The notes under the pieces were generated by a model that searched no databases, was not told the origin of the DNA, and was given only the letters and a program-made list of their open reading frames with translations. DNA of 64,000 nucleotides from Dillenia suffruticosa (lineage: Eukaryota; Streptophyta; Magnoliopsida; Dilleniales; Dilleniaceae), in the NCBI GenBank assembly GCA_033439265.1, contig JAVTVX010000010.1, forward strand, positions 15,159,490-15,223,489, written 5' to 3'. The translations under genes and the position numbers were made by a program. Below are positions 1 to 64,000 of the stretch, in pieces; the stretch's first letter is position 1; each line of letters begins with the position of its first letter.

Positions 1-1761
1 AAAGAGAGAAAGAACTAGGCAATATATTTTTTGGTGCATGAGGTCTTTTGATGGCATGAAACATATTTTGGCTCTTCAAAACTAATACCTATATGTAAAA
101 GACATTGATCTCTGAATAGAAGATCCGTGAGTAACGTCGTAAAGCCAATCCTCTACACAAAGAAAACAACAAAGGAGGAAAAAAAAAAAAAAAGGCACCC
201 CCTAGGATTCATGTGAATCCAAACACGAGTAGAATAATATCAACATGTGAAAGAAATGGCCTTCGCCAGCAGCTGCACCTGCACCTCATTAACTGTCTCT
301 TTGCTTCATCTTTCTTTGTTACACACATACACATGCAGTGAACTTGTGGAGCTTTCAAAATATTTCAAATATTTATTGATCTTTAAATGAAATGGGTCAA
401 ACAAAAGCCAAAAAACCAGTAAAATTAGTAAGGTGCAGGTGCAAATGCAGATAAAGACCACATCTTGGCTTTTGCTCCTAGCTAGTACTGCAGGACCTCT
501 CTCTCTCTCTCTTCCCAATCTCCTGAGTCTAAGCTATTACCATCCCAAGATTCCAGGAAAGCAAAGCTCATATATATAACAATAACACCACGGCTTCACT
601 TGGAAGTGTGGGGGCAGGAAAAAACCATGGATAGAGAAAGAGAATTAAACAGATAAATGGATTTGAGACAAGTTGCAGCTATGATGATTATGTCTGAATC
701 CAAGACAAAGGAAAAATAAAAGGAGCTGTTTGTGTCTACCTCTTTCTGCTACTGTAGGTCATCCCAACATTAACAAAAGTAGGGCTCTTCTGCGTGCGTG
801 GAGACCACGTGATGTTGAGCTCCCGTCCCACGTGGGATTCGATGTACAAACCAATGACAACTCGCCACGTGTATCATTCCCACAGACACTTCGCCTGGGT
901 TGGCTTCCCAGCAGTCTAGCTAGATAGGTGCTGTCCACCTGGTTTTGTCAATTAAAAAAAAAACGTAAAATATGGCCAATCACATAACAGAAGGCAAGGG
1001 ATTTTTGCTGCCACCACGCCATGGGTCCACTCCATTCATGACAAAGTTTCATAATTCATGTGGGCGTCCCGGAATCCTGACATCTGAATATAGGAAATAA
1101 TGGTCCAAGATGGTTCTTCTGCCTATAAAGCTTTTTTTTGTTTGGTGCATACACGGGGCATATTACTTCTGCCTATAAAGCTTTGATTACAAAATGTTTA
1201 ATCACATTGGTTATGAAAACGAATAGGACTAATACAGATAAGGATATCATACCATTATCGGAGGGCAAAATGTTTGGGCAGGTGAACCTTAAACACGCAA
1301 TGGAGGGATGAAGGAGAATAAAAATAATAATTTTTTAAAAATAATATTTTAAAAAATTTTATTTTTACTTTCAAAATTTTAACAATCTTTTTAAAATTCT
1401 TAAATATTATTTTTAAGATTTTTAATGATATTTTTTAAATGTTTTTCAAAATCCTAAAGGTAGTTGTGTCATACCCTACTTTCGCTCATAATTATCCAAA
1501 TATAAGTATTAATAAGAAATTGTAACTTTTTTCTTTTGGTCGCACAACAAGAGCATAGCCCCAATCCTAAAAGACGAGCCATCACAGAGAAGTCACGAGG
1601 CCCTAACAAATGAAAAAAAAAAAAAATTCCATAGCAAATATCAGCAGTGTGCCCATTAGATAGAGAGGACTATATGCATATATATATATAAAGACAAAAG
1701 CACACCAGGGCTAAGCTGCAAAAAGCAACAAAACAAAACTCGATCTTGGAGCAAAGCGAAG
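1..1761. other. Intergenic, no gene seen
   Basis: No convincing coding exon on either strand. It holds a (CT)n stretch near 499-511, a cluster of three G-boxes (listed separately), AT-rich low-complexity sequence at 1310-1450 and a short direct repeat (about 19 bp, ending in ataaagctt) near 1116 and 1167. The cluster of promoter motifs may belong to a gene lying left of the window on the minus strand, but nothing here proves that. Confidence 0.6.
806..871. promoter_or_regulatory. Cluster of three G-box (CACGTG) motifs
   Basis: CACGTG occurs at 806-811, 829-834 and 866-871, each preceded by C. These are G-box/ABRE-like sites, the known targets of plant bZIP and bHLH factors. Three perfect palindromes in 66 bp is far above chance in AT-rich DNA. 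The gene they control is not identified; the nearest supported gene is more than 5 kb away on the right, so a gene beyond the left edge is the likelier client. Confidence 0.5.
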
Positions 1762-1914
1762 ATGGTGCAAAATCCCACGACGAAGGACCCAGAAGCTCAC
1801 CAATTGTCTTCTCATGCCAAAACCAGCCGATCAGACAAATCCCACCAATTGGCGTCGATTGGGACTAACGAAATCCAAGACCTAGAGTTTTATACCCTGC
1901 TTGGGGGAGGGTAA
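1762..1914 (+). CDS. Possible 50-aa ORF or first exon with TATA box
   Basis: I do not recognise this product. An ATG at 1762 opens a 50-residue frame that is hydrophilic (rich in S, H, K, T) and ends in GGG before TAA. A TATA-like stretch (atatatatataaag) lies at about 1678-1692, roughly 70 bp upstream, and the A-rich leader between them looks like a plant 5' UTR. The stop codon overlaps a possible splice donor (GGAGG followed by GTAAAA at 1911), so this could be the first exon of a longer or broken gene, but I found no matching second exon. It may be spurious. Confidence 0.25.
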   Translation: MVQNPTTKDPEAHQLSSHAKTSRSDKSHQLASIGTNEIQDLEFYTLLGGG

Positions 1915-2804
1915 AACTTTATCAATGACGAACAGTGATTTTCAGATCACCTGGCTTTCGCTCAGTGCTTTTAATCCGGTTTCAGAATCACCAAATTGCT
2001 AATAGCAATCACCATTATCAGACTTTTCTTTACCACCTAGCTGGCATGGTAACTGGACAAGAGAGAGAGCGAGAGAGAGAGAGATGGGAGTCTTTCCAAA
2101 AAGTAAAATCTTTCTCTTACATGCACCAAAAGAAACAATACTCAATTATACACAAATGCAAAGATAAAATAAAATTACCCAAATAACCTTATCATACTGT
2201 TATGTTGAACCTGTTGATGTAGTACTCAATTTAAGATACCCATACCTCAAATTCTGAACCCCCGAGTTAAGAATGAGGACTGGGTGTCGGGTGGAGCAGG
2301 GTGGCCACCAATTACCTGCAACACTACATAATTTAAACACTCCCCGCTTTTTATCTTCAAAGAAGTTTGGCCGTATCATTTTTCTGTTTCTCCTCCGAAC
2401 TCTTCTCTTCCCTAGTATCATTGGAACATATATTAAATTGTAGCCCACTTGAATATACTCTTCCCCCTCTTTAATGTGCCATTGGTACTTGCATAATAAA
2501 TAGGTTAAAGTCAAAATTAGGATTTAAGAGTTTTATGTCATTCAAATGGCTATTTGATTTAGGATTCTTAATCAATGTAAAGTTGTTAAAATCAAATTTC
2601 ATTAATTCTTTTTTATCACTACTTTAAATATTTGGGGTGGATATTAATTATATAAAATACTAAATTATATTATAGCGGGAGGTCTCAAATACGAATTAAA
2701 TTTCTTTTCACCTAATTCAAAATTTTATGTGATAAAAGATGAATACAAAAAAAAAAAAAAATTAATTAGGCATTTCACGTACCCCTATTTTCTAGGATCA
2801 TCCC

Positions 2805-2990
2805 ACGTTTCTTTTTTTTTTTCATCATTGGTATTCAAATTTTATCCGATTAATCTGATTCAAATATTATGAAACCCATTTTAGAGATTGGCTTTCGTAA
2901 CTCCTTTTTCGCTATTCTTATGGCTCGAACTACAGAGTTGTGGTTAAGAGAGTAAAATGTTTGACCACTCAATTTAAAAAAATTTGATTT
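2805..2990 (-). mobile_element. SINE (family A), decayed copy
   Basis: It starts with a poly-T run (poly(A) tail on the minus strand) followed by the family 3' block (ggtattcaaattttatccg, attaatctgattc) seen in the cleaner copies. The tRNA-related 5' half is strongly diverged, and no clear target-site duplication is visible, so this is an old insertion. Confidence 0.5.
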
Positions 2991-3483
2991 ACGTCTCCTT
3001 TACCAAAAAAAATAAAAAAGATTAATTTATTTTTTTTGTGTATATTAGAACTTGAATTCGAGTTAACTACATGGGTAAAGAGAGGGGAAAGGTGCGACTT
3101 GAGTCGAAACTAATCAACAAGAATAGAAAGAATAGAAAAGATTAATAAAAATGACAATGTCAAACCAAACAGCACATGGGCCTTTTGCTGTGAACTAGGG
3201 TTCAGTCTGAAGAGGGGTCCCCCAGTCTGTCCTCTTCTCTGATTTATGAATTCCGGATTAAATTTTGATGCTACTCCACCATGGTATGTTCTCAATGAAG
3301 TACCAACAACGTCCCTCCAGCAAATAAGAACTACTACTATATTAATCGGGTCCTGAAAAAGTACCTCATATATCTTATCCCCATATTGTCAAAACATCGG
3401 CCCATTATGCCTAGGATAGCTCAGTCTAATTCTAGCTCTACCCTGGAAATGGACCAAAACCCATTCAGAGCCCATTGGTCTAT

Positions 3484-3690
3484 TTTTTTTTTTTTTTTGT
3501 TTTTGGTCTCCAACTCCTGGTATCCAAAATTTCGCTTTGATTAATTCGGATTGACCTGACTATCGGGCCTTCTCTAAATGGGGAGGTCTCCCAAAGTAAT
3601 CTTTTCTGTTTTCAAAGAAACTTGAATCCAAACACTTGGTTAAGGTTAAGGAACGTAGAGTCTTTCCTACTATACTGACTCACCTTTGAT
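3484..3690 (-). mobile_element. SINE (family A) with 14-bp TSD
   Basis: A roughly 207-bp element on the minus strand with a poly(A) tail (poly-T at its left edge). It is flanked by the perfect direct repeat GCCCATTGGTCTAT at 3470-3483 and 3691-3704, which is a target-site duplication of the kind made by LINE machinery. It shares the core block (gattaattcggattgacc, ggtctcccaa) with the other family-A copies. The preserved TSD says the copy is not very old, although the tRNA-like boxes are worn. Confidence 0.8.
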
Positions 3691-3724
3691 GCCCATTGGT
3701 CTATCATCATTCCTTCCACCGTCT

Positions 3725-3906
3725 TTTTTTTTTTTTAGTTTTTATTATTGATATCTGAAATTTATCCGATTAATTCGGTTCGAGTATTATTTGATCCATT
3801 TTAAGAATTGACTCTTTTAAATTCTTTTTCAATATTTTTAAGGTTTAAACTTGAGACTTTTAATTAATAAGATCGAATATCCGACCACTCAATGTAAAAG
3901 AATTTG
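3725..3906 (-). mobile_element. SINE (family A) with 12-bp TSD
   Basis: A second minus-strand SINE only 34 bp from the previous one. It begins with a poly-T run, carries the gatatctgaaatttatccg and attaattcggttcg blocks, and is flanked by CTTCCACCGTCT at 3713-3724 and 3907-3918. It is a separate insertion because each element has its own duplication. Confidence 0.75.
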
Positions 3907-5129
3907 CTTCCACCGTCTCTATTCTCAAAGATAAGGGAATATATGATGTTCTGCCTTGGAGGGGGCATCCCCTCAATCGCATAGAATCCTTAAAAACAAA
4001 ATCTATAATTTGATGTTCTTATAGGAATAATTTAAAGTACGCCACGTTATTTTCACCAAAAACAATATGGAATTCACTAAGGATCGAGGGGGGGAAAAAA
4101 AAGAGATGCAATTTTTCTCGATGATTGGAATTGATTCCAATTTCTGAATTTCAAGAAAGAAGTCGTTAAATGTGCAAAAGAGTTTTTTTTTTTTAGAAAA
4201 AAAAAAAACCCTAGAATTTGAGGAGCAAGACAAAAGAACAGAACACATGCTTGAGTACAGAAGGACACCATGGAACAGTCGCAGAAACAGACCCCTCAAC
4301 GCGTGTTCCCAAAATTCAAAAACCCTCTCCCCGGCAGAAGCGAGGGACGGCTGGACCCGGGCGGGCCAACAACTTTAACAAATGATGGACCCGATGTCCA
4401 CCGCCATAGCCAAAATAATAAAACGACGGCGTTTCCTTGGAATCCATGTTGTTTGTTTCGGGTCTGACGGTATTATCCGCATCTATGTGAAGTTAGTCAT
4501 TTATAAAAGGATATATTAATTTTCAGATCAACTAATTCAATATTCTGATTATAATTCGTAAATATAAAAATCTTTTACATTAAAATCTAGCTTTTAATTT
4601 GGAGTCCCTATCTGCCCAAATAAAACTAAAAATTAACAGGAACTAGACTATAAAAAATTAATAATTTTTAATTCTACATAATCTTAAGTGTCTACTATTT
4701 GCTTACTTAGTGTATATGATGTGTTGATTACTATATAATATTTGATGAATAATACCAATAAATTAGCGATTCATGTTACTAAAAATTTAAAATACAAATA
4801 GTAACTTTTTCTTTATTTTGTTGGACAATGCAAATTTTCCTCTGATAGTTCGAAAAATTACATATTAGATCGGTCTAAATCTACTTATTTTTTGTTATAT
4901 TATTGTATTTTATATAACATATTTTTAATTAAAATAAAGAAATATAGCAAAATTACAAAATTGTATGCAGAAACAAAAAAAACAACCTCAATTTCAATAT
5001 CAAATTTTAAATTTAATCATTTGAAAGACAAATACGAGAGATGATTTAATTTGTTTGAATTCTTTTATATCACTTATTCCTATTTATGATCATTTTCTCA
5101 ACTAAACTCATAACTATCATATATTTACA

Positions 5130-5600
5130 GATAATTTGTATCTAAATCTTCAATAACTTATCTTTACGTTTCACTAAATTTTCTATACTTAAGTTTTCAG
5201 TTCTTCTAAGTGGTACATTTTTTAATTTTAGGTACACATGTATAAACCATCTTAAACGATATTTTTACATTTTATTCATAATTGAATTCACTTCTAATTT
5301 AGTACATATCTGTTCATTTGGAATCATATATTTTTTAGTTTTTTCATGCATCCACTTAAATGTTTTCATTTTCGCTACACTCATTTTACACTCTTGTTAT
5401 TTTTTAATGATTTAACACTCAATATCATACAATAGTACAGATTTTATTATGATTTTATAAAACTTTCATTTTAAATACAATGGTATTTAATAATTGCAAA
5501 GAAATTAAGATACTTTTCTTTATTTCATTCAATCCACTTGAATCTTATGATTCATATATCAATTTATATTGTTATCATTTTAAACGATGGATCCAAAATA
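5130..5600 (-). mobile_element. LINE (L1-type) fragment, C-terminal reverse transcriptase region
   Basis: Read on the minus strand, conceptual translation gives pieces in the order expected of the C-terminal end of plant L1-type reverse transcriptase: an IPLYLK-like segment, LLYDIEC (usual form LLYGAECW), MSVAKMKTFKWMHEKT (usual form MSVAEMRMLRWMCGKT) and RWFIHVYLKLKNVPLRR (usual form LRWFGHVQRRPxxAPVRR). Several stops interrupt the frame and no upstream endonuclease or thumb region could be read, so this is an old, truncated and inactive LINE remnant. The motif comparison is from memory of the family. Confidence 0.75.
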
Positions 5601-5865
5601 TTATAAATATTTATTTTTTTTTTTGGTAAGTTCTTTCCTTTTAACTTAATTATTCCTTCATCCTTTTATAATTGCGACAAAACATATATTCCATGTCCTC
5701 AATTTTTATATTTAATACTAATTTCAACCTACACTATTGCTTATGCAAATTGAATGGGGAAAGCAGGAGAAAGAAATAAGATTTTGGGAGAAGAATAAAT
5801 TTATTTATTTTTTATTAGTTGAAAGTGGCAAATTAGAAATAGAAATGTGGGAGAAGGGTGAAGAC

Positions 5866-5891
5866 CACGTGTGTCATCGACCTAACACGTG
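5866..5891. promoter_or_regulatory. Paired G-boxes upstream of the HIPP gene
   Basis: CACGTG occurs at 5866-5871 and 5886-5891, 20 bp apart and about 240 bp upstream of the likely HIPP transcription start. These are standard bZIP/bHLH sites and suggest abscisic-acid, light or stress input to the HIPP gene; the regulation is inferred from motifs only. Confidence 0.5.
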
Positions 5892-6100
5892 CCAACAAAG
5901 GGTTCGTTACCGTCCCGTTATTGTTTCTGCTTTTGATTTATCAGGTCACGATCTTCACCCTCCCTCAAAAACACCCATAAACGTAAAACGACAAACTATT
6001 TTTTTTCTTAAAAATAAAAGTTCTGGACCATACATCATCATCATCAAGCAACATTCATCCATGGATACTCGCCATCATCATCAATGTGCATCATCTTCGC

Positions 6101-6110
6101 CTATTTATAG
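6101..6110 (+). promoter_or_regulatory. TATA box of the HIPP gene
   Basis: The sequence CTATTTATAG lies 65 bp before the chosen ATG at 6175, giving a start of transcription near 6135 and a short leader. This supports the 6175 start and argues against the upstream in-frame methionines (for example at 6061), which would fall at or before the TATA box. Confidence 0.6.
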
Positions 6111-6174
6111 TCGCATTCGTTCTTGTTTTCACTTCCGTCGCTCTTCTCGTTCTCATTCCTCTACATCTGCTTCG

Positions 6175-6464
6175 ATGGGAGAGGTATTTTCTCTCTCTCT
6201 CTCTCTCTTTACTTTTCACTCACCCACTCTCTCTCTGGTTCTAATTAGTTTTGATCTTGTGTTTTGTAGAAGGAAAGCAACAACAACGAGACGAAGAAGA
6301 AGAACAAAGGAGAGGGAGGCAAAAACAATGGCGACGATGCTAATAAGGCGATTGAAGTTGTGTTGAAGGTCGATATGCATTGTGGGGGCTGCTGTGACAA
6401 ACTCAAGAAACATGTTGAGCGTTTCGATGGTAACTACTCTGCTTTTTTTCCCTTTCTGAACATG

Positions 6465-6511
<47 letters not shown>

Positions 6512-8049
6512 CTTCAATTACATTAATTTAGCAATTGTTAGAAAGTCTCTCTTTCTCTTATGGATTTGAGATTTCGTTGAGTTGAAGTGGGAAACGGTTT
6601 CAACTGCATCGGCAATTCGTTTTCGGCTTTGTATTTTTTTTCTTTTTTTTTGTTTTTATTTTCCAGAATTATTTCATACGCAGTTGTATTGGCTCTAAAA
6701 AATTGTTCTGAGTTTGACTTCTCATTTTTCGAGAATCCTAGTTTCTATTTTTTTCCTCCACTCCAATTCAAACTAATCTTAATCCGTCCTTTGCTCTGCT
6801 CTTCCATCGAATTTCTCTCTATATATTTTTCTCGAGAGAATCAAAATGTAATGAACTCTCTCTCTCTCTCTCTCTCTCTCTCCGAGTGAAGGTGTAGAAG
6901 CCGTGAGAGGAGACAGTGACACGAACAAGTTAACCGTAATTGGCAAAGTAGATCCGACGGAGCTACAAGAGAAAATCGCTCAGAAAACAAAGAAGAAAGT
7001 CGAACTCATCTCTCCTAAACCTAACAAGAACAAAGACTCCAATGGCGGCGGCAGCGGCGGCCGCAGCGGAGACAAGAAGTCTGAAAACAAATCAGAGAAG
7101 AAAGAGAAATCTGATGACAAGAAAACCAAAGAGAAAGAGGTAATCTCCACCTGCACGACTCCTCTCACTTTCACTTCCGGCCCAGGTACCTTTTCGTTAC
7201 ACCAATTTCAAAAATTGAATCGAATGGTTTTTGGTTTCTTCTGATTCAAGCCATTATTCATGTGATGTGCAGACGGTTTCCTTTTCAGTTTCAGTACACC
7301 TTGATTTTATTTTATTTTTTTATGTAAAAAGAAAAAGACCTGTTAATGTCAGAATCTAAATATTAAGTAAATCCAAATAATTGTATTTTATTTTTATTAA
7401 TTTTGTGTAGCCTCCGGTGACAACGGCGGTTCTCAGGATTGCATTGCACTGTGAGGGCTGTGTCCGGAGCATTCACCGAGTGATTTCCAAGGCTAAAGGT
7501 CAATTTTCAATTTTCAATTTTCATTTGGAAAAAATAAATAAATTTTGTTCAGTTCAGTCATGTCAGTTTAATAACGGAAACGGAAAATTTAACGGCGTTA
7601 CAGGTTTCCACTCGATGTCTATAGACAAACAGAAGGACTTGGTAACGGTGACGGGATCAGTGGACATGAAGGCATTAGCCGAGTCCTTGAAAGAGAAGCT
7701 GAAGAGACATGTGGAAATTGTCCCACCAAAGAAGGAAAAGGAAAGCGGTGGCGGAGGAGACGGCGGCGGAGAGAAAGGGAAGAAAGGAAAAGGAGGCGGC
7801 GGCGGTGACGGCGGGAAGAAGGAAGAGGTGAACAAAATGGATTTTGCAGGATACGGGTATGGACCCGAGTTCGGATACGCACCGAACTATGGACTTGTTC
7901 AGGGGTATAACTACAATATGGCGTATGGGAATGGGGCGGGTGGTGGGTATGAAGTCGGGTACCCGGAAGGAGCGACTTACGCAGTGGAACGGCTGCATGC
8001 ACCACAGCTGTTTAGCGATGAGAATCCAAATGCATGCTCCGTCATGTGA
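6175..8049 (+). CDS. Heavy-metal-associated isoprenylated plant protein (HIPP), two HMA domains
   Basis: Five coding exons: 6175-6183, 6270-6429, 6892-7139, 7411-7498 and 7604-8049; all junctions are GT-AG and phases agree, giving 316 aa. A Lys/Asn-rich N-terminus (residues 4-29) precedes HMA domain 1 (about 30-95) with metal site MHCGGC (C41, C44), then a Lys/Glu/Ser/Gly-rich linker, then HMA domain 2 (about 142-215) with LHCEGC (C153, C156), then Gly/Lys-rich and Tyr/Gly-rich tails. The protein ends in CSVM, a CaaX box expected to be farnesylated, which is the hallmark of the HIPP family of membrane- or nucleus-associated metal-binding proteins linked to metal and stress responses. The first coding exon is only 9 bp. 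Introns 1 and 2 carry (CT)n tracts. The last intron is 105 bp, in frame and free of stops, so its retention would insert 35 residues into HMA2. The exact HIPP member is not assigned. Confidence 0.93.
6466..6507. repeat. (CT)n microsatellite in HIPP intron 2
   Basis: About 20 CT units inside intron 2 of the HIPP gene; a shorter tract sits at 6857-6882 just before the acceptor of the same intron, where it may serve as the polypyrimidine tract. Confidence 0.9.
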
Positions 8050-9480
8050 ATGGAGTTTGACAAATCAAGGTTATGGAAGAAAGATATTGTAAACAAGTAA
8101 CCACTGAGAGATGATAAGTAGGTTGTGGTGGGATGTTTGTGGTTGGTTGGTCCTGATGTCTTCAGGCAGTATCATTTTGGATTTGGGTACTTCTAATGTT
8201 TTTTTTATTGTCCTTTAAGGTAATTAAATTTTGGTTCGAATTAGCCGCTGGCAATGTTGTTGTGGTCTTGTTGAATCTGACTTTGTCTTCAATTCAACTA
8301 AGTGCCTTGGATTCATCTGTTTATTAAATTTGACCTACTTTACAGGGCCTCCAATTCTTGTCTTTCAGCGTGGGAAAATGGGGAAATCAGTGAAATCAGC
8401 AAGCACCCGAGAATGAAAAATGTGGTGCAAGAAAGTCCATTGTGGTGGGGATAGTTAATGGATTTGACCTAATGTCCCAGTCTTCAAAACAGTCTCTCTC
8501 AGGGTCAGGGACAGGGTCCAGGGGGAGGCCTTAAATCACGACATGTCACAACTAATGTGGCTTTAACTGAGGTAGTGATGCCGTAATAAATTTTAACCTC
8601 ACCCTACAGCTGGCGTTCCGATGGCAAAATATTTTGAATTTTCATTCCACCTCGAGTGGAGGCTGCTAGTCAAGTGAACGTCATGTGAGACGTGAAAAAT
8701 AAAATTTCTAAGTTTTTTAAATAAAATATGGAATTAATAAAAAGGAAAGCTAATTCAAGGTGGGAGGGTGGGAAGTGATTTTGCTAACACCTCCCTGCGA
8801 ATGTGTGCTTGGTCTTAACTCTGCGTACCTGTGTTCCCTTTTTTGGCAACAATAATGGCATAAAAAATGAGTTGAAAGTTGAAGGGCATCGGACAGAGCC
8901 AGCCACTGATAGCTACGTGAGTTTTATTTATTTATTTATTTGGAGGGACTTGTCGTCTTCTAAATCTGCACCGCATTAACTTGGTTCTGATCTAATGGCC
9001 AGCATTTAAACCAATGTCTGTTTAAAATTTAAATGACATTAATAAAAATTATTATAAAAACATATTTTGAACATTTAAGTTGCTAAGATTACCACTTCTT
9101 AAAATTCCGATTTGATCGGTATGACAAACTGATCACTCAATTTGGAAATCATAATACATAAAACTATTATCATAATTATCAAATGAAAGTATTAACATTG
9201 GTCGCCTTGTCATACATTTTACTTGGCAAATTAAATCTGTTGTATTTGGATCTCCGACTTTCATTTCGGATCCTCGGGAAACCCGGAACGAGTGAAGGCG
9301 GGACCCACTCGGTCACGGACCATGGGAGCTGTCGTAGGAGCCTCGACCTCTTGGGAATGCCATGTGATTCTATACGGTGTCCTGTTAGGCTCACTCTGTT
9401 TGCCTTTCGTCCTCTTTCGCTTACCTGCATCTTTCTGTAAATTGGAGTCCTTTTCTAGTGCTCTGACAACTATATTATTC

Positions 9481-9515
<35 letters not shown>

Positions 9516-9941
9516 AGAGAAAAAAAAAATGGTGGCAGCGCATATTGTGCAAAAACTTTCAGCCTTTTTGTTTTAGCCTTTTTTCACACAGCCAACCCCA
9601 TGAACTAAGAACCAGCATGACAGTAGTATTTGTGTCCTTTTTGCCTCCTGCACTACCCACTACCCAATTTGTATTGAAGGCAGCTCCACTCCTCCCTCCA
9701 CCATGTTTATTGAAAAAGTGATTTTTTTTTTGGGGGTTTCTACATAATTATTAATCCAATTATTTGATTTTTCTCCCCTTTCTTTCTCGTGGGCATTAGC
9801 CACCTTTTCGAATGATTATATAAAAAAAACAAATGATAGAATCCGCCGTGCCTGTACTCGAGAACGGGTTGACACTCCGCCTAACCCGATCAGATTCGGG
9901 TTTCAACTTATAATTACTGTGGGCAGAATGCTCCAAATAGA

Positions 9942-10134
9942 TTTTTTTTTTTTTAATCTGCATCTATTCAAGAATTTGTCTTGATTAATTTGGACCGATC
10001 CACTGTCAAATCCACTTTCAGGGGATCTCTCAATATGATTTTTTCTGTTCGCATATCAAATCAAATCTAGATATGATTAAAGGGTTTCAAAGTTCTTCCG
10101 CTTAGTCTTTCACTAAGCCAACCAAACATCGGTG
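9942..10134 (-). mobile_element. SINE (family A) with 13-bp TSD
   Basis: A 193-bp minus-strand element starting at a poly-T run and carrying the gattaatttggaccgatcc and gatctctcaatatga core. It is flanked by TGCTCCAAATAGA at 9929-9941 and 10135-10147. The near-perfect duplication makes the boundaries secure. Confidence 0.8.
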
Positions 10135-11959
10135 TGCTCCAAATAGAATTGCCACTATGCTTAACGAGCCGAATCCAAGAGTTTTAGGCAATAAACCCTC
10201 AAGTCCCGACTTAAAATATAAAATTTTGTTATTTTTATTTATTTTTTATTATGATGACTGTATATTTAGAGTTAAACAACAGAGGTAATATTTTTAAAAT
10301 AATCACAAAAATAAATTGAAATCACGGGGATTCAAATATGCTGACTAAATGAAGTTAATCGAATGTACATCTACCAAACTATAACTATTTGTGTGAATTT
10401 AATTAATTTCATAAATATAATTTAAGAGGTAATTGATTAATTAATATGAGGTTGTGATACACCTCCCCCACTCCTTGAATTTAAATTTGGAAAAAGCAAT
10501 ATGGGAGGTTTTTTCTGTTATTTATTGAGTGAATCTACACTTAGATTAAAACATCTTTAGTTTATTAACAAGAATATATTATCTTATATTTATATTATAT
10601 TATATAGTAACTAATAAAATTAAATCACTTCCAATTTTGTTATTTTCATTGATAATTCATAACATATAGTCCAGAGACAAATGATTAATTGCTATCATAC
10701 CCCTGTTTAAACCTTGGTATTTGCAATATGGGACATTTTTCCACCAAGTTCAAACATTTGTTAAAATCTCGTTACACACCAATTTACCATGGAATTGGGG
10801 ATTTAATAAATGTTTAATATGCCAAATATTCATTTATCTGATGTGGAATACTTTCCTCCCACATAATTTTCAAAAATACCTAATAAATTTATCATGCATT
10901 AATTGGAGGGTAGTAAGCGAGATTTCTATTTATTCCCAAAAAAAAAAATCATTTTTGTTGGAAACAAAAAAAAAAAAAAAAAGAAAATAAAGAATAGCTA
11001 CGTCCGTAGTTTCTGCACTGTCGTCTACAGGTTTGGTGGTGGCTTGAAGTATTGCGTTTTAGACTTAGGGACCGGGAAAACCCTACCCCCACCCCTGAGT
11101 CTGACCCTGACCATTGTTTGGCATTTGAGTGAAGCTTCTTCGTTTCTTTTTTCATTCCGATTTTGCCCATCTCTTTTAAAATTTAAACAAATTTTTTTGT
11201 ACGTCTACAATAAAAATCAACCTGCCAAAAAGAACAAAGCATATACTGGTATATAGGATGAGAATGAAAATGGGGAGAGAGAGAGAGAGAGAGAGGACGT
11301 GACGGAGAGACCAAAGGCATCTGAATACGGAGTTGGTTGGTGTCACCTAAGCGTACCCACGAGCACATACACTACACTGAACACTGTGGTGGCTGAATCA
11401 CTAGGGCCGCGTCATCCAGTCCCGCACGTTCTCCTGACTCCTAGTCCCCAAACGCGTAAAAAGTGGGCGAGCGACGTGAACCTCAGCAATCTTATCCTTA
11501 TGTATGTCTTGCTTGTACATGCACTCCCATGTCCCATGTTATGTCTATGTGTACTACCAATGCACCTCTTACTACTGCTATGCCATGCTATCATCATTCA
11601 ACCATCGTGTGCTTGTCATCATGTATGATGATGTCGTCAAGGCATCCGAATGCTAATGGAGGGCATGCCCCTACTTTCTTAGTTTTCCTTTTTGTGTGTC
11701 TGCCTTTTGGAAAAGTGATAAAGAGGAATGTACGTGCCCAAAGGGAGCACAAAGTCATTATTTAGCCACAAATTCTAAAAAGATGCATATTGGAATTAAT
11801 TCAAATTCGACCCAAGTTAATTATTTCTTATCATAAGCAGCTACTCAACCTCTTTTCCAATTAGGACAGTAGGCATGATTGTAGTTTCCTATTACTCTAT
11901 TATTAATTTTCATCACTAGATTATAGACGAACGAATAATTGATTTACTAAAAAAATTAT

Positions 11960-12098
11960 TTTTTAATTAAAACTCTAATTCAAATTTTAAAAATAAAAAA
12001 AATTATATAGAGAGGGTTTCTTCCCAAAAAAGGTTTGATCACGACTCAAATTCAAATTAATTACAGTTTGATTCGGAATACTAATTAACAAAAAAAAA
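11960..12098 (+). mobile_element. Probable decayed SINE (family A)
   Basis: Plus-strand remnant: the family 3' core appears as caaattaattacagtttgat and attcggaatac, followed by a run of A at about 12090. The 5' portion is hard to align and there is no clear duplication, so the call rests on the core and tail only. Confidence 0.35.
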
Positions 12099-13919
12099 AA
12101 GTATTTTATATTAAAAGAAATAATACTAGGATTAAAGGGCAAAGCCATATTGAGGATAAAAAATATAGTTCCAGATGGCTTGAGGAAGGAATTAGAATAT
12201 TCCACCCACTCAATGCCGTCCATACGTCTTCGACCTCATGATATGAGTACGTCAATCACCCTATCCTTTTAAAAATAAATTTATATCTGTGGTGGGTCCT
12301 CCTTCAAACCTATTTTCAAGACCCCGCATGCACAATGAATATGCAGTTTTACTAGATTCTCCAAATTCCATGTGAATAAAGCCTTCTCTCTCTCTCTCTC
12401 TTCCCCTTCGCTGGTTGATCATTACTCTGACCCTGTGTTCATGTGATCCATGAATTGTACGCGATGGAACATAGCCCGAATATTCACCGCCATCAAATCC
12501 AAAATTCTCCGGAGCCACAATCCCATGAGAATTCCATGCCGAAACATGACAATAATAAGAAATTTACCTTCGAACACAGCTCATTCTTCAAAAATCGATC
12601 GGTTGACCCTCCTTGGCAGCAGTTTGATCGATTTGCAATTTTAATTGATATCCATTATTTGATAAATTTTAAACAATACTTCTCCGGTCAGTGTGTGACC
12701 AATAATCTCGACCAGACAATTCGATCTTGTACCTATTGTTAAAACTTTCATTGATCAAAGGCAATATTCACCAAAATTTCTCCTTAATGTTTACTTGCCT
12801 AACTAACCATGAATAAACTTTCCAGATCGGGAAGAAAATTTTCAAAATAAGAGAATCTCCTTATTCCACCGAACATTCTCAAATGATAAGGATTTTAAAT
12901 TTCTTAAAAATATTTAAATATAACCCTAAGATTTCAGAACATTCCCACAAGAAAAATAGATTTATCACACTCCTAAGATATGCAGCTCATGAGACACATG
13001 CTTATAAATCCATCATGCACAAGAATACCTAGGTACGCTCTCTTAGAATCATACACTTTACACATGCCTATAAATCAAAGTACCCTCCGGTCGTCATTTG
13101 CAGGTTTCACCTCATCGGTTGGAGTAGCTATTAAAACTCTCGCTCGAATCAACGAGACCGGTATTTGTGGAACCAAAACCCATCTTTAATAGTACATGTC
13201 AAAAAAGTTTTTTGCGTTGTGTGTGATAAATGAAATTGATTTTTAGTAAAGATGGTGATTTATGTTAAATATATCTATATACTAAATGGATTTATATTAT
13301 AGAACAAAATAAAAACACGAAAATAGAGAACAAGGAAAGTTAAGTTTTATGATTTTAATAAGTAAATAATATTTTAAACGAATTTAACCATATTTTAAAG
13401 AATTTATATGATATTTTTTATACTTTTAACCTTATTCATTGAAATGTCTTAGAAAAATATATATTACATATTTTTTTAAAAAAAAAAAAATCGAGAGTAA
13501 TTGCCCTCAATTCGTTGGCTTGGCCACCGATGTGAAACCAACTTCAGATTATATATACACATAAAGCGGACAGGATGAGGAAAAAAGGTTGGGATCCAAC
13601 CCGGTCCTTCAAGTCCTTGAAGTGGGTCGTTTGTTTTTTCTTTTTTATATTGAAATTTGAATTTAAAATTATCATATAAAAAAATAAAAATTATGATCAC
13701 TAGGCTATCACCGAAATCATCGAGACAACTTGAAGCGCCTCATGCTAGGACGGTAAGCAGCCCCATCCTCAACCCCAAAGTTTTAGTTTAAAAAAAAGAA
13801 TTATAATACCTATATTTTTAATTTTATATTTAAAAATTTTACCTTCAATGCCACTAAAAATTAAAAAATGCCCATAAAAACTAATTTTAATCGATGGACA
13901 GTAGTTTTAATGGAAAGCA

Positions 13920-14070
13920 TGATAAATCTTTTAATCATGATTTGAATTCAAATTTTGAGAATTAAAAAAATTAGGTTATGAGAGTTCTCTCTTAAAAAAA
14001 GGATAGTAGTTCAAGTTAAATTAATTAAAATATAATTTTAAATATCGATCGATTCAGTAAAAAAAAAAAA
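13920..14070 (+). mobile_element. Probable decayed SINE (family A)
   Basis: Plus-strand copy ending in an A-run at about 14059-14070. The block caagttaaattaattaaaa then tttaaatatcgatcgattc corresponds to the reverse complement of the core in minus-strand copies. The boundaries are approximate. Confidence 0.45.
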
Positions 14071-14421
14071 CCTAGTTTTAGTAGCATTTTTAGAAAAATG
14101 TCACACAAATATTGAGGGACTTGGTTATCTTCTACCCCCTAACCTAAATCTTTAGCTTCGCCCCAATAAAAGAAACATAAGCTTTGGAGGATTGCACAGC
14201 CAAAGATCTCTTCGGTATTTTTGACGCGGTGGTCGGTACGCTCACCAGGCCACCCCTACAAAATGGGCTACGGACGGCAGCAATTTCATCAGCTTTTAAA
14301 AATTACGCTGCATAAATCGACTAGGTTAATGGTTTATTACCACTAAAAGATCATCTATTTTGTAGTATTGGGGGACAATCATTTCCAAGAAGGGTCCTTC
14401 TGATATTTTTACAACACCAAT

Positions 14422-14617
14422 TTTTTTTCCTTACCTTCTCTTAACCACCACCTAATATCCGAAATTTCATACCGACTAATCTAGATCGATCATTATAAGG
14501 CTTACTTTGTAGGGACGGTTCTCCCAATATTGTTTTTTCTGTATCCAGGGGGAGTCAAACTTCCGATTTGATTAAGAGACGAACGTGTCCATCCTACATA
14601 TGTCAACAAGTGTTGAT
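14422..14617 (-). mobile_element. SINE (family A) with perfect 19-bp TSD
   Basis: A 196-bp element. The direct repeat ATATTTTTACAACACCAAT is present without mismatch at 14403-14421 and 14618-14636, the longest duplication seen in the window. The minus strand carries a B-box-like motif (AGTTTGACTCC) typical of tRNA-derived pol III promoters, and the tail is the T-run at the left edge (plus strand). This is one of the best-defined insertions here. Confidence 0.85.
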
Positions 14618-16641
14618 ATATTTTTACAACACCAATACCATATATATAAATATATATAAATGACATGAAAGACAATTGAATCGGCATAAAACATAATAAT
14701 AACCTAAGAAGAAATTTGGGTTCTGAGGGTTTTTTTTTTTTTGGATTTTTCTAGAATTTCAATTCGTAAGGATAAGGAGAAGAGTTAATTATTAGAAAAT
14801 AGGTTTTTCAATTATTGGGGAGCGCATAATGTGGAGTAGGTCCACAAATTGGGGAGATATTACCATCAAATGATTTCAAACAATCTTTTCTAAAAGCTTA
14901 TGTCTTTCCATTTTTTCTCTAAAGCTGTGATGATCAAAGGTGCGTGCCCTTTATTTCCTTTTCCCACAATTCAATTTATCCTCGATACAATAACCATTCC
15001 CATCCTCCTTTGTTATTTTTTCTGGGGTTTATGAACCTCTAAATTTGTTCAACAAACAAAGTCTACGAGACTGAGTTCATCATGTCTCCTAGCAAGAGGA
15101 ATCTTGGGAGAGAGAGAGAGAGAGAGAGAGTTAAGCCGACACTTCCAAGATAGCAATAATTTAGGTCTCATTTTTTCAGGATACAACTCATCCCTGTAAA
15201 TTGGTAAAAGAGTGTTTTCGAGTGTTTCAGGGTTTCAATAAACGACCTATGCGAATTAGGTGTCGCTAACGGAAAGAGGAAAAGAACAAAAGTGGAGAAT
15301 GGAGACTTTAAGAGTTAAGAGACTTTGGACTTTAAACGTGTCTTTTTTTTCCCCCTTCTTTAGGCCAGAGGGCATTGCCATTTTTTCTCCTTTTACTGCC
15401 CAACAAGGCCAAGAAAAATGTCCCAATTGGACTCTTGCATGTTGTGGGGGCAGCGATTATAGCCCTTCATATGTTTTACTTTTTATTTGCCTATTTTTAT
15501 TTTTATATTTTATTTTTTTTTCCTTGGGGAACAATTAGGGGAAGGAGAATGTCTGCATTGTATTTAAATTAATTAGGATCACCACTCCACGGGCATGGAC
15601 TAAACTTGGTGCTACCGATGCTAGCTCACTCAACTTACAAAATTAGATTGAAGGTTTTATAGAAAAAAATAACTAGCTCTATTATATGACTCAACTGTCA
15701 CCTTTAAAAGAAAAATTACATATGATCGATTTCCATCCTGTCCTTCTGGTAGTGAAGAATTCAACCACTCCAAAAAAAAAATGGCATTTTTTAATTTTAC
15801 TATCCGAATATAACATGACAAGCATTTCTTGGGGAGGGAGGGAGGAATTTAAACATCTGAATTATTAATTAGAAGGAAAGCAGAAACAGTGTTTTACCCG
15901 TACTGGGAAACAACCATAGGTGGCAAATTCGGTGATTTCTCAAAGCATGAATTGGAGTGTGAGTAGAATAGGAAGTGAAGAAGAAAGAGAGTTTGGTGGG
16001 TAACTGGGAGGGGGGGTCAAAGTCATCCCTGGACGGCTTCATTTCACTCTATCCATGAATCCGGCAATGATGGTGGAAGGGAGAATTTTGTCAGTGATCC
16101 ACGAATCTGCACATACGTATCTTTCCTTGATATGTCGCATTTTCATAATACGCAATAAGGGCCCACATGTTAGAAGACACCAGTGGGAAGTAAATGGCCT
16201 GCCTCGCCTAGTGGTACAAGGACCTGACAAATGTTACTATGAGACTACATTTGACCCTTTGAATGTTCTCGTGCGTGCATGATTGTCCCATGATCACCAA
16301 ATAAAATTTTCAGGATGAAAGCCCATTTATAAATTGGGCTTCTTGCTGGGCATGCTAGGCCCATTTCAATGAATTGGACCAGTGGATGTGCCTTCAGGTC
16401 CACAAGAAGAACAGCAATGCTGACATGTATCTAGCAGGGCATACTAATATACAGAATGTCTTTCCATTTTCTCAACAAAAAGAAAAAAAAAAAAGGCAAA
16501 CCAAGATCATTATTATACCAGTCACACAAATGGAAGTAAAACTACAGGCCAAAATACAAGCATGGACAAAGGTGGCTGGATAGGATGATGCAAAAAGTGA
16601 GAATGAAGAGCACTTAGTACCTTTGTTGGGAAGAATTTTCA

Positions 16642-16887
16642 TCATCCGTTGTTTCTTAAGGCATTGACAGCAGCCCAAACCTTGGTGCGGCTTTGGAAGC
16701 CTCTTTTCTCAATCTCTTTGTTGACATCAGCATGGATTCCTCTCCCTTCCCCATCTTCAAGGTCCTCCACCTTGAGTCGCATTGCCAAGACTTCTCCGAC
16801 GACTGTGGCTGCCTTGGCATCGCATGTGCAACCACATTCAAACGTTTCCTTTAGTGCATGCTCTACTGTTGATGCAGTTGCACCCAT
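16642..16887 (-). CDS. Uncharacterised 81-aa ORF, second ORF of a small transcription unit
   Basis: I do not recognise the protein. The 81-codon frame begins MGATASTVEHALKETF, has a CGCTC cluster at residues 18-22, an acidic/charged middle and ends KVWAAVNALRNNG; it looks like a real folded small protein in composition. A splice acceptor (gtagacag) lies just before the ATG, and a 27-bp exon-like segment (about 16951-16977, donor GTATGT) precedes it. Joining that segment in the frame of this ORF meets a stop, so upstream exons appear to be leader sequence. It may lie on the same transcript as the 57-aa ORF at 17966-18981 or have its own promoter. It could also be a chance ORF. Confidence 0.4.
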   Translation of the reverse strand: MGATASTVEHALKETFECGCTCDAKAATVVGEVLAMRLKVEDLEDGEGRGIHADVNKEIEKRGFQSRTKVWAAVNALRNNG

Positions 16888-17965
16888 TGTTTCTGTCTAC
16901 CACATTAGCCGTGATGTACTTTATTGATATGAACAGTCTGAGGACATACCTCTTCAAAACTGTCATCCTTTGACAGCTCAAATTTTCTGTTTTGAATTTG
17001 CATTAGCATCAATGAAAATGAGAAACAAATAGTGGACAAAAAAGATGATGCATAGAAAAATGTAAATTAAGAAATAACTCAGAGGCAAACAATTCCTATG
17101 TCTTGCTGAGTCGACTCTCAGGTGCAACTTAAGCAAGGCCTTAACTAAGCCCTTCTGCTAGGCACAAAATATTTGTCAAAAACTGTTGAGTCATTCTCAG
17201 ACAATACAAAATGGACAATTTCATATAACAGAAAATTTCCAAGCAACAGCAGTCAAAAGTCATTCTTATAGATTGATTTATTCCCTTACGACAAGGAAAT
17301 AACTTTGCAACTTTCCTTCCATGTGGGGTAAAGGAAAATTAAGGAAAATTTGCAGTCGGGGTAAGTTTCAATCAAGTCCACTTTGCATCATTCAATGCCA
17401 AGTGCCATGGGACTTGGTAATCTGAGGGAGAAATAGATAAATATGCGAAGGAATGTTAGAGTTGGTAAAGTTAGGTAGCAACCACATGTAGAATGAACTA
17501 GTAGCAAGAAAAAATTAAGACTGTACTAGTCTGATGTGTCACTATGAAACGTCCAATAGTCTTAAAAGTCTTCATTCGAGGTGCATGTGGAATGCAGTAC
17601 AAGGAATACAGATATCTTTTCATGTCCTGTAACTTCCCATGAAGAAAGCGAAAGCCCAAACCTAGTTTTCATTCAAAATTTTCTATTTCTACAGATATTA
17701 GTTTGGTTAGAGCAAGGTCAAGCAAATCTTTTTGTTTTCTTATTATCGAACACAAAACTTTGAAAGTCAAAAGTTCTTCATTTGCACTGAATCAGCAATC
17801 AAGACATCGGTGAATCAATAACACCTTTGGAGTAAAAACCCCACCTTACATTGCAAATGGGAAGTAATATCACAATATCAGTGTAATCCTTTGCAGATCA
17901 TTGATCACAATATTCCTCTTAATAATCAAGAAGCATTGTGGAAGGAGAGAGAATAGAGCCCCACC

Positions 17966-18981
17966 TCAGAACCTGTCCAAGTATAAATTATATGATTCTC
18001 TGCGGATCTCTTTAAGTTCTGCAGCCAAGTTTAAGAGATGTAATGTCTGCTGGTATCCTCCAACATTCTTAACTGTTGTCCCTTCTGCATGTAAAGATCA
18101 AGTAAAAGATAGTTAAAGAGTCTGACAAGTCGTAGTAGTAGTAGCGCCGGAAAGATAAAATGGAAAATCACTGAAATTGAAAAAGAAAAAAGTAGAACGA
18201 AACCACTCAGCTAAGCTAAGAATCAAAATTAAAATATGGGAAGGTTCTCTAACATGAAACTTGAATGTCCTAGATACACTGTTGACTTAGACAGGTTGCC
18301 GTCGTGTTCTTTTCAATCATTATTAAACTTGTCTAGGTGTTGCGGTGAACCAAATCCACCCAAAAGAGAAAAATGTCGGGCAGCGTTAGAGAAGTAAATC
18401 AAGACCCTTTGTCCTATAGTGTTCACCTTAAGTATCAAAATTCTCAAGCAACTCAAGTTTGACAATTAAGACAAGTTTCTACAGAAGCTGTAGCAGTAAG
18501 GCTTTAGTATAAGACTTTCCAACACAAGGTGAGCTGCAAGGATTTAGTATAACACTTTCCAACATAAGGTGAAATATCAAGTGAACCCAACCACGCATGC
18601 GTCCCTGGAGTTGGAAAATCAAATATATGAAGCAATGAATAAAATCAACTTGTTGATATTTAGGATGAGGTGTTGATTTGGGACTGGGAGTACTGCTAAA
18701 TACAAAACATCGTTTTTGAAAAATTTAACATTTCAGTACTTATCACACTGGTCTTTGAAAACTGTAACAGTTATAGATGGATTGCTCATAATTCATCTTG
18801 TCAGCCATTCACTGTGACATTTCACCAAACACTTAATACGCGACACCGAAAATAAAACATGTTCCGTAAGAAAACAGTTACAATTATGCGAGAAAGAGAG
18901 AGAGATCAAATGGTGACGAAGCTTACCTGGGATGTGGACGATTGATTTTAGAAACGTGGAGGGGAATGCTTGTAAGCCCAT
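17966..18981 (-). CDS. Uncharacterised 57-aa small protein, two exons
   Basis: Exon 1 is 18927-18981 (start MGLQAFPSTFLKSIVHIP) with a strong donor CAG/GTAAGC, and exon 2 is 17966-18084 after acceptor TGCAG. The phases join exactly (55 + 119 nt) to a 57-aa basic/amphipathic protein ending LYLDRF; exon 2 includes a helix-like stretch LLNLAAELKEIRRESYNLY. I do not recognise the family. The clean splicing, the position 558 bp from the divergent ABCF1 start and the site-II-like GGCCCA motifs between them argue for a real gene. A weaker donor (GACAG/GTTCTG) just before the stop could instead extend the protein, but no in-frame partner exon was found. The 843-bp intron holds a 40-bp tandem duplication. 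Confidence 0.5.
18500..18580. repeat. Two tandem 40-bp units
   Basis: The block beginning ggctttagtataagactttc is followed 40 bp later by ggatttagtataacactttc with a few mismatches. This is a small local duplication within the intron of the minus-strand small gene; no function is implied. Confidence 0.7.
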
Positions 18982-19185
18982 TTAGGCCCTTAAAAACTAC
19001 CTTCCCACTTCGGCCCAGTTAATTCCACCGCAACGATGACGTTTTACTACTTAATTTGTCTATACGACGCCGTTTAACTTCTTAAATTGGTCTATAGGAT
19101 TTTTTTTTTTTTTTTTGGTTCAATAGAACACTAATCACGCTCAATACGCGAGCGTTTTAGTAGAACTGCTTCGGTTCCATCCATC

Positions 19186-19225
<40 letters not shown>

Positions 19226-19405
19226 TCAGTCTCTCACTTTTAAATACCGATCGAACTCGGCCGCCTCCGCTTAACGCCTCCTTCCAACTCGCACTCGGGT
19301 CTCTCTCTCCAAGGTCTCATTCAATTGAAGAAAAAGGAAATAGAAACCCTAGTTTCCTCGATCGATCTTCGATCAACGTTAGATCTCAAAACTCTTTCTC
19401 AGGTT

Positions 19406-19461
<56 letters not shown>

Positions 19462-19539
19462 TGAAACCCCAGATCTGTTTCCTACGTTGATGGTTTTTAT
19501 CCCTACTTTGTGTTTGTGGGTTGTAGAAGTTTCTTGAAG
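18982..19539. promoter_or_regulatory. Divergent promoter between the small minus-strand gene and ABCF1
   Basis: The two start codons are 558 bp apart, facing away. The interval carries a GGCCCA site-II-type element (19012-19017) and, in the ABCF1 leader, a telo-box AAACCCTA (19344-19351). In plants, site II plus telo-box is a known combination in promoters of translation and ribosome genes, which fits ABCF1. A 5' UTR intron of ABCF1 runs from 19403 to 19526 and opens with a (CT)n tract and (TA)n. No TATA box stands out, which also fits a shared housekeeping promoter. Confidence 0.6.
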
Positions 19540-22500
19540 ATGGTGTCGGACGCAAGCAAAAAGAAGGCAGCACAGAAGAAGGCAGCGGCAGCTGCCAAGA
19601 GAGGAGGGAAGGCCGCCGCCGCGGCGTCATCCAAGGCTGCGGCGGAGGTGTCGAACGGAGGAGGCGTTGATAAGTTGGCAAATGGAGTCGGTGCTCTTAC
19701 GATTTCAGATCGGACTTGCACTGGGGTTCTCTGTTCTCACCCTCTCTCCCGAGATATTCGCGTATGCTTCTTCCGATTTTATTTTTTCTCATAAGTAAAT
19801 TTAGGGATTTCGTCTAATTTTGCCTATGTTGCTGTTCCATTGTTTGATTCTGTTATTGTTAGGTTTGTATACGATTTATTTACATTTACATTCCATTGGG
19901 TGTTAAATCTTTTGATTTATATTGCCTTTTTATGACATCTTTATTTTGTAGCATGTGTTTCCTCAAAAGTTCATAATTAAACAAGGTTTGCCTGGGATGA
20001 CCCAGTAAAAGAAAAGCTAAAATATTGGAGAGGATGAGTGCTATGGAGTTATAGATTTGGAGTCTGAGGTTTGTGTTTTACAATGAATAAGGGATTGTTT
20101 GCTCGGAAGGTTTTAACTTGCTTGTTAATGCCTTCGGAGGTTGAGGGATTCTCTGTATATGTCCTGGTCCTTGGGGGACTGGTGGGAGGTTGCTGCCTAT
20201 CTTGTTGGTGGTAGCATTCTAGTGCTATTCAAAGAGGTTTTGCCAATTTTATTTTTGTCTGATGTTTCTTCTTACAATTATTCGAGGTCTAATATGCTTC
20301 TCGAATATATCTTTGAAAATTTCTTCGGATTTGTCTTCAATTACTTTATCCTTAATAAAATTTCATGAGTAGGCATCTGCGAGGAGCAAAATTTTGTGGG
20401 TTTGCCTTCTATAGGTTCAGGGTGCTGGCTGATTTTATTAAGCTTGATATAGATGATAATTTTCCTATTATTTTCAATGCAGATCGAGTCCTTGTCGGTT
20501 ACTTTTCATGGACATGATCTTATTGTGGACTCTGAATTAGAACTTAATTATGGAAGGTTGGTGAACTTCATCTTTTTATATTTTGGCAATTTATTGGTCT
20601 CGTATTTGCTTTGTTAAAATCATGTGAATCTTCCCAATTCTTTCATCCAGGCGTTATGGGTTGCTTGGGTTGAATGGCTGTGGAAAATCTACCCTCCTAA
20701 CAGCAATAGGGCTCCGTGAACTTCCCATTCCTGAGCACATGGATATATATCACTTGACTAGGGAGATTGAAGCCACTGACATGTCTGCACTTGAGGCTGT
20801 TATATGCTGTGATGAGGAGAGATTGAAATTAGAGAAAGAAGCTGAAATCTTGGCACAACAGGTATGCTTCCTGAAGATGAGCTTTCTATTCTTATTCTGA
20901 GAAACTATCCTGACTTGTTATTGCCCTTTGGGCCATAGGATGATGGTGGTGGGGAAGCCCTTGATCGTGTTTATGAACGCCTTGAAGCCATGGATGCTTC
21001 AACTGCTGAGAAGCGAGCTGCTGAAATCTTGTATGGTCTCGGTTTCAACAAGAAGTTGCAAGCAAAGGCAACTCGAGATTTTTCTGGTGGTTGGAGGATG
21101 AGGATTGCTCTTGCAAGGGCATTGTTTATGAATCCAACCATCCTATTGCTTGATGAGCCCACCAATCATCTTGGTAAGTGTTATGAAGATCACTGGTGCT
21201 CCAATTTATTTTTCCTTTCCCTAGTAGCTGTACAGTGGGCTGAGACCTAATCTAATGGGAGGGTGTTGTGTTTGTGGAAGGGCACAGGGGAGGGCTGTTG
21301 AAAGTCAGGGTTCTACTCCTTTTTTTCCCCCTTTCTAAGTCCTATATTTTTATTTTACTTTTTAAAATCATTTGTACTTTTGAGCATACATTCAGCAATA
21401 AGCCTCCGTGTCATCATTAAAGGTCATTGATGTTGAGATTTTGGATTGTTGGACGTTCTTGAATCTTGCACTATAATTCATTATCAAGCAAGAGTGACAG
21501 TGTCATTAGTAGCTCTTTTAAAGCCATTAAATTACAAATACAATGACAGATATTCTTCTTGCAGCATCAGTTCTAGAATGTTTTCAGTTAGGATGTGGTA
21601 TTGCTTTTGCAGAAAATTTGTTTAACTTGTGCTTGTGAAACTCGTTCCAAGGTACTTTGTGCAAGTATATTTATATGTTCTATTGACCAGATACATGTAT
21701 CTATGTATGTATGTTATGCATGTATATGTGTCTCTATACGGATATAAGTTCATCATGACTTCTAGGAAGCAACTGAACAGAGCGAATTTTGGGGCAATTA
21801 CTCTAATTGTACATATCCAAAAGAAATTATCTTGAGTGACAATGCCTCTTACCCCATAAGGATTGACTTCTTGAAGTGCATGGTTTTTGAGGCAAGGGGA
21901 TAAGAATGAGCATTTTCAATATGATAGGGTTGAGTTTGTAGTCTGAGTTGCATTTAAGTGATAATATGTTATAAAAGAATTTAAGCAGCGGTTTCTAAGT
22001 TCCATAATTCATCATAGGCTTTTTTATATTGCTGGTTTTGTTGTAAAACTCACATGATGGAAGAGGTCAAGCTTATCTGTAGCCATTAAACTCTTTTACT
22101 AGTGTTTTTAGTTTCTGTTTTTCCTGTCTTTGTAAGTGTTGTTAATGGTCAATTATTTTACATGTGTACAGATCTAGAGGCTTGCGTCTGGTTGGAGGAA
22201 ACTTTGAAGAAATTTGAGCGTATACTTGTTGTGGTATCACACTCGCAGGATTTTCTGAATGGTGTCTGCACAAATATCATTCACATGCAAAACAAGAAAC
22301 TGAAGCTATACACTGGCAACTATGACCAATATGTTCAAACTCGTGCTGAACTTGAAGAGAACCAGATGAAGCAATACAAGTGGGAGCAGGAGCAGATTGC
22401 TTCCATGAAGGAATATATTGCTAGATTTGGACATGGATCAGCTAAGTTAGCTCGTCAGGCTCAGAGCAAAGAAAAGACGCTGGCAAAGATGGAAAGGGGT

Positions 22501-23232
22501 GGCCTTACAGAAAAGGTTGTTAGAGACAAGGTCTTGGTTTTCCGCTTTACTGACGTGGGTAAGCTTCCACCACCAGTGCTGCAGTTTGTGGAGATCACAT
22601 TTGGTTACACCCCAGATAATCTCATCTACAAGAACATCGACTTCGGGGTAGACCTGGACTCGAGGATAGCACTGGTTGGACCCAATGGAGCTGGAAAGAG
22701 TACACTGCTGAAGCTGATGACAGGGGAACTAATTCCTCTTGATGGCATGGTACGCCGGCACAACCACCTAAGGATTGCCCAGTACCATCAGCACTTGGCT
22801 GAGAAACTGGATCTGGAAATGTCTGCATTGCAGTTCATGATGAGGGAGTATACGGGAAATGAAGAAGAAAGGATGAGGGCAGCAATTGGGAAGTTTGGTC
22901 TGACAGGCAAGGCACAGATAATGCCTATGAAGAACCTGTCGGATGGGCAAAGGAGTAGGGTGATTTTTGCATGGTTAGCTTGGAGGCAGCCACACATGCT
23001 GTTACTTGATGAGCCTACCAACCATCTGGATATTGAAACCATAGACTCACTTGCAGAAGCATTAAACGAGTGGGATGGTGGAATGGTTCTTGTTAGTCAT
23101 GATTTCAGACTCATAAACCAGGTTGCACACGAGATTTGGGTGTGTGAGAATCAAGCTGTAACTAGATGGGAGGGTGATATCATGGACTTCAAGGAGCATC
23201 TGAAGAGCAAGTCTGTTGGTATGTCTGACTAA
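19540..23232 (+). CDS. ABCF1: ABC transporter F family member 1 (GCN20-type soluble ATPase)
   Basis: Five coding exons (19540-19761, 20483-20556, 20651-20861, 20939-21173, 22172-23232) join in phase to a 600-aa protein. An Ala/Lys-rich N-terminus (residues 1-45) is followed by two ATPase domains and no membrane span. Domain 1 has Walker [10 protein letters not shown], signature [15 protein letters not shown] and Walker [13 protein letters not shown]; domain 2 has [18 protein letters not shown] and [13 protein letters not shown] charged linker (about 330-370) joins them. The order, motifs and length match plant ABCF1, relatives of yeast GCN20/ARB1 that act on ribosomes in translation control and ribosome assembly, not transport. 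The upstream in-frame ATG at 19510 lies inside the 5' UTR intron, so 19540 is the start. No defect is seen. Confidence 0.97.
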
Positions 23233-23811
23233 ATCCAGATGGTAGATGTGTTTGGGTTGCCATTTCAAGTTCCTACTATTGCTGGTAGCCCCAATTTCTG
23301 GTTTGCCAGACCATGCTCAAGCCACGGGATGGATTGCAGTCTGTGCTTGCAGAGGAAAATGGGAGCCCAGGCCTTCTTGTCCGTTCAAGCTCACGGGTTT
23401 GCTCTCTAATGCTTGGTAGTAGGTGGGTAGTGATGTTTTTCCTTGCTACCTAGAAAAATACTTAAGATTCTTAATATTTTTAAAGAGAAAGAATATTTAT
23501 TCCCTGGTCTAAGTTGTTGACCGAGGCGATATATAAGGACACCTTATAATGTCGGATGATAGTTTTGATGACCGGCTGAATCTGAGTTATTAATTTATTA
23601 TTACTTCATAATGGATCGTTGAATATTTAAGTATCTGAATCTAAGTATTATTACCACCCCTCCCTTGGTGGCTTCGCCCCCGACTACGCATAGTGATATT
23701 TTTAAACGTACCTCTGAAATTTCTAAAAGCTTCTCAACATCTACGCCGGTGGCACCATGCTGGCACCCGGAGTCAGTTTTAGATGCTTGCAATCGCATGC
23801 ACCAGGAGCAA

Positions 23812-23995
23812 TTTTTTTTTTTTTTTTAACTTGTCATTAATTGGTATCTGAATTTTGTTTGATTAATACTATCTGAATACTATGGGACCTTTGATGGAGA
23901 GATTGATTTTTTTAAATGTTATTTTTTTTATTCTCATGATTTGAATCTGAGACTTATAGATAAAAGAGCGATAACGTTCGATCGCTACGTCTATA
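23812..23995 (-). mobile_element. SINE (family A), older copy
   Basis: It begins with a long poly-T run and carries ggtatctgaattttgtttg and gattaatactatctgaatac, the 3' core of family A on the minus strand. I see no convincing target-site duplication, so the right edge is approximate. Confidence 0.5.
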
Positions 23996-24743
23996 TACGC
24001 ACAGAAGCTTGGTGGAGCGGAAATTTTGTGGGGGCAACATTTATCCCAGGTCCAGGTTGCGACCGCCATCATCCTAGTTCAAACTTGAGGTTTGTAGGTA
24101 GCGTTTGGATCATTCTTTTCCATGATTATGAGTTGTGAATTTTATATTATTCTACTTTATAAAATTTTATAAATGAATATAAGGTGGGTATTATAATAAA
24201 ATTTAATAGATGCAATCTCTACTGCAAAAGTGGTCACAATAAGTATGAATGAAAAGGGTTAGATGGACATACTAGGTGAAAACTTCTCTACCTTTAAAAG
24301 GCAGCTAGGAGTCGTGTACGACATTAATTTGATTGTAATATTAAATCTGGTTTTTCAACCAAAAGATGTCCGATTTTTCTTTCTTTCTCTCTTTCTTTCT
24401 TTTTCTTTTCAACCATGTATTCGATCTTAAATATGCAGCATTTCAATTATTTATTTTAATTTTTTTATTAGTAAAATTTGTTAAGAAATAAAGAAAATGA
24501 CAGGAATTTTGAAAAAATATTATTATATTTATAACATTTTTATATTAAAAAGACGAAATATCTGCTTTAAGTGAACCTCTTGCTTTTACAAATCAAACAA
24601 TTACAAATGTTGGGTTCGAGGGAGTCCACCTCCACCGCCTCTCTTTTCTCCTATGAAAGCAATAAATATAGCATATTGTTCAATTCATGCATGTTATTTG
24701 ACTGTCGAGAGATCTGAAAAAAAAGACCCAACAAAGATGTTGT

Positions 24744-24778
<35 letters not shown>

Positions 24779-24780
<2 letters not shown>

Positions 24781-24978
24781 CATGTCTTAGACACCGGTAT
24801 TTGAGATTTCACCCTGATTAATCTGGACCGACCACTGCAGTGAGTCTTTTCAGAGGGTGGGTCTCCCAACAGAGAACGCTCCATACACACGAGAGTCCGA
24901 TACTTATAGCGGGAGTCAAATCTCGGTCATGCTTAAGCGTACTCAACCCTACATCTAATTGAGCAGACCCACATTGGT
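24779..24978 (-). mobile_element. SINE (family A) with (GA)n in place of a poly(A) tail
   Basis: A well-preserved copy: on the minus strand it starts near CCAATGTGGG, has an A-box-like region and a B-box-like GAGATTTGACTCCCGC, and ends at CATGG as the 28-kb copy does. Where other copies have poly(A), this one abuts a (CT)17 tract at 24745-24778, that is (GA)n on the element's strand. Either it inserted into a microsatellite or its tail was replaced by one. Confidence 0.75.
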
Positions 24979-25929
24979 TCTCTCTCCGCACATTTTGACA
25001 TTTCATATGAACGGCAATCATGCTATTCAAATCAAACAATAATTGTATTCTTGGATGTGTGTTATTTATCATTATCCTGTTTTTATATAGTTTACGCACA
25101 ATATTATTTTCATCGAACAATCAAACAATTACAAGTGATATAAAGATTTTATATGCATGTCACTCTTCTTTTTAACTCTGAATTTCATAACTTAAACCAA
25201 TTATTGCAATTGGTGTGGCCATGCCATGTGACATTCAAGATTTCTACTCTGTTGCAGATATGATTTTATTCTATTATTCCCCAAAACCTCTAAAACATGC
25301 AATAATTTTCAGTCATACATATGAACATAATAATTGATTTCTTTAACTTTTACTTATTAAAAATAAAATCTACACTCCTTGCAACAAGTGCTTCATTTTA
25401 GATAATTAACCTAAATTGTACAAAATAATTGTGCCTTAAAATTTTAGTTAAAAGAATGCTAGAGAACTATAATTCCAATTATTGTTGGACATGATCGGTT
25501 GATATACTAATGTCTATCTGGTTCAGTGGTTGGATGCTGATATTTTTTAAACAAAATCTCGGATATGATTTTGCATATGACGAAAACAAGTGTCGGGAGA
25601 GATTTGCCCTTTAAAGATCTCAACTTGACTCGAATCGAATTTAATTGAATTTAATATAGTTACTTAATACTATGATTTATAAAAAAGGAAAAAAGGCATG
25701 ATCAGCTAACTAATTTATACACACATGGATTTTATACCAAAAATTCAAAGAGGAAAGAATAATTTGACATTTCCACAAATTGGAACCAGGTTACCGTATA
25801 TAATAAACAAGTATTATTGCAACATATGATCCCCGGGGGGGGGAGGTGAATTCTTCTACGGATCGCTTAGCAACTCTGCACCGTAGTATTACAAGAGAGC
25901 CCCCAGTTTGCACCAACATTAGAGGAAGA

Positions 25930-26295
25930 TTAATCTCTCTCCTCCCATCTCTCAGCCAAAATCCTCTCAAGCTCGACTGGTCTACAAGGGACGGTCAGTG
26001 CACCTTCATGATCAAAACCATACACTTCAGCTGATTGTTCAAGTAGTCTCAAAAAACCAGGATGTGTTAGATAACTCAATGGCACCACAAATCTTTTGGG
26101 CTCGTTAATGTCATCCACAGCAATCACTGCAAAGTGACCTTCTTTTACATCCTCTGGAACATAATTTGTCTCACAATCTTCGAAATTTGTCCATGATTTT
26201 TTCACTAGTGAGAGACTCTTTTGCAACACCTCTACTACAATTTTGAGATTCACAATGCCATTTTTCTTCTTAGCATTGCTTCTATGCCTAGCCAT
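25930..26295 (-). CDS. SAUR-family auxin-responsive protein
   Basis: A single intronless 121-aa frame, as usual for SAUR genes. A basic N-terminus is followed by the SAUR core: VPEDVKEGHFAVIAVDD, then PKRFVVPLSYLTHPGFLRLL, then EQSAEVYGFDHEGALTVPC and a short acidic tail. SAUR proteins are small, auxin-induced regulators of cell expansion that in the studied members inhibit PP2C.D phosphatases at the plasma membrane; that role is family knowledge, not visible here. The frame is open upstream to 26397, but the TATA box at 26397-26406 overlaps that longer start, so the methionine at 26295 (MARHRSNA) is chosen. The exact SAUR number is not assigned. Confidence 0.92.
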   Translation of the reverse strand: MARHRSNAKKKNGIVNLKIVVEVLQKSLSLVKKSWTNFEDCETNYVPEDVKEGHFAVIAVDDINEPKRFVVPLSYLTHPGFLRLLEQSAEVYGFDHEGALTVPCRPVELERILAERWEERD

Positions 26296-26396
26296 ATTTT
26301 GCACGCCCCTTTTTTTGGGAAGGGGTTGGGGGGTGTTGTAGTTTTGGGTAATGTGTATATGCTTTGAGTGTGTTACCAACCATATGCCTGTTTGCA

Positions 26397-26406
26397 TTAT
26401 ATATAG
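26397..26406 (-). promoter_or_regulatory. TATA box of the SAUR gene
   Basis: The minus strand reads CTATATATAA, about 100 bp upstream of the chosen SAUR start at 26295. It fixes transcription start near 26370 and so excludes the upstream in-frame ATG at 26397. Confidence 0.7.
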
Positions 26407-27829
26407 TCAGCGAAAGGAGAGTCGGAGAGAGAAGGCGTATGGTTGCCTTGCGGGAGAGAGGGAGAGAATGAGCAAAAAAGGACGTGGGTCAGACTGACAT
26501 TGGTGTAAATATGGGAGACCGGTGCATGTGATTGAACCGTCCTAGAGTTCATGTAACCTATGAAACGTCCCTTTAGATAGTCTTGTCAAGTCTTTACAAT
26601 TTATCAATGTTATTGTCATTAGCTGTGGCAGCCCCTTCCTTTCAACTTACTCAAAATTGTTTGAATTGGCTTCCTCCTCTCGCTTACATAACCTACAATT
26701 GTTGTTAAGAGAATCATGGGCGATTATGCTTATCCCTTTCTTTTAATTCTTGCACACGACATACTTACAAATTTGTGTTAAGAAAATATTAAATATAACA
26801 CACAAGGGGTATAGAGAGACCGGAGTTATAATTTTCAAAAACATAAATAATTTATTTGAAGAATTCCAATGGCATTTTCAAAATATTGAACTGTATTTCT
26901 TAAAATTTTAATTTTTTTTAAAATATTTTTAACTGTATTTACTGAAATATCATAAAAAATATACACAATAATTTTTATTTTTTAATTTGGGGAGATGGGG
27001 ATTTTTTTTAACAATACTACCTATTAAGTCAGTTCTAATTTTATAACAAGAATCATCAGCTACCCCATAATTAGCCTCAAATTAGAAGTGCAAGAGGCGA
27101 CGATAGGGCATGATAGTTAGCCATGCATTCCAAGGTATTATTTTTATGCAGATTGTTCAGAGAAAATACAATATGTATTAGGCAAGCACATAAAAAGAAA
27201 TCACCACTCCTCCATAGCTATGCCCCGTCTCTCTACCTTCAAAATTTTAATTATAAAAGTGCAAAAGTCAAGTCATATGGGACTATTTTTTTTTTTTAAT
27301 AAAGTCAATATTCAATATAATTTTTTACAAGCCAAACTATATGGTTTATTTTCTTTTAATTCAAACATTCGAATTAGTTCTTATGTGGTAGGGCTCCACA
27401 CAAGTGCTTTGGGAATATATGTCCATTAAGGCATGATCAACGTTACGATGAAGTACTCTTGTTGTTTGCTTTGCAATTTTCTTAACAATGGGTTTTGATG
27501 TTTTCGCTGGAAACAACATTGGAGAAAATTGGAAAACATCAATGGTACGATAATCACACAGGGTCACATGCAGTTGCATGGTGCACATTACAGAAAAATG
27601 TACCCATATGATCATGACCATAAAACTAGCTACAACCTCCAAGCGGACGGCCGAGCCAATGTTCGATCAAACAGAAGAAAACAGACAATTATTTTTATTA
27701 TAATTATTAGAAAAAAAGAACAATGGTATGGCAAGGGCAACACCTACACACACTCACTTTATGACTTTATGACACAAATGATCACGTTGAAGTTATCATC
27801 AGCGAATCGACTAATAAATAAAGATATCA

Positions 27830-27976
27830 AATCTTTTAATTAAATTTAAAATTTAAAATTTAAAAATAAAAATAAAAAAAAATTATTAAGAGAACTTTTT
27901 CTAAATTGAGACCGATAATACTCAAATTAAATTAATAAAAATATAATTTTGAATATCGATTAGTTATAAAAAAAAT
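27830..27976 (+). mobile_element. Probable decayed SINE (family A)
   Basis: A plus-strand copy judged from the block caaattaaattaataaaaat followed by tttgaatatcgatta and an A-rich tail at about 27968. The 5' half has turned into simple AT-rich sequence; the boundaries are approximate. Confidence 0.4.
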
Positions 27977-28220
27977 TATTATTCATGAAAACAATTATCT
28001 CTCTCTCTCTCTAAATCAGCATAAACTCACAAGATTTTATAACCTATGTTTTTATTGTTGAGTGAAATAATTTCTATGCAAACATTATTGTTAAATCTTA
28101 AAATTAAAATTTAAAGCATTGTGGGCAGAGTTGTCCACGTGGGCAGGCGGCCTCAGCTCGGTTGAGCTGAAGAAATAGGGGGCCCCAGCTAAGCCCTATT
28201 GCCAATTTTAACCCAATAAT

Positions 28221-28435
28221 TTTTTTTTTTTTTGGTACCATGGATACCGTCCGTTATCCAGAGATTCGTCTCAATTAATCTAAACCGACTGCTACAGTTG
28301 CGCCTTTCAGAAGGCTGGTTTCCCAACGGAGAATTTTCTATACATATGAGGGCCTGATACTTCCAGCGAAAGTCGAACCTCGGTCATACTTAAGAGTACT
28401 CAACCCCATCTCCAGTTGAGTCAACCCACATTGGT
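28221..28435 (-). mobile_element. SINE (family A), best-preserved copy, 12-bp TSD
   Basis: A 215-bp minus-strand SINE. On that strand it runs from ACCAATGTGGGTTGACTC (A-box-like region) through GAGGTTCGACTTTCGC (B box of the pol III promoter, near 28367-28381) to CCATGGTACC and a poly(A) tail (poly-T at 28221-28233). It is flanked by ACCCAATAATTT at 28211-28222 and 28436-28447, partly merged with the tail. The A and B boxes show that the family derives from a tRNA. I cannot name the family. Confidence 0.88.
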
Positions 28436-29039
28436 ACCCAATAATTTATTTACTTTATACATTTTTTTGGTTAATCTCCTTTGTGTCCTTCGAAAAATGT
28501 TAGATAGTACAGAATTATATGGAATTAATTTAATCAAAGTTATTATTAATTTTTGAAGTATAAAAATAGTCATCGCATGAAAAATTCTTCTATTTTTTTT
28601 TTGTTTTTTAAAAAATAGGCCGGCCTGGCGCAGCACAGCCCTAAACAGGCTTAGGAGACACGGGCTGGGGGCTTTTACTATATGGGCTCAAAAAGTAAGC
28701 CTGGGAATATAAGAACTTGTGTAACAAACAGGTTTTTATTTTATTTTATTATTATTATTTTTTTTTAACTAAGTTTACTGTAGCCTTCCAAATAAATTAG
28801 ATAGATGTTAAATATGTGCATCTTTTGGTTACTAATCATTGGCTGCAAATATATATATATATATATATATTAGTCCCTGAATAAAACCTTCACATATTTT
28901 TTTCTTTTCATAAAAGTGCAGGTGGTGGGGGTGGGGCACTGGCCATTGGGCTCTTTCGTAGGAGTTTGGGTTGGGCCCCCACGGCCCGAATGTGGATGAT
29001 GAAAAGTTCAGTCAAGGGGCCCATTTTTGCAAAACAAAA

Positions 29040-29243
29040 ATTTTTTTTGATACTATGTTTTGGATATTGCCCAGTATGCTGGGTTTCGTCTTGATTAATC
29101 CGAACCGACCGTTACAGTGGCTCTTTTCGGAAGGCGGGTCTCCTAACTGGGAACACTTCATATACATGAGGGTCCGATACTTTTAATAAAAGTCAAATTT
29201 CGATCATATTTAAAAATATTCAACCTCACGTTCAATTTGTTAA
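29040..29243 (-). mobile_element. SINE (family A) with 15-bp TSD
   Basis: A 204-bp minus-strand copy with a T-run at its left edge, flanked by TTTTGCAAAACAAAA (29025-29039) and TTTTGCATAACAAAA (29244-29258), one mismatch. Its core matches the 24.8-kb and 28.2-kb copies more closely than the others, so these three look like one younger subfamily. Confidence 0.85.
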
Positions 29244-31017
29244 TTTTGCATAACAAAATCTACAAAACAAAATCTTCACATGCAATTGCTCTCTCTAGCC
29301 TTCCTCACTGTAGCGCCCGCCAAACCCTATTGGGTTGAGTTGAGCTGGAAAGCACCTCCCAAAAAGCACACGGTCGGAGCATGATGATGTGGGCATGTTC
29401 TTTGGCTATTATTAGATGTCATCTTTCTCTCCCTTTTCTCTCATAGGCAAGCATATTTGCAGGTCCAGGACGGTTCAAGTAATAGAATTTTTTTATTTTC
29501 TTTCTTCTTTTTTTGATTTAAATCTGGTTAATTATATCTTATTGTATCAAAAATAAAAAAATAAAAACATATTTGCGGGAGTTAATGTTGGCAACATCTT
29601 CCAATTTTATATTTTAGTAATATACTAGAGAAATCTGAAATGCAGAGTTCAACGTTATCATGGTAGGCGTTGGGACCCCGCATGGTTGTATTATGCGACA
29701 AAATGTTTTGCTGGTAAGTATCTTGGTTGGCTTCTTCAGGTCTAATATCTGCAGGAATTTTTGGGATCCTCTCCTGTTTTCCTTTCCACTTTCCTTTTGG
29801 GTCTTTTCCGTGTTTCGAGTTTTTCTGCCTTCACCTTTTCCCCAGGGTCCCTTCATCTCTGATTATCCTCTCCCTGTTGAGTCGAGTCTTCTTCCTCAAG
29901 CGGAGCCCGTTGAGAGTCTGAAACTCGTAAAGGATAGCGATCCCTGTGAGACAATGGTAGAAATTTATCTTCTTTTTACTTAAAAAATTCTTTAAACTAT
30001 TGCGGCTTAATTCAAAATTTTATATTAAGGGGCAAAATTTGAACATATTATAATTTAAAAAATAAATAAATAATATTTTAAAAGATATTAACAAATATTG
30101 TTAAGATTTTTAACAATATTCATATAATTATAGCAATGTTTGTACAATCTAATGATATTTATTAAATTACCTTAACAAGTATATATATTAAATTTTATTT
30201 TATTTTTTAAATTTAGGGGCAGCTTCCCTCTTAGTTGCCTCTGGTTCCTTTTTTCATTTAAAAAGAAATTATAAATTTTAATGAGTGAAAAAAATTACAG
30301 ACATTTGTTTACACCAAACTAAAATTCTTATTTAAAAGACCTTAAACTTATTATGTAAATAAAACCATTGTGCTCGAAAATTTTAAAATTACATCGAAAA
30401 AAAAATACTTATTATCCATAAAATTTCTCAATTTTACATCCAAACACCTTCTGTACTTATCATCTTGACTTGTTCACTTATTGTTGATGGATTAGCAACG
30501 CCTTGACCAAATGCCTTCTATCCTACTCCATACACGCACTTGAGAAAACCTGGAAAAGGCCCTGAGAACCCGTGCTAAGGGGGACTACAATATTATATAT
30601 ATATACTAAAACCCAAAAAAAAATATATTATATATATACTAGAAGTCATAATGAGAGAGATGAATATTATAATTTTAAGAAGTAAAAAAATATATTAAAG
30701 TTTTAATTATATATAATAAATTTTTCTTAAAATTTCCGATCTGGGTCAACCTTGCCTGCTCCTAGTTTTAAAGATTTGCACAAAAAATTTAACGGATAAT
30801 TCTACGAAATCCAGGAGACAGATATGACGCTTTCCTTTTTGTTTCTTTATTGTGCTTAAAATGAGAAGAAAGGAAGATAATGGAAGGTAGAGTTTTCACT
30901 AGCTTCACATCACCATAATCAGATAGAACCCCCGGAGCATCTCTCGAGAACGAAATTCAAAATTCCTGAGACTAAATAAATCTCAAACTCCTGAGCCGAT
31001 GAAAATACTTTAAATAC

Positions 31018-31090
31018 GTTGGCAAGGGATCACTGTCCCCTCCCCAACCCATATCCGAAGTTCAAGTCTCTATATCACCAAAAAAAAAAA
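31018..31090 (+). mobile_element. Short tRNA-type SINE (family B) with about 17-bp TSD
   Basis: A 73-bp plus-strand element with a C-rich middle, a B-box-like GAAGTTCAAGTCTC near 31056-31070 and an A11 tail. Flanks are gaaaatactttaaatac (31001-31017) and gaaaatacttttaaatac (31091-31108), a duplication differing by one T. It shares the C/G-rich TCCCCAACCC block with the copy at 35843-35930. Confidence 0.75.
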
Positions 31091-32128
31091 GAAAATACTT
31101 TTAAATACCTTATAATTAGACCAATATGGGGTTGACATGGCCATGCATCAGCGATTTAAACGAAGTATTCAAAGGACTCAAAATTTTAGTGAACTTGTGA
31201 CAGTGGGGACGAAACTTGTCTACAAAAGCTCATGAATGATAGTGAACAGCCCCCCCCCCCACCCCTTCAAATAATTGAAAAAGGGCCGTGATCTTTTGAC
31301 CTATTGCTATCAATGGGTTGGCACTATCAAATGTCAGCAACTTTTCACGTGAAAAGGACAGAATTGGTCCTAAATCAAGATGCTAGAGAAACAGCGAGGA
31401 AGGAAAAAATATTCTCATCAAATTAACAAAAGTACATCGGGATTTAAAGTTGGTGTAGTACCTTATTTTGGGGCAGTAGTCCCAGACTTATGCCACAACA
31501 ACCCGTATGAGTACCGTGGCACCACGTTTCACAACGGAAACCCCCTTTCACTGTACGGAGAGATGCGACAGAAGCAGCAATTCGTTTCTTATAACTATGG
31601 ATAAGGACCTCATAATGCATGATTATAAAGATGTCTAGCTTTGATTTTCAATCGATTTGACTTCTTTTTGCTAGAAAAGTCGAGAGAGAGAGGGGGGGGG
31701 GTGGAGAGAGATATTTTAACCCTTATCAATGATTTCATGTTTTCGATGAAGTCTCCGAGAGTGCAATTTTTCTTAGAATTGATCGAGTTGGGGTATAACT
31801 TATCCTTTTGTTTTCAGACGCTTATACATAACGATAACAAGAGAAATAGAGAGTTCACGCCATTTTGTTACCTGAACACCGGGTGTTATCATCATGAAAA
31901 GAGCAGAAAGTCCGAGAAGAAAACCGCGTAATGGCCAGTGACATTTTTCCTGTCTTTGGGGACCGAGTGCAACGCTATGCTATTTCCAACTTGAAAATAA
32001 AATAATTCTGATTCTCTGTCTGGCCACAATTTAATCAAGCGACGTCACCCCCCAATATGTGAACAAAACGATTAGTGAACTGTGGGGTTACCTCAAAGAA
32101 AAAGTACCAAGAAAGACAAGAAAGGTAC

Positions 32129-32310
32129 ATTTTTACCTGTTACATCTTCCATGAAAGCGCTCTCTTGAGCCTGTGCAGCCACTACATGCCTTACATCAAC
32201 AAGATAAACATCAGCACTTCCCAATTTAACCGCTTCTGCATCAGAAAGTCCCAGATCCGATCTACTTTTGGCTCCAGTTTCAGACCATCCAACAGCCCCA
32301 AGTCGTGTCT
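32129..32310 (-). CDS. Unidentified exon-like coding fragment
   Basis: The frame reads RLGAVGWSETGAKSRSDLGL then SDAEAVKLGSADVYLVDVRH and VVAAQAQESAFMEDVT, a protein-like composition with no low complexity. It sits between a possible acceptor (ggataggcag) and a donor (GTAACAG/GTAAAAATG). I do not recognise the protein and found no neighbouring exons in phase. It lies about 580 bp beyond the dolichol kinase stop on the same strand, so it could be an exon of a separate gene, a displaced gene fragment or an alternative 3' exon. The exact ends are uncertain. Confidence 0.3.
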
Positions 32311-33829
32311 GCCTATCCAATCCAGAGCATGTGTAGGTCCGGCCCTTTAGAGAAGACACAACAAAAGGTCTTAAAAGGCGCAGAGGCCTCAAACCCATCT
32401 GGGATTGGAACATTAAATCAAAACAAAAAAACTTTCTCATCAACAAATGCTGAATGAATACCGTATAGTCTCCTGCACCTTAAAAAGATTAGCAGTTACA
32501 TTAATAGAGGTTATCCACAATTACATAGTGATAATAAACACATCCACAGAAAATCGTAATTGAGAAGGTTACAGATGTGGTAAGAAAATTTTCCCATTTT
32601 ATTCAAATACCGATGCCTCACAATCAGGATGATCTTATTTTCCAGTCATATTTGCGGAGCTCTGTTACAAATCTATCCTACCCTGAAATAAGGCACAACA
32701 AATATCTATATTATCTACATAAGTCCAGACTTTGATGATGATGTGCACTAAACTACTATCAATTGCTTTGTATCTACATAACTTCAAAAATTGTAATCCG
32801 TGACATAATGAAAAATTGTAGTTAATTTCCCTAGTGCAGTCTGTAAATTTTTGTCAGTACTTGTATTCTTCAAGTCCCCACCAGCAACATCTACAAACAG
32901 AGAAGACTGTAGAAAACAAGAGGTATGAATGCATTGTCAAGTTGTGCTGTGTAGGCCTCCTCCAACAAGCCGCTTGCAGTCACAGCCCCAAAAAGTGAGA
33001 CCCAGTGCTGCTTATTTGACAACAAACATAACAAGCATTTAACAATCCCATGTGTCACATTCAAAATATTAATCTGAAGCTCAAGCTAATCATATTGAAA
33101 CTGACCTAAGCATTATTGCATAGGTTGGATTAAATTATTAAGCTTTGGCTCGATAATATTCTGTGTACATAGATCTAGAAACAAACGACAAGTCCTTTGA
33201 GCAGATGTCTTCATGTTCCATGTTGTACCCAAAACTAGCAAAATGTTCCAGGCGTTATTATAACTTCTAAAGTAAATTTCTCAAAAATGATTACTTAATT
33301 ATTCCTTGCAGCTGCTGTTACATCACAAAGGTTCTACATCTTTGTGGAGCCAAAACCGTTATATTTATCATGGATCTGCTATTTCTAACAAGGTAGTCCA
33401 GTATCATGTTTGAAAACAATACGCTTTTTGTTTCACAAAAACGCTATGCTCTAGCCTAGACTTTTGAGTGATAAACTGATCATGCAATCATTTGGCACAG
33501 CTCCCTTCATGTTACCAAAATAAAAAGAGTGTTGGAGTTCATATCTTCCCACCATATCTGATGATACTGCTCTGTAACTAGTGTCTTTAAAAGGAAAACT
33601 TGGGCCATTTGACCAATCCCACAGAACCCTACTAAAAGTTTCTGATGAGCTGAGCACAACAAAAGATTGGAAACCTAAGCTAGGATAAAAAGACCCATGA
33701 AAAAAACTCATTTAGGCAATCCAACATGATGCCTAGGAGTTCTTTAACAAGAAACTCTCACTGCTCTTACCACTTCAACCAGAAAAAGGGGGGACGAAAC
33801 CCGAGGCCTCCTCAAAAGAAAAGAAATAG

Positions 33830-33930
33830 CTTCTTTTTTTTTTCATTTTTTTTTTAATAACCAGCCTGTTTCTAGAGCCATAATTCGATTAATCCGGTCC
33901 GAGCGTTATTGGATCCAATTTAGGGGGGTC
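33830..33930 (-). mobile_element. SINE (family A) remnant in dolichol kinase intron 13
   Basis: Two poly-T runs are followed by aattcgattaatccggtccg and attggatccaattta, the family-A 3' core on the minus strand. It is truncated: the tRNA-like half is not present. Confidence 0.5.
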
Positions 33931-35842
33931 TGTCCGTATGCAAACACATGCACAATACCCTAAAAGGAGGATCAAGATAGACATGGAGCATGGAAGCAGA
34001 AACAGTAAAAAAGAAGAAACAAACCTGGGTCAAGATGTATCCAGTTGATGCAAGAAGGGGAAGGAGGACAAAACAAGCAGCCAAAACAGATGTTATACCA
34101 GCAGCAGTACCTTCAACAGTTTTCTCTGGCACGCATAAATTTATTAATTTATTGATTTTTATTTCAACAGGTTGAAGATTAAAAAAGAACTGCAGTATTA
34201 AAAAAAAAGATAATTACTGCCAGTTTTGCTCCAACGAAGAACACCATATTTGTAGCCAACAACTGAAGCCCAAAGTTTGCAGAAACATAATAAAAATCAA
34301 ATTGAGAGAAAGCATAGATAAGGGAATTAGAAAATAATCAACAGGCATATGGAGATTAAAATTAATTAAATTCTGGAGCACTAAACAGCAGGACATGATT
34401 TATTAATCAGAAGTATATAGAAATTAAGGATGAAATGAACTTAAAAAATGGGGAATCTCCGCTTAGTAGTTAAAGAGTATTTTGATCCTTTGCAAGAAGA
34501 TACGCCACAAATGTACCTGCAAAGAGGAGTCTGATACAAGTATTTTGAAGACAAGTATAAGAAGAGAGATATGGATAAAATACTTCTAATTAGAATGAAA
34601 TGGCACTGAAATTGAATTCTAGTGTTGCATAATGCTGACCAATGGGAGATCATAGTTCACAAAACTCCCCTCTACTTATAGGATTAAAGATATTTCTGGA
34701 GTTCAGATTAAAAATATAACTACACAAATTTCACGTAACAAGATACCCCTGGAAGAGAGAAGATATAAATACATTATGTATATTCTCATATTACCCAGAT
34801 TAGGTAAGCTATTTTGCTGATGTTTCGTATAGCATACCAAGAAGGACAGACTAGCACAGGGATATATCTATCCAACAATATCACAAAAAATAGCGTGGCA
34901 ACCAGCACACTCACCATGGTGTCACCTATCCCAAGGCTCAAAATTCCAGCAAAAGGGGCAAGTGGTCGATCATTGAATCCTGAAGACATCCAAATGGGAA
35001 GGGCGCATCCCAGCAAGAGTGAAAAATGGCTGTGTCCAGCAATGATATCCGGAGAAGAAATTAATGCATATTTAGATAAGAAGTATGCAAGTTAATGTTT
35101 AGCTAATATGACAATAAGAAGTTCAGAGTCACGATGGTCTGTAAAGGCATTCATAAATTGATGCACGAGTGGTCCCAAAGGCCATATTTTCCATACCTGT
35201 AAGAAATAATAGAGCTATTCACTGAACCAAAGCATGCCAAGGAGACAACAATGAGATGATGCAAACAATCATAACAAGATCCAAGCAAGTGCAATCAACA
35301 ACAAATGTAAGTGGAAAATTAGCAGACACAAGGAGATATTATTGAATAAAATATATAAGTAGGCTTGTCAAAGGACATTTTGATGGTGCCATTAGGCTAG
35401 ATTATCGTCTTATTTTATCAATGATACTTGTAGTTACATTGTTGGGGTCAAGCAACAATTTGAATTTTAATTCAGTAAAATGTCATTGCTTTGTTGATTA
35501 TTACTTTTGAATGTTGGTGAGGGAGCTTCTCGATGGGACAAATTTCTGCACAAGGAGTGATCTCCATTATCGGCATATATTAGAGAAAACAAGTGTGTAC
35601 ATTCAGTTTCTCATGAATTTTAGTGAAACCCAGATTACATAAGAAATTTCTACATATCCATGTCAAAACTGTAAGTGTTAGGAATGAGCTGATTCTTTGT
35701 TTCTTGTGTATCACTCACGTACAGACTCGCTAAATATGTATGATAATTAGATGAATCTAATTGCAAAAGACAAGGTCAATATGATGCGTATGTAAGCTTT
35801 TAGTGCTGAATTTCAAAATATGCAGGTACATCTCCATATGCT

Positions 35843-35930
35843 CTTTTTTTGTTGGCTGCATAGTGATTTGAACCCTGGATCTCAGGGTTGGGGAGGGGGG
35901 ATTTGACTACTAGACTATCCCCTTGGGGAC
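35843..35930 (-). mobile_element. Short tRNA-type SINE (family B) in dolichol kinase intron 9
   Basis: An 88-bp minus-strand element with a B box AGGGTTCAAATCAC, an A-box-like GATAGTCTAGTAGTC, a CCCCTCCCCAACCC spacer and a short A7 tail. It is flanked by GTACATCTCCATATGCT (35826-35842) and GTACTTCTCCATATGCT (35931-35947), one mismatch in 17. The compact tRNA-head-plus-tail structure and shared spacer group it with 31018-31090. Confidence 0.8.
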
Positions 35931-38900
35931 GTACTTCTCCATATGCTAAAGCACGATATCCACAGGCGGAGTCCCTGAAATCCATCCTTCACACCAAAGG
36001 GGTAATTTAAACCTTCAACCTAAAGAATGAAGAAGCCAGCAAACAGCAACTTATTGTGCAAAGGAAAAATGGATAGCAACCATCAAACAGCATCACAAAA
36101 AGCCATTGCCAAAGTAAGAGTTCAAATGGTATCATTTTATGTTGGTAATGGTAAATAAACTCCTTATGTTTTGCTAGCCAAATGGTACGGGTCATCCTTC
36201 TCAAAAGACCTTCCTGCAAACCTATTTCCAATAGCTAGATACGTGCTGCCTATAATGAGTTCTTTTTTTTATATCTTAAAGCTCCCATACAAAAACAAAA
36301 TCAGAACCTATTAATACCTTCTTTGGATCTCTCAAGTGAACGGAAGGGGAAGGGAAGTACTTCCATGATGTTTGGAAGTTTAATGTAGTTATTCAAGGTG
36401 AAAGGGAAGTCTCAACTAAAAAGAGGCAGACATGGTAAACTATGATGCATATTAAAATAAAGGGCACAGTTGCAAATACTAAAATTCTCAATAAATGGAA
36501 TTCCATAAATTCTGATTTATTTAGCAATAGATGCATGTGAATGTGTTTCTCAGCAATGTGTATGTGGGCATGTGTAGAAAAGAAAAGGGAAAAATAAATA
36601 ATTGTTGTGACTTTCTCTGCTTTGTGGTTAGCCTAGAAGAATTGATTGAGTCAAAGGTCCTTGACAACTAGAAAAGGCCCTCTCATTGGCGTATAAACTT
36701 CAAATTAGTATGTTAACTGTGCTTGCAAAGTTATTGCTTTTGCAAAATTTCTGTTTGGTACTAGGAAGTGCTTCTACAGCATGTTGCACTACCTCAACAA
36801 ATTTTTTTAAGGGAAAAAGGGAACTATTTGTGCTTTCATATCATGTGATAAACATATAAATGCAACAGAAATACTAACCAGCAAAATGCATATTAGTATG
36901 ACTATCAAACCAATAAAACCTTAACCAGTTCCAGGCAACCATATTTTGAACAATAATATCCAAAAATAAACATCAAAGGAGACAACAATTAACTCACCCG
37001 TATTATTTCTAACACCAAAAAAACCGCAAGAGCTGCTCCAAATGCTAAATCAAGAAATTTGGGCTGGAGATTGAAGTTAAGTTAGCAGAAATTTCATGCA
37101 AATCTATAATGAAATGGAGTAGTTATTAAAAATGGATGATGTGTCACACTCATATCACCTGGTAGATAAGAGCTGGTAAGAACATTGAAACAGCCATTAG
37201 ATGGTAGTACTTGCGGAGAAGAATCCTTTGAATCTTTCTGTTCTTTGAAATGTTGTAAAAGCGTACAACTGACACACAAATGACAGCAACCCAATAGAAA
37301 CATAATGATAATCTCTTTAATGGATCCGAGAAAACAAACATGAAAACCCTGTCTACAACAATATGGAGAAAAATTCTTAAGATAAAATCTTTTTACTATA
37401 AACGCTATGAATTGCATTAGCTTGGTGCTTGCAATATGTATTTTCAGGTAATCACATGGAAGATTTCATTTACAACTAGAACCTTCCCATGGACACTGAG
37501 TGAGGGCATAACATCAAATCAAACAATCAAACGGTAGTTACTTCCAAAAAGTTGGTTCTTTTGTGTCATGGAAAATGGGTAGTCATACGTGGTCAAATTC
37601 ATATAAAGATATTTTAATTACTTGTATTTTAAAAGAGGCATTTTGAGGAAATAAAGTGTGAAATGGCCCCAAAACATACACCGCATCTTGGCTTTATAGG
37701 ACAGGGCAGTGACAGGAACCAAAGGCACATCCTTCACACATGTTAAACAACATGCATTTTCAAGACAAATAGGATACATGCAAATCCCCATCAGCAAACT
37801 GTTGTAATTACGAGGGAAATCTAGCAGCTTAGGCTAGTTACACCAATTTTCACATTAAAACCATGAAAATATCCATTCAACATGGCAAGATCCATGAGCA
37901 CTGCACAGAGTATTAAATTATAAGCTCATTTCATTCATACCGAACAGTGCAACGAAATGATATGGCGAGGGCAAAAGGAAGTAAACTTCAGCCAAAAAAG
38001 AAAAAAGTACCATAAGAGTGGATGCACAGGGAAAATGTGAACAAACTGCATCCAGGATGGAATGATAAAAGAGAAAAGCCAAGGAAGAATAGAAAATTAG
38101 AGCCCTATGGATCTCATTATGCGAAAATGCCCCAAGCAATGTCAGCCTTATGAAGCACCCCCACAATTTTGTAATGGGTACAGCTAATACTGGAAAAAGA
38201 AGAAGGCCAACCTGCATCCCCTGCATGAGAGAAGGACAAAATGGATTAAGATAAAACTTCATCAGTGATGATAATATGAATTTGCTCAAACGAAACATAC
38301 CTGGATAATGACACTTATTTCACTTCTTTTAATTCAATAATCAAAAGCCAAAACTGGTGTTGAAGAGTTTCTTTGAACCTGTTCCAAACTGACTGTTAAA
38401 CATAAATCATATACTAGCCAAAACAAAGGAAGTAGCAGAATCCAGATCAGAGGAAAACCAACCTTTGAAATTGTATATGCTAACATGTCACCAAAATAAA
38501 GAATAAGGCCAGCAGTCACCAAAAGTGCTTCTCCTAAAAATAGAGAATAATCCATAAATCTGGTGGGAACAACAATGAGGACATCTCTGAATAAGTAATT
38601 GGGCAGAGAATAATGCATAATAACAAGAGTTCCAATCATGTATGAAACAAATTCCAACAATATAGGTCATCAAAACAAGGCAGATATGCATAAATTGGGA
38701 TCCAAGTCAGGGAAATGAAGTGTACAAGTATAAGCTTTATACATTGATAACTGATCATACAAGCAAAGGCTCATGAACTAGGACTATTAGATGATTAAAA
38801 GCACAACCAGGAATACCAGAAATAGCACGTGAATCTTAGATGGTGTGAGTTCTGTTAAGAAGACCAGTTCACGAAAACTGTACTTTCAAAATAATGTTAA

Positions 38901-40533
38901 TGTGCAAGACCTATGACTGTCTTCATTCCAGGTTTATGGAAGTTTACAACTTAATACTAGTCTAATTCTTAAAGTTTACAGCATGGTAAGAAATTACCAC
39001 AAGTTACAATAGAATATCAGGCATACCAATGGATGCACATGAAGGAAAACTGTGAAGAAGATGCTGAATTAATTTCACTGCAGCAAATCCATGGCAAAAT
39101 ACCCATAAAAGTTTCAGTGCTGTTTGCATCCCTGCAAAGATACAAGTGCATAACCATCTATAAATGATCGTAGTAAGGTAACAATAAAGATCAACAGACA
39201 CTCAAAAATCAACAAATAGGTTAAGGAAATGATGCTATGTGAAATCTTCTGTATTTTTTCTTCATATCCTGACAAATGCAAAGTTTCTCATCAATTTCAA
39301 AATGGCAAACTTACCATCTTGAGTTATTGTAGCAAGAGACATACAGCACAATGTTGAGTCGACTAGTAAGCAGCATAATATGATCTTTGCATACCAACTA
39401 CTACAAAAAGACAAGCAGCTTGAAGCGCATGATGACCACCGGATCACGAAGAAAAGGAACACAAGAACAGCAAAACAGCTGACAGAAGTAAGCCAGTATT
39501 GCACTTTTAAATATTCTGTCAAGACAACTAAAAAACCAAATAAATGCATAAACCACACAGAAAGACAGAACAAAATGACTCGAGAATATTTCAAGGAAGG
39601 GTAGTTAACCCAAAGAACTTATCCTACTCAAACTTAAACCCAATTAATAATCAGAAGTGTTTTACCATAAGCACTGACAAAATGGAAGAAAGAAAGAAAC
39701 TTCCAACTACATCATTTTGCTTGGAGTAGTGTTAATCCTCAGGGCCAGAGCTGGACATGGTGCTGGCACACTTTTTTATAGTTTGGCCCAACAGGCAAAT
39801 GCCATATTCAACTCGAGTGCTTCTCAAGAGAAAAAGCGTTTCCCACACAAATTAGTTATCTATAGTCTACACCCGAAGTGCCAAGGACTCTCTCCTTTAA
39901 TCAACCATACCCCTTACAGTAGAGCATGGAAATTTCTTTATTGCCTTAGTATTAATTTGTTTTCGCATGTTATAAGGACATTAAAGATGGGTGCTTAAAC
40001 ATGGAATTTGTAGTTGTGTTCATGTTTGTAGAAGTAAAGGGTAAATCAAGACGTTAGACAAAACAAATCAATTACCATCGACATCATAACTTCACCTTCA
40101 AGTCCAACTTCATTCAATGAAAATGCTCTCCGCAACTGTATCAATTTTGAGATAATAACGGTTGGCAATGTCACTGCTCCAAGTAGCAACCCTGACGATA
40201 CACCCGCCCTAAAAAGAACCCAAATTTTATCACGTATCTCTAAAATTTCAATTAGAAGGTCCCAAAACACAAACCCTAAATATCTGGAAAAGAAACCCTA
40301 GACAATTTTGGAGAGAGAATGAGAAGAAGAAATACAGACCTGGTCTTAAATTGGGTGAAGGCTAGTGAGGAGTCGACGGTGATCTCGACGAGGAGGCCGG
40401 CGAGAGCGAGAACGACGAGAGCAACGGCTTCGTAGAAGAGAGAGGCAGGAATGGAGAATAAGATGCGTGCGACGAAGAGAAAGACGACGGCTCTCTCGCC
40501 GTTGAACAGTATCGAAGTCGTTGACAACGCCAT

Positions 40534-41500
40534 CGTTGGCGTCGATCTGAAGAATTTGAAATTGATCGCCGATAATCTGTGTTCCGATCGTTTATCGTCT
40601 GTCGTAAAGAGAAAGAAAAAACAACGGCTAATTGCCAGTCTCGAGAAAACGCGTGAAGAAGACGTAGTTGTTTCCTGCTGGCCGGACTAGGGGCGTGTTC
40701 ACCAAGTACTATGATTTCAATAATATATGGACACATATTTATTTCGGAGATTTTATTTGATTCAAAAATTAAAATTAAATTAAATCAAATTGAGAAAAAA
40801 AAGCATATTAAAATTTAATCTTTCTAATTAAATATTAATACTAATTAATCGTACTTTGTAAGTTAATCAAAATGAAAACTGGTGATTGTTCTCATTGAGA
40901 TCAGTTTCTCTTTGAAAAGGCTGAAAATTTGGGACATCCTTATTGTTCTTTCTCATGACGTATGATCTTTGTTTCACTCTTGACCCGGTCAATGGTTTAA
41001 TCGTAGAAACCAAGAACCTAGTCCTTAGGGAAAGGTTGGTACTAAAATGGGCATGACATTAGGAAAGGAATCATCCTCCGGTTAATCTCTTACCATGGTG
41101 GGACATCCTTGAACTCTCAAAGAGCATAAACATTTTTAGAATTGGTCGGGACCTCTCACCTTGATCGCGGTATATTGAAAAAGTCGAAGATTCAAATGTT
41201 ACTAATGAGTTTCACAAGAGTTTTGATGATAAATAGATGCGAGAGAGAAATTTTGATGTAGAAAATTAGTTTAAAATATAAATAGAGAAATTAGAAATTT
41301 ATATTAAGAGAAAAAAAAAGTATAATATTGTGGGGTAAATAGGAATAGAGGTTATACTTTTTAAGAAAGAAATAACTAAAAAAAATTTTAATGGTCTCTT
41401 TAATTATAATGTCGTTTTTAAGACTTTTAATGTTTGAGCTATTATTATTATTATTATTAGATTTTTTCTTCAAATAAGAGATGAGCTATTTAAAGAGTAG
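40534..41500. other. Intergenic: dolichol kinase 5' flank
   Basis: No gene is seen between the dolichol kinase start and the triplicated region. The stretch is AT-rich beyond 40740 with an (ATT)n run at 41441-41459. The first 150 bp would be the dolichol kinase leader and promoter. Confidence 0.6.
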
Positions 41501-41514
41501 AAGGCTTGGGCCTG

Positions 41515-42237
41515 AAAGGCCTGAATGTGTAGGTTGGCTTGTCAAGTCCAACTCCCGGGCACTTTGTATGGGCGTTGCTGGGATTTTTCATTCCCTTCGA
41601 ATGCCTATTTGGACCCATTAAGCAAATGCCGGGCGGGCAGGCTTGGGCAAGAGTTGGTCCAAGCGGCACACCCATGGAATGCTCATTTCTAGAGCATCGT
41701 CAAATTTGGGGTTATTCTGTGCTAAAAAATAAAAAGCATCGGGTAAAGGGTTGTGACCCGGCCATATGATAAATGCCAAAATAAATAGAAGCAAGCAAGG
41801 GTGATGTCATCTCCACATGCCTGTTTAAATAGAATATTATACTTTTTGGTGGTGGATTCTTCACCCAACAACCAAAAAAAAAAAAAAGAAAAGAAAAACC
41901 AGGGTAGAGAGAGAGAGAGAGAGAGAGAGAGAAGGGTTTGACCCGAATGCGTAGGTTGGCTTGTCAGGTCCAACTCTCGGGCACTTTGTATGGGCGTGGA
42001 TGGAATTTTCATTCCTTTCAAATGCCTATTTCGACCCACTAATTAAGCAAATGTCGGGCAGGCCAGCTTGGGCAAGAGTAAGTCCAAGCGGCTCACCCAT
42101 GGAATGCTCTCCTCTAGCTGCCATATGATATTTGCCAAAAAAAATAGAAGCAAGGGTGATGTCATCTTCACATGCTTGTTATTATAGAATATTATACCTT
42201 TTGGCGGTCGATTCTTTGCCCAACACCCAACAAAAAA

Positions 42238-42268
<31 letters not shown>

Positions 42269-43120
42269 GAGGCTGGGGATAGAGAAGAGCCCGGGCCGGT
42301 TTGGGCCCGAAAACCGGCCCGGAAAAAACCCGGCCCGTGAACCGGCCCGGTGCTACAGTCCCCCCGAACCGGACCGAACCGGGGGTACTGTAGCGGCGGG
42401 CCTGTTCAAGGGTTTTTGGAACAGTGAACCGGCCTGGAACCGGCCCGGATATGGAACCGGCCCGGCCCGGCCGGTTCCAACGGCTCTTTGACCCTTTTTT
42501 TTTTGAATTTTTTAAAAAATTTCCCCCTCCTTGTTTGGCCAAACCGGCCCGGCCCGGTGTGGACCGGCCCGTCGGTTCCGGTTCAGCGGGCCGGGCCGGT
42601 TCAAGCAAAAAAAATTTTGGAACCGGCCCGGCCCGCGGTTCCTGGAACCGCCCTTGAACCGGCCCGGCCCGGCCCGGTTACATGTCTAGCTGGGGATGCG
42701 GAGGTTGGCCTGTCAGGTCCAACTCTCGGGCACTTTGTATGGACGTGGATGGGATTTTTCATTCCCTTCGAATGCCTATTTCGACGCATTAAGCAAAAGC
42801 CGAACGGGCTAGCTTGGGCAAGATTTAAGTCCTATGGTCACCCATGGAATGTTCACCTCTGGAGCATCGTCAATTTTGGGGTTATTATCTTTGCTGTTAT
42901 CTTTGCGCTTGGGGCAATGATGCAGCCAGTGAGGTAATAAGCGTGGCACGTCAATTGCTTCGCTGAAAACTTATTTTGGGGTTATTGTGAGTTAAAAAAA
43001 AAAATGAGTAGGTGGTTTGGGACCCTACCCATATGATAATGCCAAAGAAAATAAAAGCAAGGGTGATGTCATCTCCACGTGCTTCCTTAAATAAAACATT
43101 ATACTTTATGGTAACAATGA
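41515..43120. repeat. Three diverged tandem copies of a promoter-like unit upstream of UGT86
   Basis: Unit A (about 41515-41930), unit B (about 41936-42279) and unit C (about 42689-43120) share, in order: a start near gtaggttggc, tccaactctcgggcactttg, cattcccttcgaatgcctat, cacccatggaatg, a gggtgatgtcatctccac block with a CRE/TGA-like TGACATCA core on the minus strand, and an AT-rich TATA-like end (aaatagaatattatac). Unit B lacks an internal segment of about 75 bp. Units A and B end in (GA)n tracts. Unit C leads directly into the UGT86 leader, so the array looks like an amplified UGT promoter. A hAT-type element separates B and C. Confidence 0.8.
42280..42688. mobile_element. Non-autonomous hAT-type element, GC-rich, 409 bp
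   Basis: Termini are TAGAGAAGAGCCCGGGCC (left) and the inverted TAGACATGTAACCGGGCC (right), 13 of 18 matching, flanked by the 8-bp direct repeat GCTGGGGA at 42272-42279 and 42689-42696. An 8-bp duplication and TA(G) ends are typical of the hAT superfamily. The interior is packed with AACCGGCCCGG-type subterminal repeats in both orientations and a short AT-rich centre, with no transposase, so it would need a partner for movement. Its GC content stands out sharply from the flanks. ORFs read from it are repeat artefacts. Confidence 0.82.
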
Positions 43121-43310
43121 GTTGCCAAAAATGGGATGGTTACAAGAGTGGACTAGGGCAGTAGAAAAAGGAACCGAGATAAAAGGCATCTTCCCACCCA
43201 ACACTCCCGGACAATATCCAAATCCTCTCTCTCTCTCTCTCTCCCTCCCTCCCTGCCTCCCTTCCCCTTCCTCCTCTCTCTCTTTCTCTCTCCAAAAACC
43301 TTGGAATAAC

Positions 43311-43837
43311 ATGGAAGGAAGCGAAGCAAAGCCTCATGCAATCTTAGTAGCATACCCATTACAAGGTCACCTAATCCCAAGCGTGCATCTAGCCATGAAG
43401 CTAGCCTCCAAAGGTTTCGCAATCACATTCATCCACACCCACTCCGTCCACCACCAAATCACCCGAGCCCACTCCGCCGAAGACCGTGACTCCGACCCAT
43501 TTACCACAGTCCGAGGCTCCGGCCTTGACATCCGGTACATGACGGTCAGTGATGGGCTTCCGTTGGACTTCGATAGGTCGCTTAACCATGACCAGTTTAT
43601 GGCGTCCTTGTTGCATGTGTTTTCAGCCCATGTTGAAGAAGCGGTAAAGATGATTCTTAAATCGGGTCGGGTCCACGTTTTGATTGCGGACACTTTCTTT
43701 GTTTGGCCGTCGGCTCTTGCCAAGAAATATGGTCTGCTCCATGTGTCTTTCTGGACAGAAACTGCTTTGGTTTTTAGTCTCTATTATCATCTTGATCTTC
43801 TCAGAATAAATGGTCATTTTGATTGTCCAAGTATGTA

Positions 43838-43880
<43 letters not shown>

Positions 43881-45165
43881 CAAGATGCTATTGTTTTTTC
43901 ATTCAAGAAACCAATAGATCAAGAAGTTAGGAATCAAGATTATTATTATTATTATTATTTGGTTTTCAAGAGAGGCTATAGGGGATAAGGAGAAGGAAGA
44001 AATAAAGAAATACTGGAAGTCTCAATAATGAGAGAGGAATTTTGACCACCGTGATCTAAATTGAAGGCCATTGCGATAACAACAAGCCTTTTTTTTTAAG
44101 TTTTTTTCTTTTTCTTTTCTTATGGTATAGAAAAAAGTAATCATCGTTACATTATAAATATCTTCTATTGTTTAACAGTATTGCTGATTTTGTTCTTGAT
44201 TGATGTGAAACTAAAATTATTGCGATTCATTGTGTTCAGATGCACGCGAGGACACAATAGATTACATTCCGGGGGTCCCATCAATCAATCCAAGGGACAC
44301 AATGTCATATCTTCAAGAGAAAGATACAACATCAGTGTGTCACCAGATCATCTTCAAGGCCTTCCAAGATGCTAAAGGTGCAGATTTTGTTCTATGCAAC
44401 TCAATCCAAGAACTTGAACCTTCAACAATTGCTGCACTCCATGCAAAGAAGCCATTCTATGCGGTCGGACCCATTTTCCCGACCGGGTTCACCAAGAGTG
44501 CTGTGGCCACGAGCCTATGGCCCGAGTCAGACTGCACCTCGTGGCTTGACGCCAAGCCTCGTGGGTCAGTGCTCTATGTCTCATTTGGTAGCTATGCTCA
44601 TCTTAGCAAAAGAGACCTCACAGAGATAGCCAATGGTCTTTCACTTAGCGGAGTCAGCTTTGTTTGGGTACTTAGACCAGACATTGTCAGCTCCGACGAG
44701 GTGGATCCATTGCCAGTTGGATTTAGGGAAGAAGTTGCTGACCATGCGATGATCATAAGCTGGTGCAGTCAGAAGGCGGTGTTGAAGCATCCTGCAATCG
44801 GAGGGTTCCTGACTCACTGTGGATGGAACTCAACACTGGAAAGCATTTGGTGCAAGGTTCCATTGTTATGTTTTCCTTTGTATACCGATCAATTCACAAA
44901 CCAAAAGTTAGTGGTAGATGATTGGAAAATTGGGATGGGAATCGGGGAGTTAAAGACCGTGACCAGATCAGAAGTTTCGGTGAAGATCAAGGCTATGATG
45001 AGTGGGAAATCCGGGGAAGAATGCAGGAAGAAAGTGGTGGAGATGAGTCAGATCCTGGAAAATGCAATATGCAGGGACGGGTCATCGGAGAGGAACATGG
45101 ATCGGTTCATCAAGGAACTCAATGCAAAGACACAAGACATCTGGGGTCCACACAGGTTCACATAA
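43311..45165 (+). CDS. UDP-glycosyltransferase, UGT86A type
   Basis: Two exons, 43311-43830 and 44240-45165, join in phase (CPN-AREDT) to 481 aa. The N-terminal half has the acceptor-binding fold with the catalytic His in PLQGHLIPSVHLA (about residue 20) and the activating Asp in VHVLIADTFF. The C-terminal half carries the plant PSPG box beginning WCSQKAVLKHPAIGGFLTHC, then GWNSTLESI, ending LYTDQ; the final Gln is usual for enzymes using UDP-glucose. Overall it matches family 1 UGT86A1/A2, cytosolic enzymes that glucosylate small molecules; the substrate cannot be read from sequence. The single intron is in the position conserved in plant UGTs and starts with a (CT)n tract. The frame is open upstream of 43311, but that extension is (CT)n-derived. 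The last codons and stop lie in a 104-bp tandem duplication. Confidence 0.95.
43842..43877. repeat. (CT)n microsatellite in the UGT intron
   Basis: About 17 CT units start 12 bp after the splice donor at 43831. An (ATT)n run follows at 43939-43960. Confidence 0.9.
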
Positions 45166-45361
45166 GAGTGCTGTTGCTAATCCATGATACTGCTCTAGAT
45201 AATTGTTGTTCCACCATTTGAAAGATAAGCATGACACACTGTCCTTTTTCGGTGGTGGGGTTCACATAAGAGTGCTGTTGCTAATCCATAATACTGCTCT
45301 AGATAATTGTTGCTCCACCATATGGAAGATTAGCATGAGACACTTTCCTTTTTCGGTGGTG
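45155..45361. repeat. 104-bp tandem duplication across the UGT86 stop codon
   Basis: The block starting GGTTCACATAAGAGTGCTG occurs at 45155 and again at 45259, and runs to ctttttcggtggtg in both, with a handful of mismatches (for example ccatgatac/ccataatac, cacactg/gacactt). The first unit contains the last two codons and stop of the UGT gene; the second is entirely in the 3' UTR. Confidence 0.9.
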
Positions 45362-45658
45362 TCACATGGGACCCACGTCTCATGTCGTCTCTGCAGAAGA
45401 GATGGCAGGACATATAGTCATGGCAAAATGATAAACATTCTAAACTATTCTAAAAGTTGTGCGTGGATGGAATTGCATCTAAAGGTTGCCTCGGTGACTC
45501 CGTGCTCAATTTCAAAAGTGCTCGCAGTACGATATAACTTGACCAGAATTATTTGTCCCATTTTGCATTTCATCATCTAAGACTTCATAAGTTGTTGACC
45601 ACCGAGCATAAACAAATGTTGGCTGAGATCAAAACTGCAATGTTTGCATCAGCCTCAT
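45362..45658. other. Short gap between convergent UGT86 and ABCG3 3' ends
   Basis: UGT86 (+) and ABCG3 (-) converge here; the two stops are 493 bp apart. Nothing else is visible beyond 3' UTR sequence. Confidence 0.7.
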
Positions 45659-46041
45659 TCATCCTGGATTGTTTGTATTTTGTTTACAGTGGAAAAGTCC
45701 ATTGAGGGATATGTTTTTTCCAACCCGAAAGTACAACAATGCAAATGCAAGAATGCGATAACCTACAGCCATTAGAAACAATACCAGTAAATTCTCCCAC
45801 TTGGAATTACTGTCCTCAGAAATGTCGTAGGTGCTGCGAACAGCCTGAAAACCAGATATGCTTCTTACTTGTCCAAGTGCAAACGAAGTCCCAAGGTATT
45901 CATTCTCCAACATCCCCTGGACAACATGCACAGGCAACATTCAGGATCAATTTCAGAACTATTTCAGAATCCATTCTTAACTTACTAAATGTCCTGATGA
46001 ATGTTCAGCAACCAAAATATGTGAATTTGGCAAAGCAAAAT

Positions 46042-46076
<35 letters not shown>

Positions 46077-49000
46077 AAATTTATGAGGTCAAAAGAAGAG
46101 AAACAAAGCACTGGAATACAACAAAGCAATGAATCAAGAAGATTTCACACTTTGGCATATAAGAATGGGCAGAAAACATCGGTAAATTTAGCTTCACTGC
46201 TTCCCCCCGCCCCCACCACAAAAAGAGGATTTGGTTAAAATTGTTGGTAACCGACACAGAAGACAATGCTATTCAATGGCTTCATAACCTCTTGAAGCTA
46301 TAAGTAAAACAAATGTGGGAAAACATATTCGTTTCTTCATTTACCCTTTTTCTCAATCAACTCTCGTCAAATCTTACCATTGGATTTTAACCAACATTTT
46401 TACCCACCAACATTCTATTAATCTCCAAAGTCCTTACCTGAATCGCATAAGTATGGAAAGCAATGTAGGATAATGGGTACATCCACACTGGTTGGGGCAA
46501 GTCATTTCTTATTCGGAAGTATCCTGCAGAAAGCATCATTACTACCTAAAACACCATCAGAAAAACAATGTCAGATTAGGAAATGCTACTGAATGCTGAG
46601 CAGCGGAGATTATTATTATGGCCTAAGAAATTATTGAAATCACCCATTGTCTACGAGAAATCACATGAAAATGTCTTCTTCACAGGCCAAACCAGACCTA
46701 ATAAAACTGTTCCCGCCAGGCAATCTCATAGGTCTACTTAATTTCTTTTGGATAAAAGCTTTTCATTTATTAGTTTTCTGAAAGGGGAGATCCTCTGAAT
46801 GCGCTCACCAGAAAGGGAAAAAAATAAAAAAATAAAAAGGAGACAAATTACAAACAAAATGTACTGTTTTCTTGTTTATCCTGTCAACAACTAAAACCAA
46901 TATTTCGCCGATCAAAGCAGTATTCAAAGGAGGTTGTTGATATAAAAAGAGACTCACATGAATAAACACCATAGTCAAGATGCACCAAAAGACATCCTGC
47001 CAAATGGAAGCAACAACCAGCAGGATTCCTTCATTCACCAAGAGGCACATGAAGAAATTCAGCACAAAATACATTAACAGGCTGAACTCATCTCGCAGCC
47101 CTATCAGAAAATAGAAGACCAGACTTGAAGATATGGCAATGAGGAACAGGAAAGGAACACTGGCAAGAAGATGCCCCAGCAGAAAAACAAATGCTCCTGA
47201 ATGCTGGTTTGATTCTTCACAGGCATATATCTGGCATCGGAAGCAGACAGTTTGGATAAGCCATTGACAAAAAAAGATTAGCAACAGCTATTATATGGCA
47301 TGTGAAAGAAATTAATTAGAGCTTTTATGCATTATTGCTACTTCAGGTAAACTAATTCATATCATTTGCTTTGAACGTAATGCCAAGAGAAACAAAGACC
47401 ATGAGAACACCAACACCTGACCCGTGTGATAAAAACAGATAATCCACATGTAAAAAACTCAAACTAAGGTTCGTTGGATCGTTCTCTATCATTCCACTTC
47501 AATCTCCCCTCCAAGCTCCTTTGAGAAATGTTGGGCTTCTAAAAATACAATAAAATTGGAAATGGGTATCTGACTCTATCAGGCATGTGACAGCTTCATT
47601 TTGATGTTACTATAGCAACTATTTGTCATGGATAACTAGAGAATAGCATATATCCGAGAACCATGGAGAAGAGAATACTATATGGTCCTATGGTTTTATA
47701 GAATGACATGGGTGAGAACCCAAAAATCAATGGAATCATAGGTTTCATCACTTGATATCTTATGATGCAGGCAAATATTTTTTATTATATTAGACTTTGG
47801 TGTCTCCACTAAAGATGTACCCCTGTTCCCTAATACCAAATTTAAAAAAAAAAATGATTTAAAGCTAAAAAAGTAGTGGTCCCAGAAATCAGCATTAAGT
47901 ATCTCTTCCTTGATCTCAAGTAGGTGGTCGTATTTGCTCCAATTTGCATTAGTTCATGCTCATAATTTCAGCTCCAACTCTTCCAAATGAACAAAATGGC
48001 CCCTGCATCACATTGTGCTTCAAATTCATGCTCTCCATGATTTCACAATGCAACATCATAAGAAGACAAGCTAAATTTTTTGGCAGATGCATTGATATTC
48101 CCATGAACTAAGAACCACACTATTTCGTCATGATTTCCAGTTGATCATACGTTTTGGGAGATTACTACCAAGAAGTTAGCCAGTGGCTTTAACTGATAAA
48201 GCAATTGTACATTTGAGACATATGCATGACAATTGATTACCTTAACTTCTTTCATATGCGCAGGCACACCAGCAATGCTTAGAAGTGATGTAAATGACAC
48301 AAAGGCAAATATAGCTGCAACTCTTGCCTGTAATTAACAGGTGAAACAATGTGTTAATGAATATGAATAAGATAAAAAAATGGATATGCATAACATAGTT
48401 GCAGCTCAAACCACATAGATAGAATTAACTGAGCCCAATGAAATAAAGTGATTAGACGCATGCAGTTATATTTTGAACAGTTATGAAGCTGCTGCAATTT
48501 GCTTCCAGATTAAAGATCAGATTGGATTATTCAATCCAATGGAAGAATGTGACAAATGGTAGAATTCATGTAAATAGACTTATGAAGTTGACAACAACAG
48601 GCCTATTAGCTTAGTTGGTTAGAGCATCCTGTCAGGTTCAAGACCTGCATGGGCTAATTTCTTTCGACTCAAAATTTTTTCCCAAAAAAAAAAAAAAATC
48701 TTTTCTCTGTACCATCAATAAAGAGGAACAACAGAGATAGATAGAGATGGCTTGCCAGTTGTGGTTGGTGTAGCCTTTTTTTCTTTCAAAAAAAGAAATG
48801 GGAATTAAAATAAAATAAAAAAAAAAGAAAAGTGATAAAGCTTAGAAATGGAGGTAGGAATCTAGTCCCCAAGTATCAGCCTTCTACAGTTCCGCAACTC
48901 TCTTTCAAATCCACTTCTCACATAATTCCAAACACGCATACACATGATAATATAATTCCAATTAACAAAACTTATTTTCTGGGAACATTTTCTATTCAAA

Positions 49001-52000
49001 AACACAAGGTGATGCCAGCCAGGCACTTAGTCTAGAGCCAAGAGTAATCATCAGTTGAAGAGGATACTTTATAAATACTAAAGGAAAAGAAGCTACATAC
49101 AGATTATAAGTTGCATCACAAAAGTAAATCTGCCGAGAGAAGCTTACCACAATAGAGGACAAGGAGTGGCCCAAACCAGAGAATACGGTACCGATGCAAA
49201 GTGTAAGAAGCATGTAAAGAATCAACCTGAGCCAGAAATATTTCCACTCTCTCGACATAATCAGCAATGATCTCCAAGTCAAGACTGCAATACGTATAGC
49301 ATTGCTAGCCTTTCCCTTGCTTTTGAGAATCGGACCTTCCTGAAAAAGAAAATTGTACCTTAAAAGCAGTCACCATGAGCAGAAAAACAACCAAACTATT
49401 CACAAAAGCAAGGGAAAGGATAGCAATGCTTCTCAGTGATTTTCAATATCCTGGCTCAACTGCTACCTTCTCAGTGAGTTTCAAAATCATAGCCTCAACT
49501 GCAGCAGCATCAGCAGATAATTTATAAGTTGCTTCAAGGGTGCGTATAGCTACAGCAGTGTCCATATTGACAGATGAAAAATCACCCTGGTCATCCTGTG
49601 AAAGATTTTAGTCCAGTTAATTTAACATGAATTTGATATTAAAAATGGAAATATCCTACAATGACAATATTAACATACAGATTATATCAGGTCAAAAGAT
49701 GAAGTTGATTCGGAGATAACAGCACATACCTGCCAATTTTTGCACATTGCAATGATTCGGTCAAAATCTGTATTTATTGCACGTAGAAAATGATCAGAAG
49801 GACTTTGCATAATTGGACAGGGAAATCCAGCATTTGAGAAGTGCTGCATTGAGAAAAAAAAAATCTCTACTTAGGAAGTAGTGACTATACAGCCATTAGG
49901 TAATAATAAATAATAACTAAAGGAAGAAAACTTGAAGACTCATGAATACAGGGAATTACAGTCAAAATCTTGATGCAAAGCTCTAAGAGAGAGACATAAC
50001 AGAGATGCGTACCTGTAAACAAGCCAATGTCTCTCCAAAAAACAGTGTATTTCCATTTGATAACAGACAAATTCTGTCAAATAGGCCAAATACTTCTGTG
50101 CTGCTCTGGTAGATGGTAAAAATAAGTGTGCATCCTGTGCTCGCAAGCTTCTTCAGCGTAACCATCATGAGAAGGGCAGAGACACTGCACAGCATCATTG
50201 AATATTTTGTAAGGAAAATGGCAAACCACAGTGTCCAACATTAACTAACATAAAAGAAGTGACAACATCAAGTTCAATCTATCCAAAATGATTTAGAAAC
50301 TTTCACATTTCAAAACCTCCATTTGTTATGCAATCTAAATTCAATAATCGCCATTTATCCCACAACATATATTACAGAAACCGTAACAGAAATATTAAGA
50401 TATGCATCATATGACAAAGTCTGAGGAGTAATTATTCCATAAAAGAAATATTCTCTCTTGAAGAAAACCTCCACAATTGTTCACAACGGCAACCAAATTG
50501 TACCCATGATCTCACCATCAAAACTTCCCCTAATATATTAATTATTTCTCCAAGTTGTCAGGACAACAGAATTTAATCCTTTCAGGTGTGTATCCAAACA
50601 AAGCATAAGCATATTAGAGGCCTACTACAAACATGAACAAGCCCATTATCTAAATCCCAAAAATGAATCAGGTGTTACTATGTCAATTGTACAACAATGT
50701 GGACATACAGATTATATGCCAAAAACCCATCTTCTCAAAATCTAAATTAGAATGAACCTGTCAAGGTGATAAAGAGGCTCATCTATGAACATGACGTTTG
50801 GCCTCATTACAAGCTCCCTGGCAATGCTGACACGCCTTCTCTCACCGCTTGGGAGACCCTTCATATAACAGTGACCACCTATAAGCTTGTTTGCATAGTC
50901 ACTAAGGGACATGGCCAGGATGGCATCCTCCACAACGCTCTGTCTCTGGCAGAAGAAGCCTGGAAGTTGAAGCAATGCAGAATAGTAAAGGAATTCCCTT
51001 ACGGTAAGGGACCCAATCAGTGTGGTTTCCCTCTCAACAAATCCCTGCAAAACAGGAGATTGTGATGGCTCAATCAACAGAGACAACTTCTTTAGCTATT
51101 GAACATCATGCAATATAGGCTTGGACTCTACCCTACAAAAATACAGGTTTCTTTCTTCAATGTGCTTCTAAAAATGTGAAGCTTAGAAATATAAGAAAAT
51201 TACACCCTCTTGAAAGATGTGTCATAAGTTCACTCGACACATATGTTAAGTCTGACATAAGAAAGTGTTCAATAATAAAACAGATTAACTGTCCTAATTG
51301 AAGTCCATAGAATACTACTAGACAGAAACCAAGAAATCAACTAAGTTAAGCCTAGCGTAAATGTAGTTTAACATGCTCTACGTCCATGGTAAGGCAAATA
51401 GAACGACCATGGGTGAACAATAAGAAATTAAAAAAAAAAAATTAAAAAAATTAAAAAAAAAAGTTAGATGAGGTTGAAATAGACTAGAAGGAGACACAGC
51501 AACTATTTGGCTAAATAAGAGAAAGCAGGATGCTATAAATAGTGTTCTTGTTCTACTATAAATTTTGAAGAAATTATTCAATTCCATTTGTTTCTCTTTG
51601 ATTGCTTCATCTGGAAATAAGAAACTCCTGCCCAGCCTATCATAGACCAGACCCACCCCACCCCTCAACCCAGGGAAAGATAGAGATAACAAGAGACCAC
51701 ACAGGATTGTCTGCCCTCCTAACCTAATTATTCGGGTCTTGCATGAATTTTTTGACCAAGCAGAGATTCCATCAGAAATTACAGTGGAGTATATTGGATT
51801 CAAAATAAAATGTCAAACATTGAAAATAAGGTACCATTTGAACTTACATACGAGCCATATGGCATTGGAGTTTTTGCCCCATTCACAAACACTTCACCAA
51901 ACATTTTAGCTGAATTATGCAATCTCCCTATAATAAGAAGTCAGTACCATATTAGTATGTACCTTAACTACCAAAATGACATAAATGACATGAACTCAAG

Positions 52001-52511
52001 AGGAACAAGTAGTATCAACAACCAACCAAAGCCACAAACCTGCAATGGCCCTTAATAGGGTAGACTTTCCAGATTTTGCAGGGCCCATAATGACAGTCAT
52101 CGTCCCCGGTAAAGCATAACCATTGGAACTCTTCACAACCTTGTCTGAATACTTCCTTTTGCCTTTGATTGTAACCGTTAAGTCCTTCCAAACAGCGGAA
52201 GCTCCAACAATTTTCCTTGCAACAACAGCACCCCCGGGCAAAGGTGGGGAGGGCAATGACCCACTATTGATCTTCGAGAGGGATGGGGAGGCGGGAGTGG
52301 TTGCAATATTGATGGAATCACCTCCATCCTCTACTCTGACGTCAATTTCACTTTCTTCCCACTCGGGCGAATCCTCAAAACTAATGGGTTGTCTGAGAGA
52401 ACCAGGTTTCCTCAAGTAGAAAAAATTACTAGAAGGAACCCTACTAGCAGGACTACTGGCAGAGGAAGATGAAGACCTGTAGTTATCTGATTGTGACTGT
52501 ATCTCTTCCAT
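45659..52511 (-). CDS. ABCG3: ABC transporter G family member 3 (half-size transporter)
   Basis: Eleven exons, all GT-AG and in phase: 52040-52511, 51848-51927, 50758-51044, 50013-50184, 49730-49843, 49467-49595, 49148-49339, 48241-48327, 46958-47230, 46438-46545, 45659-45916; total 723 aa against about 730 in Arabidopsis. A Ser-rich N-terminus (MEEIQSQSDNYRSSSSSASS) leads to one ABC domain with Walker A GPAKSGKSTLL, signature LPSGERRRVSIA and Walker B region VMFIDEPLYHLD, then a six-span membrane domain (from about residue 430) with WKYFWLRLILYMLLTLCIG, ISSSLVFYFLIGLRDEFSLL and LLVLFLMAVGYRI. Half transporters dimerise to export lipids or other small molecules; the cargo of ABCG3 is not known to me. 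The Walker B and D-loop (EPLYHLD in place of the usual EPTSGLD) are atypical, a feature I recall in ABCG3 orthologues, so not damage. Confidence 0.97.
46042..46073. repeat. (CT)n microsatellite in ABCG3 intron 10
   Basis: About 16 CT units in the last intron, between the exons at 45659-45916 and 46438-46545; no coding effect. Confidence 0.85.
48600..48698 (+). mobile_element. Short tRNA-derived SINE in ABCG3 intron 7
   Basis: The head reads like a tRNA: TTAGCTTAGTTGG (A box, 48606-48618) and AGGTTCAAGACCT (B box, 48634-48646), only about 16 bp apart, then a short unique tail and A15-16 ending at 48698. The anticodon arm is missing and no cloverleaf forms, so it is not a tRNA gene. It sits antisense within ABCG3. 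I could not find a clear target-site duplication. Confidence 0.7.
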
Positions 52512-53160
52512 TTCTCTTTTCCTTGTAACTTACAAATCAAAACCCCTAATCTTTTGGGTGCTATAAACATATAGTGTTTGCCTCAAAATAAACTACAATA
52601 AACAATTTCAAATATAACTTTCACAACAACCCATATTAAGTATTTTAAGAACAATAAAACCTGCATCCACACAAAAAGAAACAAAACTTTAGGCCAACTT
52701 TAGGCTTCAAATAAGAAACCCCATGAGATAGAACATCATTTTCAGACATCCCACTGAAGAGAAAAGACATTTCAACTATAACAGTGTAAAATGCAAATTC
52801 TTGTTCAAAAATAGAAACACGGACAACATGGGGTCATTAATAAACAAATAAATGGCAGTAATAGTCAAAAACAAGTCAAAAACCCAAACCTTGAACCCAC
52901 TTCTTCACATCAGGCGAGAGAAAAGGCAGGAAATGGTGAAACCAAAATCCAGAAATCCTACAAGAAAGAGATATATGGTACTCAGGAGAGACGGGGTTTC
53001 ATTTTCAACTAGCATGCAAATCTGCAGTGAAGTGAAGAAAGAGATTATGTGGTGATAAACAGGGGAGTGCATAGTAGAAAACAGGACCGAGCTTGGATCT
53101 AAGTGTGAAGAGTAGGGAAAGAGAGAGAGAGAGACAGCAATCAATATAGAGTGGATGTTT
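52512..53160 (-). promoter_or_regulatory. ABCG3 5' UTR and promoter region
   Basis: Between the ABCG3 start and about 53150 the minus strand carries a TATA-like CTCTATATTG near 53141-53150 followed by a (CT)n leader (53113-53130), a common plant 5' UTR feature. Splice-like signals near 52900-53040 suggest a leader intron, not proven. The small frames here are not genes. Confidence 0.45.
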
Positions 53161-56100
53161 TGTTTTGACCCACTTTTCCCGGTTGTTGTGTGTGCTTTGC
53201 ATATTTGGGGTGCTTTATCTTTTTTGGCTTTATTTACTTTTCTCCCAACGTTGTTTTTTCTCAGTTGGATATGTTGCCTATGCTGGCCGGCGTGGCATTC
53301 CGAGTCTAAGGAGGCAACATCATCATTAGGGCTACATTATTTTTTTCCTTTTTCTTTATACGTTATCAGTTGTCCATTAACATCTATCATTACTCATTAG
53401 TCATCGCATTTAAATCTGTGATACCCTTAAAGGTAGCATAGTGGCATTGGAATCATCAAATCATGATATGTCCGTTTCTTATCTTTATATAAAATTCTTA
53501 TTATTCGATATTATGAATCTGCACAAATAAATAATAATCATAATAATAATAATAATATTGAACTCTTCACAAAATATTAAATTTATGAACTAATGGAATA
53601 AATAAATTTAAATTTGAAAATACGATTGTTACTACTATTTATCATATTTATCACCTTAATAATACATATAATATTTTAAGATCATCTTATTTAATATTTT
53701 AATAAAGTTATAGTGATTGATTTATTTTAAAAAATTATTAATTATGACTTGATGATGCTGCCGAGTCAACTTATAACTATTTTCTGAAAAAATATGTTTT
53801 TCACTCGTTTAATATTCAAAATTGTATCGAATTATTATTGAAGTAAAAATATAAATTCAAATCTTAAAAATGAATTTTAAAAGATGAGAAAGTTCTTATA
53901 AAGACAATCGAGTAATAAATAATTTTTATTTAAATTTTTTTTAATACGTAATATTTGAATTTTTATCAAAACCTAAAATTTATGTAATTTTTATGATTTT
54001 ATGAAAAAAAATAAAACAAGAAGTGAAGTTAGGGAGGAAAAAATAAAATAAAACAGCATTAGAAAAGTTTAATCAGCGAGCGGGGAAAGGTGGAAAAGAA
54101 ATAAATATTTCGGCAGAGAGCTCTCAGTCCAAAAATTTGATACAGGCTACCAGCATCAATGCAATGGAGCTCATCTGCGGATTCTTACATTTTTCAGGAA
54201 GAATGCCTCGATGTCCCTTGTGGGAAAATTGAAATTCCATCCCCCCTCCCAAAAAAAAAGGGCCATTTTTAGGGATTTTCGATTTTGAATAATAGAAACA
54301 GAAAACCCCAATCGGCCCTCTCTTCGCAATCAAGATATCTCTTCGCAATCAAGAGGTATATCGGCGTTCATGTTGCTCTTTTGCTTTGATTCATTCAATT
54401 GGGTTCGCCATTTTTTTGGGGGGGGGGAAGAGTGTTAGTCATTATTTTGTGTTCAATAGTGGTTTTGGGTTTTGAAGAGACTAGTCTGCTGCTTTTAATA
54501 ATTGATGGTTTTAGGAGTTTGTGTTGATTCGTGTCTTACTTCTGCATTAAACCCATTTGTTTGATTGTTGCTTGTTGTTTGTCATCTTGCATTACTATTG
54601 ATTCCATTGAATTTGTTTGATTTGGGGGCTATTAAAGTGTTTCCTTAGCGAAATTTGGAAACCTCATTCATGTTGATTGTTGTTGGATACACGTTTGTAT
54701 GAGAAGGAATCTGGTTAATATCTGGTAGAAATGCTGTGAGCTTACAGCTTATCTCCTTGAAGCATATAGTGTTAAGCAAGAAAAGGAGATCTCTTCCTTT
54801 CAATAATGGGGAGCTAGACTATAGGCATAGATTTTAAGGCTATTTTAAGACGGACGGACTCAGCTGAATTCCATGTGGTTGCTTTGAAGGGGAGCTTTTA
54901 GTAGAGAAGGACCCGGCATGCGATGACAATGGGGTGGTCCATTCGTTATCCAGTATGCCACCCCTTGAGGGCATCCGTCAAGCCTCCTCAAATACCGGGC
55001 TTTGTGGACCTAAAATAGCCAGTGCTGTTCATAATAAAGCTGGTGATTTTTTTATTTGTTTGTGCCCATCTTTTTAAAACTATGGCCTAATTGGCCTGAT
55101 GCAGTAAAGCCATCTAAGGAAGGCATTAGAGGAAGCTGAAAAGAATACACAATCTGTTACCTTTAATGATGAGAGTGTCTTAGTTATCTCCGTGGGAGAA
55201 AACTCATGGTGACATTGAAAGGAACATCGTTTCACATTATTCTGAGAGTCCATGCTATTGTCGTAGGGAATAAAAAGAGACCAAGTGCAACCTAGTCGCA
55301 TTAGGGTAATTAGAAAGAACTTCCATGCTTATATTGCTCTCTGCATGGGTTTGCAATTGAGTGCATTATAGCAAAGTGCATGCCATTGGAAGGCCAATCT
55401 ATTGATGGTGATGTTGAGTACTTGAATCTGTGTCCTTAACTATTGAGCATTTTTGAGATTGCTCCTGGGAATAGCAACCTGTCTGCATTCTGTAAAATGT
55501 CTCAACTTTCTTTATGCTCGGGAAAATATGACTCTTGTTAAGTAGACCATTTTAACTTCATGTTTGACATCCAGGTCAGCCCAATGTGGAATGGAGGCCT
55601 TGTGATTGTTGGGTAGGAGCTTCTGGAATTCCTAAATAAGGTTTGCTTGATGTGTCCTGCTTTTCTCTTGTGCACTAAATCTGTTTTCTGGTGTCCAAGA
55701 CATCCATCTCTTGTGGGCTGTCTGGAGAAGTTTAGCACCTTCTAAAGGGGGTTCTATGATCAGATTTTGCATTTGCAGCAGTCTACTGATTTGGAACTAA
55801 ATTCACCATGTATAGGTGGGGGATGTGGCTGCAGGCTTTAGTAATTTTGAACTCTATTTCAAGTTAATGAAGATGATTTATACTGTTGGATTGGTTTTGT
55901 CTAACCCATTAGTCTCTTGCATTGATGAAAGCTCATGTATCGTCCATTCCAACTATGGTGGTGTTCCAGTTCTGTTACTGTTGGTATATAAAACTGCTAT
56001 CCGAACCATCCTTTTCTTCATCTTCTATAGAATAAGTGGTCAGTATTACACTTGAGTGGGCCTTGCGTTTGTCCTCGCAGTTCTTCCACCTCCATCATAT

Positions 56101-57650
56101 AGTTGATCAATTGAAATGCAAGGTGCCATTGTTTGCCCAACTGCTCTTTCTTATGTGATGATTTAGTTTCCGTAAGTGATGGAAGATTTTAGTCTCTCCC
56201 CAATAAGCCTAGTGGTCCTTACTTTGCCTGAGTTGATCTAACTGCATTCTAACTCATCTACTGGCATCTGAAATGTGGTCTGGAATTTTCTGAAGTTGCA
56301 GACACTTTAACCAGAGCCACTTTGATATTCATATTTATATATTTTCTATCCACTTGCAAACTTTGTCATAACACCATACTTCAACATAGTATTATGATCT
56401 TTCTCTATTTTGTGTCATAACACCATATCTGTTGCAAATCTATACTTATAAAGCTCATGTATTGCTTACACCCCAAAAGGATAGGAAAACAAGAAACAAA
56501 GCAAGAAGCATCTCCTTACATATATATCCCCGGACACCGGCCTCATTAATGTGAACCCAAAATGTACAGGCAGTACCTTCACTATCAACTTCAATGTTTT
56601 CTGCCATGCCTGCTAGAAGGGCAACCAGTTGCACCAGGAGTGTGATAATTCACATATAGACTAGAAGCGGAAGAATGCCAGAACCCTTTTGGCATTCAGT
56701 TCTTCACTTCACTTCCCCGAAAGTCAGCCGTGGTCTCAATGCTACAGTTGTTAGAGGTTGAAATGGGTGGTTTAACGGTTACAGGGACCTTATTCTTTGA
56801 GGAGAGATTCTGGGCTGCCACTGTAGTGCCCGGGGAAGACAACAGAAGGAAGTAGATAATCAAAATGTATAAAGCAGTAGACATTTAAGCTGTACAAGTT
56901 TCTACTTTGTTGCTGAGGTACCAACTTGGCACGGAGAGGTTTATATGGGGAGAGGGGGCGGTGTTTCATGTACCATGGAAAGAGAATGGGGGTTTAAAAG
57001 GGGGCTTTAAATGGGCTTGTGAGTTTCTCTGGGTGCACGGCTCATTGCTAGCATGGCAACAAAGTACTTCAGCCGGTGACAGAGTGGTCTTTGGTTCAGT
57101 CATAGATATTGCGTTGGTGGGTGGGCTCTCTCTCTCTCTCTACAGAACAAGTGATAAATGCCCGTGAATACTCGTTATTGCAACTAGTCAAAATCCTTCT
57201 CAGCCGATTTTGCCCTAAACCCAGGTAAATTTTTAGTCACTCTTCTTCTTGTCATGGTAAAATTTTCCAGAAAACTGATACTTATATTGGTCTATTAATA
57301 GGCGGATCACAAGAAATTATGATCTGCACAATATAGGACCCTCAATATAAAGGAGGCAATAAAAACGTAGTTATGTTTTTCACTACAAATTCTTTTTTCT
57401 GGTATCCTATCGTAAACTCATTTAAAACCATTTACCCCGAATTCAACCCTGAATTCAAGGGATTAGAACTTGCAAGAATGATTGAGACGAGATTTAAGGT
57501 GTGTAAGGTGCAAGGTCCATTTCAAATTCTGAAAGCGTTTTTGAAGTTGTGGTTGTGATAGTTTATCGCCATTTATCCAGTGTGGTATGTTTTGATAGAC
57601 CTGTCCATTGATGAGATTTTGGGGGTCTGACTAAATCCTATGTTCATTCC
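53161..57650. other. Intergenic, no supported gene except a possible small secreted peptide
   Basis: 53.4-54.1 kb is AT-rich and low in complexity. 54.1-56.5 kb has the T-rich, mixed composition of introns or non-coding transcripts, but I find no exon series or family match on either strand. A possible signal-peptide ORF is at 56696-56884. Confidence 0.5.
56696..56884 (-). CDS. Possible 62-aa secreted peptide
   Basis: I do not recognise this protein. The frame starts MSTALYILIIYFLLLSSPG, a convincing signal peptide with a hydrophobic core (about residues 5-16) and a likely cleavage after VAA (about residue 24). The mature part would be about 38 residues, rich in K, V, P, S and N, with one NCS glycosylation sequon and a single Cys, which rules out cysteine-rich peptide families. 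It could be a small secreted signal or cell-wall peptide, or a chance ORF. No TATA box is evident just upstream and there are no neighbours to support it. Confidence 0.3.
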   Translation of the reverse strand: MSTALYILIIYFLLLSSPGTTVAAQNLSSKNKVPVTVKPPISTSNNCSIETTADFRGSEVKN

Positions 57651-58065
57651 ATGTGAATCCGGGGGTTTCTGAAATCTTAGTTACGGGGTTTCACCGGAAA
57701 TTTGGGAATAGTTGACCCTTTGATGGTGGAGTTATGGGATATTCGAGAGGGCTTTGTCTTCTTCTTCGGACCAAAATTCACTAAATTTTAATCAAGGTTG
57801 ATTAAATAGTTGGTTATGGCACTCTTAGATGGGGTCTGAACCGCAACACCCGGCTTATTATGTTTTTCAGGACTGCTGGCAGCTAATGGGGAAGCCAGGG
57901 CTAATTCAGTCTAATTCACTCCCGACAGAGAGTAATCATTGTGCGGATCTTCTCGTTCGCTTCGGCGATTCTTGTTCTCAAGATATCCATGAATTGTTTT
58001 TCCTTTCTACAGAGGTTTATAAGGCCCTTTAGTTTGATATTCAAGGCTCAGCTTTCTTCTGAAAT
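57650..58065 (+). mobile_element. LINE-derived RNase H domain fragment
   Basis: Translation gives the plant LINE (L1-type) RNase H order: LRGFTGNLG, then MVELWDIREG (usual form MAELWAIRDGL, with the catalytic Glu), a degraded centre, then FQDCWQLMGKPG and ESNHCADLLVRFG (usual form EANxCADxLAxxG) and a tail resembling LLFDIQG. The frame is broken by several stops between the motifs, and no reverse transcriptase was read upstream, so it is a 5'-truncated, inactive remnant. It could alternatively be a fragment of a host RNase H-like gene of the same fold, which is less likely. Confidence 0.7.
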
Positions 58066-58092
58066 TGATGTCCTCGCACCCGATCTAACAAA

Positions 58093-58097
<5 letters not shown>

Positions 58098-58149
<52 letters not shown>
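58098..58149. repeat. (AAT)n microsatellite, about 17 units
   Basis: An uninterrupted trinucleotide run directly downstream of the LINE fragment, possibly grown from its A-rich tail. It produces a false poly-Asn frame. Such long perfect tracts are usually polymorphic. Confidence 0.95.
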
Positions 58150-58151
<2 letters not shown>

Positions 58152-58509
58152 TCAAGGAATTTTAGTTTAACCGAAATCCTCCTCCTCCCTTTTATAAAAA
58201 TCAATATCTTGGACCATATAACAAGTAAAACTTAAAGGTAGTGTTCAGAAATCTAAATTTAATTTAATTTAATTTTAATTTATTTATAAGATTTTATAAT
58301 TAGAATAAAAGATATTTAACAAAAAATGTAGAATTTTATAAGTGGAAATCTATTTATTTTTTGTTAAAACATATTCATCTATAAAGTGAGCCAACTGGAA
58401 AGCCATGAACGGCCCAAGTTGCAAATGCAAAAAATATATTTCACAATAAATATAATTTTTAATAATATTTAAAGATTAGAGCAACATTAATTATCCATAT
58501 GTATTTTCT

Positions 58510-58712
58510 CAAAGCAATGACTGTCAGTTGGGTCAGTTAGTTTAGTGAAATGTGATATTAAATTCTTTAATTAAAATCTCGAGTTCAACTCGTGATTTGG
58601 GTATGGAAGTAAATTGGGAGGGTAACCTCCTAAATAGATCACTGTAAATTCCAAACTGAATTAATCGAAATATGATTTCGGATATCGATTGATATAATAA
58701 ATAAAAAAAAAG
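58510..58712 (+). mobile_element. SINE (family A), plus orientation
   Basis: A region GTTGGGTCAGTTAGTTTAGTG resembles the A box of the family; GAGTTCAACTCGTG (near 58582) is the B box; then come the ctgaattaatcgaaatatga and tcggatatcgattg core and an A9 tail near 58704-58712. It is the clearest plus-strand copy and shows that the family inserts in both orientations. No clear duplication was found. Confidence 0.65.
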
Positions 58713-58889
58713 AAATACTATATAACTTTCTTTTATATTGGTAGAGTTCTGTTTGCCTATATTGGTATAGTTCTGCTAAATAACAATGGTAGTTTTGGAG
58801 CATCACATTTAATTTAATTGTTAAATATTTATTAAAACAAAGTTTTAAAAGTCATTATAATGGGAAAAAATATATTATAAAAATTCTCC

Positions 58890-59090
58890 AAATTTACGGT
58901 TTTTTTTGTTCTCTGAATTTGATCCATCGTCGAATATTCAAAGTTTTTTTTCTAACTAATCTTGGTCGAATTATTGTCAAGTTTCAATCAGGAGGGAATT
59001 CTCTCAATATCGTTTTTGCTATTATCAAGATTTAAATTTTGATTTTTGATATGAGGTGCCGGTTATTTTTTTACTAAACCAATAGCGTTG
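58890..59090 (-). mobile_element. SINE (family A), decayed copy
   Basis: T-runs near 58900 and 58945 are followed by ctaactaatcttggtcgaat and ggaattctctcaatatcg, matching the family core on the minus strand. It is heavily diverged and its edges are uncertain. Confidence 0.4.
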
Positions 59091-59404
59091 GTATGAAAAA
59101 TAGATTATATGGAGCGGTTATATGAATTTTCATTAGGAGCCTTTCCCGGAATCAATGCCATTGACTGCACCACCGTTACCACCACAAACTTACAGTTGAC
59201 GAGTCAAAAGTTAAACAAAATGATCGGCATCATCGTAGTACATCAAATTTTGGGCCTTGGGAAATGAAAAGAGGCTAGTGGGCCTATGAGAAGTGGCAGG
59301 TTCGGAAAAAAATTGCATCTTCAGGGGGTTTTAACGAAGCTTCCAAGATAGTATGGGATATAGAGGGTAAGGTGAGAAGGGGTTCTGATATTTATAAGCA
59401 TCAA

Positions 59405-59448
59405 ATGGAGCTCTCAGTGCAATCTGCTGCATTTGCTTCCCTTTCAAG

Positions 59449-59504
<56 letters not shown>

Positions 59505-61493
59505 TTTGTTATCTAACCATCTTGGCACTCAGTCAATTTGGTGTACACGAGAGCCAGTAAATTTGTACAGACTGAATACGCATGTAGGCTTTAATGGAAT
59601 CTTCATTGTCTTTTTAATGGTCATTTAGAAGTGGGTTTGAATGGGGGGTTCTGGTTTACGCTGTAATGGGTTCAAAATTGAAATATAAATAAATACCTGT
59701 CCTGTCCCCGTCCTGTTCTGCGAATCAATCTGAAATAGAAGAATGGAAGCGGGTACTTGAGATTTTTAGTATATGTCAAATATGGGGGTTGTTCGATTGG
59801 GTTATAGGGGAGACCTTGAATTTTGGTACTTGTGGATGAAATTATCCGTGGTTGATACAGAACCAAGTTTATCTGGACTAGGTTTACTTTATTTTTAGTA
59901 CTTTTCTGCTCTGTTTGATGTTCTCTTTCTCTGTAATAATTGCTTTTTATATCTTTGAGTTGTGGGGGAGATTCAGTGTCGAATTGAGCATATGACTAGT
60001 ATATCCCTTGCCTTTATATCAGTCTTAATTAAAACTTGCTTGCAAGGCCCATGAGAAATTGGATATCTTAGTAATTGCAAATATTAAAGTTTATTTAAAG
60101 CATTCAAACTTGTAAAAGAAAAAAAGAATTTTTTTTTGGGGGGGGGGGTTGGGTGAATATTTGTTGTGTTGGGTAGACCTCCATATCTGAATGCACCAAA
60201 CGTGACACTCCAATTACCTCATAATTTGGAAATTTATTGGTCTGCTAGTAGCGATGGTCATTTCCCAGTGGGAAAAGAGTGTTGGGTGCGACCAATATTG
60301 ATACCATGAGGGCTTCCATCCACTGTGATACCCAGCATTGGTCCAATATCATGAAAATGGACAGAGGTGATCAGTGAGATGATAGGAAAGTATATGCAGT
60401 ATTATTCCACTTGGCCTGTGTATGTATATTTAACTTTGTGAATACCAAAATATGGTTAACTGCTCTTAGCTGTGTTGGTAGTGTCAACAAAGTAGCCAAT
60501 CTCTTTTGCATTTTTATTAGTTGACAGTTGGAACATTTACGACTTATAATGTATTACCATAACTGTATTTTTTTAGTTGAAAGGCCAGAACTGTATTTCA
60601 TAAAATTGTTCTCTTTGAGCCCTTTTATATCGCTCAAGACTTCAAGCCTCCAACATGGTAATTTTTGCATTAAGTGGATACAGGGATGATAGAATGATCA
60701 AATATGGTGTCAATTATTCGATGTTTGTATTCTTTCTTATGGTATTTACTTCCATTTTCATGCTTTTGATAGATAATCTAAGAGTTTGGAATATCATGGT
60801 TAGGATTTATTCATATTCCATTGCTGTGTTTGATAGTATATCATCTTCATCTTTCTAATAATTGTGAATCTGCAAAGAAATCAGGGACTGCAAGCTGCTT
60901 AAGGTTCACAATACAGATCATCAGTACTCTTGTTCCACTTCGGATCTGAAATTGCAAGATTACAGGAGAAAACTATCTGTGGTGACTTATGCAGTACCAG
61001 AATCTGCTGCAACAATAGTAATTGCTGCGACAGTTGTTGGGGCGGCAGCTACTGCTCTTGTCAAGAGAATCCAAGCTTCTCAAGAAACTGTGTGGAAGTG
61101 ATTTGACAAATTTGATCTATGTTTCTTTCTCTCAGAAAGTTGAGCTTTTCAGTAATAGTACTTCACCTATTGCAGGAGCAAACTCCCTTAAAACCTTGTG
61201 AAGATTGTGGCGGTTCTGGTATATGTTCTGAATGCAAGGGTGAAGGCTTTGTGCTTAAGAAACTGTCGGAGGAAGGTGCAGAAAAAGCTAGATTGACAGC
61301 CAAGAATTTGGCCACCAGATATACAGCGGCGTAACTCTCTCTCTCTCTCTCTCTCTTTCTCCCTTGCCCTCCCTCCCTCTCTCACAAGAACATTTATGTC
61401 AACAGGCTTCCGAAGAAATGGAGTTACTGTACAAAGTGCTCTTCCTCCCGATCGTGTATCACTTGCGGTGGCCGAGGGAAGTTAATTGCTTAG
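59405..61493 (+). CDS. DnaJ-type cysteine-rich zinc-finger protein, probably plastidial
   Basis: Four exons, 59405-59447, 60878-61089, 61176-61330 and 61406-61493, join in phase to 165 aa. The N-terminus (MELSVQSAAFASLS) and the Ser/Thr-rich stretch after it resemble a chloroplast transit peptide; residues about 60-80 (ATIVIAATVVGAAATALV) could be a membrane or thylakoid segment. The C-terminal half holds two pairs of CxxCxxxG-type motifs, CEDCGGSGICSECKGEG and CTKCSSSRSCITCGGRG, as in the zinc-binding domain of DnaJ, but there is no J domain. This matches a small plant family of DnaJ/Hsp40 cysteine-rich domain proteins (BSD2-like) that act as plastid folding or oxidoreductase factors; the exact role is inferred. 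Exon 1 is short, and its start is chosen because the splice phase and transit-like composition fit. (CT)n tracts follow the donors of introns 1 and 3. Confidence 0.87.
59452..59501. repeat. (CT)25 microsatellite in intron 1 of the DnaJ-type gene
   Basis: Begins 4 bp after the splice donor at 59448. It is the longest CT tract in the window. Confidence 0.95.
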
Positions 61494-62385
61494 TTCAGCG
61501 TCAAGTTTCTTATCAAAATGAAAGCTAGGCTTCACCTTAAATCTGTTACGGGAAGCAAACAATCTTCTTGCGTTTTCAGAAGAATGTATGTGAGTTTTAT
61601 TTTGTCAATATTCATGAACCCAGTGCATTTGCTCATTCCTTTTAGCGCCTGACCAGCTGTATTAATTGACCAAGTGTCTTGAGTTTTATGTTCTTTGCTT
61701 TTCATGAATGTTTTAGGGGAAAAAGAAAGGAAGAAAAGGAAGTTGTCTGCCCAACTACCTTCGTGATAAACTTAGACTACTACTCCTCTGCGACCACCTT
61801 TGAACCCAGGTTTAATACAAAGAAAGAGAAAACTCGATTGAACCCTCCCATTCCCATTCCTTTTCTTCTGTAGCTAAGCTAGAAAGGTGTACATGCCCCG
61901 AAGATTTTATCATACTAGGCAACTCCGAAGCTTAAAATCGTTATTAAAAGCATCAGGATTGGTTTCACAGCACATATATAGTTTACTAATATACTCAGAA
62001 GCATTATTAAGATCATCAGAAATACAGTTAAATCTCTTTAAAGCATTATTAAAATTATTTAAAATGCTGTTTGTTTCTTAAAATTTATGCACTTTACCCT
62101 TCCATCTCCCTGCCTTAATATTATATTTCGCTTCAATAATATAAATTTCTGATAAGAGAGAATTATATTCGCTCTCAATCCTCTCTCCAACTCAAACATA
62201 CACGTTTATTAAATGGACTGAAATTCTCCTGCAGCCGTGTTTGCAAACAAGAGGTCCACCTGTGTTATTTATAGGCTTTGTGACTGTTAGATAAGGACAA
62301 AAGGCATGTGAAAACATGAAATTTGTATAATACTTTCTACTCGAACTTCACTTAAAATGTTGATTTTTGTTGTTGTTGGAATCAA
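61494..62385. other. Short convergent intergenic gap
   Basis: Between the DnaJ-type gene (+) and the nitrate transporter (-), whose 3' ends face each other. The stretch contains a set of near-repeats of about 24-30 bp around 61930-62070 with the theme aagcattattaaaa; otherwise only 3' UTR-like sequence. Confidence 0.6.
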
Positions 62386-64000
62386 CTAAACATGGTTTGG
62401 GGTAGAATTTGGTGGTGTTAGGGCGGAAGCTACCCTCCTGCCACGCTCCGAACGGCTGTTCTCGGCAAACTTGAGACTTGCCTGGTGCATACCCTTTTGC
62501 TTCTCCTCTTCATTATACTCATTTCCGTAATAGTATTCTTCATTAGAATTTGTGGCATCCTTTGAAGGAGGAAGGAACATGCTTCCCCATTGTGGGAAGT
62601 GAACCAACGTCACTGGAAGAGTACAGCACACAATCATAAGTCCCATATAAGATAGACCATCCGCGGTGGAATACTTTGAGCTCGTGAAAAACACTAGTTG
62701 AGTCAATCCAGATCCAAAGTTCCCACCAGCTCCAGTCATGCCAGATATAATGCCCAAAGATCGTCTAGAAATGAAGGGTATGATGCCAAAAGTTGCTCCA
62801 CAAGCTGCTTGTGCCCCCACCGAGAATAAGATCATTGCCACAATGGCCGTAGGAAGTGAACTGGCTCGGCCAAGCCAGACGCAGAAGGCACCTCCCATGG
62901 TTTGGAGGATCCAGAGAGTCCATAGCCTACCCCTCATGCCAAACCTTCTGGCTGCAAAGTCAGATGCAAACCCACCAAAGGGTCGAGCAACAATGTTGGC
63001 CATACCAAAGGTAGCTGCAATCACTCCAGCTGTGTGCAGCTTTAGATCAAACCTGTTACACCCAAAAACCCTATGGTCAGCTCAATTCTTGAAACTTATG
63101 ATGAAAGCTGAAAGGAAAGAATGATTAGAAACCCTACCTGTCATAGAAATATTCAGCAATGACGTTGTCAGTAGATAATTCAACACCCATAGAATAGCCA
63201 TATAGAAGAACAAAGATCCACGTTCTATAGTTTGTGACAGCATTCCACAGCACCTGAACATAAAGAAAAAGAACATAAGCTAAATCTTTTTATCTGAAAG
63301 TGAGGGTTGGTTTAAGGGAGGATTAAGATAACTAACTTTAGAGAACTTGTCTTTGTTAACTGCACCCTCCTTCTGCAGGGAACTGAGGTTTCCATCTGGT
63401 AAGTCTTGGCCCATGGTCAAGATTATGATCCCCATGATAACATGGAGCCATCCTGGAATGAAAAAGGCAATTCTCCAAGCAGTAAAAGGGGTCGAGCCGC
63501 ATCTACGAATTACTTCATAGAGCACTGGCATAATGAGTTGAGTAGCTCCACCACCCATGTTTCCCCAACCTGCAGCTGTCCCATTCACAAGCCCAATGAT
63601 CTTACTGTTAAACATTGTGCTCATCCAGTACTGACATGACACGAACGTAGCAAGAGAAAATCCAATCATGAATCGGACTGCTATGTATCCAGCAGCATCC
63701 GACACCAATGACATACAAAAGACAGCTGGGGCCGACAACATCAAAAGAAAAGCACACCCGTATCGTGGACCTATTAGGTCACAAACTGCACCCATCACCA
63801 ACCGAGAAAAGATGCTTCCAGAAACAGAAGCTACCCCAGCATTTCCAATATCGCGTTTTGTAAGGTTAAGGTTATCCCGAATGATGGGAACTAAAGGAGC
63901 AGCAGCGAAGGTGGAGACAAAGCAAGTAAAGAAAGAGATCCAAGAGAGGTGAAAAGTTCTCATGTGAGGGTTAGCAAAAGAGAAGATTTTAAAGACTTTG
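62386..64000 (-). CDS. NRT2.5: High-affinity nitrate transporter, NRT2.5 type (5' end outside the window)
   Basis: Three exons are present, 63337-64000 (continuing left of its start beyond the window), 63138-63253 and 62386-63052, all in phase; 482 codons are visible. Coding sequence runs to the window edge ([20 protein letters not shown]), so the ATG at 63963 is internal and not the start. The protein is a 12-span MFS permease of the NNP family: it has the MFS loop [20 protein letters not shown], the nitrate signatures [13 protein letters not shown] and [13 protein letters not shown], and the conserved tail GSMFLPPS...[15 protein letters not shown]. The sequence is closest to NRT2.5, the member induced under long-term nitrate starvation that works with NAR2.1/NRT3.1 at the plasma membrane; that is family knowledge. 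No defect is seen in the part present. Confidence 0.95.

Follow-up and report, generated by a model that had tools for sequence, protein, structure and literature searches.

The question this locus raises is why a plant should carry a broken copy of an essential gene. Arabidopsis EVN (EVAN/DOK1, At3g45040) is described as a single-copy gene whose loss kills the male gametophyte, and the available part of the same paper reports no obvious vegetative phenotype in EVN RNAi plants (PMC4412406). Leaky DOK1 knockdowns in Arabidopsis flower early, according to the available part of PMC5853391. In the 64,000 nucleotides of Dillenia suffruticosa DNA analyzed here, which we call the window, the corresponding gene is disabled in four places. 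The puzzle is solved because an intact second copy sits in the same assembly, indeed on the same contig (C10) as the window. We are highly confident, judging from sequence, that the window gene is a duplicated-gene pseudogene left by duplicate loss, the other copy having remained intact. Its features are as follows.

32891..40533, minus strand: probable dolichol kinase (EVAN/DOK1-type) pseudogene; 14 recognizable exons, aligned exon by exon with the intact copy
40340..40533, minus strand: exon 1; 194 nt, open
39315..39515, minus strand: exon 3; 201 nt (intact copy 207)
38301..38378, minus strand: exon 6; 78 nt, in-frame TGA at 38336-38334
38011..38220, minus strand: exon 7; 210 nt (intact copy 215), thrown out of frame by a 5-nt gap at 38069
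35112..35196, minus strand: exon 10; final 4 coding nt and GT donor lost in a 19-nt gap after 35112
34025..35029, minus strand: exons 11, 12 and 13; encode the CTP-kinase motif region (motif as given in the available part of PMC5853391)
34218..34269, minus strand: exon 12; GG at 34271-34270, where AG is expected
32891..33007, minus strand: exon 14; 117 nt, against 114 in the intact copy; in-frame 3-nt excess

An earlier note, made from the letters of this stretch, had described 14 ordered exons; alignment with the intact copy bears this out and shows them on the minus strand. The window copy keeps its introns, exons and introns alike aligning with those of the intact copy, so it is of the duplicated, non-processed type. 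Four disabling lesions lie in its coding sequence and splice sites: in exon 6, in exon 7, at the exon 10 donor and at the exon 12 acceptor. Three of those in the note are confirmed, with a new detail for exon 10. The TGA in exon 6 replaces a glycine codon of the intact copy, exon 10 (35196-35112) runs on into tcatatta with its GT donor falling within the gap, and the AG before exon 12 is indeed absent. For exon 7 the note was right that the frame is broken but wrong about the cause, which it took to be one base added to an exon of 209 nt; that candidate is ruled out by the length of the exon in the intact copy, which reveals a 5-nt shortfall with the same effect on frame. A further change is of another kind. 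Relative to the intact copy, a 47-nt gap at 39518 removes the exon 3 acceptor; alternative AGs ending at 39528 and 39516 preserve the frame of the exon, and the gap may be a tolerated change.

Single-base homopolymer slips are a common error of long-read sequencing. The lesions are known from one assembly, and an error in that assembly or its consensus might be blamed for them, but we think this very improbable: the damage consists of two substitutions at critical sites and two multi-base gaps (5-nt and 19-nt) with no single-base homopolymer slips among them, and sampled neighboring genes contain 0 stops in 1695 window codons. The earlier note had gone further in claiming that the other genes of the window read cleanly. 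This holds for our sample of eight exon segments from six genes. We take the six to be a heavy-metal-associated protein, an ABCF protein, an ABCG protein, a SAUR, a UDP-glycosyltransferase and a nitrate transporter.

To account for the damage the note had put forward a second intact copy (for example after polyploidy), a null haplotype or a faulty assembly, and had suggested a search of the whole genome; it is the first of these that the genome bears out. A DNA search of 596,357,000 bases in 37 contigs, with one short query of 301 nt from around exons 5-6, found two places, one being the window and the other C10:21945617-21945917, which is 92% identical. The gene at the second place occupies C10:21943559-21950542 and has 14 exons amounting to 1710 nt and 569 codons, with no internal stop and with GT-AG boundaries at 13 of 13 introns. 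With this intact copy in the genome, the window gene is not a unitary pseudogene, which would have no intact copy elsewhere. A gap near exon 2 had made the second copy a candidate for damage too; this is ruled out, the gap being intronic, with the donor GAAG/GTGAAG kept and the frame continuing.

Is it really a dolichol kinase? Arabidopsis DOK1 is a protein of 569 aa with the motif DxxAxxxGxxxGx8KKTxEG (PMC5853391, available part). The intact copy here shares both the length and the CTP-enzyme motif, which we read by eye in its translation as DTMASVVGYKYGVLRWSKTGKKTVEG, and these likenesses bear out the EVAN/DOK1 name that the earlier note had used. A Pfam profile search of the second copy's product gave no family at E 0.1 or better, and a search of solved structures gave three weak matches (best E 0.042), none of them named as a kinase. 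Because of this, the presumed identity rests on length, motif and the name given in the earlier note. The difference from Arabidopsis lies in number, with two loci here, one of them broken, against a single copy there.

The two copies of the gene belong to a much larger duplication.

6..64000, no strand assigned: duplicated block; joined to C10:21.9205-21.981 Mb by 50 collinear inverted matches, which take in 39197 of 64000 window bases

Plus-strand matches between the window and C10:21.9205-21.981 Mb were absent at E 1e-30, and 100 bases of the compared C10 block are unread. Seven stretches of at least 1.5 kb within the block are without a match. Since the collinear inverted matches span the whole window, we take it to be one of the two arms of a duplication, either segmental or of the whole genome, on the strength of the one block pair examined. 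Across the flanking gene pairs, pooled dS is 0.2165 and dN/dS 0.169 over 1678 compared codons, with dS for individual pairs ranging from 0.128 to 0.351. The kinase pair, compared over 561 codons, sits in the lower part of this range with a dS of 0.148 (0.110-0.195); its dN is 0.043, its dN/dS 0.289 (0.194-0.427) and its intron divergence 0.135.

In the second copy of the neighbors, six of the eight segments are without a stop and the other two have one stop each. That in the glycosyltransferase seems to be a natural end that comes a little sooner; uneven alignment lengths had hinted at a frameshift in this gene, which is ruled out, as the frame stays open and only the tail differs. We likewise considered and rejected a reciprocal loss of the nitrate-transporter-like neighbor, the one stop and the 1-nt gap in the second copy falling beyond the likely exon end, in the intron.

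The arrangement of the blocks on C10 is worth recording in its own right. Those at 15.16-15.22 Mb and 21.92-21.98 Mb are inverted on one 38.4-Mb contig, with a mirror axis at about 18.57 Mb, near its middle. The 37 contigs include 26 large ones (13-38 Mb), and 22 of those 26 measure 15-26 Mb; C10 is 38.4 Mb long and C12 37.8 Mb. When a 9-kb stretch at 14.80 Mb was compared with 30 kb at its predicted mirror place, a small sample, there was no match. C10, and perhaps C12 too, may be two related chromosomes that have fused or been misjoined in assembly.

Did the window copy die at once, or did it serve for a time? Between the two kinase copies, codon positions 1-2 differ at 49 of 1131 sites and introns at 619 of 4998 (Fisher p 1e-17). 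Had the window copy been unconstrained since duplication, at least 73 differences would be expected in those 1131 positions, and the probability of seeing 49 or fewer is 0.0017. These are pairwise differences, counted for the two copies together. The signal rests on exons 6-14, with 17 differences in 674 positions where at least 43.6 would be expected (P 4e-6), because exons 1-5 show no past constraint in the same test (32 of 457 seen, at least 29.6 expected; dN/dS 0.578). Most sharply conserved are exons 11-13, with 0 of 178 differences from the intact copy at positions 1-2 and 11 of 90 at position 3. These comparisons indicate that purifying selection went on acting on the window copy for some while after duplication.

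The number of lesions gives a rough idea of when that time ended. The introns show 82 gap runs alongside 619 substitutions; this indel rate, together with the chance of a stop or a splice-site hit, predicts some 21 (21.2) disabling lesions on a fully dead branch. Because there are four, we roughly estimate that the window copy died in the last 0.19 (0.05-0.48) of the time since duplication, an estimate that treats the introns as neutral and the two branches as evolving at the same rate. Rough as they are, the lesion count and the constraint test both support the earlier description of the gene as recently damaged.

So recent a death invites the thought that the broken gene is a null allele still segregating, with a working window copy in other individuals. 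The nearly unaltered catalytic exons and the small lower bound on the dead time, 0.05 of the branch, speak for this, but four separate disabling lesions along with further indels point to a longer neglect than one fresh mutation would; on balance we think it unlikely, though worth bearing in mind. It is in any case compatible with the loss of a duplicate and does not exclude it. There is also an outside chance that the loss is polymorphic among individuals or sister species. Were a relative to have lost the other copy instead, hybrids would have part of their pollen without the kinase, which pollen requires in Arabidopsis, and reciprocal gene loss would then act as a reproductive barrier.

Could the window copy still work, either spliced in another way or as a truncated protein? 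The absence of change at codon positions 1-2 in exons 11-13 might encourage that view, as might an unrestricted GT-AG splice search, which finds an open path 561 residues long with 466 of them identical. That path, however, places 8 of its 15 introns at non-orthologous sites and invents mini-exons inside intron 9. We take it as probably chance, because GT and AG are so common. A restricted enumeration allowed any of exons 2-13 to be skipped and every GT or AG up to 40 nt from an edge of exons 3, 6, 7, 10 or 12 to be used, with all other edges fixed; it yields no open path retaining exons 11-13. In its best path of any kind, exons 8 and 11 are missing and 405 of 569 codons stay in frame, whereas the intact copy, enumerated identically, returns 569 of 569. 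A gene that still functions is most improbable.

We return then to the loss of one duplicate. A block no shorter than 64 kb was duplicated, by a segmental or a whole-genome event; the window copy was held under purifying selection for a while and then lost function, and the copy at C10:21.94 Mb stayed intact, presumably supplying the plant's dolichol kinase. We infer that this second copy is expressed and meets the plant's needs, and we infer likewise the order of these events. The loss of the window copy is ordinary gene loss after duplication, and the result a fairly young pseudogene.

Duplicate-gene pseudogenes arise by fractionation after whole-genome or segmental duplication. The window copy is like them in its kept introns, its collinear neighbors, its past constraint and its later disabling lesions, and nothing we tested distinguishes it from them. 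The idea that some genes repeatedly revert to single copy is already established (PMC4092219, the available part of which does not mention dolichol kinase). Here, it would seem, a gene that is single-copy and essential in Arabidopsis is seen returning toward one copy after duplication, and the dead copy is fresh enough that every exon can be read and its loss roughly dated. For annotators the message is practical: to label 40533-32891 a working dolichol kinase is probably wrong.

Finally, the introns of the window copy hold some stretches of their own. At 35947-35830, in intron 9, is a 105-nt stretch absent from the second copy, in which box A/B-like segments, an A-run and, on both sides, the direct repeat AGCATATGGAGA can be made out by eye. 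ARAGORN called no tRNA in the window, and the stretch looks like a short tRNA-derived SINE. At 35774 and at 33934-33652, intron stretches of 312, 98 and 252 nt are likewise present only in the window copy.
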